Positions 1 to 64,000 of a stretch of DNA of 64,000 nt are shown here, in pieces. The number at the start of each line of letters is the position of its first letter. Position 1 is the first letter of the stretch. Source of the stretch: an uncultured Chlorobiaceae bacterium (GTDB lineage: Bacteria > Bacteroidota > Chlorobiia > Chlorobiales > Chlorobiaceae). The notes under the pieces were generated by a model. It made no database searches. It was not told the origin of the DNA and saw only the letters and a program-made list of their open reading frames with translations. Location of the stretch: assembly GCA_903843305.1 (NCBI GenBank), contig CAIMPI010000030.1:62001-126000 (forward strand), read 5' to 3'. The position numbers were made by a program, and so were the translations under genes.

Positions 1-487
1 CATTTCCAGGAGTTTTTTCAAGCAGCTCCGGATTATTCTCAAGTTTGTACCCGAGGATGATCATCAAGGTTGCGTCACCACCATCATCGACGATGAGGTT
101 TGGTCCCTTTCCATCTTCAAATTCAAGGATCTGGCGGGTACACCACCAGTATTCCTCAAGAGTTTCGCCTTTCCATGCAAAAACCGGAACACCGGTTTTT
201 GCAATGGCGGCAGCGGCATGATCCTGAGTTGAAAAGATGTTACAGCTTGCCCAGCGAACCTCAGCTCCAAGCTCAACAAGGGTTTCAATCAGTACGGCCG
301 TTTGAATGGTCATGTGGAGGGAACCGGCAATACGGGCACCTTTCAGTGGATATTTTCCCGCATATTTTTTTCTGGTAGCCATAAGGCCCGGCATCTCTTT
401 TTCAGCGACCTCTATTTCCTTGCGCCCCCATTCGGCAAGAGAGATATCTGCTACTTTATAATCAAGCGCTTCGGCAACTATTGTCAT
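1..487 (-). CDS. ahcY: Adenosylhomocysteinase, N-terminal part (runs off the window edge)
   Basis: Minus-strand reading from CAT at 485-487 gives [42 protein letters not shown]...[49 protein letters not shown], the SAH hydrolase N-terminus. Absent from the ORF track because it is truncated. Confidence 0.95.
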
Positions 488-521
488 TGTAATCAGTCTG
501 GTTTTAGAATGTTAGGATTGT

Positions 522-1736
522 TCAGGCCAGATTGAGCGCATTTTTCAGCTCTGCAACCTTTTCAGTTTTTTCCCATGGGAAGATCTCGCGACCGAAATGA
601 CCGTAAGCTGCGGTTTGCTGATAGCACCACCCCTCAGGTTTGTCGAGGCTGAACCGTTTGATGATGGCAGCAGGACGAAGATCAAAAATGACTTCAGCTT
701 TTTCCTGTATCTGCGCATCATTGAGGCCATGTTTTGCCGTATCGTGCGTATTAATATAAATGGACACAGGACGTGCAACACCGATGGCATAAGAGACCTG
801 CACAGTGCATTTGTCGGCCAAGCCAGCGGCAACAATGTTTTTGGCAACGTGGCGTGCGGCGTAGGCAGCGCTGCGGTCAACCTTTGACGGATCCTTGCCG
901 CTGAATGCACCGCCGCCGTGAGGAGCCGCGCCGCCATAAGTATCAACAATGATTTTTCGACCTGTCAGGCCTGTATCGCCGTGCGGTCCACCAATAACAA
1001 AGCGTCCGGTAGGGTTGATATGAAACTTGGTGTTCTCGTCTATCAAGGATGCGGGGATTACAACCTTGACAACATTTTCAATAATATCATTTTTAATCAC
1101 ATTCTGCCATGTTGTCTCGCTGAAGCCTTCGGGTTCTGGATCGTGCTGGGTTGAGACCACAACAGCGTCAACACGCTTGACGGTTTCATTATCATATTCA
1201 AGGGTGACCTGGCTCTTTGCATCAGGGCGAAGATAGGTCATGATTTTGCCTTCCTTGCGAATTTCAGCGAGTTTCTTGACAAGCTGCTGGGCAAACTGGA
1301 TAGCTGCTGGCATCAGCTCTGGAGTTTCAGTACAGGCATAGCCGAACATCATACCCTGATCGCCCGCGCCGACACGGTCAAACTCGTCTGCAATTTCTTC
1401 TTTACGGTCAACACCGCGGTTGATATCGGGCGACTGACTGTGGAGTGCTGAAAGCACACCGCATGAGTTGGCTTCAAACATATACTCACCCTTGGTGTAG
1501 CCGATTTCACTTACAACCTTCCGGGCAATTGTCTGGATATCAACAACTCCCTTGGTCGTAACCTCACCGCCGACAATTACCTGGCCAGTTGTGACAAAGG
1601 TTTCACAGGCAACACGTGAACTGGAATCCTGGCGGAGAAAATCATCAAGGACAGCATCAGAAATCTGGTCAGCAACCTTGTCAGGGTGTCCTTCCGATAC
1701 GGATTCTGAGGTAAAGAAATACCTTTTCTGTGACAT
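522..1736 (-). CDS. metK: S-adenosylmethionine synthetase
   Basis: 404 aa; [52 protein letters not shown] motifs. Confidence 0.97.
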
Positions 1737-1804
1737 ACTTTTTCAATAAAGTTTTGGTTAAACGAATAAACAGATAATAAATAAAACAGATAAATCAAGA
1801 AAAG

Positions 1805-1935
1805 AGGCATTCAGTGAGAAGATTTCACAGGGAAATGACTGGACACGGAAAACCTCAGGAAAACTCAAGGAAAAAACATTTTCGAGAGCTTGGGCACCGT
1901 GTCCATAGGTAATGGGGATGCCAAACAAAAATCAA
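1805..1935 (-). ncRNA. Structured 5' leader of metK-ahcY; candidate SAM-Chlorobi RNA element
   Basis: Perfect 9-bp inverted repeat TGGACACGG (1840-1848) / CCGTGTCCA (1897-1905) in the metK leader. The described SAM-Chlorobi motif occurs in 5' UTRs of metK/ahcY operons in Chlorobi. Boundaries approximate; no covariance model was run. Confidence 0.6.
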
Positions 1936-1938
1936 GAA

Positions 1939-1973
1939 CAAAATGTACGCATTATGAACCTCCCATGCAAAAA
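1939..1973 (-). promoter_or_regulatory. Bacteroidetes/Chlorobi-type promoter upstream of the metK leader
   Basis: On the minus strand: TTTTTG, 20 nt, then TACATTTTG, close to the TTTG / TAnnTTTG -33/-7 consensus, directly upstream of the structured leader. Confidence 0.5.
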
Positions 1974-1978
1974 TTCTC

Positions 1979-2956
1979 TTATCTGACCCGTACCTCAGAA
2001 TAGTCACCGATATTGATTTCATGAGGATTTCCCGTAATACTGGCATTATTGCCTATGATCGAATGTTCAAGCATGATGTGGACAACTTTAGCCCCATTTC
2101 CAATTATGGAGTCCTTGATGATAGCGTCTGTAATGACAGCCATCTCGCCTATTGTTGCATTCGGCCCGATAATGGCATTTTCAAGAATAGCATTTTCCGG
2201 AATAAAAACTGGCTCAGTAATAATACAGCCGGAATATTTTTTTGTATGGCTGTTGTTCCGGAGAAGAATTTCATTGGTAGAGAGAAGAGTTTCGGGTTTG
2301 CCACAGTCATACCAGCCGTTGACAGGGAACGTGGTAAATATCTCCCCAGCTTCAATCATCAGCTCCAAGGCATCAGTAAGTTGATATTCGCCCTTCGTTT
2401 TTATTTTGTTGTCTATAAGATAGTCCAGATTGTCAAATAGCCGTTTGGATTGATGCAGAAAATAAAGTCCGACAATGGCAAGATTGCTGACAGGAGTGTC
2501 AGGTTTTTCAACTAACTTCAGGATTTTTTCTCCATCAGTTATAGCAACCCCGAAACGTCTCGGATCTTCGACCTGTTTTACTCCCAGTGTTGACGAGGGG
2601 CTTTTAAGAACCGGATCAAGATCAACATCAAAAATGGTGTCACCCAAAATAATAAGCAAGGGCTCATTATCAAAAACAAAGGGTTTACACATCCAGATGG
2701 CATGTGCAAGTCCAAGAAGTTCTGATTGCGTAACGAAAGTAAACTTGATATTGTAATGACTTGTTAACCAATTCTCAACCATATCACCAAGATAGCCGAC
2801 AATGACGATAGCCTCATCAATTCCTGCAGCAATAAGTTTGTCCATGATGTGGCCGATGATAGGCTTTCCCGCCACATTGATCAATACTTTGGGGTTAGAA
2901 AATGTATGAGGACGCAAACGGGTACCTACACCTGCGACAGGAATGATTGCTTTCAT
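1979..2956 (-). CDS. Sugar-1-phosphate nucleotidyltransferase (RmlA/GlmU-like)
   Basis: 325 aa; MKAIIPVAGVGTRLRPHTFSNPKVLINVAGKPII nucleotidyltransferase signature and C-terminal hexapeptide-like repeats. Confidence 0.9.
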   Translation of the reverse strand: MKAIIPVAGVGTRLRPHTFSNPKVLINVAGKPIIGHIMDKLIAAGIDEAIVIVGYLGDMVENWLTSHYNIKFTFVTQSELLGLAHAIWMCKPFVFDNEPLLIILGDTIFDVDLDPVLKSPSSTLGVKQVEDPRRFGVAITDGEKILKLVEKPDTPVSNLAIVGLYFLHQSKRLFDNLDYLIDNKIKTKGEYQLTDALELMIEAGEIFTTFPVNGWYDCGKPETLLSTNEILLRNNSHTKKYSGCIITEPVFIPENAILENAIIGPNATIGEMAVITDAIIKDSIIGNGAKVVHIMLEHSIIGNNASITGNPHEINIGDYSEVRVR

Positions 2957-3192
2957 TTTTCTAATGACTGGTTATGGTTAAAAAAAAACACTATAGGTCA
3001 TTTTTTTTACTTTATCAAACAGATATTAGTAAAATTAACTACTCATGACTAATAAAAGGGAAAAAATCTTTAATACAGGAATCAGTTGTAGTTCGCGTAC
3101 AAAAAAGTCATATTTTCACCATTTTGTAATAAATATCTATGGTGGACTTTTGATTCAAGTTTTCAGATTAAATTCTTAGAATAAATGTCATT

Positions 3193-3600
3193 ATGGCAGC
3201 AAGGTTTAAAGGAGTTTTCAAGCAGTCTGGCGTAATTCCAATACTCGACGACAGGCTTGTGCTTATTACCTCCAGAAAATCGGAGCAATGGATCATTCCA
3301 AAGGGATATGTCGAAAAAGGGCTGTCTCCTGCAGATTCAGCCGCTAAAGAGGCCTACGAAGAAGCCGGTTTGATCGGTGTTGTTCATCATCAAGAGGCAG
3401 GGAATTATCGTTATCGCAAGTTTGGAAAATTATTTTCGGTTAAAGTTTATCCGCTTTTCATTGAAACCATGCTTGATGAGTGGGATGAGATGCACCTCCG
3501 CAGTCGAAAATTAGTGACTCCAGCAGAGGCTGTTGAAATGGTCGGTCATGTCGAACTCAGACAGATTATTGCGGATTTTTTTGTGAACAACCGTGTGTGA
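3193..3600 (+). CDS. NUDIX hydrolase
   Basis: 135 aa; IPKGYVEKGLSPADSAAKEAYEEAGLIG Nudix box. Confidence 0.9.
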   Translation: MAARFKGVFKQSGVIPILDDRLVLITSRKSEQWIIPKGYVEKGLSPADSAAKEAYEEAGLIGVVHHQEAGNYRYRKFGKLFSVKVYPLFIETMLDEWDEMHLRSRKLVTPAEAVEMVGHVELRQIIADFFVNNRV

Positions 3601-3661
3601 ATCAAGAATTATTATTTTGAAATTAATGTTCTTGTGCTATATTGGGCGTTCACTTAAGGAT

Positions 3662-3734
3662 CGGGGTGTGGCGCAGTTGGTAGCGTGCCTGCTTTGGGAG
3701 CAGGAGGTCCCGAGTTCGAGTCTCGGCACCCCGA
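3662..3734 (+). tRNA. tRNA-Pro (TGG)
   Basis: Cloverleaf: acceptor CGGGGTG/CACCCCG, anticodon loop TTTGGGA, GTTCGAGTC T-loop. Confidence 0.95.
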
Positions 3735-3760
3735 CAGGAAAAGTTCACAAGATTGAAGCG

Positions 3761-3833
<73 letters not shown>

Positions 3834-3860
3834 CAAGTAAAAAGTCCGTATGATGTACAC

Positions 3861-3935
3861 GGTGATTGTAGCTCAGTTGGTTAGAGCGCCAGGTTGTGGC
3901 CCTGGAGGCCGGGGGTTCGAGTCCCCTCATTCACC
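3861..3935 (+). tRNA. tRNA-His (GTG)
   Basis: Extra 5' G, anticodon loop TTGTGGC, GGTTCGAGTCC. Confidence 0.95.
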
Positions 3936-3942
3936 CAAATAA

Positions 3943-4014
3943 GGCCCCATCGACTAGTGGTTAGGTCATCACCCTTTCAAGGTGGTAGCACGGGTTCGAA
4001 TCCCGTTGGGGTCA
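3943..4014 (+). tRNA. tRNA-Glu (TTC)
   Basis: Acceptor GGCCCCA/TGGGGTC, anticodon loop CTTTCAA, GGTTCGAATCC. Confidence 0.95.
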
Positions 4015-4019
4015 CTCAA

Positions 4020-4057
4020 TAAAGCTCTGTTCGTTACCGGTTCAGAGCTTTTTTTGT
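4020..4057 (+). terminator. Rho-independent terminator after the tRNA cluster
   Basis: AAAGCTCTG...CAGAGCTTTTTTT hairpin plus T-tract. Confidence 0.75.
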
Positions 4058-4083
4058 TCATGAAAGCAGATGATCACTCTCTT

Positions 4084-6495
4084 ATGAAAATATCTGTCAG
4101 TTGGCTTAAAGATTTTCTACCTTATTTTACTTCCGATACTTCATCGCTTGTTGAAAAACTGACATTTCTCGGGCTTGAAGTGGAGGAAGTACAGGAGTCC
4201 TGTCTTGTTGACGATTTGGTGGTTGTTGGTAGAATCGACGAAGTTTTACCACATCCTAATGCTGAAAGATTGACGCTGTGCCGCGTGGATGTTGGACGTG
4301 ACGAACCCCTTCAGATTGTCTGCGGGGCCCCGAATGTAAAAGCAGGGATGCTTGTGCCTGTAGCTACAGAAAAGGCAAAACTTCATCTTTCGGATAGTCA
4401 GACCATTACTATCAAGCCATCAAAAATACGCGGTGAACGTTCCTTCGGGATGATTTGTGCCGCAGACGAGCTTGGTCTTTCTGATGACCATTCAGGAGTT
4501 ATGGAGCTTGATTCATCATGCTCCATTGGTCAGCCCCTTTCCCGTTACCTTGACGGTGACGTGGTGCTTGATATTGCCGTAACGCCAAACAGGCCTGATG
4601 TTCTCTCTCATCTTGGAGTTGCAAGGGAGCTGGCAGGATGCGATCAGATTCACTATCCGGCCAAGCACTCTGTCGCATTTTCACAGGCGGGCACGCTGGT
4701 TGATGTTCTGGATGCAGTAGCTTGCCCCTATTATACAGGAGTGGTTATTCGCGGAATAACCGTTACCGAATCTCCAGCATGGTTAAGGAAAAAGCTTGAA
4801 AGTATTGGTCTGAGGCCAAAAAATAACATCGTTGATATTACCAACTATATTCTTCATGCTCTTGGCCAGCCTCTTCATGCTTTTGATCTCAGCAAGCTTG
4901 CCGGAGAGCGGGTGGTTGTACGGAGCGACATGCGAGCAGAATTTGTGGCCATCAATCAGCAGCTATGCCGGGTTGAGCCGGGAATGCTGGTTATTTGCGA
5001 TGCTCAAAAACCAGTAGCGCTGGCTGGTGTTATGGGAGGCATTGATTCATCCGTTAGCGAAGCCACTACGGATATTCTGCTTGAGTCGGCCTATTTCGAT
5101 CCCTCCATGATCAGAAAATCTGCAAAAAAGGCAGCTATTTCTTCTGATGCATCCTATCGTTACGAGCGCGGTATTGACCCGCACAACGTCAAGCGCTCAG
5201 CAGAGTGTGCCGTAGCCTTGATACTGGAGATAGCCGGTGGGCGGATTGATAAGGCACAGGAGTGGGGTTCTATGCCTGCTGCATTGCGGAGGGTAATCTT
5301 GCGTCCAGCTCGGGTCAATGCCTTGCTCGGCAGTTTGATCAGTTCTGTCGATATGGTGGAAATGCTTGCGCGTATAGGCTTTTCAGCAAACGGAACGGCA
5401 GGTGAGTCTATAATCATTGAGGTGCCTTCCTTCAGGGTTGATGTTTTTGAAGAGATTGATCTTGTTGAGGAGATTGCCCGCCTTTATGGTTACGACAACA
5501 TTCAGCCATCATCACAGATGGCGACCATCTATCCCCAGTCCCGCAAACACCCGGAATTTTTCCCGGATTTTCTCCGTTCTCTTCTGGTTGGTCTGAATTT
5601 CAGGGAAATTCTTACCAATCCACTCATGAAAAGAGATGAGGCAGGGTTGTTCAGTGACAGACTTCTGGGCGTACTTAACCCTATCAGTGAAGGTCTTGAA
5701 GTTCTCCGCCCAAGTCTGGTCCCCGGATTTTTAAAAGTTATCAGTCATAATATCCGTCATGGTAACCGCGACATGAAGCTCTTTGAGCTTGCCAGGGGAT
5801 TCCAGAGTATTGCAGAGAGTGAGCGTAGTAGTGAGTCGCAGCTTGATGCTTATAAAGAGCAGGAGTATCTTGTTATGGCTATAACGGGCAGTCGTTACCC
5901 GAGAATCTGGAATCAGTCATCCGACAACGCTGATTATTATGATATTATGGGAGCTGTCGAGATGCTGCTGGAAAAGCTGAATTTGCTTGATAAATCAGCG
6001 GTTAATATTTATAATGCAACGACAGCATATATTGAAGTCGAGTTGAGAGAAAAAGGAAAAAGCAGTGTGAGCCGAGTGGGGGTGGTGCAGCAGGTTGATC
6101 CAGACCTTCTGAAAAAATTTGATATCGGGCAGGACGTTTATCTTGCAGAAATTGAGGCAGCAGTTCTGGAATGCTGTTTTAATCCTGAAGTCACATATCA
6201 GCCGCCGTCCAGATTTCCAGTTGTCCAGAGGGATTTATCGCTTATTTTGCCTCGGAGTGTTACCGTTCAGTCACTTGTAGAACTTGTACGTTCAAGTGAC
6301 TCTCTGATCAAGGGTGTCTCAGTTTTTGACCTTTTCGAGCGCACCCGTGAAGATGGTGGAGAGCGCAGTGTTGCACTCTCTCTTGAAATTGTGGATCATA
6401 AAGGAACATTACAGGAAGAGAGAATCAGCGATATTCTTTCAAAAATCGGCAGTAATGCCGAAAGTAAACTTGGTGCGGTGATTCGACAAGTCTGA
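4084..6495 (+). CDS. pheT: Phenylalanyl-tRNA synthetase beta subunit
   Basis: Canonical start MKISVSWLKDFLPYF; VDITNYILHALGQPLHAFD; C-terminal FDX-ACB. The ORF-track start at 3982 lies inside tRNA-Glu, so it was moved to 4084. Confidence 0.95.
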   Translation: MKISVSWLKDFLPYFTSDTSSLVEKLTFLGLEVEEVQESCLVDDLVVVGRIDEVLPHPNAERLTLCRVDVGRDEPLQIVCGAPNVKAGMLVPVATEKAKLHLSDSQTITIKPSKIRGERSFGMICAADELGLSDDHSGVMELDSSCSIGQPLSRYLDGDVVLDIAVTPNRPDVLSHLGVARELAGCDQIHYPAKHSVAFSQAGTLVDVLDAVACPYYTGVVIRGITVTESPAWLRKKLESIGLRPKNNIVDITNYILHALGQPLHAFDLSKLAGERVVVRSDMRAEFVAINQQLCRVEPGMLVICDAQKPVALAGVMGGIDSSVSEATTDILLESAYFDPSMIRKSAKKAAISSDASYRYERGIDPHNVKRSAECAVALILEIAGGRIDKAQEWGSMPAALRRVILRPARVNALLGSLISSVDMVEMLARIGFSANGTAGESIIIEVPSFRVDVFEEIDLVEEIARLYGYDNIQPSSQMATIYPQSRKHPEFFPDFLRSLLVGLNFREILTNPLMKRDEAGLFSDRLLGVLNPISEGLEVLRPSLVPGFLKVISHNIRHGNRDMKLFELARGFQSIAESERSSESQLDAYKEQEYLVMAITGSRYPRIWNQSSDNADYYDIMGAVEMLLEKLNLLDKSAVNIYNATTAYIEVELREKGKSSVSRVGVVQQVDPDLLKKFDIGQDVYLAEIEAAVLECCFNPEVTYQPPSRFPVVQRDLSLILPRSVTVQSLVELVRSSDSLIKGVSVFDLFERTREDGGERSVALSLEIVDHKGTLQEERISDILSKIGSNAESKLGAVIRQV

Positions 6496-6508
6496 TTCTC
6501 ATTGTTCT

Positions 6509-6814
6509 ATGCAAGATTTTGACGGGCAAAACATCAAGGTTGACGTAAACCTTCTTGAAAAAAATATTGAACTGCTCATTGTCCAGTTGATTGACTGCCG
6601 GAAAGAGAATGAGGTATTGCGTTCTGAACTCTCAAGTCTGCAGAATATTCTCAGGTCTTGCAAGTTGCCCGGCACGGTTGGTTCTACTGCCATTGATGCA
6701 GGTGGCATTATTGATGGAGTGTTTGCTTATGCCGAAAAAGTGCAGGTGAAGCAGAAGCTGGTTCTGATTTTGCAGAAAATAGAGATGGAGCTCAGAAACA
6801 ATCAGACTTTGTAA
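6509..6814 (+). CDS. Small coiled-coil hypothetical protein
   Basis: 101 aa; heptad-like VDVNLLEKNIELLIVQLIDCRKENEVLRSELSSLQNIL; tightly packed between pheT and zapA. Confidence 0.7.
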   Translation: MQDFDGQNIKVDVNLLEKNIELLIVQLIDCRKENEVLRSELSSLQNILRSCKLPGTVGSTAIDAGGIIDGVFAYAEKVQVKQKLVLILQKIEMELRNNQTL

Positions 6815-6823
6815 TGTGATGAG

Positions 6824-7087
6824 ATGGAAAAAATTGATGTAAATGTTTATGGTGATAGTTATCCACTAAGGTCCGGTAGACGTGAGTTGACCGAGAAAGC
6901 GGCCAGGGATGTTGATGGGGTAATGAGGCTCTTTGCTGAAAAGGCCCCCACATTTGGAGCTGCTAAATTGGCTGTTCTTGCGGCAATTCAGTTTGCCGAA
7001 AAAAAGATGGAACTGGAAGAAGAGATGGCATCACTGAAACAAAGCATTGCCCGACTTAATGTTTTTATTGGGCAAAATCTACAATAA
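6824..7087 (+). CDS. zapA: Cell division protein ZapA
   Basis: 87 aa; DVNVYGDSYPLRSG...KAARDVDGVMRLFAEKAPT...AVLAAIQFAEKKMELEEE, ZapA-like. Confidence 0.85.
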   Translation: MEKIDVNVYGDSYPLRSGRRELTEKAARDVDGVMRLFAEKAPTFGAAKLAVLAAIQFAEKKMELEEEMASLKQSIARLNVFIGQNLQ

Positions 7088-7114
7088 ACCATTACATTAA
7101 AAGAGAAGAAATAT

Positions 7115-7347
7115 CCGCACCAGTTGATTGGGGTGATTGCAAGATACAAGAACTAACATCACAAAAGAGGGAGCCAAGCTCTTCTTTTTAATTGCAGGCC
7201 TTATTGAATTTTCCTGAATTCGTGAGTAGGAATTTTCAAGAACATTGGAAACAGTGCTCCGTTGGAAGCAAAAAAACTGAAGGAGGTACCCACTGTGTCA
7301 CACGGGTTCTTGAATCTTGCGCATCTTGACGTGGTGCGGTTTTTTTT
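7115..7347 (+). ncRNA. Candidate 6S (SsrS)-like structured RNA
   Basis: Long rod-like fold: CCGCACCA (7115-7122)/TGGTGCGG (7332-7339), GCAAG (7139-7143)/CTTGC (7316-7320), TTCAAGAAC (7235-7243)/GTTCTTGAA (7306-7314), ACAGTG (7251-7256)/CACTGT (7291-7296), then a T-run. Located between zapA and rny; 6S RNA is known to neighbour zapA in many bacteria. Confidence 0.55.
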
Positions 7348-7403
7348 GTTTAAAACAGTGCTTCTTATTTGAGTATGAGAGCATGAAAATGGAGGTTGAT
7401 TTA

Positions 7404-8978
7404 ATGGGTATAGTGATAAACCTGTTTTTAATTGTTGTGGCTTCACTGTTTTTTTTTGTAGCCGGTTTTTTTGTTGGTCGTTATTTTCTTGAACGGATCG
7501 GCACAACAAAGGTACTTGAAGCCGAAGAACGTGCAGTGCAAATTGTCCAGGAGGCCCAGAAAGAGGCTAACGAGTATAAAGAACTCAAGGTCAGTGAAGT
7601 AAACCAGGAGTGGAAAAAGAAGCGTCGGGAGTTTGACCAGGAAGTACTTATCAAAAACAACAAGTACACCCAACTGCAGAAGCAGATACAGCAGAAAGAG
7701 GCACAACTGAAAAAACAGAGTCAGGATGTCAAGGATACTGAACGCAAGCTTCAGGATCAGCGTAAAGAAATCGACCAGATCACCGACTCGGTCAAGCTTC
7801 GCTCTGTAGAACTTGAACGGATTATTGTAGAGCAGAACCAGCGGCTTGAAAGCATCAGCAACCTTCAGGCAGAAGAAGCGAGGCAGATGCTGATTGACAA
7901 CATGGTTACAAAGGCACGCGAGGAAGCCACTGAGACCATTCACCAAATTCATGAAGAAGCTGAGCAGAAAGCTGGTCGATTGGCCGAGAAAACCCTCCTG
8001 ACGGCGATTCAGCGTATCTCTTTCGAGCAGACAACCGAAAATGCGCTTTCCGTTGTTCATATCCAGAGCGATGAGCTTAAGGGTCGTATTATCGGGCGTG
8101 AAGGCCGCAATATCAAAGCTTTTGAAAATGCAACAGGAGTCGATATTATTGTTGACGATACGCCAGAAGTAGTCATTCTATCATGTTTTGACCCATTGCG
8201 TCGCGAGCTTGCCAAGCTTACTCTTCAAAAACTTCTTGTTGATGGAATTATTCATCCTGTAGCTATTGAGAAAGCGTATGGAGATGCGAAAAAAGAGATT
8301 GATGACGTCATCGTAAGTGCCGGTGAAGAAGCGCTTTCTTCGCTGCAGATTACCGATATGCCCGCTGAAGTAATCCCGCTTATCGGTAAAATGAAATTTT
8401 ATACAGTTTATGGCCAGAACCTGCTGCAGCACAGCCGTGAAGTTGCCATGCTTTCAGGTCTTATGGCTGCCGAGCTCAAGCTGGATGCCCGCCTTGCCAA
8501 ACGTGCAGGTCTATTGCATGATATCGGACTGGTGCTGCCGGAAAGCGATGATCCCCATGCAGTAACTGGAATGACTTTTATGAAAAAATTCAATGAATCG
8601 CCCTTGGTACTCAATTCCATTGCCGCTCATCATGGTGATGTTGATAAAGAGTCACCCCTCGCCGATCTTGTTGAAGCAGCTAACACTATTTCGCTCTCAC
8701 GGCCCGGTGCCCGTGGTGCTGTAACGGCCGATGGCAACGTCAAACGTCTTGAAAGCCTTGAAGAGATTGCAAAAGGATTTCCAGGTGTTCTGAAAACCTA
8801 CGCATTGCAGGCTGGGAGGGAGATCAGGGTAATTGTTGAAGGCGATAATGTCAGTGATTCACAAGCTGATGTACTGGCCCATGATATCGCCCACAAAATC
8901 GAATCAGAAGCGCAGTATCCCGGACAGATAAAGGTCTCCATTATTCGCGAAAAACGTTCGATAGCTTATGCAAAATAA
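7404..8978 (+). CDS. rny: Ribonuclease Y
   Basis: N-terminal TM then coiled coil, KH domain (GRIIGREGRNIKAFENATGVDIIVDDTPE), HD domain (RAGLLHDIG). Start at 7404 preceded by GGAGG. Confidence 0.95.
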   Translation: MGIVINLFLIVVASLFFFVAGFFVGRYFLERIGTTKVLEAEERAVQIVQEAQKEANEYKELKVSEVNQEWKKKRREFDQEVLIKNNKYTQLQKQIQQKEAQLKKQSQDVKDTERKLQDQRKEIDQITDSVKLRSVELERIIVEQNQRLESISNLQAEEARQMLIDNMVTKAREEATETIHQIHEEAEQKAGRLAEKTLLTAIQRISFEQTTENALSVVHIQSDELKGRIIGREGRNIKAFENATGVDIIVDDTPEVVILSCFDPLRRELAKLTLQKLLVDGIIHPVAIEKAYGDAKKEIDDVIVSAGEEALSSLQITDMPAEVIPLIGKMKFYTVYGQNLLQHSREVAMLSGLMAAELKLDARLAKRAGLLHDIGLVLPESDDPHAVTGMTFMKKFNESPLVLNSIAAHHGDVDKESPLADLVEAANTISLSRPGARGAVTADGNVKRLESLEEIAKGFPGVLKTYALQAGREIRVIVEGDNVSDSQADVLAHDIAHKIESEAQYPGQIKVSIIREKRSIAYAK

Positions 8979-8998
8979 GTCTCGCCTTTCTTGAGCCG

Positions 8999-9023
8999 AA
9001 GGGAAAGCTTAAAGCTTTCCCTT
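8999..9023. terminator. Bidirectional terminator-like palindrome overlapping the 3' end of hisB
   Basis: AAGGGAAAGCTT-A-AAGCTTTCCCTT, perfect 12-bp arms between convergent rny and hisB. Confidence 0.55.
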
Positions 9024-9611
9024 GGTGGAGGGAATTTCCGTGCCATTTATAGCTACAGCAGCCTTTAAGGCATAAGCAAAAGACTTGAACAGAGCTTCTA
9101 TCTTGTGGTGCGTATTCTCTCCTTCAAGAATGGAGAGGTGGATATTGGCTTGCAAGGTACCGGAAAGCGACAGAAAGAAATGCTCCACCATTTCAGTTGA
9201 AAATCCCTGAATAACCGGTCTCCTGAACTCCGCATTGAAAACACAATAACTTCTACCCCCCAAGTCAAGTGCGCAACGCGCCAGTGATTCATCCATAGGA
9301 ATAATTGCCCATCCGTAACGCTGAATACCTCGTTTGTCACCAAGAGCCTTAGCTATAGCACTGCCGAGAACGAGAGCAACGTCTTCAACCGAATGATGAT
9401 CATCAACCTCAAGGTCACCCCTGCACTCCAGTACAAGGTCAAAACCTGAATGTTTGCTGAAATTGGTCAGCATGTGGTCAAGAAACACCACTCCCGAGTT
9501 AATGGCACTCTTTCCCGTTCCGTCAAGCGTTATGGTTACAGTAATATCAGTCTCTTTAGTGGTTCTGCTGACTGTTGCGGTACGGGCTGTTGTGTAGACT
9601 TCTTTTGACAT
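9009..9611 (-). CDS. hisB: Imidazoleglycerol-phosphate dehydratase
   Basis: 200 aa; [46 protein letters not shown]. Confidence 0.96.
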
Positions 9612-9618
9612 AGATCGT

Positions 9619-9861
9619 TTAGCGAATAAATTTGTTAATAAGATAAAGAATCAGACTGAGCAGTATGGAGAGCAGCACTGAAGTACCAATTGGAAAATAA
9701 AACCTGAAATTTTCCTTCTCAATCCTGATATCGAAAGGAAGATGGCCGAACCAGTTGAGCCAGTGCCATAATCCCGTTTTGTCAAAAGCAATAAGGAGCA
9801 AGCCGATAATAGCCATAAACAAGCCAGCCAGGAGAATTATTTTCCCAGCATCTGAAAACAC
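9619..9861 (-). CDS. DUF2905-type small membrane protein
   Basis: 80 aa; two TM segments around [23 protein letters not shown]. Confidence 0.8.
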
Positions 9862-9952
9862 GGTTTGGATATTTTTTAAAAGTTGCTAAATTAAGGCCAT
9901 CTTTTCATTTGACAAGATACGGATATTTGCGAATTTATTAAAGCGGCAGGAA

Positions 9953-10303
9953 ATGCATGTTTTCATAGTAATTGTAGGTTTGCTTGCATCGATTCTGCTG
10001 ATAGGCGTTATTTTGTTGCAGAGTCCAAAAAGTGGAAGCGGTCTGACCGGTGGGATGGCAAGCCTTGGTACTGTTCAGACTCTTGGTGTAAGGCGGACTG
10101 GTGACTTTTTAAGCAAGACAACAGCAATTCTGGCAGCTATTGTTATGCTTCTTTGTTTTATAGCCCAGTTTACTCTTCCCGGCAAAGAATCCTCAAAGGC
10201 ATCGTCGGAAAGCATTCTTCAGCATAATGTTCCACAACTGCCCGCAGTTCCAGGTAAAACCGTGCCTTCCGCGCCGTTGACGCCAGCACTGCCCGCAAAA
10301 TAA
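9953..10303 (+). CDS. secG: Preprotein translocase subunit SecG
   Basis: [15 protein letters not shown]...[18 protein letters not shown]. Confidence 0.92.
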
Positions 10304-10310
10304 TTACTCT

Positions 10311-10386
10311 GCACCCGTGGCTCAATCGGTAGAGCAACTGACTCTTAATCAGTGGGTTGGAGGTTCGAGTCCTCCCGGGTGCACCA
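10311..10386 (+). tRNA. tRNA-Lys (CTT), CCA encoded
   Basis: Acceptor GCACCCG/CGGGTGC-ACCA, anticodon loop CTCTTAA. Confidence 0.95.
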
Positions 10387-10430
10387 GCAAGACCCGCAAC
10401 TTCTCCAGACGAGGTTGCGGGTTTTTGCTT
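10387..10430 (+). terminator. Rho-independent terminator after tRNA-Lys
   Basis: ACCCGCAAC...GTTGCGGGTTTTT. Confidence 0.8.
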
Positions 10431-10507
10431 CTGACTCCTGCCTTTTTTTTGTATCGTGTCATGGAGAGTTTTTTTGTAACTATTTTAAAAAATAAACAGT
10501 TATAAAA

Positions 10508-11833
10508 TTGTTCAAAATTATCGATCGTTACATTCTCAAATCGCATATTGGGCCTTTCATTTTTGCATTTGTTACTCTCATTTTTGTACTGATACTTCAA
10601 TTCTTTTCTACTTTTGCTGACCGCTTTATCGGCAAGGGTATTGGATTTTCCTTTATTGTCGAACTCATTATGCTCCAGTCTGCATGGATGGTGGGACTGG
10701 CCGCGCCCATGGCGGTGCTTGTTTCTGTCGTTATGGCATTCGGCTCTCTGACTACTACCTCGGAAATGACTATTTTCAGGGCATCCGGTATATCTCTCTA
10801 CCGGCTTATGATCCCTGTTCTTCTTGCCGCTCTTATTCTGTCAGCGCTTGTCGAAAGGTTTAATAATGTTGTGCTTCCCCAAGCCAACTATCAGGCGAAA
10901 TCAATGATGGTCGATATCGCCAAATCGAAACCAGCCTTCGGATTAACCGAAAACGCTTTTTCAACTCTTGTGGATGGCTATTCCATCTTCATTCGTAAAT
11001 CTGATGATCGTTTAAAAGAGCTTCACGATATTGTCATTTATGATGTTACCAGGCCAGATTACAGTTCAATGGTGACTGCTGAAAAAGGACGCATTGATTT
11101 TACCGCTGATTATCAGTATCTCATTATGACGCTCTATAACGGCGAGATTTACCAGATACATCAACCGGACCACAAAAGTGTTCGCAGCATGACCTTCAGT
11201 AAACAACGTTTTGCTTTTGAGTCATCAGTTTCCGGTTTTTCACGCTCTTCAGGCAACAGGATGCGTTCAGGTGATAACGAACTTTCAGCAAACGAACTGC
11301 ATCTTATTGGCAACGAATTCAAGAAAAGGATTTTGGCATCAGAAAAACGTATCTGTATACCTCTTGAAAATATGGAGAAGCGTTTGATGCAAAACCACTC
11401 CGTTTTTTCAGGAACGTTGTCCATGGTCTCTGATTCGTCCAAGGCGATAACCAAAGCTGCGAGTTATGTTGACCGTCAACTTGCCCAACTTAATAGCGAA
11501 CTCACAAGCATTACATCTAACCAGAGCATGTACAACCGATACATGGCTGCCTATCATAAAAAATACGCACTTTCTCTCGCCTGTTTTGTCTTTGTTCTGG
11601 TCGGTGCTCCTCTTGGCGTTCTTGCTCGACGTGGCGGTTTCGGGGTGGGTGGGGGAATATCCCTTCTTTTTTTCGTTTTCTACTGGATGATCATGATTAC
11701 TGGCGAAAAAATTGCCGAACGAGGCCTGCTCGATCCCATGCTTTCAATGTGGCTGGCCAATATCGTGATGGCCTGTATTGGCATTGGGCTTGTTATCAGT
11801 CTGACTGGTGCGGTCTTCAATACATCACGATAA
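10508..11833 (+). CDS. LptF/LptG (YjgP/YjgQ) family permease
   Basis: 441 aa; N-terminal DRYILKSHIGPFIFAFVTLIFVLILQF, central periplasmic domain, C-terminal TM helices. TTG start. Confidence 0.88.
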   Translation: MFKIIDRYILKSHIGPFIFAFVTLIFVLILQFFSTFADRFIGKGIGFSFIVELIMLQSAWMVGLAAPMAVLVSVVMAFGSLTTTSEMTIFRASGISLYRLMIPVLLAALILSALVERFNNVVLPQANYQAKSMMVDIAKSKPAFGLTENAFSTLVDGYSIFIRKSDDRLKELHDIVIYDVTRPDYSSMVTAEKGRIDFTADYQYLIMTLYNGEIYQIHQPDHKSVRSMTFSKQRFAFESSVSGFSRSSGNRMRSGDNELSANELHLIGNEFKKRILASEKRICIPLENMEKRLMQNHSVFSGTLSMVSDSSKAITKAASYVDRQLAQLNSELTSITSNQSMYNRYMAAYHKKYALSLACFVFVLVGAPLGVLARRGGFGVGGGISLLFFVFYWMIMITGEKIAERGLLDPMLSMWLANIVMACIGIGLVISLTGAVFNTSR

Positions 11834-11857
11834 CGTGACTCATTGAATCGGTAAACA

Positions 11858-12250
11858 TCAGATGCAGTTCTTTTCTTCTCCTTTTTTCTTATGTCCGCAG
11901 CAGAGCGTTTTTTTTACTCCCTTTTCGTCAAGACAGACAAAGGTGATATTAGTACTGAATGCCAGAATTCTTTCCCCGGTCTCAATACTTTTTTTGTAGA
12001 CACGCACAGTGTACTCAATAGAAGTATTTCCGATTCTGCTTTTTTCCGTTACAAAACATAGGATGGAACCTCCCCGTATGCTTTTTTTGAATTCTACCTT
12101 ATCCAAACCAACAGTAACAAAGTTACATCCCGGATAATCCAGAGATACCGTGATATAGCTGATCTCATCAATCCATTTCAAAAGGTTTCCGCCAAAGAGA
12201 AAACCGTAATGATTAAGATGCTCCGGCAAAACAAGCTTATACGTTTCCAT
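11858..12250 (-). CDS. Hotdog-fold acyl-CoA thioesterase
   Basis: 130 aa; [23 protein letters not shown] motif. Confidence 0.85.
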
Positions 12251-12496
12251 ATCAAAAAAATGTAGGTTGGTGAAGGCATTATCTTCAGCAATTTATGGAT
12301 AAAAAGCCCTAACCAAAAACTTGGGTTTGGATGAAGATGAGGTCCTTATACGTTTCTCACACAACGCGATTAAAGCAGGTTGTGTTGCTTCATCTTCGTT
12401 TTTGTTGAAAGATCTTCTGCGTTGCATGAACTCAATCTTTTTCTTTACTTTCGATGTAACATAGATTTTTTTCGACAATATATAAACAATAGGACT

Positions 12497-13030
12497 ATGC
12501 CCGAAGAAACGAAAAGTGGGAGTTGCTGTTCGGGTGAAAAAGGTAATGGATATTCAGTCTCTGAAAAAAGGCTCGGCTGGCATGAGTACTTCATGAATGT
12601 CGCTCATCTTATTTCGCGCCGGGCGACCTGTACTCGGGCTCATATCGGCGCGGTCATCGTCAGGGAGAACAGTATTCTTTCGACTGGGTATAACGGTGCG
12701 CCATCCGGCCTCCCTCACTGTAACGACAGTAATTGCCTTATTTACCAGAGCAAACATCCTGATGGGACAGTCGAAGAGAACTGTGTCAACACGATTCATG
12801 CTGAAATCAATGCTATCGCGCAGGCGGCAAAACATGGTGTTTCAATCAAGGATTCCGATATCTATATTACTGCGAGTCCCTGTATTCATTGTCTTAAGGT
12901 GCTCATTAACGTAGGTATCAAAACTATCTACTACGATAAACCCTATAAAATAGAGCATATCGATGAACTTCTCAGGCTTTCCGGTATTCGGCTGGTACAG
13001 GTAAATTTAGCCAGTAACCTGAAGGAGTGA
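12497..13030 (+). CDS. dCMP deaminase / ComEB-like zinc deaminase
   Basis: [32 protein letters not shown]...[12 protein letters not shown]...[16 protein letters not shown]. Start moved from 12380 to MPEETK. Confidence 0.9.
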
Positions 13031-13032
13031 CC

Positions 13033-14157
13033 ATGTTGCACTGCGATGATGCCTTTTTTATGACGCACTGTCTTGAACTTGCCTTGCAGGGTGCGGGCAC
13101 TGTGAGCCCGAACCCCATGGTGGGCTCGGTTATCGTTTACAACGGCGAAATTATAGGGGAAGGCTATCATCAGAAGTTTGGTGCTCCTCACGCAGAAGTC
13201 CATGCCATTTCGTCGGTACCCGACGAACAACTACTCCACGATGCAACACTTTATGTCAATCTGGAGCCTTGCGCCCATTTTGGCAAAACTCCTCCATGTA
13301 GCGATCTTATAATTCAGAAAGGTATTCCTCGCGTTGTTATCGGGTGCCGCGATCCCCATGTTGAGGTCGCTGGAAAAGGCATTGCCAAGCTTAAGGCAGC
13401 CGGAATCACTGTTACAGAGGGTGTGCTCGAAGCAGAGTGTATAAAATGTAATGAGGCTTTTATCAAAAGCCACACTCAAGGACTGCCCTTTGTCACCATA
13501 AAACTGGCCCAAACCCTTGATGGTAAAATTGCAACCTCACTTGGTGCATCCCACTGGATTACCGGGGAAGAGGCAAGAAAAGAGGTGCACCGTCTCCGGA
13601 GTACTCATGATGCCGTTCTTATCGGTGAAGCCTCTGTACGTGCAGACGATTCTCAACTTACCGTCAGGCATTGTTCAGGGCGTAATCCTCTTCGTGTGGT
13701 TCTTGACCGTCGACTGAGTTTGCCTTTAGATGCAAAAATTTTCAATACTGATGCGCCGACCATCGTCTTTGCATCAACTGCGTGGGGACGATTGCCTAAA
13801 ATTGCGCTGTTACGGGAAAAAGGGGTGACGGTGTTGTTTGTTAATGAACATGCAGGAGAGCTTGATCTTCGTCATGTGCTTTTGGAGCTGCATAAGCGGG
13901 ACGTACTCTCAGTGATGGTCGAAGGGGGTAGCCGGTTGTCAGCGTCATTTGTTCGTGCCAGGCTTGTCGATAAAATCACTATGTTTATCGCCCCGAAACT
14001 CTTTGGAGGGGACGCTCTGAGTTCCTTTGCGCCTCTCGGTATCAGCATGCCCGATCAGGCAGTGAATCTGCGCTTCGAGCCACCCCAGTTTTTCGGGAGT
14101 GATGTGCTGCTGCAGGCTTATATTGAAAATCGAAGCAGAATAGATGAATCAAGGTGA
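13033..14157 (+). CDS. ribD: Bifunctional pyrimidine deaminase/reductase
   Basis: [31 protein letters not shown]-terminal reductase [15 protein letters not shown]. Confidence 0.95.
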
Positions 14158-14215
14158 GGGAGAAAGCAAACATGGTTTTATGATGGGGAAAAAATATACA
14201 AAAAGAAGGTTGTCT

Positions 14216-14632
14216 ATGATTGAGCGTTTAACCAATAACAGTGACCTTGGGAAGTTGCTTCTGCGGGTTTCAGTGGGTACCCTGATGCTTTTTCATGGAG
14301 TAAACAAAATTCAGCACGGGTATGGTTTTGTAGAGTCTATGCTGCTCAAGGCCAAGTTTCCGGGGTATTTCTCACATGGAATTCTTGTCGGTGAGCTTCT
14401 TGCACCCCTGCTTATGGTGACAGGTATCTATACACGCCCAGCGGCTCTTATACAAGCCTTCGTCATGGTTATGGCAATCTACCTTGTTCATTCGAGAGAG
14501 CTTTTTTCTTTGTCGCAACAGGGTGGATATGCTCTTGAGCTGCAGGCACTTTATCTGTTTGGTTCACTCGCAGTTTTCTTTTTGGGAGCAGGCCGTTTCA
14601 GTTTTTCCCGTGGTTGTGACCCGTGGAACTGA
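14216..14632 (+). CDS. DoxX family membrane protein
   Basis: [21 protein letters not shown]...[24 protein letters not shown]. Confidence 0.85.
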
Positions 14633-14642
14633 GAGCTCGCTG

Positions 14643-15431
14643 ATGAAACAGGATATTGTTGATCTTCGTAATGTTACGGTTTTTCGTGGGACTACATGTG
14701 TTTTCAGGAATCTCTCCCTCGTTGTTCAGGATGGGTGCAATACGGTAATTCTCGGGCCGAACGGGTCAGGCAAGACTACCCTGATGCAGCTTTTTTCCTG
14801 CGACCTTTATCCCGTTGCCGAACCGGGGAGTCATGTAAAGATTTTCGGCAAAGAGCGCTGGAATGTCTGGGACCTTCGTACATGTCTTGGTATTGTTTCT
14901 CTCGATCTCCAGCATGATTATCTCCCCCATTCCAAGGGAATTAATGTTATATTATCGGGCATTTACTCCAGTATTAATACTTGGCAGCATCAAGAGTTTA
15001 GTTGCGTTGATTTTGAAAAAGCCGATGCCATTATGGAAATGCTTGGTATCGCTGCACTCAAAAACCGGGCATTCGGTACTATGTCAACCGGACAGCAGCG
15101 ACGTTTTCTTCTGGGCAGGACATTGATTAATGATCCTGGTGCTCTGTTGCTGGATGAGCCTACCAGTGGTCTTGATCTCAAGGCTTCATTCCAGTATATG
15201 GAAATGCTGCGCTTGTTGATGAGATCGGGGAAAACTGTTTTGCTGGTCACCCATCATCTTCATGAGATTCCTCCTGAAATTGAGAGGGTAGTGCTTATAA
15301 AAGAGGGTCGAATAGTGAGTGATGGGAAAAAAGCTGATGTGTTGACTTCCGAATCCCTTTCTAATCTTTTTGATTACCATTTGCAGGTAGTTGCAGTAAA
15401 TGGCTATTATCAGGTGTTACCTTCAGCATGA
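14643..15431 (+). CDS. ABC transporter ATP-binding protein
   Basis: Walker A GPNGSGKTT, signature MSTGQQRR, Walker B ALLLDEPTSGLD. Confidence 0.92.
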   Translation: MKQDIVDLRNVTVFRGTTCVFRNLSLVVQDGCNTVILGPNGSGKTTLMQLFSCDLYPVAEPGSHVKIFGKERWNVWDLRTCLGIVSLDLQHDYLPHSKGINVILSGIYSSINTWQHQEFSCVDFEKADAIMEMLGIAALKNRAFGTMSTGQQRRFLLGRTLINDPGALLLDEPTSGLDLKASFQYMEMLRLLMRSGKTVLLVTHHLHEIPPEIERVVLIKEGRIVSDGKKADVLTSESLSNLFDYHLQVVAVNGYYQVLPSA

Positions 15432-15555
15432 GGTTATATAAAATTGGACAGTAAGCGAAGCTTTTTTTGCTGAACGTATTTGATAAGACTTGTGTTGCAG
15501 TTCTGTTGTATAGGCTTTTGATCTGGATAATTTTTTTAATCTTAGACAACTTTTT

Positions 15556-16065
15556 ATGGCACAGATCACATTGAAGGGAAATCCTTTTGAAACTGTCGGG
15601 ACTCTTCCCGCCAAAAGCTCCGAAGCTCCTTTTTTCTGTCTGGTGAAAACTGACCTTTCCGAAGCTGGTCCTGCCGACTTTGCAGGGAAAAGACTTGTGC
15701 TTAATATATTTCCAAGCCTTGATACACCTGTCTGCGCAGCTTCGGTCAGACGCTTCAACCAGGAAGTTTCAGCCCTCGATGGCACTGTCGTGCTCTGCAT
15801 CTCTGCTGATCTGCCTTTTGCGCACAGTCGCTTCTGCGAGACTGAAGGATTGAAAAATGTTGTTTCCCTCTCTGTGTTTCGCTCTCCCGAGTTCGGTATC
15901 AATTATGGAGTTACCATTGCAAATGGCCCACTCAAAGGACTTCTTTCCCGTGCCATTGTTATCATTGATGCTGACGGAATCGTGCGCTACACCGAACAGG
16001 TACCGGAAATAGTGGAGGAACCAGACTACAGCGCGGCCCTTAAGGCTCTCAAAGCTATCGTATAA
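15556..16065 (+). CDS. tpx: Thiol peroxidase
   Basis: [19 protein letters not shown] active site; [11 protein letters not shown] resolving Cys. Confidence 0.94.
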
Positions 16066-16085
16066 CCGAAGAAATCAGCCACAGC

Positions 16086-16742
16086 ATGTTTACCGGAATT
16101 ATCAAAGACGTTGGCCGGGTGAGGGGAGTAACACGGCGGCAGGGTGGTTTGCGACTCAGGGTGCAGTACAGCAGCACTGAAGCGTTCAGCAATCTCTCTG
16201 TCGATGAGAGCGTCAGTATCAACGGTGCCTGCCAGACCGTTGTTGCTCTCGGTGAGGGGTGGTTTGAGGTCGATACTGTTGAGGAGACGCTCTCTAAAAC
16301 AACGCTCGGTACTCTTCATAACGGAGCGCTTGTGAACCTTGAGCGGGCAGTTCGTCCCCTTGATCGTCTCGGCGGCCATTTTGTGCTGGGCCATGTTGAT
16401 TGTGCGGCAACCGTGCGGGAGGTCAGAGAGCTTGGTTTGAGCCGCGAACTCTGGATAGCCTTTCCAGACGACTTCAGCTCCATGATCGTCTCTGCCGGTT
16501 CGATAACGATTGATGGGATCAGCCTGACCGTTGCAAAGCTTGACGTCCAGCTTTTTGCCGTCGCCGTTATTCCCTTTACCTTTGCCCATACTACCATCAA
16601 CGAGCTCAAAGCAGGAAGCAGAGTGAATCTCGAATTCGATATACTCGGCAAGTATGTTGCTCGTCAACTTGGAAGGGCCTCTTCTTCAATCCAAGAGGAT
16701 GCACGGATCAATGAAGCCTGGCTTCAGGAAAACGGGTTTTAA
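16086..16742 (+). CDS. ribE: Riboflavin synthase (alpha)
   Basis: [12 protein letters not shown]; duplicated lumazine-binding domain; [10 protein letters not shown]. Confidence 0.95.
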
Positions 16743-18085
16743 TGGCTGATACTGACCACATCCAGTCCGATCTTTTCGGCTTTTCAGTTTCCCCTGCCGC
16801 CGGAGATTATTTTCAGCCCCTTGCTGAACGGGTTCGTCCGCGTACCCTTGACGATATGGCAGGGCAGGAGCATCTTGTAGGGTCAAACGGGCCGCTCCGT
16901 AAATTTCTTGTTGGCGGCCAGATGCCCTCCATGATTTTTTGGGGCCCTCCCGGTTCAGGCAAAACCACCCTTGCTGAAATTTGCGCAGCCTCACTAAACT
17001 ATCGCTTTGAGCAGCTTTCAGCCATTGATTCCGGCGTCAAGGATGTCCGTAAAGCACTTGAAAATGCTGAAAAAGCAAGACGCGCAGGCCACAGGAGCAT
17101 CCTTTTTATTGATGAAATTCACCGTTTCAACAAGGCGCAGCAGGATACGCTTCTCCATGCCATAGAACAGGGGCTTATTGTATTGATCGGAGCTACCACC
17201 GAAAACCCTTCTTTTGAGGTGAACGGAGCACTTCTGAGCCGGATGCAGGTCTATATTTTAAAACCGCTCAGCCCAGAGGAGATCGAAGCGGTTATCAGGC
17301 GTGCACTCAAAGAGGACTCTCTGTTCAGGGGTCTTTCAATTGAGATAACCGACCTCGATTTTTTATTACAGTTTTCTGGAGGGGATGCACGGAAGGCTTT
17401 GAATGCAGTCGAAGCGGCTATCTCGCTTTTACCGAAGGGTTCGACCAAAATAGTGTTGAATAGAAAGCTGCTTGAAGAGGCCCTGCAGCACAAGGCCCCG
17501 ATCTACGATAAAGGCGGTGAAAACCATTATGACATCATCTCTGCTTTTATCAAATCCATGCGAGGTTCCGATCCCGATGCAGCCCTTTTCTGGCTTGCCA
17601 GAATGATTGAAGGCGGAGAAGACCCGAAATTCATCGCCCGGCGGATGGTCATATTTGCAAGCGAAGATATCGGCAATGCCGATCCCTACGCCATAACCCT
17701 TGCTATTTCCGTCTTTCAGGCCGTTGCAATGATCGGCATGCCCGAGGCAAGGATCAATCTGGCCCAGGGGGTTACTTACCTTGCCTCCGCACCAAAATCA
17801 AATGCAAGCTATCAAGGTCTCAACGAGGCCATGAGTGAGGCAAAAGCCATGCAGGATTTGATGGTTCCCCTTCACTTGCGCAATGCACCGACCAAACTTA
17901 TGAAAACCGAAGGATACGGAGCTGGATATCACTATCCCCACAGTTATCCCGGCCATTTTGTCGCGCAGCACTACTTTCCGGAGGGCATGGAGCCAAAAGC
18001 CTACTATCGTCCCGGCGATGAAGGGCGCGAAAAGTATATCAGGGAACGCCTGTTACCGTTGTGGCATGACCGTTATCATCCCTGA
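16742..18085 (+). CDS. rarA: Replication-associated recombination protein A (RarA/MgsA)
   Basis: [57 protein letters not shown]. Confidence 0.95.
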
Positions 18086-18175
18086 TCTTGTTAAGAGAGC
18101 CTCGGATTCTTTTGAACCCGAGGGGTCTGCACTCCATACCGCACATTGGTCTGACGAAGGGGGTTCCCTTACGCG

Positions 18176-19396
18176 CTACACGTGATGAACGTATTGTCCG
18201 TCGTCGAACGGAACAAGGCTGATGGCAGTGCCATCAGCCTTTTGCTTGTTGAGCCACGTCATAAAACTGCGCTCACTACTACTGTCAAACCAGTCTTTTC
18301 GTGAACCTGTAAATCCTGAATTGGGGGGATATATCTCGATAAATCGTTTGAAAAGCTCTGTGGTAAAGTCGGTCTCCTCGCCTACCGGTTTGTATTTATC
18401 TGTATCCGGACAGCGTTTGCACTGCGAGCCGCTGTCGGCCGTAGAGCACAGCGGACTGGGCGCAGTCAGGTATCCGCAATGGCTGCCTTTTTCAACATTG
18501 GCGACAGCCGCCCACGAATCACTTCCTGCGGGAGCCATCTGGCTGTACTCAGTGACAACCGACGTGTCGGAGGACCATGCCGGTGGCTGCGATGTATCGA
18601 GGCAGGCACAATCGCACTGGCCGATAATCATCAGGTTCGGCATCGGTATGGTTGCCAGTTTTTGCCGGTATGGTTCCATGCCGCTAAAAAGAGGATTATT
18701 CATATCTACGGGCGAGAGCTGAACAAGCCCCACCGGATTGGCCCGGCTTTCCTTTCCCCAGGTCGAGAGCTTCTCGGTAACTCTTGGAAAGATGATCCTG
18801 TCGTACACAATAGGATCAAACTTCTTGTTTGTTTTTTCTCCGATCGCATTGAGGTTGTCAAATCCGGTTGCTGCAGCCTGTGCATGCGCACCTCCAACAG
18901 AGTGACCGGCAAAAATGACATTATTGGAGTTCATGAACTGAAATTGCTTTGAGCGGCTTGCACTATAGAATGTACTGGTTGCGCCGAAACAAATAAGATA
19001 GGAGGCGGCCATAAACGCATCCTGTCCAACCCTTGGATTCCCGCCGAAATCGGTCGTGGGCGTGAATTCGGTTTGCTGGTGAGTAGAGGTCACAAAAGCC
19101 ATTGCCCAGTTCTTTTTTACAATGGCAGAGGTATAGTTGTAGTAATTGGAGGGGTAATTGGCAAACAGCGGTTCCATCTCTTTGTTGAAAATGCCTGCAA
19201 TAATTCGTTTTGGAAAATATAAAAGGTCGGGACCGATCAGGAATCCATGACTGAACATAACGAGTCCATTTGCTTGCTGATTTTTCGGATAATATACATC
19301 AATAGCAATTTCTGTGAAATTCAGATCTTCAGGACTATACTGCATCCAGAAGTACACCCTTTTGAAACAGTAGTCATTAATGATGATAGGTTCCAT
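18176..19396 (-). CDS. Alpha/beta hydrolase with a Cys-rich segment
   Basis: 406 aa; nucleophile elbow GHSVGGAHAQ; LVMFSHGF oxyanion strand. Confidence 0.75.
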   Translation of the reverse strand: MEPIIINDYCFKRVYFWMQYSPEDLNFTEIAIDVYYPKNQQANGLVMFSHGFLIGPDLLYFPKRIIAGIFNKEMEPLFANYPSNYYNYTSAIVKKNWAMAFVTSTHQQTEFTPTTDFGGNPRVGQDAFMAASYLICFGATSTFYSASRSKQFQFMNSNNVIFAGHSVGGAHAQAAATGFDNLNAIGEKTNKKFDPIVYDRIIFPRVTEKLSTWGKESRANPVGLVQLSPVDMNNPLFSGMEPYRQKLATIPMPNLMIIGQCDCACLDTSQPPAWSSDTSVVTEYSQMAPAGSDSWAAVANVEKGSHCGYLTAPSPLCSTADSGSQCKRCPDTDKYKPVGEETDFTTELFKRFIEIYPPNSGFTGSRKDWFDSSSERSFMTWLNKQKADGTAISLVPFDDGQYVHHV

Positions 19397-19803
19397 GATG
19401 AGTGGATTATTTGTTGATAAAAACCCTTACGTTTGGAGCTAACAATAAACGCATGGTATTATACACTACATACTTTTAATATACACGCCGAGTTAGATAA
19501 TTCAACAATGAAACACTGTCGCGTTCGGTAAAAAAATGAAAAAGTGAAAGCAAGCTCCTTTTCCTCAGCACAACCTCTTCTGTGGAAAGTTCCTGCATAT
19601 TGTACTGCTTTTTCAGAAATGACTTAAAAGAATAGTATAATATAATAAGCAAGGGAAAAACAGCGAGGGTGCTAAAGCCGTATCTCTCTCATGTTTTCAA
19701 TGATCAATGTATTTAGAGGCCTCTTGGCTTCAACTCGGTATCACCTTGATTTTTCTGTATCCTGTATTGGAGTAAATGTTATAAGTCAATATCTCGTAAT
19801 AAA

Positions 19804-21177
19804 ATGAGGCGAATAGTATCTTGGTTGAGAGTGATTCTTTTGGTTGTTGTGCCTTTATTTTTGTTGATAGGGTCATCTTTTCTGTATGCTGCACCTACTT
19901 CGGAGGAGACAAGCACACTTACCCTTGACGAGGCCGTCCGTACCGGGATCGAGAAAAGCCGCAACCTTGAAATTGCCCGACTCGACAGGGATATGGCTGG
20001 TCAGAAAATCAGGGAGACATGGTCGAAAGTGCTACCCCAGATTACAACAAGTGTAACTTATACCCGTACACTGAAACCGTCAGTGATGCTGCTTCCTCCA
20101 AACCAGGGTTTTTTTCCAAGTACACTTGAAATAAGCTCCGATAATGCCGCACATGCCACCCTTGATGTTCGCCAGCCACTTTTCGATGCATCATCTTTTG
20201 CAGGCATAAAGGCCGCAAGCATTGTCCGCAAAATGAGCGAAGAGGCCTATAGAAGCGCCGAGGCTGCTGTTATAGCCGACATCAAACTCTCCTATTTCGA
20301 TGCTCTCATAGCAAAAAAGCAGTTGACCCTTATTGAGCAGAGTATCGCACGTTGGGAGCAGTCAAGAAAAGATACCCGGGCCATGTTCCGGCAGGGAGTT
20401 GTTGCCGATATTGATACTCTCAAAGCCTTTCTTTCTGTTGAAAATCTTCGGCCTGACCAGATCCAGGCCGAAAGTCGGGTAGCAACTACCTTGACAAAAC
20501 TGAAAAACGCCATGGGTATTTCAGCCGAAAGCAATATCGTGTTGAGCGGAAAACTTGAGATTCCTGCCACATCATATCCTTCCGATATCAATGCAGCATA
20601 CCTTGAAGCACTTGATGCAAGGCCAGAGCTCCGCCAGCTTGAACTTCAGGTTCAGGCCGAAAAAGAACAAATCAGCTCAGTCCGTGCCGAGCGCTTTCCA
20701 CTCCTCTCTGCATTTGGCAAGCTTGAAACCCAGACAGCATTTAACGATGGAGTCAAACCCTCCAATTCTCGATGGCCAGCATCTTCTTCAGTAGGCCTCC
20801 AGCTCGCCATGCCTCTCTTTACAGGTTATCGCATAAGCGCCCAAGTTGAACAGGCAAAAATAGGCCAACTGCAAACGCGGAGCAAGCTTGAAGATCTTAA
20901 AGCAAATATCAGGGCTGAAATTGAGGTAAGAGTTTTAAATTTCAGAGAATCACAAAAAAGAATTGAAGTACAGTCGAAAACCATCAATGTTGCAGAACGA
21001 AGCTACAATATATCACTTTTGCGCTTCAAAGAGGGTATAGGCTCCCGTCTTGAGCTGACCGATGCCGAACTCCAGCTCAATAAATCTAAAACAAACTACT
21101 TGCAGGCAGTTTATGATTATCTTGTCGCGACTATCCATCTCGATAAAGCATTAGGGCGTAGGGGGATAGCCAAGTAA
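19804..21177 (+). CDS. TolC family outer membrane efflux protein
   Basis: 457 aa; signal peptide, TLDEAVRTGIEKSRNLEIAR, duplicated OEP repeats, GIGSRLELTDAELQLNKSKTNYLQAVYDYLVA. Confidence 0.92.
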   Translation: MRRIVSWLRVILLVVVPLFLLIGSSFLYAAPTSEETSTLTLDEAVRTGIEKSRNLEIARLDRDMAGQKIRETWSKVLPQITTSVTYTRTLKPSVMLLPPNQGFFPSTLEISSDNAAHATLDVRQPLFDASSFAGIKAASIVRKMSEEAYRSAEAAVIADIKLSYFDALIAKKQLTLIEQSIARWEQSRKDTRAMFRQGVVADIDTLKAFLSVENLRPDQIQAESRVATTLTKLKNAMGISAESNIVLSGKLEIPATSYPSDINAAYLEALDARPELRQLELQVQAEKEQISSVRAERFPLLSAFGKLETQTAFNDGVKPSNSRWPASSSVGLQLAMPLFTGYRISAQVEQAKIGQLQTRSKLEDLKANIRAEIEVRVLNFRESQKRIEVQSKTINVAERSYNISLLRFKEGIGSRLELTDAELQLNKSKTNYLQAVYDYLVATIHLDKALGRRGIAK

Positions 21178-21208
21178 ATGTTTTATTCAGTTATTGTTGC
21201 AAATCCTG

Positions 21209-22153
21209 TTATGTTTTTCTGGCAAAATAGATAAAACTCGAAGCTTCCTCTGGCCACATAATCTCTTTGCCAAGCGTAACCATACCCCTGCACAGTGCCG
21301 TGCCAGCGTGCAAAATATAAAATGGCCGCCCAACCCGTTCATACTGAAGTTTTTCACTATAAAAAGCATTGTACACCGTGTCTGGAAAATAAGGCTGCTG
21401 TTTAAAAACCTTCAGCTTATGGCGTTCAAGAAGAGCAGCAAGCGTTCCGGGCAAAAAATGATAGAGATGGCGGGGAGCATCCCATGCAATCCAGTTCTCT
21501 CCATAAGAGTGTGCAGCCGAACATCCATGGTTGGGAAGAGCAATAACAACCACCCCGTCTGTTTCAAGCAGCTCAGCAACAGAATGAAGCGTTTCATTGA
21601 TTGCGTGAATATGCTCAAGCGTATGCCATAGCACAATACGGTCGAACTTGCCAGCGTATTCATTCTGGAGTGAAGAAGAGACCGTCAGCCCGAAAACCTC
21701 CCGTGCATAAGCCGCTGATTCAGCATCAGGTTCCACGCCCGCAAGATGATCAAACGGTATTGCCTTGCTGCAGTGAAAAAAGTTCAGCAGTTCTCCTGTT
21801 GAAGAGCCGATTTCAAGGATCGAAAGCTTCCGGAGTGGTTTAACAGCTCCTTTCAGGATAAGGTCAGCCCTGTAGCGAAGCAGCAGTGATCGTGCGGCAA
21901 GATAGGCCCTCTCACTCAAGGATGAGCCGCTGTTTTCATGAAGGTACGGATCATACGGCCCCCTTCGGTAATGAAAAGCTATTTCAGTGCTGTCGGGGCG
22001 GGGATTGAGCATAATGAGCCCGGAAGCGCATGACTGAACAAGCTGCCATCGTGTTTTTCCGGTAGAGTCAAAGCGGTCTGGCACCTGAAGACAAGGGATG
22101 AACTCCAGAGAGTTGCTTATGGGACAGGGAACGTTTTCCATGTATGCAGGCAA
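21209..22153 (-). CDS. Class I SAM-dependent methyltransferase
   Basis: 314 aa; LSILEIGSSTGELLNFF motif I; LWHTLEHIHAINETLHSVAELLETDGVVVIALPN. Confidence 0.87.
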   Translation of the reverse strand: MPAYMENVPCPISNSLEFIPCLQVPDRFDSTGKTRWQLVQSCASGLIMLNPRPDSTEIAFHYRRGPYDPYLHENSGSSLSERAYLAARSLLLRYRADLILKGAVKPLRKLSILEIGSSTGELLNFFHCSKAIPFDHLAGVEPDAESAAYAREVFGLTVSSSLQNEYAGKFDRIVLWHTLEHIHAINETLHSVAELLETDGVVVIALPNHGCSAAHSYGENWIAWDAPRHLYHFLPGTLAALLERHKLKVFKQQPYFPDTVYNAFYSEKLQYERVGRPFYILHAGTALCRGMVTLGKEIMWPEEASSFIYFARKT

Positions 22154-22159
22154 AAGAGG

Positions 22160-22678
22160 CTATTGCTCTTGTGCCAGGGTGAGGTCAGTGATTGCTTTTC
22201 TCAGGTTTTGGTAGGTGGATGTCATATCGTTGCTGAGTACCTTGGCATCAGCAAGAACCGGCATAAAATTCGTATCACCTTCCCAGCGAGGCACGATATG
22301 AAAATGAATATGGTTATCCACACTTCCCCCTGCAACTCGTCCAAGATTGGCGCCAACATTGAACCCCTGAGGTCTCAGGGTAACTTTCAAAGCTTTGATC
22401 GAGAGATCAGTCAATTCCATCACTTCCAATTTGGTTTCTTGGTCAAGCTCTGAAAAGTCAGCGGTTTGCATGTATGGAATTACCATAAGATGCCCGCAGT
22501 TGTAAGGGTAGAGATTCATGATGATAAAACAGCTTTTTCCCCGGTAAAGGACAAAACGCTTCTCATCATCTTCAGGTGGAATATCAGCAAAAACCGATTT
22601 TCCATCTGCAGCAGCCGGTTTGTCATCCTTGAAAGACTGCATATAAACCTCTCGCCAAGGCGAGTACATTCTATTCAT
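22160..22678 (-). CDS. HIT family protein
   Basis: MYSPWREVY; HIHFHIVPRW catalytic motif. Confidence 0.92.
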   Translation of the reverse strand: MNRMYSPWREVYMQSFKDDKPAAADGKSVFADIPPEDDEKRFVLYRGKSCFIIMNLYPYNCGHLMVIPYMQTADFSELDQETKLEVMELTDLSIKALKVTLRPQGFNVGANLGRVAGGSVDNHIHFHIVPRWEGDTNFMPVLADAKVLSNDMTSTYQNLRKAITDLTLAQEQ

Positions 22679-22717
22679 GAAGAGGGTGCTCCGCTACATT
22701 GCTTTTTTTGTTACGAG

Positions 22718-22802
22718 TACCAAAGATGGGAATCGAACCCACACGAGTTATTCACTCACTGGATTTTGAGTCCAGCGCGTCTACCAGTTCCGCCACTTTG
22801 GC
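22718..22802 (-). tRNA. tRNA-Leu (CAA)
   Basis: Minus strand GCCAAAGTGGCGG...GGACTCAAAATCC...GGTTCGATTCCCATCTTTGGTA; long variable arm. Confidence 0.94.
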
Positions 22803-22814
22803 CTGTTTTCTGAG

Positions 22815-22899
22815 TGGTGCGAGAGAAGGGAATCGAACCCTCACGCCTCACGGCACTAGTTCCTAAGACTAGCGTGTATACCAATTTCACCACTCTCGC
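22815..22899 (-). tRNA. tRNA-Leu (TAG), CCA encoded
   Basis: Minus strand GCGAGAGTGGTGAAATTGG...CTAGTCTTAGGAACTAG...GGTTCGATTCCCTTCTCTCGCACCA. Confidence 0.94.
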
Positions 22900-23012
22900 A
22901 GTTCAGGTCAATAATATACGTGGTTTTTATTCTAATAAAAACTATCTTTAATGAATACTTTTGCGGCATAAGACGCTAAAAATAATCATGCCGGTTTCTA
23001 CGTTTTAAGCCT

Positions 23013-23606
23013 ATGCCTTTTAATTTACACTCCGTTGCAAATATTATTTCATGGGTAATCAGTCCGGTTGTCGTTGCGCCAGCAGCCTATATTGCTGTTG
23101 TTATGCTCGGCTACGGCAATGATGCAAACAGTATGTCATACTTGATGGTGCTTTTTGCAGCAAGCACCCTTGCTCCTGTCCTTCTGATTTCCGGTCTGAA
23201 AAAAACAGGAAAGATTTCTGATTACAACATTACCTTCAGGGAACAGCGTTTTTTGCCATTACTGGTGCTTGTCGCAGTCAATGTTCTTGGCTATGAGTTT
23301 ATGAAGCAACTGCATCCACCACGGCTTCTCACCGGCATTCTGTTGTTCAATGCTATCAATACGGTCATTATTCTGCTGATTACGCTTCAGTGGAAAATCA
23401 GTATTCATCTCTTTATTCTCTCTTCATCGGTTGGATTGCTCTTTATGCAGTTCGGTGTTGTTGCTTTGTGGCTGTTGCTTTTTGTGCCGGTTCTGATGTG
23501 GTCAAGAATTTTCCTGAGAGCCCATAATTTCACGCAGACTCTTGTCGGCGGAGTGTTCGGTTTTGCCGTAATGGTTGCCGAGTTAAAATGGTGGACAGGA
23601 TTGTGA
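23013..23606 (+). CDS. Polytopic membrane protein (possibly PAP2-related)
   Basis: 197 aa with multiple hydrophobic helices; family uncertain. Confidence 0.65.
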   Translation: MPFNLHSVANIISWVISPVVVAPAAYIAVVMLGYGNDANSMSYLMVLFAASTLAPVLLISGLKKTGKISDYNITFREQRFLPLLVLVAVNVLGYEFMKQLHPPRLLTGILLFNAINTVIILLITLQWKISIHLFILSSSVGLLFMQFGVVALWLLLFVPVLMWSRIFLRAHNFTQTLVGGVFGFAVMVAELKWWTGL

Positions 23607-24649
23607 GCAGCAAAAAATATGCCGTTATTGTCACCACGTATGGGGAGGTTGAAAAGGTTACCGTCAGGGACCTGTGGCCAAGTTCAAGAAGAATTCTCAA
23701 CGCAGTTACCCGGCAGATTGCCAAAATACCCACAGCGCTGATCTATTTTATCGCTGACTACCGTTCAACAAAGCATTATATTGAATGGAAACTCAGTCAT
23801 TACCATTCTTCATTGCCCTCTATCAACCGCTCTCAGAAAAAAAGGTTGGCAGGCTGTATTGCCGCAAGCGGGAGCCCACTTCTGTCAAAAATCGATGTCG
23901 AAGTCTATGATGCCTGCTATTTTGTGCCGCCCTACTTCGATGATCTGCTTCAACAATTGCGGCATAACTATGACGGTATTGTTGTTGTACCTATGTTTCC
24001 GGTTGAATCAGCATTTTCCTGCGGGATAGCCTGTCAGATGGTTATTGATTTGTATGGTGATAAAGCGTTCAATCATGTAAAAGTGTTAAGCAAGCTATGG
24101 AAAGAGGATAATCTTCACCGCATTTATATAGATTATCTCTTCGGGCAACTTTCCCCATCCTTACGTCATCGGAAAGAAGGAAAAATCGGCCTTGTCTTGG
24201 TCATTCATGGTACACTGGTCAAGGATCGTGACGGAAATCCGCCGACACTTTTTACCGGACTTGAGGAGACTATGGCATTTTTCGACGTAATGAAACGCAA
24301 GATCATGGCCGATCCGAGAAATATTTTCAGCGATGTCCGCCAGGGCTGCATGAACCATTCCCGAGGAGGAGAGTGGACTGCCGACACCATTGAAAACGCA
24401 CTCACGGGGTTTAAGTCTGAGGGGTATCAGGGAGTGGTCATGTTTCCCTACGGTTTTTTTGCCGATAATAGCGAGACCGAATATGATGCATGCAAAAAGC
24501 TTCAAAAGGAAAGTTTTCCCGTTTTCCAATATATTCGATGTATTAACGACTCCCCCCCATTCGCACGCTGGCTTGCCGGTCAGGTACTCAATAAGCTTCA
24601 GGTACTCAACAACCAGCAGATTGCTTGGGAAAGTCTTGAACATAACTAG
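23588..24649 (+). CDS. Divergent ferrochelatase-like protein
   Basis: 353 aa; LVIHGTLVKDRDGNPP and PYGFFADNSETEYD align with the ferrochelatase His and Glu active-site regions; YDGIVVVPMFP. Confidence 0.7.
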   Translation: MVDRIVSSKKYAVIVTTYGEVEKVTVRDLWPSSRRILNAVTRQIAKIPTALIYFIADYRSTKHYIEWKLSHYHSSLPSINRSQKKRLAGCIAASGSPLLSKIDVEVYDACYFVPPYFDDLLQQLRHNYDGIVVVPMFPVESAFSCGIACQMVIDLYGDKAFNHVKVLSKLWKEDNLHRIYIDYLFGQLSPSLRHRKEGKIGLVLVIHGTLVKDRDGNPPTLFTGLEETMAFFDVMKRKIMADPRNIFSDVRQGCMNHSRGGEWTADTIENALTGFKSEGYQGVVMFPYGFFADNSETEYDACKKLQKESFPVFQYIRCINDSPPFARWLAGQVLNKLQVLNNQQIAWESLEHN

Positions 24650-24663
24650 TAAATACAGCACGC

Positions 24664-25281
24664 TTGAACGCTAAACAAGAGAGAGAGCAACAGGAGGCGG
24701 CATTGCCGCAGGATAACGACAACCCCCTCAACCCCCCGAGCCATTACGAACAGGCGCTCTGCTGTATTGAAGAGCAACGTTACAGTGAGGCCCTTGAATT
24801 GCTCAATCGTTGTATTGAGACAAAACGTTACGATCCGCCAGCACTCTATGCCCGTGCAGTTACCAACATCTCAATCGGCGCCTACCGGAAGGCCGCTTGC
24901 GATCTTATGAAAACCATTGTCCTTGATCCAGGTTTTCAGCAAGCCTGGAAAAACCTTGGATTTGTGCAGTTTATGCTCGGAAAAGAGGAGGCGGCCTTGA
25001 AAACCCTGCACAAAGGGATCGCTATTGATCCTGACTATGCCGAGATATACTGCGTTCTTGGCGACGCCTACCTTGATCTTGGAGAATTTGACAAAGCGAA
25101 AGAGGCCTTTGAAAAAGCGCTCCACCTTGAACCAGATAATCCAGAGCCACATAGCAAGATAGCCATGTATTACTTGGCAAGAGGCGATATGAAAGGGCTG
25201 AAAAGAGAATATGAACTTTTGAAAACGCTTGATGCCTCTTTGGCAGAACAGATAGGAACCCTTTTTTTTGACACACCATGA
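24664..25281 (+). CDS. Tetratricopeptide repeat protein
   Basis: Several TPR units, e.g. AEIYCVLGDAYLDLGEFDKAKEAFEKALHLEPDNPE. TTG start. Confidence 0.85.
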   Translation: MNAKQEREQQEAALPQDNDNPLNPPSHYEQALCCIEEQRYSEALELLNRCIETKRYDPPALYARAVTNISIGAYRKAACDLMKTIVLDPGFQQAWKNLGFVQFMLGKEEAALKTLHKGIAIDPDYAEIYCVLGDAYLDLGEFDKAKEAFEKALHLEPDNPEPHSKIAMYYLARGDMKGLKREYELLKTLDASLAEQIGTLFFDTP

Positions 25282-25526
25282 AACTTTTTCCTGATGCAGA
25301 GAGCAGAAAACGGTTTATGAGTAGAGGTCTTCCTTTTCTGCTTGGTATTGCGTGGACTCCCATTATAGGGCTTATTATTACGGCCATTATCGGTCAACCA
25401 CTTGCCGCACTCATTGGCTGGCCGGTAACTCTGGGCATTACCGCTATCATGACGTTTCTGTGTACCTTTCTGCTTCTGAGGTTTTTTAAGAGCACTGGTC
25501 ACAAAATTCGTGCTGACCGCCAATAA
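25278..25526 (+). CDS. Small membrane protein of unknown function
   Basis: 82 aa, two hydrophobic stretches; ATGA overlap with the TPR gene. Confidence 0.6.
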   Translation: MKLFPDAESRKRFMSRGLPFLLGIAWTPIIGLIITAIIGQPLAALIGWPVTLGITAIMTFLCTFLLLRFFKSTGHKIRADRQ

Positions 25527-25656
25527 AAGGCTAACTGAGTGATTTTTTTCTGTGCCCAAATGATTTTTTTTATATATTTGCGCACCTGTAAAGAAGAGTG
25601 AGACAGGAGCTAAATTTTTTTCTTGCTATACCCGAAGTAACTCAAAATGGTATTAC

Positions 25657-26097
25657 ATGGATCAGACTCTGAGTAATTTTGGCAACGTATTTGCTTTTCT
25701 TGCCCTTGGTGTTGTTTTCGTTGCTGGAGGGTACCTTACAGCTCGTCTCCTGCGTCCAAGCAGGCCTAACCCGGCAAAAAATTCAACCTATGAATGCGGT
25801 GAAGAAGCTGTAGGAAGCGCTTGGGTAAAGTTCAATATCAGGTTTTATGTCGTAGCTCTTATCTTTATCATTTTTGATGTTGAGGTTGTTTTTCTTTTCC
25901 CTTGGGCAACCATATTCAAGCCGCTTGGAGCATTTGCTCTTGTTGAGGCACTTGTTTTTGCCGGTATTCTTATTCTCGGACTTGCTTATGCCTGGGTTAA
26001 AGGAGATCTTGATTGGGTAAGACCTACTCCAAATATTCCGAAAATGCCGGAAATGCCAGAATTGCCCTCTGCGAAATCCACCTCACTGAGGAGTTAA
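25657..26097 (+). CDS. nuoA: NADH-quinone oxidoreductase subunit A
   Basis: [40 protein letters not shown]. Confidence 0.96.
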
Positions 26098-26125
26098 CAT
26101 ATTATTCACTATTCATTAGATCGTT

Positions 26126-26695
26126 ATGGGTTTACTTGATGCCGGGATAACAAGGCATAACATGCTGGTAACATCGGTTGACAATGTTCTGAATTGGGCT
26201 CGTTTGTCATCACTTTGGCCAATGGGTTTCGGACTTGCCTGCTGCGCAATCGAAATGATGGCAACCAATGCATCTAATTACGATCTTGAGCGTTTCGGTA
26301 TTTTCCCTCGTTCATCTCCCCGCCAGTCCGACCTGATGATTGTTGCCGGTACCGTGACCATGAAAATGGCCGAGAGAGTAGTTCGTCTCTACGAGCAGAT
26401 GCCCGAACCCCGTTATGTACTCTCCATGGGAAGCTGTTCCAACTGCGGTGGTCCATACTGGGAGCACGGATACCATGTCCTCAAGGGCGTTGATCGTATT
26501 ATACCCGTCGATGTTTATGTTCCAGGTTGCCCTCCGAGGCCGGAATCTCTTATCGGTGGCCTCATGAAAGTTCAGGAGTTGATAAGGATGGAGCAGATTG
26601 GTATATCCAGGGAGGATGCACTTAAGAAGTTGGCTGAGAAAAATGTCGATCCCAGGCTCATTATTGAGCAGGAGCGTAAAGTTGCCACAGCTTAA
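26126..26695 (+). CDS. nuoB: NADH-quinone oxidoreductase subunit B
   Basis: [32 protein letters not shown] cluster N2 ligands. Confidence 0.97.
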
Positions 26696-26719
26696 TTAAT
26701 ATATAAGGCTTACTGTCAG

Positions 26720-27238
26720 ATGGAAGAAGGAAAGGTTTTTTCGCAATCGTTACAGGAGAGTGCTGCGGCATACTCAATAATCCATGAGAAGTTTGGTGAG
26801 GCCATATCGCCTCTCGATGCCAATGAGACGATGCCCTTTTTTGAGGTAGTTGATACACTCCGCTGGACAGAGATTGCGCTCTTCATGCGGGAGCATCCGA
26901 AACTTAAATTCAACTACCTGGCGTGTCTTTCCGGAGTGGACTATCCGGCTCAACAAAAGGTTGGCATTGTCTGCAATTTCGAATCTCTCGCTCTTCTGAA
27001 CCATAAATTGTCCGTTAAGGTAAAGTGTGACCGCGACGGTGGATCCATCCCGAGTGTTGCTTGCGTCTGGCATACAGCGAACTGGCACGAAAGGGAAGCT
27101 TATGACATGTTTGGCATGACCTTTACCGGCCATCCCGAGCTCAAAAGAATTCTTTGCCCCGATGACTGGGAAGGATACCCGCTCCGTAAAGATTACAAGG
27201 TGCAGGAGAAATATCACGGAATCAAGGTGCCGTACTAA
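26720..27238 (+). CDS. nuoC: NADH-quinone oxidoreductase subunit C
   Basis: [38 protein letters not shown]. Confidence 0.95.
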
Positions 27239-27269
27239 CAGTGTTATAAATAGTAAAAGCAGCTCACGT

Positions 27270-28472
27270 ATGCAGGAATTAGATACAGCCGGACTGGGTT
27301 CAGTCAGGGTTACCCGACAAAGCGACAAAGTGGTCATACTCGAAAAAGACCTTGTCACCGAGCAGATGGTTCTCGCTATGGGTCCTCAGCATCCTTCGAC
27401 CCACGGAGTGCTCAAACTGGAGTGTCTTACCGATGGCGAGGTCATTACCGAAGCTGAGCCGTGCCTTGGTTACCTCCATAGATGTTTCGAAAAGTGTTGT
27501 GAAAATGTTGATTATCCTGCCGTTGTACCTTACACTGACCGATTGGACTATCTGGCAGGTATGAACAGTGAATTTGCCTATGCCATAACCGTTGAGAAAC
27601 TTCTTGATATAGAAATTCCCCGTAGAGTTGAATTTATCAGGGTTATCGTCGCTGAACTGAACCGGATTGCTTCGCACCTTGTTGCTATCGGTACTTACGG
27701 AATTGATCTTGGCGCATTTACCCCATTTCTCTTTTGTTTTCGTGACCGTGAAATTATTCTTGGACTTCTCGAATGGGCATCAGGTGCCCGAATGCTTTAT
27801 AACTATATATGGATCGGCGGCCTAGCCTACGATGTTCCAGCCGATTTCCTCAAGAGAGTCAGAGAGTTTGTCACCTATTTCCGCCCAAAAGCTCTGGAAC
27901 TCAGCAATCTTCTTACTGAAAACGAGATCTTTGTCAAACGAACCTGGGGTATCGGAATTATGCCTGCCGACGTTGCGGTCAACTACGGTTGGTCAGGCCC
28001 TATGCTTCGTGGCTCAGGGGTGAAGTGGGACTTGAGAAGAAACGATCCCTACTCGATTTACCCGGAACTTGACTTTAAAGTCCCCGTGCCCGATGGCAAA
28101 TATTCTATTATAGGCGACTGCCTTTCACGCCATCTTGTCCGTGCCTGGGAAATGGACGAGAGCCTCAAGATTATAGAGCAGTGCATCGACAAAATGCCTT
28201 CCGCAGAAGGTTTCAATTCCCGATCAGCTATTCCAAAGCGTATTCGTCCCAAAGCTGGTGAAGTGTATGGTCGTGCAGAGAACCCCCGTGGCGAACTCGG
28301 TTTTTATATTGAGAGCGATGGCAAATCAACAAAACCCCTTCGCTGCAAGGCCCGTTCATCCTGCTTTGTCAATCTTTCAGCAATGAAAGACCTGTCAAAA
28401 GGCCAACTCATACCCGATCTTGTCGCCATTATCGGCAGTATCGATATCGTCCTTGGGGAGGTTGACAGATGA
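27270..28472 (+). CDS. nuoD: NADH-quinone oxidoreductase subunit D
   Basis: [14 protein letters not shown]; start MQELDTAG rather than the ORF-track 27162, which overlaps nuoC. Confidence 0.96.
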
Positions 28473-29587
28473 GTTCAACTGCCTTATCGCAATTTAGCAT
28501 TCCTTTTCTTATGGGTAACAGCCTCAATGCCTGGTCAGAAGCTCTTGCCGGGTTCTATCTTTTTGGTCTGCCACTCGGTCTGGTTATTATCGCGGCCATA
28601 CCACTTGTCTTTATTGCACTCTATTCGCTTACCTACGGCGTGTACGGTGAACGAAAAATATCAGCCTTCATGCAGGACAGGCTTGGACCGATGGAAGTTG
28701 GTAAATGGGGGATCCTCCAGACAATCGCTGACATCCTGAAACTTCTCCAGAAAGAGGATATCGTTCCCACATCGGCTGACAAGTTTCTCTTTGTCGTTGG
28801 TCCAGGCATACTTTTTGTCGGGTCATTTCTTGCTTTTGCAGTACTCCCTTTCAGTCCTGCCTTTATCGGTGCAAATCTGAACGTCGGTCTCTTTTATGCT
28901 ATTGGCATTGTTGCTATCGAGGTGGTTGGTATTCTTGCAGCAGGGTGGGGTTCCAACAATAAATGGTCACTTTATGGAGCCGTCCGCAGTGTTGCTCAGA
29001 TTGTCAGCTACGAAATTCCTGCCGCTATCGCTCTCCTCTGTGGCGCCATGATGGCTGGTACCCTCGACATGCAGAAAATCAATATTCTCCAGTCAGGTTC
29101 TTACGGTTTTGCTCACTTTTACCTTTTTCACTCTCCGATAGCGTGGCTGCCATTCCTGATCTACTTTATCGCATCGCTTGCGGAAGTAAACCGTGCACCA
29201 TTCGATATTCCCGAAGCAGAGTCCGAGCTTGTAGCAGGCTACTTTACCGAATACACCGGAATGAAGTTTGCTGTTATCTTTCTTGCTGAATACGGCAGCA
29301 TGTTTATGGTTTCTGCCATTATCTCCATAGTATTTCTTGGCGGATGGAACTCGCCGCTGCCTAATATTGGATCAGTTGCCCTGAACGACTGGACAAACGG
29401 GCCGGTATGGGGAGCCTTCTGGATTATCACCAAAGGATTCTTTTTTATTTTTGTACAGATGTGGCTTCGCTGGACGCTTCCCCGTTTAAGGGTTGATCAG
29501 TTGATGTACCTTTGTTGGAAAGTTCTTACCCCATTTGCTTTCATCAGTTTTGTGCTGACCGCAATATGGGAAATCTGTATCCCTTAA
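28469..29587 (+). CDS. nuoH: NADH-quinone oxidoreductase subunit H
   Basis: [42 protein letters not shown]. Confidence 0.96.
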
Positions 29588-29633
29588 GAGAAGTTCAACA
29601 GTCAATGCAGTTACAAGTAATGGCGTATAGATT

Positions 29634-30248
29634 ATGAGTGAGTATTTCGGGAATATAAAAACCAGCGCAGTTACGATTGCCACTGGAATGGGAATCACAC
29701 TGAAGCATTTTTTCAATGCCCTCAATCGCAAAGGCGATGCCGGTCTTGATGATGTGGACTATTTTCGTCAAGTAGACGGTCTTGTTACTCTCCAGTATCC
29801 CCGGGAGGTAATTCCTACACCAGCAAACGGACGCTATCGTCTTTACAATAATACTGAAGACTGTATTGGCTGTGGTCAGTGTGTCAGGGCATGCCCGATT
29901 TCCTGCATTACCATGGAGACCATCAAGGTAACACCAGATGATTTAGCGCTGTGCGGAAAAACATCCGATGGGCAACAGAAAAAATTTTGGATACCTGTTT
30001 TTGATATAGACGTAGCAAAGTGCATGACATGCGGAATATGCACAACAGTCTGTCCGACAGAGTGCCTTGTCCATACACCGGTAAGTGATTTCTCCGAGTT
30101 TGACCGCAGCAATATGCTCTACCACTTCGGAAATCTTACCCGTCTTGAAGCAGAGGCAAAACGTCGCAAGCTTGCCGACATACAGGCAAAGGCTCAAGCA
30201 GAAAAGGCAAAGAAGGCCGCGGAAACCAATACTGAATCCCATGAGTAA
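29634..30248 (+). CDS. nuoI: NADH-quinone oxidoreductase subunit I (2x4Fe-4S)
   Basis: CIGCGQCVRACPISC and CMTCGICTTVCPTECL. Confidence 0.95.
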   Translation: MSEYFGNIKTSAVTIATGMGITLKHFFNALNRKGDAGLDDVDYFRQVDGLVTLQYPREVIPTPANGRYRLYNNTEDCIGCGQCVRACPISCITMETIKVTPDDLALCGKTSDGQQKKFWIPVFDIDVAKCMTCGICTTVCPTECLVHTPVSDFSEFDRSNMLYHFGNLTRLEAEAKRRKLADIQAKAQAEKAKKAAETNTESHE

Positions 30249-30750
30249 TCCAACCTATACCGTCATTTTTTATCTCTTTGCGGCCATTACGGTCTGCTCA
30301 GCCGCCTTTGTCGTTTTTACGCGGAATGTTATCTATTCCGCCTTTTCACTCCTCTTTACATTCTTTGGTGCAGCCGCGCTTTACGTTTTTCTCAGCGCCG
30401 ATTTCATAGCCGTTACCCAAGTTGTGGTTTATGTTGGCGGTATCCTTGTTCTGCTACTTTTCGGTGTCATGTTTACAAACAGCATCATGAAGGTGCAGAA
30501 AAGTGAAGTCATTAATATCATTCCTGGCACCCTTCTGCTTGTCGGCATGATCGGGGCCATGCTTTATACCTTTTATACAACGCACGGCTGGATGCCCTCC
30601 GAAACCCTTTTGCAGGGGAGCATCGTCGAACGGATTGGATTTGAAACTATGTCACGCTACGTGCTGCCCTTTGAAATGGTCTCCATCCTGCTGCTTGCAG
30701 CGCTGATTGGAGCGGCATTTCTTGCACGTTTCGACAAGAGCAGCAAATAA
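30241..30750 (+). CDS. nuoJ: NADH-quinone oxidoreductase subunit J
   Basis: YSAFSLLFTFFGAAALYVFLSADFIAVTQVVVYVGGILVLLLFGVM. Start MSNPTYT at 30241 (ORF track 30085 overlaps nuoI). Confidence 0.93.
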   Translation: MSNPTYTVIFYLFAAITVCSAAFVVFTRNVIYSAFSLLFTFFGAAALYVFLSADFIAVTQVVVYVGGILVLLLFGVMFTNSIMKVQKSEVINIIPGTLLLVGMIGAMLYTFYTTHGWMPSETLLQGSIVERIGFETMSRYVLPFEMVSILLLAALIGAAFLARFDKSSK

Positions 30751-30769
30751 AGAATAAACGTTTTTTACC

Positions 30770-31090
30770 ATGACAGAACAGTTAACAACCATAGGTCTCA
30801 ACCACTATCTCACCATATCAGCTTTTCTTCTGGGCTTTGGGCTTTTTGCAGTCATAACCCGGAAAAATGCAATTGTTGTCCTGATGGGAGTTGAACTTAT
30901 CCTCAATGCAGCAAACATCAATTTTCTTGCATTTTCCAAATTCAATGGCGGAATGGAAGGGGTAATGTTTGCCTTGTTCGTTATTGTTATCGCTGCAGCA
31001 GAAGCGGCAATTGCCCTTGCAATCGTTATCAATATTTATAAGATATTCAAGAGTGTCGATGTGTCGAGTATTGACTCACTGAAAGAGTAA
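30770..31090 (+). CDS. nuoK: NADH-quinone oxidoreductase subunit K
   Basis: GVELILNAANINFLAF...EAAIALAIVINIYK. Confidence 0.95.
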   Translation: MTEQLTTIGLNHYLTISAFLLGFGLFAVITRKNAIVVLMGVELILNAANINFLAFSKFNGGMEGVMFALFVIVIAAAEAAIALAIVINIYKIFKSVDVSSIDSLKE

Positions 31091-31145
31091 CAGAGTGTAC
31101 AAGCACTATCAGTTTTAATTTATTCCTGAAAATATTACCTGGAAC

Positions 31146-33401
31146 ATGCACAGTTTAATTCAGTTATCAATAGTCGTACTGCTGCTGCCGCTGCTCTCGT
31201 TTGTTATTCTTATCTTTTTCAATCGCAGACTACCGAGGAGAGGCGATTTTATAGGGGTTGGAATACTTGGGACAGCATTTGCAATATCGGCCTATATTTT
31301 CTGGTCGGTTATCGTGCAGACCTATGATCCAGCATTCAGGATTGCATGGGACTTTACTTGGATTGATCTTGGAAATGTTCCCGGAGTAGGTCCACTGCAG
31401 ATAAAGATGGGTGTCGTTATCGACAACCTCACATCCATCATGCTTGCGATGGTTACCCTCATAAGCCTCCTTGTTCATCTCTATTCCACCGGTTATATGG
31501 CCGGGGACAAGAATTATGGCAGATATTTTGCATTTCTGGGGATATTCACCTTCTCCATGCTTGGTATTGTACTCTCCGACAACCTTTTCTCTATCTATAT
31601 TTTCTGGGAACTTGTCGGGCTCTCTTCCTACCTGCTTATCGGCTTTTTCTTTGAAAAACAGAGCGCGGCCGATGCACAGAAAAAAGCCTTTCTTGCTAAC
31701 CGTGTCGGCGACATCGGCATGTGGCTTGGTATCCTGATTCTCTACTCACAGTTCCATACCTTCAGTTTCGAGCAGATCTATGCCAACCTTGCAGCAGGCA
31801 AGTTTGGTCTTTCGAATGGATGGCTTACCGCTGCAGGAATCCTTCTCTTTATGGGTTGCGTTGGTAAATCAGCCCAGTTTCCTCTTCACGTATGGCTGCC
31901 AGACGCCATGGAAGGCCCGACACCTGTATCGGCCCTCATCCATGCCGCGACCATGGTTGCTGCAGGTGTTTACTTTGTTGCCCGTATCTTTGTTGTTCTG
32001 ACTCCGGACGCGTTGCACGTCATTGCCTTTACCGGCGCATGCACCGCCTTCATGGCAGCAACCATTGCCATCACTCAAAACGATATCAAGAGGGTTCTGG
32101 CTTATTCGACTGTTTCACAGCTTGGCTATATGGTACTTGGCCTTGGTGTCGGTGCCTATTCGGCAGCTCTTTTCCACCTCGTGACGCATGCATTCTTCAA
32201 GGCGTGTCTTTTTCTCGGTTCTGGTGCAATCATTCATGCCATGCACCACGAACAAGATATGCGCTGGATGGGTGGTCTTCGCAAGCACATGCCCTGGACC
32301 TTTGCAACCTTTACTCTTGCAACCCTTGCACTTGCCGGTCTTCCACTGACCAGCGGCTTTATGAGCAAGGATGCCATTCTTGCAGGTGCGATTGGTTTCG
32401 CCAAAACTGAAGGTGGTGGTATCTTTTACCTCATTCCGGTGCTTGGATTCTTTTCCGCCATGCTTACCGCTTTCTATATGGGGCGCCAGATCTGGCTGGT
32501 CTTCTTTGGAGAGAGCCGCACGCATCTGAAGCCAGCAGAAGACGATCACCATGCAGCCCATCATGCACACGCAGGTCATGATGCGCATACCGACGATCAT
32601 CATCAAGAGCATGGTGTGCACGAAGTTTCCTGGAACATGAGAGCGCCGCTGGTCATTCTTGCAACACTCTCAATATTTTTTGTCTATTCACCTGACCCGC
32701 TTGATGGAGGAAAAGGGTGGTTCATGAAGATGATCCAGACTCCGGCAACCGTTGTTGGTGAGGCCAACCACCAGATTGGAGATCTTCGTACACCGGTGTC
32801 AACGGCAACCCTTGCTGCGGCTGTTCCAAACGTCGAAGTTCCAGCAGCCGAAGCAGGCGAACACGCCGGGGCAGAAAAAGGTGCACACAGCTATGCAGAC
32901 ATGCGCCAGGCAGAGATAGTCCATGCCGGTCACGCCGCACACTTCACTGCAATCTATATCTCAAGCATTATGGTGCTGCTTGGCATCAGTCTGGCATTTA
33001 TTGTCTACGTCTTCAACATTATCGATCCCGAAAAGACGGCTATTGCCATCAGACCGCTCTATCTTTTCTCCCTCAACAAGTGGTATTGGGACGAGATCTA
33101 CGATGCAACCTTCATCAAAGGCTCAATGCTCCTTGCGAATATCCTTTCCTGGTTCGACACTACTATTGTTGACGGGATCGTGAATGGGGTTGCTACTCTG
33201 GTGAGGAACTTTGCATTTCTTAATGATGGATTCGACAGACACGTTGTCGATGGCTTGGTGAATTTTACTGCATTCACGGTTAATACAACTGGAGCGGTGC
33301 TGAGAAAACTGCAGACAGGAAAAGTTCAGACTTATGTAGTCATGCTGCTTTTGGCTGTTTTTGGTTACTTTGTTTTTTATTTAACACGACTGATCTACTA
33401 A
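31146..33401 (+). CDS. nuoL: NADH-quinone oxidoreductase subunit L
   Basis: 751 aa; FWELVGLSSYLLIGFFFEK, LPDAMEGPTPVSALIHAATMVAAGVY. Confidence 0.96.
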   Translation: MHSLIQLSIVVLLLPLLSFVILIFFNRRLPRRGDFIGVGILGTAFAISAYIFWSVIVQTYDPAFRIAWDFTWIDLGNVPGVGPLQIKMGVVIDNLTSIMLAMVTLISLLVHLYSTGYMAGDKNYGRYFAFLGIFTFSMLGIVLSDNLFSIYIFWELVGLSSYLLIGFFFEKQSAADAQKKAFLANRVGDIGMWLGILILYSQFHTFSFEQIYANLAAGKFGLSNGWLTAAGILLFMGCVGKSAQFPLHVWLPDAMEGPTPVSALIHAATMVAAGVYFVARIFVVLTPDALHVIAFTGACTAFMAATIAITQNDIKRVLAYSTVSQLGYMVLGLGVGAYSAALFHLVTHAFFKACLFLGSGAIIHAMHHEQDMRWMGGLRKHMPWTFATFTLATLALAGLPLTSGFMSKDAILAGAIGFAKTEGGGIFYLIPVLGFFSAMLTAFYMGRQIWLVFFGESRTHLKPAEDDHHAAHHAHAGHDAHTDDHHQEHGVHEVSWNMRAPLVILATLSIFFVYSPDPLDGGKGWFMKMIQTPATVVGEANHQIGDLRTPVSTATLAAAVPNVEVPAAEAGEHAGAEKGAHSYADMRQAEIVHAGHAAHFTAIYISSIMVLLGISLAFIVYVFNIIDPEKTAIAIRPLYLFSLNKWYWDEIYDATFIKGSMLLANILSWFDTTIVDGIVNGVATLVRNFAFLNDGFDRHVVDGLVNFTAFTVNTTGAVLRKLQTGKVQTYVVMLLLAVFGYFVFYLTRLIY

Positions 33402-33440
33402 GAGATTTACTTTTAATCAGAAAACTTACAGATACGGAAC

Positions 33441-35075
33441 ATGCTGAGTTTAATTGTTTTTCTGCCTATTATCGCCGGACTGGTTATTCTTGCCGTGCCT
33501 TCATCGCAAAAGCAGATAATCAGAATTGTTTCACTGCTTGCGGCGCTTGCCCAGGGAGTGCTGGCGGTTCTGATCTGGAGAGGTTATGACCCTGCGTTGC
33601 CCGGAATCACAGCAGGACCTGGTGGCAGCCCTCTCGGCTCCTTCCAGTTTGTTGAAAAGATTCCATGGATCAGTCTCCATCTCGGTGGATTTGGCTCCCT
33701 GAACATTGAGTACTTCCTCGGTGTAGACGGCATATCCATCACCATGGTCATTCTTACCGCACTCATTTCGGCAATCGGTGTTCTGTCAAGCTGGACCATA
33801 CAGAAACAGGTAAAAGGATATTTTATTCTCTACAACCTTCTTGCATCAGCGATGATGGGTTGTTTTGTTGCCCTTGACTTTTTCCTGTTCTATGTTTTCT
33901 GGGAAGTGATGCTTCTTCCGATGTATTTTCTTATTGGAATCTGGGGTGGACCAAACCGCGAATATGCAGCCATCAAGTTTTTCCTCTACACCCTGTTTGG
34001 CTCCGTTTTCATGCTTCTTGTGATGATCGGTCTCTATTTCAGCGTTACTGACCCGGTCACCGGCAACCATACCTTCAGTCTTGTTGCCATGGCTACACAG
34101 AGCAACTATATCAAGGATGCCATTCTTGGACCTGCCAATGTGTTCTGGCGCTATGTTGCCTTTATCGTTCTCTTCATCGGCTTTGCCATCAAGGTACCTA
34201 TGTTTCCTTTCCACACATGGTTGCCGGATGCACACGTTGAAGCGCCTACTCCGATCTCGGTTATTCTTGCAGGCGTGCTTTTGAAGTTAGGTACTTACGG
34301 GATGATCCGTATTAATTTCCCGCTTTTCCCTGAAGTTTTTCGTGCAGGTATGTATGTTATTGGCATTTTCGGTGCCATCAATATCATCTACGGCGCCTTC
34401 TGTGCACTCGCCCAGAAAGATCTTAAAAAGATGGTAGCTTACTCATCCATCAGCCACATGGGATATGTGCTGCTCGGTCTTGCTGCCGGAAACAGCGAGG
34501 GAATGGTCGGAGCGCTCTACCAGATGTTCAACCATGGTACCATCACAGCCATGCTCTTTCTTCTTGTCGGCGTTATTTACGATCGTGCACATACCCGCCA
34601 GATCGAGAAATTCGGTGGACTTGCCACCTACATGCCAGTCTATGCAGCCCTTGTTACTGTAGCATGGTTTGCTTCACTTGGTCTCCCGGGTCTCAGCGGC
34701 TTTATATCTGAGGCACTGGTCTTTGTCGGCGCGTTCAGTTCCGTAACAACCCGGTACATCGCCATGGTTTCGGTTCTCGGTATTGTCTTTGGCGCAGCTT
34801 ATCTGCTCTGGTCGTTACAGCGGATGTTCCTCGGACAGAGAAAGCCTGATGCTGCTTATGATCTTGTTGTTGGAGAGGATGGTCATGAACATATCCATTT
34901 TCACGACTGGAATGGAAAGCTTGACCTTGATGGTCGCGAACTTGCCATGCTTGTACCGCTTATGCTGATTACCATTTTTCTTGGCATCTATCCAATGCCA
35001 GTACTTGGTATGTTGACGACAAGCATTAACAAGCTCGTTCAAGTCTTGTCACCCGTTGTAATGTCTCAGATGTGA
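33441..35075 (+). CDS. nuoM: NADH-quinone oxidoreductase subunit M
   Basis: FWEVMLLPMYFLIGIWGG; LPDAHVEAPTPISVILAGVLLKLGTYG. Confidence 0.96.
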   Translation: MLSLIVFLPIIAGLVILAVPSSQKQIIRIVSLLAALAQGVLAVLIWRGYDPALPGITAGPGGSPLGSFQFVEKIPWISLHLGGFGSLNIEYFLGVDGISITMVILTALISAIGVLSSWTIQKQVKGYFILYNLLASAMMGCFVALDFFLFYVFWEVMLLPMYFLIGIWGGPNREYAAIKFFLYTLFGSVFMLLVMIGLYFSVTDPVTGNHTFSLVAMATQSNYIKDAILGPANVFWRYVAFIVLFIGFAIKVPMFPFHTWLPDAHVEAPTPISVILAGVLLKLGTYGMIRINFPLFPEVFRAGMYVIGIFGAINIIYGAFCALAQKDLKKMVAYSSISHMGYVLLGLAAGNSEGMVGALYQMFNHGTITAMLFLLVGVIYDRAHTRQIEKFGGLATYMPVYAALVTVAWFASLGLPGLSGFISEALVFVGAFSSVTTRYIAMVSVLGIVFGAAYLLWSLQRMFLGQRKPDAAYDLVVGEDGHEHIHFHDWNGKLDLDGRELAMLVPLMLITIFLGIYPMPVLGMLTTSINKLVQVLSPVVMSQM

Positions 35076-35113
35076 AGTAATTGAATTGACTGAAAGAATA
35101 AACGAAGATAATT

Positions 35114-36649
35114 ATGTTCGAGCTGCCATCAGGTGCTGAAATCCAGGGTATCATTGCAAGTCTGAAAGCAAGCGTTGGATTTTTTATACCTGAAATTTAT
35201 CTGTCCGTGCTTTTTATGCTCCTCATCGTTATCGATCTGGTTGCAAAAGGCAGGAAAAACAATCTGCTCTCCATAACAACCCTTCTCGGGCTTGCGGGCA
35301 GCTTCTTCTTTATCTACCAGCAGCATGCACTGCCAGCAGGGGAGTTCTTCTTCGGGATGTATGTCCTTGACGAATTTGCGCTCTTCTTTAAATACTTTTT
35401 TGTTCTCTCTGGTATTCTCGCTGTTATCATTACCATGGCAGACGAGCAGTTCGAAACTGAGGTTAAAAGTATCGGTGAGTACTATGCTCTTATTATTGCC
35501 ATGGTTATTGGCATGATAATGATGGCCTCATCATCAGACCTTCTGATGATCTTTCTGTCCATGGAACTCGTAAGCTTCACCGCCTACATTCTGACCGGTT
35601 ATTTTAAACGCAACGCCCGTTCATCGGAAGCCGCATTGAAATACCTTGTCTACGGTGCAGTTTCATCGGGTCTTATGGTATACGGGTTTTCACTTATTTA
35701 CGGTCTCACCGCCCAAACCAATCTTATTAAAATCAGTTCGGAGCTGGCCACACATGGCTATGACCCGCTTGTGATGATCTTTTCAACACTCCTTGTTTTA
35801 GCCGGTTTTGGTTACAAGATTGGTGCGGTGCCATTCCACTTCTGGTCACCCGATGTCTATGAAGGTGCGCCTACCCCAATCACAGCCTACCTTTCGGTTG
35901 CCTCAAAAGCAGCAGGTTTTGCACTGCTCATGCGCTTTTTCTATATAGCAGTTCCTCATGGTGGACAACCTTACGAAGATATTCTCGGAATAGACTGGCT
36001 TTCGCTCCTTATTCTACTCTCCGTAGCCTCCATGATCTACGGGAACGTTGTCGCACTTTGGCAGAAAAATGTCAAGCGTCTCCTTGCCTATTCATCCATT
36101 GCTCATGCAGGCTACCTGCTTCTTGGTATTATTGTCATGAATGAGTTGGGTACCCAGGCAACCCTCTTTTACCTGCTCTCTTATTTTCTCATGAATTTTG
36201 GAGCCTTTTATGTTGTCATTCTTATTGCCAATAAAACCGGCAGTGAAAATATTGATGATTATCGAGGCCTTGGAAAAAGAATGCCACTGGCTGGCGCAGC
36301 ACTTACAGTATTTCTGATCTCCCTTGTCGGTCTTCCCCCGACACTGGGTTTTGTCGGCAAATTGATGATCTTTTCTGCGCTTATTGCCAAAGGTTCACTC
36401 TATATGTGGCTGGCGTTCATAGGTATCATGACCAGCGTGATTTCTCTCTACTACTACATGCTCATCCCGCTCAACATGTATCTCCGTGAGTCAAGGCAGC
36501 AGGAAGAAAAAGAGATCTCTCAAGGTTTACCAGCCCAGATCTTTTTAGCTGTTTTGATGATTCTGACCATCTATTTCGGCCTCTTTTTTACGCCGCTGTC
36601 AGATTTCGCACTATCTTCATCAGCTATGTTTGGCCTTACACTCTATTGA
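35114..36649 (+). CDS. nuoN: NADH-quinone oxidoreductase subunit N
   Basis: SMELVSFTAYILTGYFKRNARSSEAALKYLVYGAVSSGLMVYG; SPDVYEGAPTPITAYLS. Confidence 0.96.
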   Translation: MFELPSGAEIQGIIASLKASVGFFIPEIYLSVLFMLLIVIDLVAKGRKNNLLSITTLLGLAGSFFFIYQQHALPAGEFFFGMYVLDEFALFFKYFFVLSGILAVIITMADEQFETEVKSIGEYYALIIAMVIGMIMMASSSDLLMIFLSMELVSFTAYILTGYFKRNARSSEAALKYLVYGAVSSGLMVYGFSLIYGLTAQTNLIKISSELATHGYDPLVMIFSTLLVLAGFGYKIGAVPFHFWSPDVYEGAPTPITAYLSVASKAAGFALLMRFFYIAVPHGGQPYEDILGIDWLSLLILLSVASMIYGNVVALWQKNVKRLLAYSSIAHAGYLLLGIIVMNELGTQATLFYLLSYFLMNFGAFYVVILIANKTGSENIDDYRGLGKRMPLAGAALTVFLISLVGLPPTLGFVGKLMIFSALIAKGSLYMWLAFIGIMTSVISLYYYMLIPLNMYLRESRQQEEKEISQGLPAQIFLAVLMILTIYFGLFFTPLSDFALSSSAMFGLTLY

Positions 36650-36663
36650 GTTTTCCGTATCTG

Positions 36664-36711
36664 CAAAGCAAAGAACTGTTTAACCACAAGATTAAACGGT
36701 TCTTTGCTTTG
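36664..36711. terminator. Long hairpin downstream of nuoN
   Basis: CAAAGCAAAGAACTGTTTAA / TTAAACGGTTCTTTGCTTTG: 20-bp stem (one G-T), 8-nt loop. Confidence 0.6.
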
Positions 36712-37097
36712 TGTCCGGAACTACATACAGGTGAATGATAGATTTATCGTTTGGCAGGAAAATTAGCACTAAAAGCAACAAATTACTTTTTATTATAAGC
36801 ATTAATTTTAGTATAATTTCAGTGCATATCTATTCAATCGTTCATTGATATCCATTGTAACTACAGAATAATATTCCATAAATCATCGTAAATATATGCG
36901 ATTTATGGTCTTATAGTAATTTATTTTATAGTTTTCTTGGAAGTTCCGGTATATTAACAATTGTGTATTAATAAAAAAGGTTGTGCTTTTTTAGGGAGCA
37001 ATCTTATTCTGTTGCAGGCCTTTCGGGGGTATTTCCAAAGCCTTCAGGTGGCTGAAAAACAAACATTTACGGTTTCAATTTCAAAACGGAGGTAGTA

Positions 37098-38183
37098 ATG
37101 CAAAGCAACCAGACCTTTGCTGATCTCTTCAGGGCCAGGGGAGTAAGCCGCAGGGACTTTCTCAAGTTTTGTTCGCTTACTTCGGTTTATCTTGGTCTTT
37201 CACCCTCGATGGTGCCGAGCATTGTTCAGGCGATGGAGAACAAGCCTCGAACTCCCGTTATATGGATTCACGGCCTTGAGTGCACCTGTTGCTCAGAGTC
37301 TTTTATTCGCTCATCCCATCCCACCATTGAGGATATCCTCTTCAACATGATCTCTCTTGATTATGATGATGTGTTGAGCGCTGCGGCGGGCCATCAGTTG
37401 GAGGATGTGCGCCATAAGATCATGAAAGAGTACAAGGGGAAATACATTCTTGCCGTTGAAGGAAATGCCTCCACAAAAGATGATGGTGTCTATTGCATGG
37501 TTGGCGGCGATTCATTCCTGAATACCTTGAAAGAAACTGCGGCAGATGCGGCCGCAATCATTGCCTGGGGCACCTGTGCTTCGTTCGGCTGTGTGCAGAA
37601 TGCCGATCCGAATCCAACTGGTGCGGCACCGGTTTCTGATATTATCAAAAACAAGCCTATTGTCAAGGTGCCAGGCTGTCCGGCAATTTCAGAGGTCATG
37701 ACCGGTGTTATTACCCATTTCCACACCTTCGGAACCCTTCCTGAACTGGACCGTCTCGGTCGACCGAAAGCATTTTACAAGACCAGGATTCATGATAAAT
37801 GCTATCGGCGCGCTTTCTTTGATGCGGGTATGTTTGTCAGAAGCTTTGATGACGATGCTACAAGAAAAGGGTGGTGTCTCTACAAGATGGGCTGCAAGGG
37901 GCCGACAACCTATAACGCATGCTCAAAGATCCAGTGGAACGCTGGAACGAGTTTTCCTATTGGTTCCGGTCATCCTTGTATCGGTTGCTCTGAGCCTAAT
38001 TTCTGGGACAGGGGACCTTTCTACAGCAGACTAGCCGAAGTGCCGTTCCTTGGTAGCGACAGTAATGCTGACAAGATTGGTGTCATAGCTGTTGGTGCGG
38101 CTGCTGCCGGAGCGGCTGCTCATGCTGCTGCCACTGCAGTAAAGAAGGCAAAATCAGAGAAGCTTGATAATGATAAAGCATAA
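37098..38183 (+). CDS. hupS: [NiFe] uptake hydrogenase small subunit (Tat exported)
   Basis: SRRDFLKF twin-Arg signal; [34 protein letters not shown]. Confidence 0.96.
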
Positions 38184-38198
38184 CACGGGAGTAAGCTC

Positions 38199-39917
38199 AT
38201 GGCCAAGAAAATAGTTGTTGATCCGATTCCCCGTATTGAGGGACACTTGAGAATAGAGGCAACACTAAATGACAGCAATGTGATTGAAGATGCGTACTCC
38301 AGTGGTACGATGTGGCGTGGTATTGAGGTCATCCTCAAGGGGCGCGACCCGAGGGATGCCTGGGCTTTTGCCGAGCGAATCTGCGGCGTGTGTACCACGG
38401 TACATGCTCTTGCTTCGGTACGATGTGTCGAGGATGCTCTTGGAATTGATATTCCAACCAATGCCCGTATTATCAGAAACTTGATGAACGCGACGCAGGT
38501 GACTCAAGATCACCTTGTGCATTTTTATCATCTTCATGCGCTTGACTGGGTCGATGTGGTCAGTGCCCTGAAGGCCGATCCGAAACAGACTTCGGTTATC
38601 GCCCAGAGCATCTCTTCATGGCCGAAATCGTCGGTAGGCTACTTCAAGGATCTTCAGCAACGTCTTGTCGGTTTTGTCGAAAGCGGACAGCTTGGCATTT
38701 TCTCCAACGGTTACTGGGGTCATCCGGCGTACAAGCTTCCTCCCGAAGTCAATCTGATTGCGGTGGCGCACTATCTTGAGGCGCTTGATTTCCAGAAGGA
38801 GATTGTCAAGATCCATACTATTTTTGGCGGCAAGAACCCTCATCCCAACTATCTGGTTGGCGGCATGGCCTGTGCCATCGATCCCAACAGCGATACGGCG
38901 ATCAATATCGAGCGTCTCTCGATGATCAAAAAGATTATTGACGATACAACGACCTTTATCGACCAGGTTTACATTCCTGACCTGATCGCGATAGCAGGCT
39001 ACTACAAGGGTTGGCTCTACGGTGGCGGCCTCGGCAACTATCTCAGTTATGGTGATTTCCCCGAAACTTCTCTCGCTGATTTCAAGACATTGCTCTGGCC
39101 GAGAGGAGCGATTCTCAACAAGGATCTCACGACCATTATCGACGTAGATCCGAGGGATGCCTCTCAGGTTACCGAAGAGATAAGTCACAGTTGGTATACC
39201 TATGCCGATGGGGATGGCAAGAAGCTTCATCCTTGGAAGGGTGAGACCAGTCCGAAATATACTGGCCCGAAGCCACCGTTCTTGCATCTTGATACCGACA
39301 AGAAATACAGTTGGTTGAAGACGCCGCGCTGGAAGAACCACCCGATGGAGGTTGGTCCGCTTGCCCGCGTGCTGCTTGCCTACGCCAAGGGTGATCCCAT
39401 GATCAAGGATACCGTTGGTCTTGTGTTGTCGAAGCTTGAGGTTGGCCCGGAGGCACTATTTTCGACGCTTGGCCGTACTGCGGCTCGCGGCATCGAGTGC
39501 AAGCAGACCGCAGGCTTCATGCGCCATTACTATGATCAACTGATTGCCAATATCAAAACAGGTGATTACCGTACCTTCAACAGCGATCGTTGGGATCCCT
39601 CGTCCTGGCCTGAAGACTGCAAGGGATTTGGCTACTCTGAAGCTCCGCGTGGTTCGCTTGGTCACTGGATCCATATCAGCGATAAAAAAATCAAGGAGTA
39701 CCAGATAGTTGTGCCCTCGACCTGGAATGCCTCTCCAAGGGATGCCAATGGCAATTCAGGCGCTTACGAGTCGGCGCTGAAGGGAACGCCCATGATCAAT
39801 CCTGAACAGCCGCTCGAAATTCTCAGAACAGTGCACTCATTTGATCCGTGTCTTGCCTGTGCTTCTCACTTGTTCGATATGCATGGCAATGAGATCACAT
39901 CGGTCAAAATCGTTTAA
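38199..39917 (+). CDS. hupL: [NiFe] uptake hydrogenase large subunit
   Basis: RICGVCTTVHALASVR (L1) and DPCLACASH (L2) Ni-Fe ligands. Confidence 0.97.
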   Translation: MAKKIVVDPIPRIEGHLRIEATLNDSNVIEDAYSSGTMWRGIEVILKGRDPRDAWAFAERICGVCTTVHALASVRCVEDALGIDIPTNARIIRNLMNATQVTQDHLVHFYHLHALDWVDVVSALKADPKQTSVIAQSISSWPKSSVGYFKDLQQRLVGFVESGQLGIFSNGYWGHPAYKLPPEVNLIAVAHYLEALDFQKEIVKIHTIFGGKNPHPNYLVGGMACAIDPNSDTAINIERLSMIKKIIDDTTTFIDQVYIPDLIAIAGYYKGWLYGGGLGNYLSYGDFPETSLADFKTLLWPRGAILNKDLTTIIDVDPRDASQVTEEISHSWYTYADGDGKKLHPWKGETSPKYTGPKPPFLHLDTDKKYSWLKTPRWKNHPMEVGPLARVLLAYAKGDPMIKDTVGLVLSKLEVGPEALFSTLGRTAARGIECKQTAGFMRHYYDQLIANIKTGDYRTFNSDRWDPSSWPEDCKGFGYSEAPRGSLGHWIHISDKKIKEYQIVVPSTWNASPRDANGNSGAYESALKGTPMINPEQPLEILRTVHSFDPCLACASHLFDMHGNEITSVKIV

Positions 39918-39929
39918 ACGGAGATCGTC

Positions 39930-40613
39930 ATGGGGAGATTAATTGAAGAAATCTATGTCTGGAGGTTGCCTGTCAGGTTTTATCACTGGATCAATGCCCT
40001 GTGCACGGTCGCTCTTTTTGTAACGGGCATTTATATTGCCGCTCCCGTGCTGAACCCGCCGCTTGGTGAGGCGGTCTGGTATAAGGGGCTTGCGTGGTGG
40101 CGCTATCTGCATTTTATCTCAGCCTTTATTTTTATCGGCAACTTTCTCTTCCGCTTGTATTGGGCACTCTTCGGAGGAGATCGCTATGCGCGATTCGGCG
40201 GTTTCAGGCCTTGGTCACCCGCATGGTGGGGTAAACCATTTCGTGAGCAGGTAGAGTCCTATCTTTTTATCAGGTCGGAAGAGCCGAACTATGTCGGGCA
40301 TAACCCGGTTGCAGCTCTTGCCCATTTTATTTTCATTTTCTGCGGATCAAGTTTCATGATTTTTTCAGGTCTTGCGATGTATGGTGAAAATAATCCGGGA
40401 GGGTTTAGTGAGGCATGGTTTGGTTGGCTGATACCCCTTTTTGGTGGCAGTTATACCCTTCATTTTGCCCACCATCTTATGGCATGGATTTTTCCGATAT
40501 ACGTTATCATGCACCTTTATGCGGTCTTTCGTCATGATGTTGTTGATCGCACCAGTGTTACCTCTTCGATTATTACCGGCTTCAAGCATAAGGTCGAGGA
40601 AGAACCTGGATGA
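39930..40613 (+). CDS. hupC: Ni/Fe-hydrogenase b-type cytochrome
   Basis: 227 aa; YVWRLPVRFYHWINALCTVALFVTGIYI; C-terminal HHLMAWIFPIYVIMHLYAVFRHD. Confidence 0.94.
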   Translation: MGRLIEEIYVWRLPVRFYHWINALCTVALFVTGIYIAAPVLNPPLGEAVWYKGLAWWRYLHFISAFIFIGNFLFRLYWALFGGDRYARFGGFRPWSPAWWGKPFREQVESYLFIRSEEPNYVGHNPVAALAHFIFIFCGSSFMIFSGLAMYGENNPGGFSEAWFGWLIPLFGGSYTLHFAHHLMAWIFPIYVIMHLYAVFRHDVVDRTSVTSSIITGFKHKVEEEPG

Positions 40614-41128
40614 ACTATACGTCGATCAATGTTATCGGACTTGGTAATCTGCTCTACGGTGATGAGGGGTTTGGTGTGGCAGCTCTTAACAGTTTCAGGG
40701 ATTCTTACGATTTTCCTGAAACTGTTCGCTGTATTGACGGCGGAACGCAGGGCATCTACCTGCTTGATTATATTGAATCGTGCGATGCTGTAGTTGTGTT
40801 TGACGCGCTGATTCCTCTTGACTATGAGCGTCGTGTCTATGTCTATCGGAATGAAGAGCTTCCTGCATTTATTCACCGCAAGATGTCTTCCCATCAGATG
40901 GGTCTGAGCGAGATGCTCGGTATTGCCAGACTGCATGGTAAAATGCCGAAAGAGATAGTTCTCATTGGTGTCCCTCCTCAAGAACTTGAACTCAATATCG
41001 GTCTTAGTCCGGAAATTTCTCTGTTGCTTCCCGAAGCAGTAGAAGAAGCAAGGGTAATTGTTGATGGGTGGCTTGCCCCCAACCCAGGGTTACGGCTTGA
41101 TCAGACGCAGGAACTCGCTTCTTGTTGA
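40610..41128 (+). CDS. hupD: Hydrogenase maturation protease
   Basis: [39 protein letters not shown] overlap with hupC. Confidence 0.93.
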
Positions 41129-41686
41129 CTGTGAGGTGATGAATTGTCCCGACATGGCTGAAGTTGAAGTGACGGAATTGAGCTTTTCAACTCCACGCAT
41201 TACCATGCAGAGGTGCCTGGCCTCAATGACGACTCCGACACCTTTCGGGTTAAGCACATTCTGGATTGCGTCCCGAATCTGCTGGGTAAGCCGTTCCTGT
41301 ACCTGGAGGCGCCGGGAAAATACTTCAACTACCCTGGCAATTTTTGACAGACCCACGATCTTTCCGTCAGGAATATAAGCGATATGTGCTTTTCCGAAAA
41401 AAGGGAGTAAATGGTGTTCGCACATTGAAAAGAGATCTATGTCCCGCACGACTACCATTTCATCGTAAGCTTCGGTAAAAACCGCATTTTTTAAAAGCTC
41501 TTCAGGATTCTGGTTGTATCCTTTTGTCAGAAAGCGAAGTGATCGCGCTACACGTTCGGGTGTTTTGAGGAGGCCTTCGCGGTGAGGGTCTTCACCGATT
41601 TCTTCAAGCATTGTAGAGATCGTATCTAAAAGCCTGTCGGAGGTATCGTCCGGTATTTTTTTCTGTTTCATTGAGGTAAGCTTCAT
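41090..41686 (-). CDS. folE: GTP cyclohydrolase I
   Basis: [49 protein letters not shown]. Confidence 0.97.
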
Positions 41687-41745
41687 GGAGAGCTATCTCC
41701 GGATTATTGAATAGTGCGCAGTAGCTGGTCTCTGCAAAAGATTAT

Positions 41746-42255
41746 TTATGATGTACTGTTTCTATGCTCAGCAATCGTGATATATTTTTTCACGATGTCA
41801 AGGATGGGTTTGTCAAGGTGCCGGGCGATGTCGAGCATACGCACCTGGTAGTGCTTGAGTTCATACTGGATAAACTTTTCTGCCTGGTATTTTTTCATTT
41901 TTTCAAGAATTCTGGCCATTGTCTCGACGTCAAGATGGTGAGAAACCTCGCTGAAATATTCCAGAGGCAGGTCGTTGGCGTAGCCGGTGGCTTGGTCAAC
42001 CCCCATTTTGATGCATACTCCTGCAGCAATCCTGGGTCGGATGTGCTCGACCATGAGCGGAATGACCATGAAATTCGGTATGTACTTGACAATCATGCTG
42101 ATGGCATTGTAGAGATCATCAATTCCTTCAGTGTTATGGCTGACTATGTTTTTTGCCCAAGAGATCACCTCCAGCTTCTGGTGGGGTTGCAACTGGTAAA
42201 GCGACTCGGGCACGGGCATTGGACTCAATGCCAGCAATTCTTCCAATTCACTCAT
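41746..42255 (-). CDS. Conserved-looking protein of unknown function
   Basis: 169 aa, no recognised motif; no overlap with other genes. Confidence 0.6.
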   Translation of the reverse strand: MSELEELLALSPMPVPESLYQLQPHQKLEVISWAKNIVSHNTEGIDDLYNAISMIVKYIPNFMVIPLMVEHIRPRIAAGVCIKMGVDQATGYANDLPLEYFSEVSHHLDVETMARILEKMKKYQAEKFIQYELKHYQVRMLDIARHLDKPILDIVKKYITIAEHRNSTS

Positions 42256-42461
42256 AGGTCTGTGTACTTTTTTTGTTGTTTCTGCGGGGAGTTCTGCATT
42301 CCGGCTTCATATTTGTTATAAGTTTATCAAAAAAAAGGAGAATAGGAAACCTGAGAGTGAAAAGCGGGGAGTGATGTGGCTGCAAAACTGCTCGTAATAG
42401 TTATATTCTCCTCTTTTGCATGGTCATGAGTGGAATATAACGTAAGGAATGGTGAGCAGGT

Positions 42462-44354
42462 ATGGTGCTTTTAACGGTTGAAGGGTTACAGAAAAAATAT
42501 GGTCTGAAACATTTGTTCGAGGATGTTTCGTTCGGCATTGATGATCGCGACAAGATTGGTATTATTGGAGCGAATGGGAGTGGCAAGAGTACGCTGCTGA
42601 AAATTCTTGCTGGTGTTGAGACCCCCGACAAGGGGAAGGTGATGGTGGCAAACCAGAAACGGATTGCCTATTTGCCGCAGGATTCACCCTACAATCCAGA
42701 GGATACCGTTCTTCAGGCTATTCTGAAGTCGAGCGACAAGGTGATGGATCTCATTTATGAGTATGAGGTGGTTTGCAAGGAGCTTGAAACGAAGCACAGT
42801 GAAGATCCTTCGCTGATGGAGCGGATGAGCACCCTTGCGCATGAACTGGATGTAACCGGTGCCTGGGAGCTTGAATCTAATGCCAAAACCGTGCTTGGCA
42901 AGCTTGGTCTCTACGATTTGACTGCAATCATGGGTACGCTCTCTGGTGGTCAGCGCAAGCGGGTCGCTTTGGCTCATGCGCTTGTGGTACCGAGTGACGG
43001 ACTGATTCTTGATGAGCCGACCAACCATCTTGATGCCGACAGCGTTGAGTGGCTCGAGCAGTATATCCGGCGCTATCAGGGCGCGGTGCTCTTAATTACG
43101 CATGACCGATATTTTCTTGACCGGGTGGCGACGCGCATGCTTGAACTGGATGGCCGCACTGCGACCACCTATACTGGCGGATACTCAAGCTATCTGCAGC
43201 AGAAAGCAGAGCAGGAGGAGCAGGCGATACGGGATGACCGCAAGCGTCAGGCTCTTGTCCGTCAGGAGCTTGACTGGATGAGGAGTGGCTGCAAGGCCCG
43301 AACCACCAAACAGAAGGCGCGTATGCTGCGGGCCGAGAGTCTGGTCTATGCGCCAAAAAAGGAGAAGGCGAAGGATCTTGAAATCGGTTTTGGTGCAGGC
43401 CGTCTTGGCGATAAAATCATTGAGTTTCACAAGGTATCGAAGTCTTATGGCGACAAGGTGCTGCTTCGCGACTTTGAATATCATCTGCAGAAGGGAGATC
43501 GCATTGGCATTATCGGGCCGAATGGTTCGGGTAAAACCACCCTCTTTGAGATGATGACAGGGCGCGTCAAGCCTGACAGTGGCCATATTGACATGGGCAA
43601 GACGGTGAAAATCGGCTACTACGATCAGCAAAGCCGAGGCCTTGATGACTCCAAGCGGGTGATCGAGTGCATCCAGGAAGAGGCTGAACAAATCAAGACA
43701 AAAGATGGTTCTGTTGTCTCTGCATCGAAAATGCTTGAGCGCTTTCTCTTTGCGCCATCTACCCAGTACAGCTACGTGAGTACGCTTTCCGGTGGAGAGC
43801 GTCGGAGACTCTACCTGTTGCGTCAGCTTATAGGTTCGCCCAATGTGCTTCTGCTTGATGAGCCCACCAACGATCTCGATATTCCAACATTGAGGGTGCT
43901 TGAGGACTATCTCGACACCTATGAAGGTTGTCTTATGGTGGTGAGCCATGACCGCTATTTTCTTGATCGAACGGTTGAATATATTTTCGCTTTTGAGGAG
44001 AATGGTACGATTCGTCGTTATCCGGGTAACTACACGCTCTATCTTGAACTGAAAGCATCGGAGGGTGGCAAGGGTGATCAGAAGCCAGTGAAAAAAGCTC
44101 TTGAGCTTCCGAAACCAGTTACGCCTGCTTCACCAAAGCAGAGTAAGCTTTCCAGCAAAGAGAAGCGTGAGCTTGAGCAGCTTGAGCGCTCAATTCAGGA
44201 GGCTGAAACTCGTCAGTCAGAGATTGCGACCCGGCTTGCGTCCGCTGGCAGCGATTTTGCCTTGCAGCAGAAGCTTGGTGCTGAGCTTCAGAGTCTTCAG
44301 CAAAAGCTCGAAAAAGATATGGCCCGCTGGAGCACATTAGCTGAGCAGGCATAA
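42462..44354 (+). CDS. ABC-F family ATPase (Uup/EttA type)
   Basis: Two ABC domains (GANGSGKST, LSGGQRKR, LILDEPTNHLD; GPNGSGKTT, LSGGERRR, LLLDEPTNDLD) plus coiled-coil C-terminus. Confidence 0.94.
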   Translation: MVLLTVEGLQKKYGLKHLFEDVSFGIDDRDKIGIIGANGSGKSTLLKILAGVETPDKGKVMVANQKRIAYLPQDSPYNPEDTVLQAILKSSDKVMDLIYEYEVVCKELETKHSEDPSLMERMSTLAHELDVTGAWELESNAKTVLGKLGLYDLTAIMGTLSGGQRKRVALAHALVVPSDGLILDEPTNHLDADSVEWLEQYIRRYQGAVLLITHDRYFLDRVATRMLELDGRTATTYTGGYSSYLQQKAEQEEQAIRDDRKRQALVRQELDWMRSGCKARTTKQKARMLRAESLVYAPKKEKAKDLEIGFGAGRLGDKIIEFHKVSKSYGDKVLLRDFEYHLQKGDRIGIIGPNGSGKTTLFEMMTGRVKPDSGHIDMGKTVKIGYYDQQSRGLDDSKRVIECIQEEAEQIKTKDGSVVSASKMLERFLFAPSTQYSYVSTLSGGERRRLYLLRQLIGSPNVLLLDEPTNDLDIPTLRVLEDYLDTYEGCLMVVSHDRYFLDRTVEYIFAFEENGTIRRYPGNYTLYLELKASEGGKGDQKPVKKALELPKPVTPASPKQSKLSSKEKRELEQLERSIQEAETRQSEIATRLASAGSDFALQQKLGAELQSLQQKLEKDMARWSTLAEQA

Positions 44355-44360
44355 AGAATA

Positions 44361-44407
44361 GCCCCGCAGGGGCGATATATTGGTAGTGCAGGGCGTAAGC
44401 CCTGGGG
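44361..44407. repeat. Double-hairpin intergenic palindromic element
   Basis: GCCCCGCAGGGGC then CAGGGCGTAAGCCCTG (GTAA loop) separated by GATATATTGGTAGTG; resembles dispersed double-hairpin repeats. Confidence 0.5.
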
Positions 44408-44461
44408 TAAAGTAAACATTGAATTGCGCAATAAATTCAATACGTTGAGAAGGACAATGTC

Positions 44462-45172
44462 ATGAGTGTTACAGCATCCATGATTATCAAAAATCTTGAA
44501 GCGCTCTCAAATCCTGAAGCAGCTCTCTTTGCACAGAGGTTTTTCAAGACGGGCCCGGGGGAGTATGCTGAAGGTGATCTTTTTCGTGGAATTCGGGTGC
44601 CCGTGCTGAGAAAGATGGTGCCCTCGCTTGATGGTACGCCATTGCCGGAGGTTATCCGGCTGCTGGAGTCCCCTTTTCATGAGGATCGCCTGCTTGCTCT
44701 CCTGCTGCTCATACGTCGTTTTGTGAAGGGAAACGAGCTCTCCCGTCAGCAAATCCATGACATTTATCTTGCCCGTACCCGTTTTATCAACAATTGGGAT
44801 CTTGTGGATATTTCGGCCCAGTATATTGTAGGCGCTTTTTTGAGTGTGCGTGACAGAACTCTGCTGTACCAGCTTGCCGCATCAAAGAGTTTGTGGGAAC
44901 GGAGGATTGCCATTACCGCAACCTTTCATTTTATCCGCAACGGTGAGTTTGAGGATACTCTTGCTCTTGCAGAGCTTCTGCTTGAAGACCCGCAGGAGCT
45001 GCTTCACAAGGCGACTGGCTGGATGCTCCGCGAGATTGGCAAGCGTGACCTGCCAGCTCTGGAGTCGTTCCTGCAGCTCCATTACCTCCAGATGCCGAGA
45101 GTGATGCTTCGTTATGCCATTGAACGGCTTCCTGAAGAGAAGCGGCTGCTTTATCTCAAGGGGCTGGTGTAA
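44462..45172 (+). CDS. DNA alkylation repair protein (AlkD-like)
   Basis: 236 aa HEAT-like; RGIRVPVLRKMV; NNWDLVDISAQYIVG; LLHKATGWMLREIGKRD. Confidence 0.92.
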   Translation: MSVTASMIIKNLEALSNPEAALFAQRFFKTGPGEYAEGDLFRGIRVPVLRKMVPSLDGTPLPEVIRLLESPFHEDRLLALLLLIRRFVKGNELSRQQIHDIYLARTRFINNWDLVDISAQYIVGAFLSVRDRTLLYQLAASKSLWERRIAITATFHFIRNGEFEDTLALAELLLEDPQELLHKATGWMLREIGKRDLPALESFLQLHYLQMPRVMLRYAIERLPEEKRLLYLKGLV

Positions 45173-45201
45173 ACTTGCTTCATAGATTTTAATCTACAGT
45201 C

Positions 45202-45528
45202 ATGAATTCAGATACCGCTTATTGTGTTGTGTTAACCACGGTCGCATCCGCTGAACATGCTGAGGATTTGGCCAAGAAGATTGTGGTCGAGAAACTTGCT
45301 GCATGTGTACAGGTGCAGCAGATACGAAGTTACTATCTATGGAAAGGCGAGGCATGCAATGACCCTGAATGCTTACTGTTCATTAAGGCGCGTAAATCTC
45401 AATACCAGGAACTTGAAGACTTCATACGGAAGAATCATTCTTATGAAACCCCGGAGATTGTGCAACTATCGATCACCGCTGGTTTTGGTGGCTATCTGAA
45501 ATGGATAGATGAGGTTACTTGTGCCTGA
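45202..45528 (+). CDS. cutA: Divalent-cation tolerance protein CutA
   Basis: VEKLAACVQVQQIRSYYLWKGE; NHSYETPEIVQLSITAGFGGYLKWI. Confidence 0.95.
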   Translation: MNSDTAYCVVLTTVASAEHAEDLAKKIVVEKLAACVQVQQIRSYYLWKGEACNDPECLLFIKARKSQYQELEDFIRKNHSYETPEIVQLSITAGFGGYLKWIDEVTCA

Positions 45529-45641
45529 TTTTTTCTGTTATAGATCAGTTGGTGGAAAATGCGGGTGTATTGTTCTTATAGTGCCAGGAACGCTTTACCT
45601 CAAGAGTGCAACGTTAAACTTGGAAGTACCAAACAGAAAGT

Positions 45642-48044
45642 ATGCCCCTAAAAAAATCCGAACTCTACTCCTCCCTCTGGCAAAGTTGTGACGAACTGCG
45701 AGGCGGCATGGATGCCAGCCAGTATAAGGACTATGTCCTCGTCCTGCTTTTTGTGAAATATATTAGTGACAAATATGCCGGTGTGCTCTATGCTCCCATA
45801 ACCATTCCTGATGGTGCAAGCTTCAGGGATATGGTTGCCCTCAAAGGTAAAACCGACATTGGTGACCAGATCAACAAAAAAATTCTTGGGCCACTGGCGA
45901 GCGCCAACAAGCTCTCCGATATGCCGGACTTCAATGACGACACTAAGCTTGGCAGCGGCAAGGACAAGGTCGATACGCTCACCAACCTCATCGCTATTTT
46001 TGAGAATCCGGCGCTTGATTTCTCCAAAAATCGGGCAGAGGGGGACGATATTCTCGGCGATGCCTACGAGTATCTGATGCGCCACTTTGCCACCGAGAGT
46101 GGCAAAAGCAAAGGGCAGTTCTACACCCCTGCCGAGGTGAGCCGCATCATGGCCAGAATTGTCGGTATTCATGATGCCCCCACAACCAATAACACCACGG
46201 TGTACGATCCCACCTGCGGCTCGGGATCGCTCCTCCTGAAGGTGGGTGATGAAGCAACTGCTCGGGTAACGCTCTATGGTCAGGAAAAGGATGCCGCCAC
46301 CTCCGGCCTTGCCCGCATGAACATGATTCTGCACAACAACCCGACAGCAGAAATCAAGCAGGGTAACACACTGGCCAATCCCCTCTTTTTTGATGCCGAT
46401 CTGGGCGATCTCAAAACCTTTGATTATGTCGTCGCCAATCCGCCCTTCAGCGACAAGAGCTGGAGCAAGGGGATTGATCCCCTGAACGATACGCATGGCC
46501 GGTTCCGGCATTTCGGTGTTCCCCCTGCCAAACAGGGAGACTACGCCTACCTGCTCCACATTATCCGTTCACTTAAAAGCACCGGCAAGGGAGCCTGTAT
46601 TTTGCCGCACGGAGTGCTCTTTCGGGGTAATGCCGAGGGCGATATTCGTCGCAAACTTATCAGGATGGGCTACATCAAGGGTATCATCGGTCTTCCGGCC
46701 AACCTCTTTTACGGCACCGGTATCCCCGCCTGCATCATCGTCATCGACAAGAAAGATGCTCATGCCCGCAAAGGCATCTTCATGATCGACGCCAGCGCAG
46801 GATACATGAAGGATGGCCCCAAGAACCGCCTGCGCGACATGGATCTCCACAAGATTGTCGATGTTTTTACCCGGCAACTTGAGATCCCGAAATACTCCCG
46901 GATGGTCAGCATTGAGGAGATTGAGAAAAACGAGTTTAACCTGAACCTTCCGCGCTACATCGACAACCAGGAGGTTGAGGATATTCAGGATATCGAAGGC
47001 CACCTTCGCGGCGGGATTCCATGCGCCGATGTTGATGGGCTCCAGCCCTACTGGGAGGTCTGCCCGGAGCTTCGCCAGACACTCTTTACAGCTAACCGTC
47101 CCGGCTACCTTGATCTTGCTATCCCTAAGGGCACCATCAAGAGCGCCATCTACACCCACCCGGAGTTCGTCACCTTCATCGAGAGCATGAACACCCTCTT
47201 TGCCGAGTGGCAGGAGAGCGCCGCCCTCAGGCTCAAAAACCTTCAGCCCGCGTTTCATCCGAAGGCGTTGATTCAGGAGCTCTCCGAAGAGCTGCTCGCG
47301 CACTACACCGGCAAGCCGCTGATCGACAACTATCACGTCTACCAGCACCTGATGGACTACTGGAGAGAGACCATGCAGGACGACTGCTACCTCATCGCCG
47401 CCGATGGATGGAGAGCTGAAACCTATCGCGTGCTGGTGAAGAACAGCAAAGGGAAAGAGGTGGACAAAGGCTGGGCCTGCGATCTTGTGCCCAGGCAGCT
47501 TGTCATAGCTCGCTACTTTTCCGAAAAGCAGGATGCTATCACCCGGCTTGAGGCTGAACTCGAAAGCCTCACGGCACGCGTCACAGAACTTGAAGAGGAG
47601 CACGGCGGGGAGGAGGGTGTTTTTTCAGGATTGGACAAGGTGAACAAGGCCAATGTTACGGTGCGGTTGAAGGAGATTAAAGGGGAGAGGGAGAGCCAAG
47701 AAGAGTCTGATGTGCTTCGGGAGTGGCTGAAACTTTCAGGCGACGAAGCCGACCTGAAGAAGTCGCACAAGGAGGCTGAGGCCAACCTTGACCTGCTCGC
47801 TTATGCCAAATATCCCTCACTGAGCGAAGATGAGGTAAAAACGCTGGTTGTTGATGATAAATGGCTTGCTACAATTGCCGCTGCCATTCATGGTGAGATG
47901 GATCGCATCAGCCAGACCCTGACCCGCCGTGTGAAAGAGCTTGCCGAACGCTACGAAACGCACCTGCCCGAAGTGAACAGCAATGTCGCCGAGCTGGAGG
48001 CGAAGGTGAATGCACATCTTAAACGAATGGGGATGAACCTGTGA
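45642..48044 (+). CDS. hsdM: Type I restriction-modification methyltransferase subunit HsdM
   Basis: 800 aa; GQFYTPAEVSRIMARI, DPTCGSGSLLLK, VVANPPFSDKSW; coiled-coil C-terminal tail. Confidence 0.95.
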   Translation: MPLKKSELYSSLWQSCDELRGGMDASQYKDYVLVLLFVKYISDKYAGVLYAPITIPDGASFRDMVALKGKTDIGDQINKKILGPLASANKLSDMPDFNDDTKLGSGKDKVDTLTNLIAIFENPALDFSKNRAEGDDILGDAYEYLMRHFATESGKSKGQFYTPAEVSRIMARIVGIHDAPTTNNTTVYDPTCGSGSLLLKVGDEATARVTLYGQEKDAATSGLARMNMILHNNPTAEIKQGNTLANPLFFDADLGDLKTFDYVVANPPFSDKSWSKGIDPLNDTHGRFRHFGVPPAKQGDYAYLLHIIRSLKSTGKGACILPHGVLFRGNAEGDIRRKLIRMGYIKGIIGLPANLFYGTGIPACIIVIDKKDAHARKGIFMIDASAGYMKDGPKNRLRDMDLHKIVDVFTRQLEIPKYSRMVSIEEIEKNEFNLNLPRYIDNQEVEDIQDIEGHLRGGIPCADVDGLQPYWEVCPELRQTLFTANRPGYLDLAIPKGTIKSAIYTHPEFVTFIESMNTLFAEWQESAALRLKNLQPAFHPKALIQELSEELLAHYTGKPLIDNYHVYQHLMDYWRETMQDDCYLIAADGWRAETYRVLVKNSKGKEVDKGWACDLVPRQLVIARYFSEKQDAITRLEAELESLTARVTELEEEHGGEEGVFSGLDKVNKANVTVRLKEIKGERESQEESDVLREWLKLSGDEADLKKSHKEAEANLDLLAYAKYPSLSEDEVKTLVVDDKWLATIAAAIHGEMDRISQTLTRRVKELAERYETHLPEVNSNVAELEAKVNAHLKRMGMNL

Positions 48045-48112
48045 GCAGTTTAAAAAAATTCAAACCCCTCGAATTCGATAGTTTTAGAACCGGAAAGGAG
48101 GTGCGGGCATGA
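48041..48112 (+). CDS. Micro-ORF (23 aa) bridging hsdM and hsdS
   Basis: GTG at 48041 overlaps the hsdM stop; MSSLKKFKPLEFDSFRTGKEVRA; stop overlaps the hsdS ATG (ATGA). Carries the hsdS Shine-Dalgarno AAAGGAGG. Confidence 0.35.
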   Translation: MSSLKKFKPLEFDSFRTGKEVRA

Positions 48113-49392
48113 GCGCAGTGGTGAAACCCAGTTACAAGCTGACCGAGGTGGGGCTAATTCCTCAGGATTGGGCTGTGTCGAAGATTTATAATTGTTGTAG
48201 TAAAATAACTGATGGAACGCATGATACGCCAAGGTCTGTAGAATCAGGTATTCCTTTTCTTACAGCTATACATGTAAAAGATAACTTTATTGACTTTGCA
48301 TCAAGTCTCTTTGTAACTCCCACAGATCACGCAGTTATTTTTAGACGGTGCAACCCCGAGAAAAACGATGTATTAATGGTTAACATTGGCGCGGGTGTTG
48401 CTAGAACGGCTGTAGTGAATGTTGATTATGAGTTTAGTTTGAAAAACGTAGCTCTTCTCAAGCCTGCTTTTAAAAGAATTACAGGATCTTTTCTGAACTA
48501 CTCGCTTGCTCAGAGAAAAGCAAAAATTATAAAGGATTTGTCATTCGGTGGGGCACAGCCTTTTTTGTCACTGAAACAAATTGGTGAAATTTTAATTCCA
48601 CTTCCACCGTCCAGCACCGAACAAGAAGCTATAGCCGAAGCTTTGAGTGATGCGGATGCCCTCATTGAATCCCTTGAGCAACTCATCACCAAAAAACGCC
48701 AGATCAAACAAGGCGCCATGCAGGAACTGCTCACCGGCAAAAAACGCCTGCCGGGTTTCAGTGGGGAGTGGGAGGTGAAGAGGTTGGGTGACCTTTTCAG
48801 TTTTAGCGGCGGTTATTCAGCTTCACGAGACCAGCTATCTTCCGAAGGTCATTGCTACCTTCACTATGGGGACATTCACGGATCGTCAAAAATGATCATT
48901 GATGCAAAAGATGATTACCAAAACATCCCAAAGCTTAATATTCCACTGAAGCGAATCGCGTCCAATTCGCTGCTTGAAGATGGTGATGTCGTATTCGTCG
49001 ATGCCTCAGAAGATGACGAAGGCACAAGCAAGTACATCGTGGTCGTGAATAAGGATGATATCCCATTTATAGCAGGGCTACACACCATTGTCGCCAAGAG
49101 CAAGACATCCGAACTGACCCATGAGTATCGGCGTTACTGCTTTCAAACAGCAGACATTCACCAGCAATTCCTGTTTTTTGCTGTTGGTACAAAAGTTTCA
49201 GGTATCAGTAAATCGAACATCCCGAAACTGACACTGCCAGTTCCTCCTTACCCTGAACAAGCCGCTATCGCTGAGATACTGATTGATATGGACACCGAGA
49301 TTGAAGTGCTGGAAGTAAAGCTTGAAAAAGCTCGCAATATCAAGCATGGCATGATGCACAACTTGTTAACTGGAAAAATCCGACTGGTATGA
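48109..49392 (+). CDS. hsdS: Type I restriction-modification specificity subunit HsdS
   Basis: Two TRDs with conserved repeats EQEAIAEALSDADALIESLEQLITKKRQIKQGAMQELLTGK and EQAAIAEILIDMDTEIEVLEVKLEKARNIKHGMMHNLLTGK. Confidence 0.95.
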   Translation: MSAVVKPSYKLTEVGLIPQDWAVSKIYNCCSKITDGTHDTPRSVESGIPFLTAIHVKDNFIDFASSLFVTPTDHAVIFRRCNPEKNDVLMVNIGAGVARTAVVNVDYEFSLKNVALLKPAFKRITGSFLNYSLAQRKAKIIKDLSFGGAQPFLSLKQIGEILIPLPPSSTEQEAIAEALSDADALIESLEQLITKKRQIKQGAMQELLTGKKRLPGFSGEWEVKRLGDLFSFSGGYSASRDQLSSEGHCYLHYGDIHGSSKMIIDAKDDYQNIPKLNIPLKRIASNSLLEDGDVVFVDASEDDEGTSKYIVVVNKDDIPFIAGLHTIVAKSKTSELTHEYRRYCFQTADIHQQFLFFAVGTKVSGISKSNIPKLTLPVPPYPEQAAIAEILIDMDTEIEVLEVKLEKARNIKHGMMHNLLTGKIRLV

Positions 49393-51977
49393 CCGATGAC
49401 ACAAAGACTTGGCTGAATTTACAACACCCTTGGATTCAAGAAGCTGCTTATCGAATTCTTTCTAACGGGAGAATTACCGATCAAGATATAGCAGATTTCG
49501 TGAGTTTGATTAAAACGCCACAAGTTGAAACCAATAACACAACGCAAGCGCCTCGCACTTATCCTGATTTTGGTGTTGGCTTAGCGTCAACAAATCAACT
49601 CAGGCTGGTATCGCTTGGAGATATTATTGGAATCGATAATCTTGCCCCGCGAAATCCTCTATCTTTCGGCAGTGGCAATCTCACTGTTATTTATGGTAAC
49701 AATGGATCAGGTAAATCTGGTTATGCAAGAATTTTAAAAAAAGCATGCGGAAAAGTTGGGGCAGCTGAATTGAAGCCCAATGTCTATAAGCCGACCCCTA
49801 TCCAACGTCAATGCACCATTACTCTCAATATCAATGAGGTAAATACTTCCTATGATTGGCTTGCTAATGCTGATCCTATTCCTGAATTAAGCACTGTGGA
49901 CATTTATGATACGATGAGTGGTCGTATTTACTTAGACGGTGAAACAGAAGTAGCCTATATTCCAGCAGAATTAGTTTTGTTTTCCGATATAGTTGATGTG
50001 TGTAAAAAAGTCGAAAAAGCTCTACTTACTGAACAGTCAAGCCTAAGAAAAATTTTACCTGAGTTACCCAGAATATTTATTGGAACAACGGTTGCAAGTG
50101 AATACACATCAGTTCGTTCAACTACTGGCTCAGAGCAATTAACCCAAATTTTTCCATGGTCTGAAAATGATGAGCGCAGGCTCAATGAGCTGAATGAACG
50201 TTTAAAAATGACTGATCCAGCCTCAGAGGCTGTAAAACGGCGTGCTGTAAAAACTCAGATCAATAGCTTGAAATCTAAGCTCAATGACGCCATTTTATTG
50301 ATTGATGTCAACGCATGTATACGGATTCAGAAACTGGTGAACGATGCCAATACGGCTCGTCAAACGGCTACAGAAGCTGCCCTTGCAATGACAGCATCTT
50401 CGAAATTGGATGGCGTGTCCACAGAGACTTGGCGCACTCTTTGGGATGCGGCTCGAACATATTCTATATCAAAAGCATACCCTGATAAATCTTATCCAAA
50501 TATTGATGAAGGTGCTCAGTGTGTTCTATGCCATCAAATACTTGATGATAATGCGAAGGATCGTTTAACAGATTTCAATAACTATGTCAATGGTACATTG
50601 GAATCTGCTGCGAAAACCGCTGAATTATTAGCGGCTGAATCTATTAGCGCCTTACCGGAAACGCCTGCTGATGAGGTATTGCAAACGGCTGCTCTTGCTG
50701 GAGAATTGACTGACGATATGCTCAGTAAACTAAAATCCGCATGGAAGAAGATTAAAATTTTTGTTGATGAGTTACGTGCTGATCCGCTGAATGAATCCCT
50801 CAGTAGCCATTCTCCTGATGTGAATAATTTGATTTCTGAATTTACAGCGTTATCTGATGCAGCAGAAGCTTCAGCGATTATCTTTGATGGCGATACTGAA
50901 ATTATCGATAGGAACACTATTTCAACAGAAATCCTTGAACTTGAAGCAAAAAAGTGGACATCTCAGCAATCTGAAGCGATTAATGCAGAGATTGCCCGTT
51001 TAAAACAATATGACAAATTTACTGATTGGTGCAGGAAAACAACTACTACTGGAATATCTCGGAAAGCAGGAGAATTATCTCAAACACTCATTACTGATGG
51101 TTATGTCGGGCGCTTCAATGAAGAGCTGCAAAAGCTATGTGCTTCGAACATAAGCGTGGAATTGATAAAGACTCGAGTCGCCAATGGTATGGTTAAGCAT
51201 CGCATCCAACTCAAGTCATCAAACTCTTCAGTAACACGTACAGGCGATATCCTCAGTGAAGGAGAGACTCGGATTGTATCTTTGGCGGCTTTCCTTGCCG
51301 ATGTTACAGGGAAACGGTCAAATGCTCCGTTTGTTTTTGATGATCCTATTTCTTCATTAGATCATGAATATGAATGGGCAGTTGCAACTCGTCTTGCAGC
51401 ATTAGCAGGGGATCGTCAAGTAATCGTGTTTACTCATCGGTTATCACTATATGGTGGACTTGAAGATGCAGCTAAAAAGTTTGGAGAAGAATGGAAGAGC
51501 GATCATTTGAAGCAATTGTGTATTGAGTCATTTTCTGGATCGTGCGGACATCAAGTTGATGATGCCATATGGTCTGTTAATACAAAGAAAGCTAACAATA
51601 TCTTAAACGCCAGACTTTGTTCAGCGAAAAGTGCTTTCGATGCTGGCGATTCTGCAACTTACAGGATAGTCTCTCAAAGTATCTGCTCTGATTTCCGAAA
51701 ACTGTTGGAACGAACGATTGAAGAGGATCTAATGGCAAAAGTGGTTTTAAGACATCGACGAAGCGTGACGACAGAAAATAGGATCAAACTACTTGCAAAA
51801 ATATCACAAGAAGACTGTGTTTATTTTGATGATCTCATGACCAAATATTCTTGCTATGAACATAGTCAGTCAACTGAGGTTCCGCTAACGCTACCAGATG
51901 AACCGAGTCTTCGTGCTGATGTTGAAGGGCTTAAGCGATGGCGTGAATCTTTTACTACAAGAGTTCAATCAACTTAA
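49389..51977 (+). CDS. SMC/ABC-type AAA_13 ATPase, RloC/PrrC-like candidate
   Basis: 862 aa; Walker A VIYGNNGSGKSGYARILKKAC, CVLC zinc-hook-like motif, ABC signature LSEGETR, Walker B FVFDDPISSLDH, H-loop FTH. ATGA overlap with hsdS. Confidence 0.85.
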   Translation: MTDDTKTWLNLQHPWIQEAAYRILSNGRITDQDIADFVSLIKTPQVETNNTTQAPRTYPDFGVGLASTNQLRLVSLGDIIGIDNLAPRNPLSFGSGNLTVIYGNNGSGKSGYARILKKACGKVGAAELKPNVYKPTPIQRQCTITLNINEVNTSYDWLANADPIPELSTVDIYDTMSGRIYLDGETEVAYIPAELVLFSDIVDVCKKVEKALLTEQSSLRKILPELPRIFIGTTVASEYTSVRSTTGSEQLTQIFPWSENDERRLNELNERLKMTDPASEAVKRRAVKTQINSLKSKLNDAILLIDVNACIRIQKLVNDANTARQTATEAALAMTASSKLDGVSTETWRTLWDAARTYSISKAYPDKSYPNIDEGAQCVLCHQILDDNAKDRLTDFNNYVNGTLESAAKTAELLAAESISALPETPADEVLQTAALAGELTDDMLSKLKSAWKKIKIFVDELRADPLNESLSSHSPDVNNLISEFTALSDAAEASAIIFDGDTEIIDRNTISTEILELEAKKWTSQQSEAINAEIARLKQYDKFTDWCRKTTTTGISRKAGELSQTLITDGYVGRFNEELQKLCASNISVELIKTRVANGMVKHRIQLKSSNSSVTRTGDILSEGETRIVSLAAFLADVTGKRSNAPFVFDDPISSLDHEYEWAVATRLAALAGDRQVIVFTHRLSLYGGLEDAAKKFGEEWKSDHLKQLCIESFSGSCGHQVDDAIWSVNTKKANNILNARLCSAKSAFDAGDSATYRIVSQSICSDFRKLLERTIEEDLMAKVVLRHRRSVTTENRIKLLAKISQEDCVYFDDLMTKYSCYEHSQSTEVPLTLPDEPSLRADVEGLKRWRESFTTRVQST

Positions 51978-51987
51978 CGATGAATTA

Positions 51988-53940
51988 ATGAAAATCTCCA
52001 CCATTCTTGACCACATTGACAGCGGGCACATGGCGCTTCCTGAGTTTCAGAGGGGTTATGTCTGGAATCGCGATCAGGTTCGTGGGCTTTTTACTTCACT
52101 TTATCGCCGTCATCCAGTAGGAGGGCTTCTGGTTTGGGCAACAGAATCCAAAACGGCTCACCATCGGGGTGACAGCCCTCTTGCAGCTGGGGTCGTGAAA
52201 CTTCTTCTTGATGGGCAACAGCGGATGACATCACTTTACGGTGTTATGAGAGGTAATGCTCCTGAGTTTTTCGATGGTAATAAGCAGGCTTTTACCGGTT
52301 TGCAGTTTCATCTTGAAACAGAGAGCTTTGCCTTTTATCAACCATTAAAAATGAGTGGCGATCCTCTATGGGTTGATGTTACCGAGCTTATGCTTAAGGG
52401 TACTTCCGGATTAGGTGGATTTATCAAACGTTTGAACTCACTCCCTGCTTTATCTGAAAGAGTTGGTGAGTATATCGGCCGACTCAGTCAATTGCTTGCT
52501 ATCACTGATATTGAGCTACATATCGAAGAGGTTACTGGCGCGGATAAAACTCTGGATGTGGTTGTTGATATTTTTAATATGGTCAACAGCGGGGGGACTA
52601 AGCTTTCAAAAGGTGACTTGGCTCTTGCAAAGATTTGCGCCGATTGGCCGGATGCGCGAAACACCATGAAAGCCAAACTCAATGAATGGGCTAAAGTGGA
52701 TTTCCATTTTAATCTTGATTGGCTTTTGCGTTCAGTTAACACCGTATTGACGGGTGAGGCAAAGTTCCAGTTCCTTCATGAGAAAAGTGCGATAGAAATT
52801 CAGGATGCTCTTAAACGAGCCATTAAACATATAGATACCTGCTTGAATCTGATCAGTGGTAGGTTGGGGCTGGATCATGACCAGGTATTCTTTGGACGTT
52901 TCGGGGTTCCGGTTATGGTGCGCTATCTGGATCAACGTTCTGGTCCTATTGATGTAATAGAGCGTGACAAACTTTTGTTCTGGTTTGTTCAGGCCGGAAT
53001 GTGGGGTCGTTTTTCTGGCTCAACCGAGTCTTTCATCGATCAGGATCTTGCGGTTCTGGAAGGTCCCGATGGTGGTTTAGATAAACTACTGGAGCAATTG
53101 CGTCTCTGGCATGGCGGTTTGCGGGTCGAACCGGGACATTTTACAGGTTGGAGCTTAGGTGCACGTTTTTATCCCATTTTGTATCTCCTAACGCGTATGG
53201 GTGAGGCCAATGACTGGGGAACAGGGTTGCCTTTAAAAGCTAACATGCTCGGTAAAATGAATAGTCTTGAGGTACATCATATTTTTCCAAAAGCCCAGCT
53301 TTATAAACAAAACTTTATGCGATCAGATGTCAATGCGCTTGCGAACTTTTGTTTTCTGACCAAAGACACGAATCTGGGCATCAGTGATCGGTTGCCTGAA
53401 CAGTATTTTCCTGAGATTGAAAAAAAACATCCTGGGGCACTTGCATCACAATGGATTCCGATGGATCAAGAATTATGGAAAATTGAAAACTTCAGCAACT
53501 TCCTTGAAGCCAGACAGGCTTTACTATCAGATGAAATGAATCGCAGGATGGAAGATTTGTTGCACGGAGATCTTCTTTGCTTTAAAGGACATAGTGCAGT
53601 TGTGCTTCCACCAGCAGTAATTGAAGGTGGCATAACCAGCAATGAGGAGGAAGAACAATTGGAAGGACTTAATACATGGATGGCTGAACATGAGTTGCCG
53701 GTTGGTCAGTTGTCTTATGAGCTTACTGATCCAAATACGGGCGAGCAAAAAGCTGTTATTGATCTTGCATGGCCCCAGGGTATACAGGAAGAACTAACCC
53801 AGCCGATAGCGTTGCTACTTAATAAAACCGCTGAGACATTGGCCATTGCCAGCCAGGCGGGGTTCCTTTGTTATATATCCATTGAAGAGTTAAAAAAGTA
53901 TGTCAAAACAAAAATCTTAACGGATGAAGCTACCTTTTGA
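51988..53940 (+). CDS. GmrSD-type (DUF262 + HNH/DUF1524) nuclease
   Basis: LPEFQRGYVWNRDQVRGLFTSLYRRHPVGGLLVW and LLDGQQRMTSLYG (DUF262); SLEVHHIFPKAQLYK HNH core. Confidence 0.9.
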   Translation: MKISTILDHIDSGHMALPEFQRGYVWNRDQVRGLFTSLYRRHPVGGLLVWATESKTAHHRGDSPLAAGVVKLLLDGQQRMTSLYGVMRGNAPEFFDGNKQAFTGLQFHLETESFAFYQPLKMSGDPLWVDVTELMLKGTSGLGGFIKRLNSLPALSERVGEYIGRLSQLLAITDIELHIEEVTGADKTLDVVVDIFNMVNSGGTKLSKGDLALAKICADWPDARNTMKAKLNEWAKVDFHFNLDWLLRSVNTVLTGEAKFQFLHEKSAIEIQDALKRAIKHIDTCLNLISGRLGLDHDQVFFGRFGVPVMVRYLDQRSGPIDVIERDKLLFWFVQAGMWGRFSGSTESFIDQDLAVLEGPDGGLDKLLEQLRLWHGGLRVEPGHFTGWSLGARFYPILYLLTRMGEANDWGTGLPLKANMLGKMNSLEVHHIFPKAQLYKQNFMRSDVNALANFCFLTKDTNLGISDRLPEQYFPEIEKKHPGALASQWIPMDQELWKIENFSNFLEARQALLSDEMNRRMEDLLHGDLLCFKGHSAVVLPPAVIEGGITSNEEEEQLEGLNTWMAEHELPVGQLSYELTDPNTGEQKAVIDLAWPQGIQEELTQPIALLLNKTAETLAIASQAGFLCYISIEELKKYVKTKILTDEATF

Positions 53941-54022
53941 TTGTTAAAAGTCCAGTGACTTGTTCAACATCCACTGTAATATTGAAAAGGTTTAATGGTT
54001 GTCAAAATAATATTCAACCCCA

Positions 54023-55540
54023 ATGAAACCGATCCGCATTTTCATCAGCAGCGTTCAAAAAGAGTTCTCAACTGAACGGGCAGTACTGCGTGATTATTTG
54101 CGTGGTGATGCCCTGATGCGTCGGTTTTTTGAGCCTTTTTTGTTTGAGGATGTTCCTGCTGCTGACCGCAGGGCTGATGAACTTTATCTCGCTGAAGTTG
54201 AACAGTGCGATATCTATCTTGGATTGTTCGGTAACGAGTATGGATATGAGGATGCTGATGGTCTTTCTCCAACAGAACGTGAATTTGATGCGGCAACCTT
54301 GCACCACAAAACAAGGCTGATTTTTGTGAAAGGAGGGGAGGCTGAGACCCGGCATCCCAAAATCCGGAAGTTGATTCAGCGAGCGGGCAGTGAGCTGATA
54401 CGCAGGCGGTTTGTGACCAGTGCCGAACTGCTTGTTGGTGTTTATGCTGCTCTTGTGCAGACGCTTGAAGATTTGGAGCTGATTCGTACCGGGCCGTTTG
54501 ATGCGGCAGTATGCCCTGACGCATCGCTGGCTGACCTTGATGCAGAGGCGATGATTCGCTTTATCCGCAGGGCGCGACTGTTGCACGGCTTTCCGCTTCA
54601 GGAAGATGCATCCGCTTTTGAGCTGTTGACCCATCTCAATTTGCTGAACAAGGGTCGTCCTTCTCATGCTGCTGTGCTGTTGTTCGGCTTCTCTCCCCAA
54701 CGTTTTCTTATCTCTTCGGAGATCAAGTGTGCCCATTTTCATGGCACAAGGGTGGCCAAGCCGATACCATCATATCAGGTATACAAGGGCCGGGCCTTTG
54801 AACTTGTCGATCAGGCAGTTGACTTTGTTCTCTCGAAAATTGACCTTGCTGTTGGTACTCGTGCTGAAAGTGCAGAGGTTCCTGTCACCTACGAAATCCC
54901 TCCTGAAGTGGTGCGGGAGGCAATTGTCAATGCTGTTGCGCATCGCGATTATACCAGCACCGGCAGTGTTCAGGTTATGTTGTTTGCTGATCGACTGGAG
55001 GTGTGGAACCCCGGTACGCTTTCGCCATCGCTGACCCTTGAAAAGCTCAGAAAACCTCATGGATCGTTTCCTGCCAACCCGCTTATGGCGGAGTCACTCT
55101 ATCTTGCCAAATACATTGAACGAATGGGCACGGGAACGGGTGACATGATCACTTTTTGCGGCAACGCAGGTCTGCGTGAACCGGAGTTCAGCCTGACGGA
55201 CGGGTTTGTAGTCACTATCTGGAGAAAGGAGAGAGCTTTGTCTGGTGCAGCAAAAGAGAATATTTCGTTGCCCACCGGGGAAGTCAGCAGGGTTCATGTT
55301 TCATCTAAACATTTTATTGGTAAAACGTCGGTCAAAACGCCGGTCAAAACGCCGGTCAAAACGCCCGATCGGATTCTTGAACTGCTTGTGGCAACCCCTG
55401 ATCTGACACTGGCGGAGGTCGCTAAAGCAATCGATAAATCATTGAGAGCGGTGGAGCGAGCAAGTGCAAAATTAGTGAAAGAGGGGCGCTTGCGCTATGT
55501 TGGTCCAGCAAAGGGCGGCCATTGGGAGGTATTGAGCTGA
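54023..55540 (+). CDS. DUF4062 + COG2865/Schlafen-type ATP-binding domain + winged helix protein
   Basis: MKPIRIFISSVQKEFSTERAVLRDYLRG (DUF4062); EAIVNAVAHRDYTSTGSVQVMLFADRLEVWNPG (HATPase_c_4); VKTPVKTPVKTP linker; C-terminal wHTH. Confidence 0.87.
   Translation: MKPIRIFISSVQKEFSTERAVLRDYLRGDALMRRFFEPFLFEDVPAADRRADELYLAEVEQCDIYLGLFGNEYGYEDADGLSPTEREFDAATLHHKTRLIFVKGGEAETRHPKIRKLIQRAGSELIRRRFVTSAELLVGVYAALVQTLEDLELIRTGPFDAAVCPDASLADLDAEAMIRFIRRARLLHGFPLQEDASAFELLTHLNLLNKGRPSHAAVLLFGFSPQRFLISSEIKCAHFHGTRVAKPIPSYQVYKGRAFELVDQAVDFVLSKIDLAVGTRAESAEVPVTYEIPPEVVREAIVNAVAHRDYTSTGSVQVMLFADRLEVWNPGTLSPSLTLEKLRKPHGSFPANPLMAESLYLAKYIERMGTGTGDMITFCGNAGLREPEFSLTDGFVVTIWRKERALSGAAKENISLPTGEVSRVHVSSKHFIGKTSVKTPVKTPVKTPDRILELLVATPDLTLAEVAKAIDKSLRAVERASAKLVKEGRLRYVGPAKGGHWEVLS
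55320..55366 (+). repeat. 12-bp tandem repeat within the DUF4062 gene
   Basis: Three perfect units GTCAAAACGCC(G) preceded by a degenerate GTAAAACGTCG; encodes (VKTP)3. Confidence 0.9.
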
Positions 55541-55681
55541 GACACAGTTTTTTTGCAACTTTTTTTTTCTGACAGCGTTGGATCTGCTTGAAGGTAATGA
55601 AGAATCATCTTCGAACTGTTCTACTGATTGCTTCCTTGTGCTAATAATTTGAATTGAGCTTTACCGGATTTTCGGTAGACT

Positions 55682-56113
55682 TTATTCCCAGGGGTCAAAA
55701 AGTGTTGAGCCAGAACCGCTCATGTCGGCTGTGTTCCTGGTGACCACGATCAACCCGTTTGTTATAGCCGTCGCAGCAATGAGCGCATCAACGACGGGGA
55801 GTGATCGACCTTTTTTCTCCGATTCGCCAAGCATTGTGCCCCAACAACGTGCAACTTCAGTGGTGATGCCAAAAATCCGGCCATTGAACCGTTCCATTAA
55901 TTCATCAGCAAGCCACGCCTGCAATTGCATTTTTTTTCTGCCTTCCTCCAGCTTTGAAATTCCTTTTTCAACTTCACCAAGCGTGATGACACACAGATAC
56001 AGGTTCTCTTCATCCTGACCATCAATCCACTCCATAACTTTCGGTGACGGCTCTGCTCTGATCAGTTCAGAGATCACGCATGTATCCAACAGGTAACCTT
56101 CCCCTGACTTCAC
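55682..56113 (-). CDS. PIN-domain toxin (VapC-type)
   Basis: YLLDTCVISELIRAEPSPKVMEWI; TLGEVEKGISKLEEGRKK; LPVVDALIAATAI. Confidence 0.92.
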   Translation of the reverse strand: MKSGEGYLLDTCVISELIRAEPSPKVMEWIDGQDEENLYLCVITLGEVEKGISKLEEGRKKMQLQAWLADELMERFNGRIFGITTEVARCWGTMLGESEKKGRSLPVVDALIAATAITNGLIVVTRNTADMSGSGSTLFDPWE

Positions 56114-56370
56114 AGAATCACCTCACTTCGGCCAGAATCTTTTGATCGTTTAAGTTCTATCCCTGAATTTCGGAGCGGTGAGTTATGAAAAAAACTTGAA
56201 AGGGGCTCACCCGGCTTGCGAACATTGATTGCCTTGTTGTATTCGTCAAAAGAGATAACCACTGCTGAAGGCTTGCCATGCAGGGTAATAGCCTGTGGCC
56301 CCTCGTTGAGGGCGTTGCGGACCACTTCGCTCAAATGATTTTTTGCATGTTGCAGTTGCCATGTTTTCAT
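56110..56370 (-). CDS. Phd/YefM-type antitoxin
   Basis: MKTWQLQHAKNHLSEVVRNALNEGPQAITLHGKPSAVVISFDEYNK; GGGGAG RBS; ATGA overlap with the PIN gene. Confidence 0.88.
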   Translation of the reverse strand: MKTWQLQHAKNHLSEVVRNALNEGPQAITLHGKPSAVVISFDEYNKAINVRKPGEPLSSFFHNSPLRNSGIELKRSKDSGRSEVIL

Positions 56371-56646
56371 CTTCTTCTCCCCATCGGTTACTGTATGATC
56401 GTTCTGGCTATTATAGACAGAATATAGGAAAAGCTGGCAGGTTCTTGACAACATTTCATTCTCGCCAGCTCCTTTTGCGATGCTGGCAACTTTGAACGCG
56501 AAATCCGGAAGCGCGCTATAAGCTGTTATGGAGTGAGACAAAATCAATATATTCTGAAGGAAGGGAATTACTCGCCTATTGCAGAGCGACTTGAGCTGCC
56601 AATGTTAAGGGTATAAAGAAAAAATCAGGCATATACACACAAAAGC

Positions 56647-56739
56647 ATGATGACCGAGAGTATCGAAACCCAGATCCGCCAGGTGCTTGAACGCCACAAA
56701 GCTATTCGTCTGGCGTTGTTGCAGGAGGTAACCGCTTGA
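56647..56739 (+). pseudogene. Short ORF resembling a truncated minimal nucleotidyltransferase N-terminus, overlapping the hsdR start
   Basis: MMTESIETQIRQVLERHKAIRLALLQEVTA*; matches the typical MNT N-terminus up to the point where LFGS(L/R)A is expected. Confidence 0.4.
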
Positions 56740-59700
56740 CCATTATCGGCAACTCTGAACGCGAAACGCAGAATCGCATCATCGCCTTGTTTCGGGACGA
56801 GCTTGACTATCGCTATCTCGGCGACTGGAGTGACCGCGAGGGGAACAGCACTATTGAGGACGGTATGCTCACGGCATACCTTTTACGGAACGGCTATACT
56901 CCTGTGCAGGTTACAAAAGCCATCCATGAACTTTGCATTGAGGCGAATAATCCGAACAGAACTCTTTACGACAACAACAGAAAAGTCTACAGCCTGCTTC
57001 ACTACGGTGTTCCGGTAAGAGCGGCAGTGGGTGAGAATACTGAGACGATCGGACTGATCAACCACGAGCACCCGGAACTGAATGATTTTGCCATTGCCGA
57101 AGAGGTGACGGTTTGCGGCATGCACGATAAACGGCCCGATATTGTGCTCTATGTCAACGGGATTGCGGTTGGTGTGCTGGAGTTGAAGAACAGCAGGGTA
57201 TCGCTTGGTGACGGGATTCGGCAAAGTCTTGTCAACCAGCGTTCGGAGTTTATTGCGCCGTTCTTTTCAACGGTGCAGTTCATTTTTGCCGGAAATGATT
57301 CCGAAGGGCTGAAGTATGGTACGGTTGGGACGGAGGAGAAATATTTTCTTCAATGGAAAGAGGATGAAGAGGATAACTCCCGCTTCAAGCTCGACAAGTA
57401 TTTGCTCAAGATCTGCGAAAAGTCCCGCTTTATAGAGCTGCTGCATGATTTTGTTGTTTTTGATGGCGGTAAGAAAAAGCTTCCGAGGGTGCACCAGTAT
57501 TTTGGCGTGAAGGCGGCGCAGCGCCAGGTTGAGGCGTTCAGGGGCGGTATTATCTGGCATACGCAGGGGAGCGGCAAGAGCATGGTGATGGTGTTGCTGG
57601 CCCGCTGGATTCTGGAGAACAAGTCTGCCGCCCGTGTGGTGATTGTTACCGATCGCGATGAGCTGGACAAGCAGATTGCCGGGGTTTTTACCGATGCAGG
57701 AGAATCGATCAGACGCACAACCAGTGGCAGTGACCTTATGAAGCAGCTCGGCCAGCCTTCACCGCGTCTGCTCTGCTCGCTGGTTCACAAGTTCGGCAGA
57801 AAAGGGGTGGATAATTTTGAGGAGTTCATTAAAGAGCTTGAATTGCAGCCATGCCATACCGTGGGTGATGTTTTCGTCTTTGTTGATGAGTGTCACCGGA
57901 CGCAGAGCGGCAAACTGCATCGAACCATGAAAGCGTTGATGCCCAATGCGGTGTTTATTGGGTTTACCGGAACGCCTCTTTTGAAAAAAGATGCTGCAAC
58001 CACCCTTGAGGTTTTCGGGAGCTACATTCACACCTACAAGTTTAACGAAGCCGTTGAAGACAGGGTGGTGCTTGATCTGGTTTATGAGGCTCGGGATATT
58101 GACCAGCAGCTTGGATCGAAGGAGAAAATCGACGCATGGTTCGATGCCAAGACGAGGGGATTGAACGAGTGGCAGAAGGCCGCCCTTCGAGAGCAGTGGG
58201 GTACCATGCAGCATGTGCTCAGCTCCCGATCCCGTATGAATCGGGTAGTCAACGATATTGTGTTTGATTTCAGTGTAAAACCTCGCCTGAGTAACCATCG
58301 TGGTAACGCCATTCTGGTGGCGTCGAGCATTTATGAGGCCTGCAAGTATTTCGAAATCTTTCAGAAGTCGGTTTTCAGGGGCAGGTGCGCGGTCATCACC
58401 TCCTACAATCCGCAAACGAGAGACATCACGACGGAAGACACCGGCGCCAACACGGAGACGGATAAAGAGTTTATCTACAATACCTATAAAGCACTGCTGC
58501 TGCATGTTGATGCGACGGCAGGCAAGTCAAAAACAGAGAGTTACGAGGACAATGCCAAGATGCTTTTCAGGGAGCAGCCAGCGAACATGAAACTGCTGAT
58601 TGTGGTCGATAAACTGCTGACGGGTTTTGATGCGCCGAGTTGCACTTACCTCTATATCGATAAAAGCATGCAGGATCATGGCCTCTTTCAGGCTATCTGC
58701 CGCACCAACCGCCTTGACGGTGATGACAAGGAGTTCGGGTATATCGTTGATTATAAAGATCTCTTCAACAAAGTTAATGATGCGCTGAAGGTCTATACCG
58801 TCTATACATCGGAGCTGGATAACAGTGATACGATCGGCGGTGAATCCGACATCCTGATGAAAGACCGGCTTGCAAAAGGGCGTGAAAGGCTTGACAATGC
58901 ATTGGAAGCGCTTGCACTGATCTGTGAACCGGTTGAACCGCCGAAAGGCGAGCTTCAGCATATCCATTATTTCTGCGGGAACAGTGAGATTGCGGAGGAG
59001 CTTTCGGATCGGGAAACGTTGCGTGCAGCCCTCTACAAGGGAACGGTCATGCTGGTAAGGGCGTACGGCGGTATTGCCGGTGAGCTTGATGCGGCAGGGT
59101 ACAGTGCCGCTGATGTCCAGCGCATCAAAAGAGATATCGACCGCTTTCTCAAGCTGCGTGAAATTATCCGCCATGCCAGTGGTGAAAGCATCGACCTGAA
59201 GGCTTATGAGGCCGATATGCGCCATCTCATCGATACCTATATTGAAGCCGATGAGCCGAGAAAGATCTCTCCTTTTGATGATATGCCGCTTTTGGAGTTG
59301 ATCGTGAAATCCGGCATTGCAGAAGCGATCAAAAATATGCCTGAAGGAATCAAAAGCAGTAAGGATGCGATTGCTGAAACCATCGAGAACAATGTGCGAA
59401 GCAAGATCATCAAAGATCACCTGAACGATCCGGCATTTTATGACCGCATGTCAACCTTGCTTGATGAGCTTATTGCTTCCCGTCACCAGAAAGCTATTGA
59501 TTACGAAGCGTATCTCAAGCGGATCGCCGAACTGGCAAACCGGGTTGCATCAGGCCGTACTGAAGAGACGCCAGCGCAACTGAATACTCCGGGTCGCCGG
59601 GCTCTGTACAACAACTTGAAGCTTGACCGTGTTGGTTGTGTTGACCTTGATTTTTCTGAGGATTCACCGAACTATAAAGGGTTTCAGGATAAAAAATTGC

Positions 59701-59867
59701 ATCTGGTGATGAGCATTGATGAAGCTGTCAGGCGAGTAAGTCCGGACGGGTGGCGTGGAGTTAAACCGAAGGAGAATGTGATCAAAAACGCCCTGTTTGA
59801 GCTGTTGCAGGATGAAGAGGTCGTAGAGAGGCTCTTTCTTGTCATCGAACGGCAAAAAGAGTATTGA
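56736..59867 (+). CDS. hsdR: Type I restriction endonuclease subunit HsdR
   Basis: 1043 aa; KRPDIVLYVNGIAVGVLELKNS nuclease motif, HTQGSGKSMVMV Walker A, VFVDECHRTQSG, GFTGTPLL. TTG start with AGGAGG. Confidence 0.95.
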   Translation: MTIIGNSERETQNRIIALFRDELDYRYLGDWSDREGNSTIEDGMLTAYLLRNGYTPVQVTKAIHELCIEANNPNRTLYDNNRKVYSLLHYGVPVRAAVGENTETIGLINHEHPELNDFAIAEEVTVCGMHDKRPDIVLYVNGIAVGVLELKNSRVSLGDGIRQSLVNQRSEFIAPFFSTVQFIFAGNDSEGLKYGTVGTEEKYFLQWKEDEEDNSRFKLDKYLLKICEKSRFIELLHDFVVFDGGKKKLPRVHQYFGVKAAQRQVEAFRGGIIWHTQGSGKSMVMVLLARWILENKSAARVVIVTDRDELDKQIAGVFTDAGESIRRTTSGSDLMKQLGQPSPRLLCSLVHKFGRKGVDNFEEFIKELELQPCHTVGDVFVFVDECHRTQSGKLHRTMKALMPNAVFIGFTGTPLLKKDAATTLEVFGSYIHTYKFNEAVEDRVVLDLVYEARDIDQQLGSKEKIDAWFDAKTRGLNEWQKAALREQWGTMQHVLSSRSRMNRVVNDIVFDFSVKPRLSNHRGNAILVASSIYEACKYFEIFQKSVFRGRCAVITSYNPQTRDITTEDTGANTETDKEFIYNTYKALLLHVDATAGKSKTESYEDNAKMLFREQPANMKLLIVVDKLLTGFDAPSCTYLYIDKSMQDHGLFQAICRTNRLDGDDKEFGYIVDYKDLFNKVNDALKVYTVYTSELDNSDTIGGESDILMKDRLAKGRERLDNALEALALICEPVEPPKGELQHIHYFCGNSEIAEELSDRETLRAALYKGTVMLVRAYGGIAGELDAAGYSAADVQRIKRDIDRFLKLREIIRHASGESIDLKAYEADMRHLIDTYIEADEPRKISPFDDMPLLELIVKSGIAEAIKNMPEGIKSSKDAIAETIENNVRSKIIKDHLNDPAFYDRMSTLLDELIASRHQKAIDYEAYLKRIAELANRVASGRTEETPAQLNTPGRRALYNNLKLDRVGCVDLDFSEDSPNYKGFQDKKLHLVMSIDEAVRRVSPDGWRGVKPKENVIKNALFELLQDEEVVERLFLVIERQKEY

Positions 59868-60584
59868 ATGGTTACCAGGTTTGCTCTCGGGGACATCGAG
59901 GTTGATGTGGTGCTGAAGGAGATCAAAAACATCCATCTGAGTGTTTATCCGCCAACAGGCCGTGTGTGTATTTCGGCTCCATCCGGCATGAATATCGACA
60001 CCATCCGGCTCTATGCCATGTCACGGCTTGGCTGGATAAAAAAGCAGCAGCGCAAGTTGCGGGGGCAGGAACGTGAAACTCCACGGGAGTACCTGAACAG
60101 GGAGAGCCATTATCTCTGGGGAAAGCGTTACCTGCTGAAAATTGTTGAAAGGGAAGCTCCGCCCTTTGTTGATTTGCAGCACAGCACCATACTTCTGCAT
60201 ATCCGGGCAGAGGCAAGTCAGGAGAAAAAACAGTCGGTTCTTGATGAATGGTATCGGAAGCAGTTGAAGGTTGCCATACCTGAACTCATTTCGTCATGGG
60301 AGAAAAGGATTGGTGTTCGTGTTCAGGAGTTCGGCATCAAGAAAATGAAAACGAAATGGGGCACCTGTAACCCCGAAGCTTGCCGTATTTGGGTAAACCT
60401 TGAACTCGCCAAAAAGCCGAAAGAGTGTCTCGAATATATTGTTGTGCATGAAATGGTTCATATTATGGAACGTCACCACAATGAGCGGTTCGTTTCACTC
60501 ATGGATAACGTTATGCCTCAATGGCGTTCGAGGCGTGATGATTTGAACAGGTTGCCGGTTAAGCATGAAGAGTGGAGGTATTAA
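59868..60584 (+). CDS. YgjP-like (M48/DUF45) metallopeptidase
   Basis: KTKWGTCN; YIVVHEMVHIMERHHNERF HExxH motif; starts directly after the hsdR stop. Confidence 0.9.
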   Translation: MVTRFALGDIEVDVVLKEIKNIHLSVYPPTGRVCISAPSGMNIDTIRLYAMSRLGWIKKQQRKLRGQERETPREYLNRESHYLWGKRYLLKIVEREAPPFVDLQHSTILLHIRAEASQEKKQSVLDEWYRKQLKVAIPELISSWEKRIGVRVQEFGIKKMKTKWGTCNPEACRIWVNLELAKKPKECLEYIVVHEMVHIMERHHNERFVSLMDNVMPQWRSRRDDLNRLPVKHEEWRY

Positions 60585-60599
60585 TCAACTTTTCATCAC

Positions 60600-61643
60600 T
60601 CAAAGCTGCTTCATGATTGCCCGGATTTTTTCCAGTGCAAGCTGCATATCTTCTGGTAATGGTGCGGTGAAAGAGAGTAGCTCATGGTTCATTGGCTGAT
60701 GAAACGAGAGTGTTTCAGCGTGCAGCGCCTGGCGCGGCAGCAGCTCAAGCAGGTTTCTGACGAAGCCCTCGCTTTTGCTGAAGGGGAGGGTGCGCAGGGA
60801 TGCCCCTCCGTAGGTTTCGTCGCCGAGGATCTGATGGCCAAGGTGTTGCAGGTGTGCCCTGATCTGGTGAGTTCTTCCTGTATGCAGGGTAAGCGAGAGG
60901 AGTGAAAACCAGTGGAGATTTTCGGTGACACTATAGTCTGTAATGGCAGTTTTTCCATCTTTTCCTTCATAGGGAAAATTTGCCATTACTTTCCGGTCTT
61001 TTCTCGAACGCCCTATATTGGTTGTTATTGTGCCTGACAGCGGGTTGGGAACTCCCCAAACCATTGCTTTATAGACCTTTATCACTTTGCGATCGGCGAA
61101 CTGGCGGGCAAGACGGTGGAGTGCCACCGGATTTTTTGCGACGATGATCAGTCCGGAGGTGTTCTTGTCGAGCCGGTGCACAATGCCGGGTCGCAGTTCA
61201 GACTTGTCAAGCTTTTCGGCATCCTTGCCGATGTGGTGCAGAATGGCGTTGGCCAGTGTGCCGGTCCAGTTACCGAATGCCGGGTGGACAACCATGCCCG
61301 GTTTTTTGTTGATCACCATCAGATCGTCGTCCTCATACATAATGTCAATTGGAATGTCTTCCGGCGCCAGTTCCGGTGCGGGTGGCCGAAGAAAGGTCAT
61401 TTGAATCACATCGCAGGACTTGATGCGGTAGTTCGATTTAACAGTTTTTTCATTGACCAGTACCCGTCCCTCCTCAATGGCCTCCTGCACCTTGTTGCGC
61501 GTGGCGTTTTCGACCTGGCGTGTCAGGTATTGGTCGATACGCATCGGGGTCTGCACGCGGCTGACCTGCAGGATGAGTTTTTTTGGTTCAAGAGAAGCTT
61601 CTTTTTCCAGGTCCAATTCGTTTTTTATCAACTGATTTTGCAT
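60600..61643 (-). CDS. rluD: RluA/RluD family pseudouridine synthase
   Basis: S4-like N-terminus; GIVHRLDKNTSGLIIVAKN; GRTHQIRAHLQHLGHQILGDETYGG. Confidence 0.93.
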   Translation of the reverse strand: MQNQLIKNELDLEKEASLEPKKLILQVSRVQTPMRIDQYLTRQVENATRNKVQEAIEEGRVLVNEKTVKSNYRIKSCDVIQMTFLRPPAPELAPEDIPIDIMYEDDDLMVINKKPGMVVHPAFGNWTGTLANAILHHIGKDAEKLDKSELRPGIVHRLDKNTSGLIIVAKNPVALHRLARQFADRKVIKVYKAMVWGVPNPLSGTITTNIGRSRKDRKVMANFPYEGKDGKTAITDYSVTENLHWFSLLSLTLHTGRTHQIRAHLQHLGHQILGDETYGGASLRTLPFSKSEGFVRNLLELLPRQALHAETLSFHQPMNHELLSFTAPLPEDMQLALEKIRAIMKQL

Positions 61644-61934
61644 TTTGCGAAACTTTGACACTACTGTCAGAACACTTGTACGTTGCAGTATACTAAAAAC
61701 AGTACTATATATTCTTATGCTTTCCATTCTGCTGTTGCATGAAAGATCTGTTCTGAAGACACAAGAGTTGCTGCAGAAAATGCTTTAGATAAAGTGACGT
61801 TTATGAAAACCATTTTCTATTGTCTTTCTAAAAGCATAAATTCAATGTCAATTATTTAACTCCTAAACAGTAAGCCTTTTTCGGTGAATAAGTTCACGGT
61901 TCACGGGGTGAAGGTATCAACTAAATGATCAATT

Positions 61935-63110
61935 ATGACTCAGACTGAAACGGCTGCAAAAAAAACTGCACCAAAAAAAACAATTGCGGCAAAGGTGAAG
62001 GCAGGTTCAGATGTGACGACAACTCCGGAACCAAAAAAAGCAGTGAAGCCGGCTGCAAAGAAGAAGTCAGGTCAGGCGTTTCCTTTTACAGCAATTGTCG
62101 GTCAGGAGGAAATGAAGCTCAGTCTGATCCTCAATATCATTGATCCGAGAATTGGTGGTGTGCTCGTTATGGGCCATAGGGGTACAGGAAAAAGTACCAC
62201 AGTCAGGGCGCTTGCCGAAGTGCTTCCTCTTATTGAAAGGGTGGAGGGTGATACCTATAATCGTACGGTTGGACAGTATATCGAAGGTGAAGAGGCTAAA
62301 AAAGGACGCAAGACGATTGATCCTGCGACACTCAAGGTCGAGCAGATTCCTGTTCCGGTTGTGGATCTTCCGCTTGGTGCTACCGAAGACCGTGTCTGCG
62401 GTACCATTGATATTGAACAGGCACTTACCAGTGGCGTAAAAGCGTTCGAACCGGGCCTTCTTGCCCAGGCGAATCGCGGATTCCTCTATATAGACGAGGT
62501 TAACCTGCTTGACGATCATCTTGTCGATGTTCTGCTTGATGTTGCCGCCAGTGGCCAGAATGTGGTTGAGCGTGAAGGAATCAGTATCCGCCACCCTGCG
62601 CGTTTTGTGCTTGTAGGCTCTGGAAATCCTGAGGAAGGTGAGCTTCGTCCCCAGCTTCTTGACCGTTTTGGTCTGCATGCCCGTATCATCACGATTCTTG
62701 ATGTTGCAAAACGAGTTGATATTGTCAAACGCCGCCGTGAGTTTGACGAAGATCCGGATGCCTTTATGAAAAAGTACAGTCGTGAACAGCAGAAGCTGCA
62801 GAAAAAGATTCAGACCGCTAAAGAGCTGTTGACGTCGGTGACCATGGACGACAGTGTTCTTACCGATATCGCTAAGCTTTGTATGAATCTTGGTATTGAT
62901 GGTCACCGTGGTGAGCTCACTATTACCCGTACCGCTTATGCCCACGCAGCTTTCCTTGGCGAAACAGTCGTGACCATGAAGCATGTCAAGGAGATTGCAG
63001 GCCTATGTCTGCGCCACCGTTTGCGCAAGGATCCTCTTGAAACCCTTGATGCCGGTGAGAAAATTGATCGTGAACTCGCTAAAGTCCTCGGAGAAGCGGA
63101 AGCAGTATAA
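61935..63110 (+). CDS. bchI: Magnesium chelatase subunit I
   Basis: FPFTAIVGQEEMKLSLILNIIDPRIGGVLVMGHRGTGKSTTVRALAEVLP; GFLYIDEVNLLDDHLVDVLLDVAASG. Confidence 0.97.
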   Translation: MTQTETAAKKTAPKKTIAAKVKAGSDVTTTPEPKKAVKPAAKKKSGQAFPFTAIVGQEEMKLSLILNIIDPRIGGVLVMGHRGTGKSTTVRALAEVLPLIERVEGDTYNRTVGQYIEGEEAKKGRKTIDPATLKVEQIPVPVVDLPLGATEDRVCGTIDIEQALTSGVKAFEPGLLAQANRGFLYIDEVNLLDDHLVDVLLDVAASGQNVVEREGISIRHPARFVLVGSGNPEEGELRPQLLDRFGLHARIITILDVAKRVDIVKRRREFDEDPDAFMKKYSREQQKLQKKIQTAKELLTSVTMDDSVLTDIAKLCMNLGIDGHRGELTITRTAYAHAAFLGETVVTMKHVKEIAGLCLRHRLRKDPLETLDAGEKIDRELAKVLGEAEAV

Positions 63111-64000
63111 TGATAGCTTTTACCGATATTGTAGGCATGGATCTGGCCAAGCAGGCGCTGATGCTGCTGGCTGTTGATTCTGAACTTGGTGGTGTTGTCA
63201 TACCTTCGGCTGTAGGGTCGGGGAAATCAACACTTGCCAGGGCTTTTGCTGATATTCTTCCCGAAGGTACTCCTTTTGTCGAGCTTCCCCTGAATGTTAC
63301 TGAAGACCGTTTAATCGGTGGTGTTGATCTTGAGGCAACACTTGCTACCGGTATTCGTGTGGTGCAGCATGGTGTGCTTTCGAAGGCGCATGGCGGGGTG
63401 CTCTATGTTGACTCTATCAGTCTTCTCGACAGTTCGGCGGTATCGCATATCATGGATGCTATTTCGCGAGGTGAGGTTCTTGTAGAGCGTGAAGGTCTCA
63501 GTGAGGTGCATCCCGCAAAGTTTATGCTTGTCGGTACCTATGATCCCTCCGATGGAGAGGTTCGCATGGGACTGCTCGACCGGATCGGCATTATCGTTCC
63601 TTTTACTGCGCAGAACGATTACCGTGCCCGCAAGAAAATTGTCAACATTGTTCTCGGAACGAGAGATGAAGAGGATACCCGTGATGAGCTGAATATGCTG
63701 GCCGGTTTTATCCAGGCAGCCAGAGAGCAACTGCCGCATGTTTCGATAACTGACGAACAGGTGCGGGCGCTTATTCAGACGGCTATCAGTCTTGGTGTTG
63801 AGGGAAATCGCGTCGATATCTTTACCGTTCGTGCTGCCATAGCTTCTGCAGCGCTTGCACAGCGCAGTGATGTTGAGGAGGAGGATATGAAGCAGGCTAT
63901 CAAGCTGGTGCTTATTCCCCGTGCTACCCGTATGCCTGAGAGGGAAGCCGAGTCGAATGAAGCCCCTCCCCAAGAAGAGCCTCCGCAGCAGGATGAGCCT
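63110..64000 (+). CDS. bchD: Magnesium chelatase subunit D, N-terminal part (runs off the window)
   Basis: ATG overlaps the bchI stop (TAATG); MIAFTDIVGMDLAKQALMLLAVDSELGGVVIPSAVGSGKSTLARAFADILPEGTPFVELPLNVTEDRLIGGVDLEATLATG...; acidic/Pro-rich linker at the window end. Confidence 0.93.
   Translation, partial: MIAFTDIVGMDLAKQALMLLAVDSELGGVVIPSAVGSGKSTLARAFADILPEGTPFVELPLNVTEDRLIGGVDLEATLATGIRVVQHGVLSKAHGGVLYVDSISLLDSSAVSHIMDAISRGEVLVEREGLSEVHPAKFMLVGTYDPSDGEVRMGLLDRIGIIVPFTAQNDYRARKKIVNIVLGTRDEEDTRDELNMLAGFIQAAREQLPHVSITDEQVRALIQTAISLGVEGNRVDIFTVRAAIASAALAQRSDVEEEDMKQAIKLVLIPRATRMPEREAESNEAPPQEEPPQQDEP

Follow-up and report, generated by a model that had tools for sequence, protein, structure and literature searches.

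We found that the locus at positions 45642–60584 of the window (the whole 64-kb stretch of DNA that was analysed, from a green sulfur bacterium) is probably built as a type I restriction-modification (R-M) frame, hsdM-hsdS ... hsdR-ygjP, which occupies a fixed chromosomal site and carries an exchangeable cassette right behind hsdS. Genes were called from an ORF listing combined with Pfam, PADLOC and NCBIfam searches, and their order is hsdM, hsdS, a gene for a RloC-like ATPase, GmrSD, DUF4062, a PIN/Phd pair on the opposite strand, hsdR and ygjP:

45642–48044, + strand: hsdM, type I N6-adenine methyltransferase subunit, 800 aa (Pfam N6_Mtase, 1e-100; HsdM_N, 3e-13; PADLOC MTase_I, 1251 bits)
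48109–49392, + strand: hsdS, specificity subunit with two target-recognition domains (Pfam Methylase_S, two stretches)
49389–51977, + strand: RloC-like ABC-ATPase (PADLOC PDC-S06, E = 5e-293; AAA_13, 3e-13)
49396–54010, + strand: exchangeable cassette, RloC-like plus GmrSD, 4615 bp (blastn block borders; base composition)
51988–53940, + strand: GmrSD-family type IV restriction enzyme, 650 aa, BrxU-like (GmrSD_N, 7e-24; PADLOC HEC-05)
54023–55540, + strand: DUF4062 (TIR-like NADase domain) with HATPase_c_4 and a winged HTH (DUF4062, 6e-21; HATPase_c_4, 2e-16; HTH_24, 5e-5)
55682–56113, − strand: PIN-domain (VapC-like) toxin (PIN, 3e-14; VapC models)
56110–56370, − strand: Phd/YefM antitoxin, ATG start (PhdYeFM, 3e-14)
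56736–59867, + strand: hsdR, type I endonuclease/translocase subunit, TTG start (TIGR00348, 2e-151; HSDR_N; SWI2_SNF2)
59868–60584, + strand: ygjP-like (SprT/M48-type) metallopeptidase, hsdR partner (YgjP-like, 2e-59; SprT-like, 1.6e-6)

The searches largely agreed with the gene families named in the original prediction, including hsdR and YgjP after the toxin-antitoxin pair. The type I R-M set is complete, with HsdM, a two-domain HsdS, and HsdR carrying both nuclease and SWI2/SNF2 motor domains; ABC-F, DNA_alkylation and CutA1 genes lie 5′ of hsdM, CutA1 immediately so. The tight same-strand block that had been described was retained in part: hsdS and the RloC-like gene overlap by ATGA, and 10 bp separate the RloC-like stop from the likely GmrSD start, ATG 51988 (the longest GmrSD ORF begins at 51898), but hsdM stands 64 bp from hsdS, so that the tight block proper is hsdS-RloC-GmrSD. 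The toxin-antitoxin pair, previously called divergent, is divergent from hsdR but convergent with DUF4062, so that hsdR-ygjP is probably a separate transcript. A TTG-initiated Phd ORF reaching 56547 was rejected as an over-extension, the antitoxin being called in its 86-aa ATG form in relatives L165 and L197. The GGAGGT ribosome site of the hsdR TTG start and the start region GGAGGTAACCGCTTG are kept in several relatives, and ygjP follows hsdR with no gap. A short ORF of 30 aa that overlaps the start of hsdR (about 56643–56738) was discarded as a hidden gene, as it was not seen upstream in most relatives. Sigma-70 and terminator scans gave a promoter count at the shuffled level (18 vs 18.0). 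Membership of the MADS system was also dismissed, the weak mad2/mad3/mad5 matches scoring 40 and 19 bits in NCBIfam against cut-offs of 720 and 400.

The cassette was delimited by comparison with same-genus relatives. DNA identity to these relatives was 80–95% in hsdM, parts of hsdS, DUF4062, PIN/Phd and hsdR-ygjP (orthologues within the genus were 86–99% identical for hsdM and 92–97% for DUF4062, several of the latter being N-terminally truncated), and no DNA homology to them was detected by blastn across 49396–54010. The blastn blocks stop at 49392–49395 and restart at 54011–54044, flush with the hsdS stop and the DUF4062 start; the 4.6 kb in between are AT-rich (GC 0.421). DUF4062 and PIN/Phd are part of the chromosomal locus and not of the cassette. 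Within hsdS, blocks common to the relatives cover 48619–48791 and 49255–49395, while 48060–48618 is mostly unshared, and the first half of the gene varies among relatives. The RloC-like plus GmrSD combination was not found at the matching site in any genus relative compared; the contents of the slot differ from those of the window in seven relatives, where it is filled by other defence genes, namely SIR2, OLD-type ATPases, FRG and another GmrSD. GmrSD-type genes recur in the slot (the window, L178, L180, L181 and L197), and a genuine SLFN_AlbA_2 protein sits in that of L158. Because close relatives hold other defence genes at exactly this site, the modules look like plug-ins and not like one fixed layered machine.

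The RloC-like protein comprises 862 aa, with Walker A at residues 103–110, a zinc hook CVLC at 378–381, an ABC signature LSEGE at 622 and a C-terminal triad R770-x3-E774-x50-H825. Among 78 homologues, the ABC-ATPase residues K109, G625, D651, D652, D658 and H683 (Walker A, signature, Walker B/D-loop and switch His) and the hook cysteines C378-x2-C381 within the ATPase insert were kept in all 78, and the triad residues in 74, 78 and 77, respectively. These motifs support the RloC-like label given in the original prediction. The ABC motifs and CXXC hook are those of RloC from G. kaustophilus and A. baylyi, and the triad spacer of 50 fits the published definition R-X3-E-X36-52-H, although the triad His is preceded by Glu here and by Ser in RloC; the PADLOC PrrC model matched at E = 1e-4 only. 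The predicted model of the C-terminus is all-helical (pLDDT 84), and in a structure search HEPN folds were prominent in the top 50, the best at E = 0.13 and none significant, while a PDB sequence search with the same region returned noise only. We predict that the protein is a HEPN-type tRNase with a suicidal role, and the lack of a significant HEPN match weakens our best explanation of the locus.

The placement of this gene was surveyed in 86 loci around RloC-like genes. Besides the window, ten loci from several phyla and two R-M subtypes carry the RloC-like gene directly behind hsdS, in agreement with the predicted link of an anticodon-nuclease-type protein to a type I R-M operon. The gap was measured in nine of these loci and ranges from −11 to +46 bp, the genes mostly overlapping or nearly touching. 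The gene lies between hsdS and hsdR in the window, L014, L023, L038, L039, L043, L067, L081, L090 and L093; L074 has hsdS, but the contig ends before hsdR. Dyella L038 and Burkholderiaceae L081 show the compact operon hsdM-hsdS-RloC-hsdR-ygjP, which is the prrABCD order, and Halorhodospira L023 shows hsdM-hsdS-RloC-DarT-macro-hsdR-ygjP. On the RloC-like tree, placement behind hsdS requires about 10 gains or losses, at least 9 of them forced, indicating repeated independent placement. The family also occurs beside BREX, SbcCD and type III R-M, and alone, so that it does not depend on coupling to HsdMS, and the slot label was no more clustered on the tree than shuffled labels, a result equally compatible with mobility and with functional pairing. 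These settings, the unclustered label and the patchwork contents of the site would suit a plain island in which unrelated systems had accumulated by chance at a permissive site, none of them functionally linked, the neighbours hsdS and RloC included; we consider this unlikely, as the ten other loci repeat the position of PrrC.

The same survey bears on the tiered system of the original prediction, taken here as HsdMSR, the RloC-like protein, GmrSD, DUF4062 and PIN/Phd, each part triggered by the failure of the previous one and the whole selected as a unit. The tight hsdS-RloC-GmrSD spacing, the recurrence of GmrSD types in this slot of several type I loci, the GmrSD gene adjoining RloC-like in Marinobacter L024 and the PrrC precedent for a two-tier link speak for it. 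Yet the full combination was seen once, which counts against the original prediction on its own terms, though not against the hsdS-RloC pair, which recurs; the cassette is absent from the genus relatives; the window's GmrSD type and PIN/Phd were found in none of the 86 RloC-like loci; the opposite-strand pair separates hsdR from the rest; and a promoter-like site precedes DUF4062, such sites occurring at chance level. Taken together, these data make the integrated system highly improbable.

PrrC is held latent by its R-M enzyme. The window's locus resembles EcoprrI, whose prrABCD order is hsdM-hsdS-prrC-hsdR (PMC3014915), in having an ABC-ATPase nuclease gene between hsdS and hsdR and a C-terminal R-x3-E...H triad; it differs in the further genes preceding hsdR and in the size of the protein, PrrC having 341–416 aa and no hook. 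RloC, which is known from G. kaustophilus and A. baylyi and, as rloC/E/G inserted into hsd loci, from C. jejuni, has been described as rarely R-M-linked (8/72; PMC2610378), unlike the window's gene, which sits tightly behind hsdS. The RloC-like protein might act only as the known RloC, regulating itself through the zinc hook and in response to DNA breaks, with the R-M operon a mere promoter donor. The hook kept in 78/78 homologues favours this, as do the A. baylyi and G. kaustophilus proteins, which PMC2610378 and PMC3874168 present as internally controlled and not R-M-linked; we hold it to be rather doubtful, since it does not alone explain the repeated slot behind hsdS rather than in other operons.

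In the frame-and-cassette reading, HsdMSR would methylate host DNA and cut unmethylated DNA, and the RloC-like protein, its translation coupled to that of hsdS in a position comparable to that of PrrC, would remain latent as long as nothing disturbs the restriction complex. Once anti-restriction proteins of a phage or breaks in the DNA did so, it would fire as a tRNA anticodon nuclease. GmrSD would independently cut modified-base DNA escaping HsdR, and DUF4062, by NAD depletion, and PIN/Phd would be resident back-ups of the site, the modules acting as mutually complementing plug-ins rather than a hard-wired cascade. The general idea of tiered R-M and nuclease defence has been published (PMC3710099; PrrC-EcoprrI; PMC2610378).

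GmrSD, whose predicted activity is the cutting of chemically modified phage DNA, has a DUF262 domain with DGQQR (75–79) and a C-terminal HNH motif HHIFPK..N at 430, which together are the BrxU/GmrSD criterion and are kept in homologues of 41–67% identity; Pfam GmrSD_C had no match in this protein. Across 615 columns, its predicted model aligns with BrxU (7p9k) at E = 3.5e-12. BrxU is a single-chain DUF262 and HNH enzyme beside a methylation-based system, BREX (PMC8565348, cited in PMC12255303); here the partner is type I R-M, identity is about 20%, and an extra C-terminal domain follows residue 550. The DUF4062 half of the predicted DUF4062/Schlafen gene was borne out, whereas Pfam found no SLFN_AlbA_2 domain in the protein. 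The DUF4062 domain has since been recognised as a TIR-like NADase, as in Swarozyc (KpSwz; PMC13174449, 2026), and the candidate catalytic Glu85 aligns opposite residue 82 of the KpSwz 10wc chain (E97 if residue 16 is the first in the chain). The alignment ends at residue 149, and HATPase_c_4 and HTH_24 replace the portal-binding AUX domain, so the gene, judged by its alignment, is not classed as Swarozyc.

The closest published case is the RRDM island of EPEC E2348/69 (rptR-hsdM-hsdS-DarTG2-hsdR-M48 peptidase; PMC12255303, 2025), which likewise builds on a type I R-M frame, with a defence module in the hsdS-hsdR gap and hsdR followed by a metallopeptidase, and whose authors regard that gap as a potential recombination hotspot. 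In contrast, the window carries RloC-like and GmrSD as cargo besides the resident DUF4062 and PIN/Phd, and CutA1 instead of rptR before hsdM; no TAGCTA operator site of the RRDM type was found within 45529–45660. Halorhodospira L023, with its RloC-DarT-macro cargo, bridges the two.

The locus offers a base-resolution case, among close relatives, of a type I R-M operon serving as a fixed frame with defence modules exchanged directly behind hsdS. It also links two nuclease stories, that of PrrC, controlled by R-M, and that of RloC, thought to be R-M-independent, as RloC-like genes repeatedly take the place of PrrC. YgjP, directly downstream of 62 of the 67 HsdR genes in a phylum sample, stands out as an almost invariable companion of HsdR, and why it is so is a directly testable question. 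We tentatively suggest that hsdM-hsdS-RloC-hsdR-YgjP may be a recurrent five-gene module, in which a zinc-hook tRNase would lie latent under the type I complex, YgjP would clear or degrade DNA-bound HsdR, and the gap behind RloC/hsdS would serve generally as a place where further effectors dock. If so, RloC would form the basis of a PrrC-like system that occurs across several phyla.

Alignment of the window, which comes from a green sulfur bacterial genome of 2.59 Mb, with draft genomes of genus relatives revealed DNA homology covering hsdM, portions of hsdS as far as 49392-49395, the PIN/Phd toxin-antitoxin pair and hsdR-ygjP. Homology resumed at 54011-54044, at the DUF4062 gene, in the relatives keeping the start of that gene. 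No aligning DNA was found in the genus relatives compared for 49396-54010, a cassette of the RloC-like and GmrSD genes whose GC content was 0.42, versus 0.54 for hsdM, 0.51 for the DUF4062 gene and 0.50 for hsdR-ygjP. Several relatives carry DUF4062 (92-97%) and PIN/Phd (85-96%) as resident genes of this site, and the cassette junction is occupied by other genes, as follows.

Gene content at the cassette junction in genus relatives (numbered genomes)
G114 and G213: AAA_21 gene
G280: FRG-domain pair
G307: GmrSD_N and AAA_15/DUF3696 set
G225: SIR2 gene
G094 and G181: OLD-type gene

Loci were retrieved with RloC-like or HsdR queries, and the counts hold for those samples, not for all bacteria. 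On the HsdR side, about two dozen loci with an intact or rearranged frame (hsdM-hsdS ... hsdR-ygjP) were read. The slot behind hsdS contained AAA_21 ATPases, AAA_15/OLD-TOPRIM, SIR2_2, FRG, SLFN_AlbA_2, a PD-(D/E)XK-type nuclease (REase-ARP), DUF4268, unknowns or GmrSD types (L178, L180, L181 and L197), and was empty in L179, L192 and L195; within this set, an RloC-like gene occupied it in the window only. At the same chromosomal site, flanked by the same ABC-F/DNA-alkylation genes and rluD, hsdR-ygjP was located upstream of hsdM in L162/L198, L165/L197, L174/L202 and L182/L201, and therefore the frame itself has been rearranged within the genus. A 284-aa KilA-N protein was observed between hsdM and hsdS in L198 (7583-8437; Pfam), L199, L200 and L201, in contrast to the window, where only a 64-bp gap separates the two genes.

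The neighbourhoods of RloC-like genes were surveyed in 86 loci. As in the window, hsdS directly precedes the RloC-like gene in ten of them (L014, L023, L038, L039, L043, L067, L074, L081, L090 and L093; one genome carries L038 and L039 as two identical copies); the nine gaps that were measured range from -11 to +46 bp. On a 78-row tree, this arrangement needed 10 changes, at least nine of them forced by well supported branches, and has therefore arisen or disappeared on many occasions. In L038 and L081, the genes form a compact hsdM-hsdS-RloC-hsdR-ygjP operon, which shares the hsdM-hsdS-prrC-hsdR order of prrABCD (PMC3014915) with RloC in the place of prrC. No gene separates RloC-like from hsdR in L038, L067, L081, L090 and L093, while RhuM does so in L014 and L043; RloC and PrrC have been reported within R-M operons, at times with RhuM or Doc toxins (PMC3710099). 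The original prediction had proposed that these genes could form one tiered system; the hsdS-RloC coupling recurs, but no relatives of the window's GmrSD or PIN/Phd were found in the 86 loci. In Marinobacter L024, the RloC-like gene is followed by two other GmrSD-type genes. Separately, RloC-like genes recurrently follow a BrxL-like gene and precede SbcD/SbcC genes (L061, L063, L066 and L087; Pfam detected an Eco57I-type methylase, PglZ and BrxL in L066), and the family is therefore also a BREX companion.

The gene calls of the original prediction were all upheld, with corrections to starts and one domain label; ORFs were called by length, so that errors in start sites and small genes are possible. 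The GmrSD gene most likely starts at ATG 51988, 10 bp past the ATPase stop (longest ORF from 51898), and the antitoxin (Phd) at an internal ATG. The name "RloC-like" proved apt, as every sequence feature of the definition by Davidov and Kaufmann, namely ABC motifs, a CXXC zinc hook and Arg-X3-Glu-X36-52-His (PMC2610378), was present. Across 78 aligned homologues, little or no variation was seen at either hook cysteine or at the Walker, signature and switch residues, and the triad was conserved at R770 (74/78), E774 (78/78) and H825 (77/78), with an E-to-H spacer of 50. PADLOC assigned the protein to PDC-S06, a candidate class (E=5e-293). Its C-terminal 171 residues were modelled as a helical bundle (pLDDT 84); many HEPN domains, the class of the RloC and PrrC nuclease domains (PMC3710099), ranked near the top of a Foldseek search of the PDB, but since none was significant (best E 0.13), a HEPN fold is only suggested. 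The protein would be a tRNase, presumably kept latent by the R-M complex.

The GmrSD homologues (41-67% identity) retain the DGQQR motif and the HHIFPK...N HNH motif, and 615 columns of the GmrSD model (mean pLDDT 78) aligned with BrxU, a type IV enzyme of the GmrSD family (E=3.5e-12). The protein would cut DNA in the type IV manner. In Nostoc, its relatives adjoin a DISARM operon; in Paracoccus, the neighbours are helicases and an N-6 methylase. The "Schlafen" label of the DUF4062 protein was dropped, because the protein has HATPase_c_4 and HTH_24 and no SLFN_AlbA_2 domain. According to a 2026 preprint (PMC13174449), DUF4062 is a TIR-like NADase that works through abortive infection. Residues 5-149 align with KpSwz, placing Glu85 opposite chain residue 82, which is the catalytic E97 if, as implied by the name of the construct, residue 16 is the first of the chain; the protein is a putative NADase, but it was not filed as Swarozyc because its auxiliary part differs. 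This N-terminal part of the gene (54023-55540) is retained in the window and G114, and lost or altered in the orthologues of G307, G225, G209, G330 and G280.

In the phylum sample, YgjP (59868-60584 in the window) was encoded directly downstream of HsdR, on the same strand, for at least 62 of 67 HsdR genes among the matches listed, spanning both HsdR subtypes; G022 was scored as one of the five without YgjP, yet L195 shows YgjP there. A literature search for YgjP with restriction returned nothing relevant, its role beside HsdR being undescribed there. Because of its SprT-like match, YgjP may be a protease acting on DNA-bound protein, e.g., spent HsdR complexes. A further type I hsdR in the window's own genome (contig C43, ~9721-12848), with 34% identity, is again followed by ygjP.

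The closest published case is the RRDM island of EPEC, a type I frame of proven anti-phage effect, with DarTG2 in the hsdS-hsdR gap, a potential recombination hotspot according to its authors, and an M48 peptidase after hsdR (PMC12255303). The window locus lacks rptR and is a further, richer example. Halorhodospira L023 (10001-19172), in which DarT and a macro-domain protein separate RloC-like from hsdR (hsdM-hsdS-RloC-like-DarT-macro-hsdR-ygjP), mixes the RRDM layout with R-M-coupled RloC. The idea of tiered defence is already known; new here are the exact exchange of the cassette among close relatives, the repeated presence of RloC in the PrrC slot and the HsdR-YgjP count.
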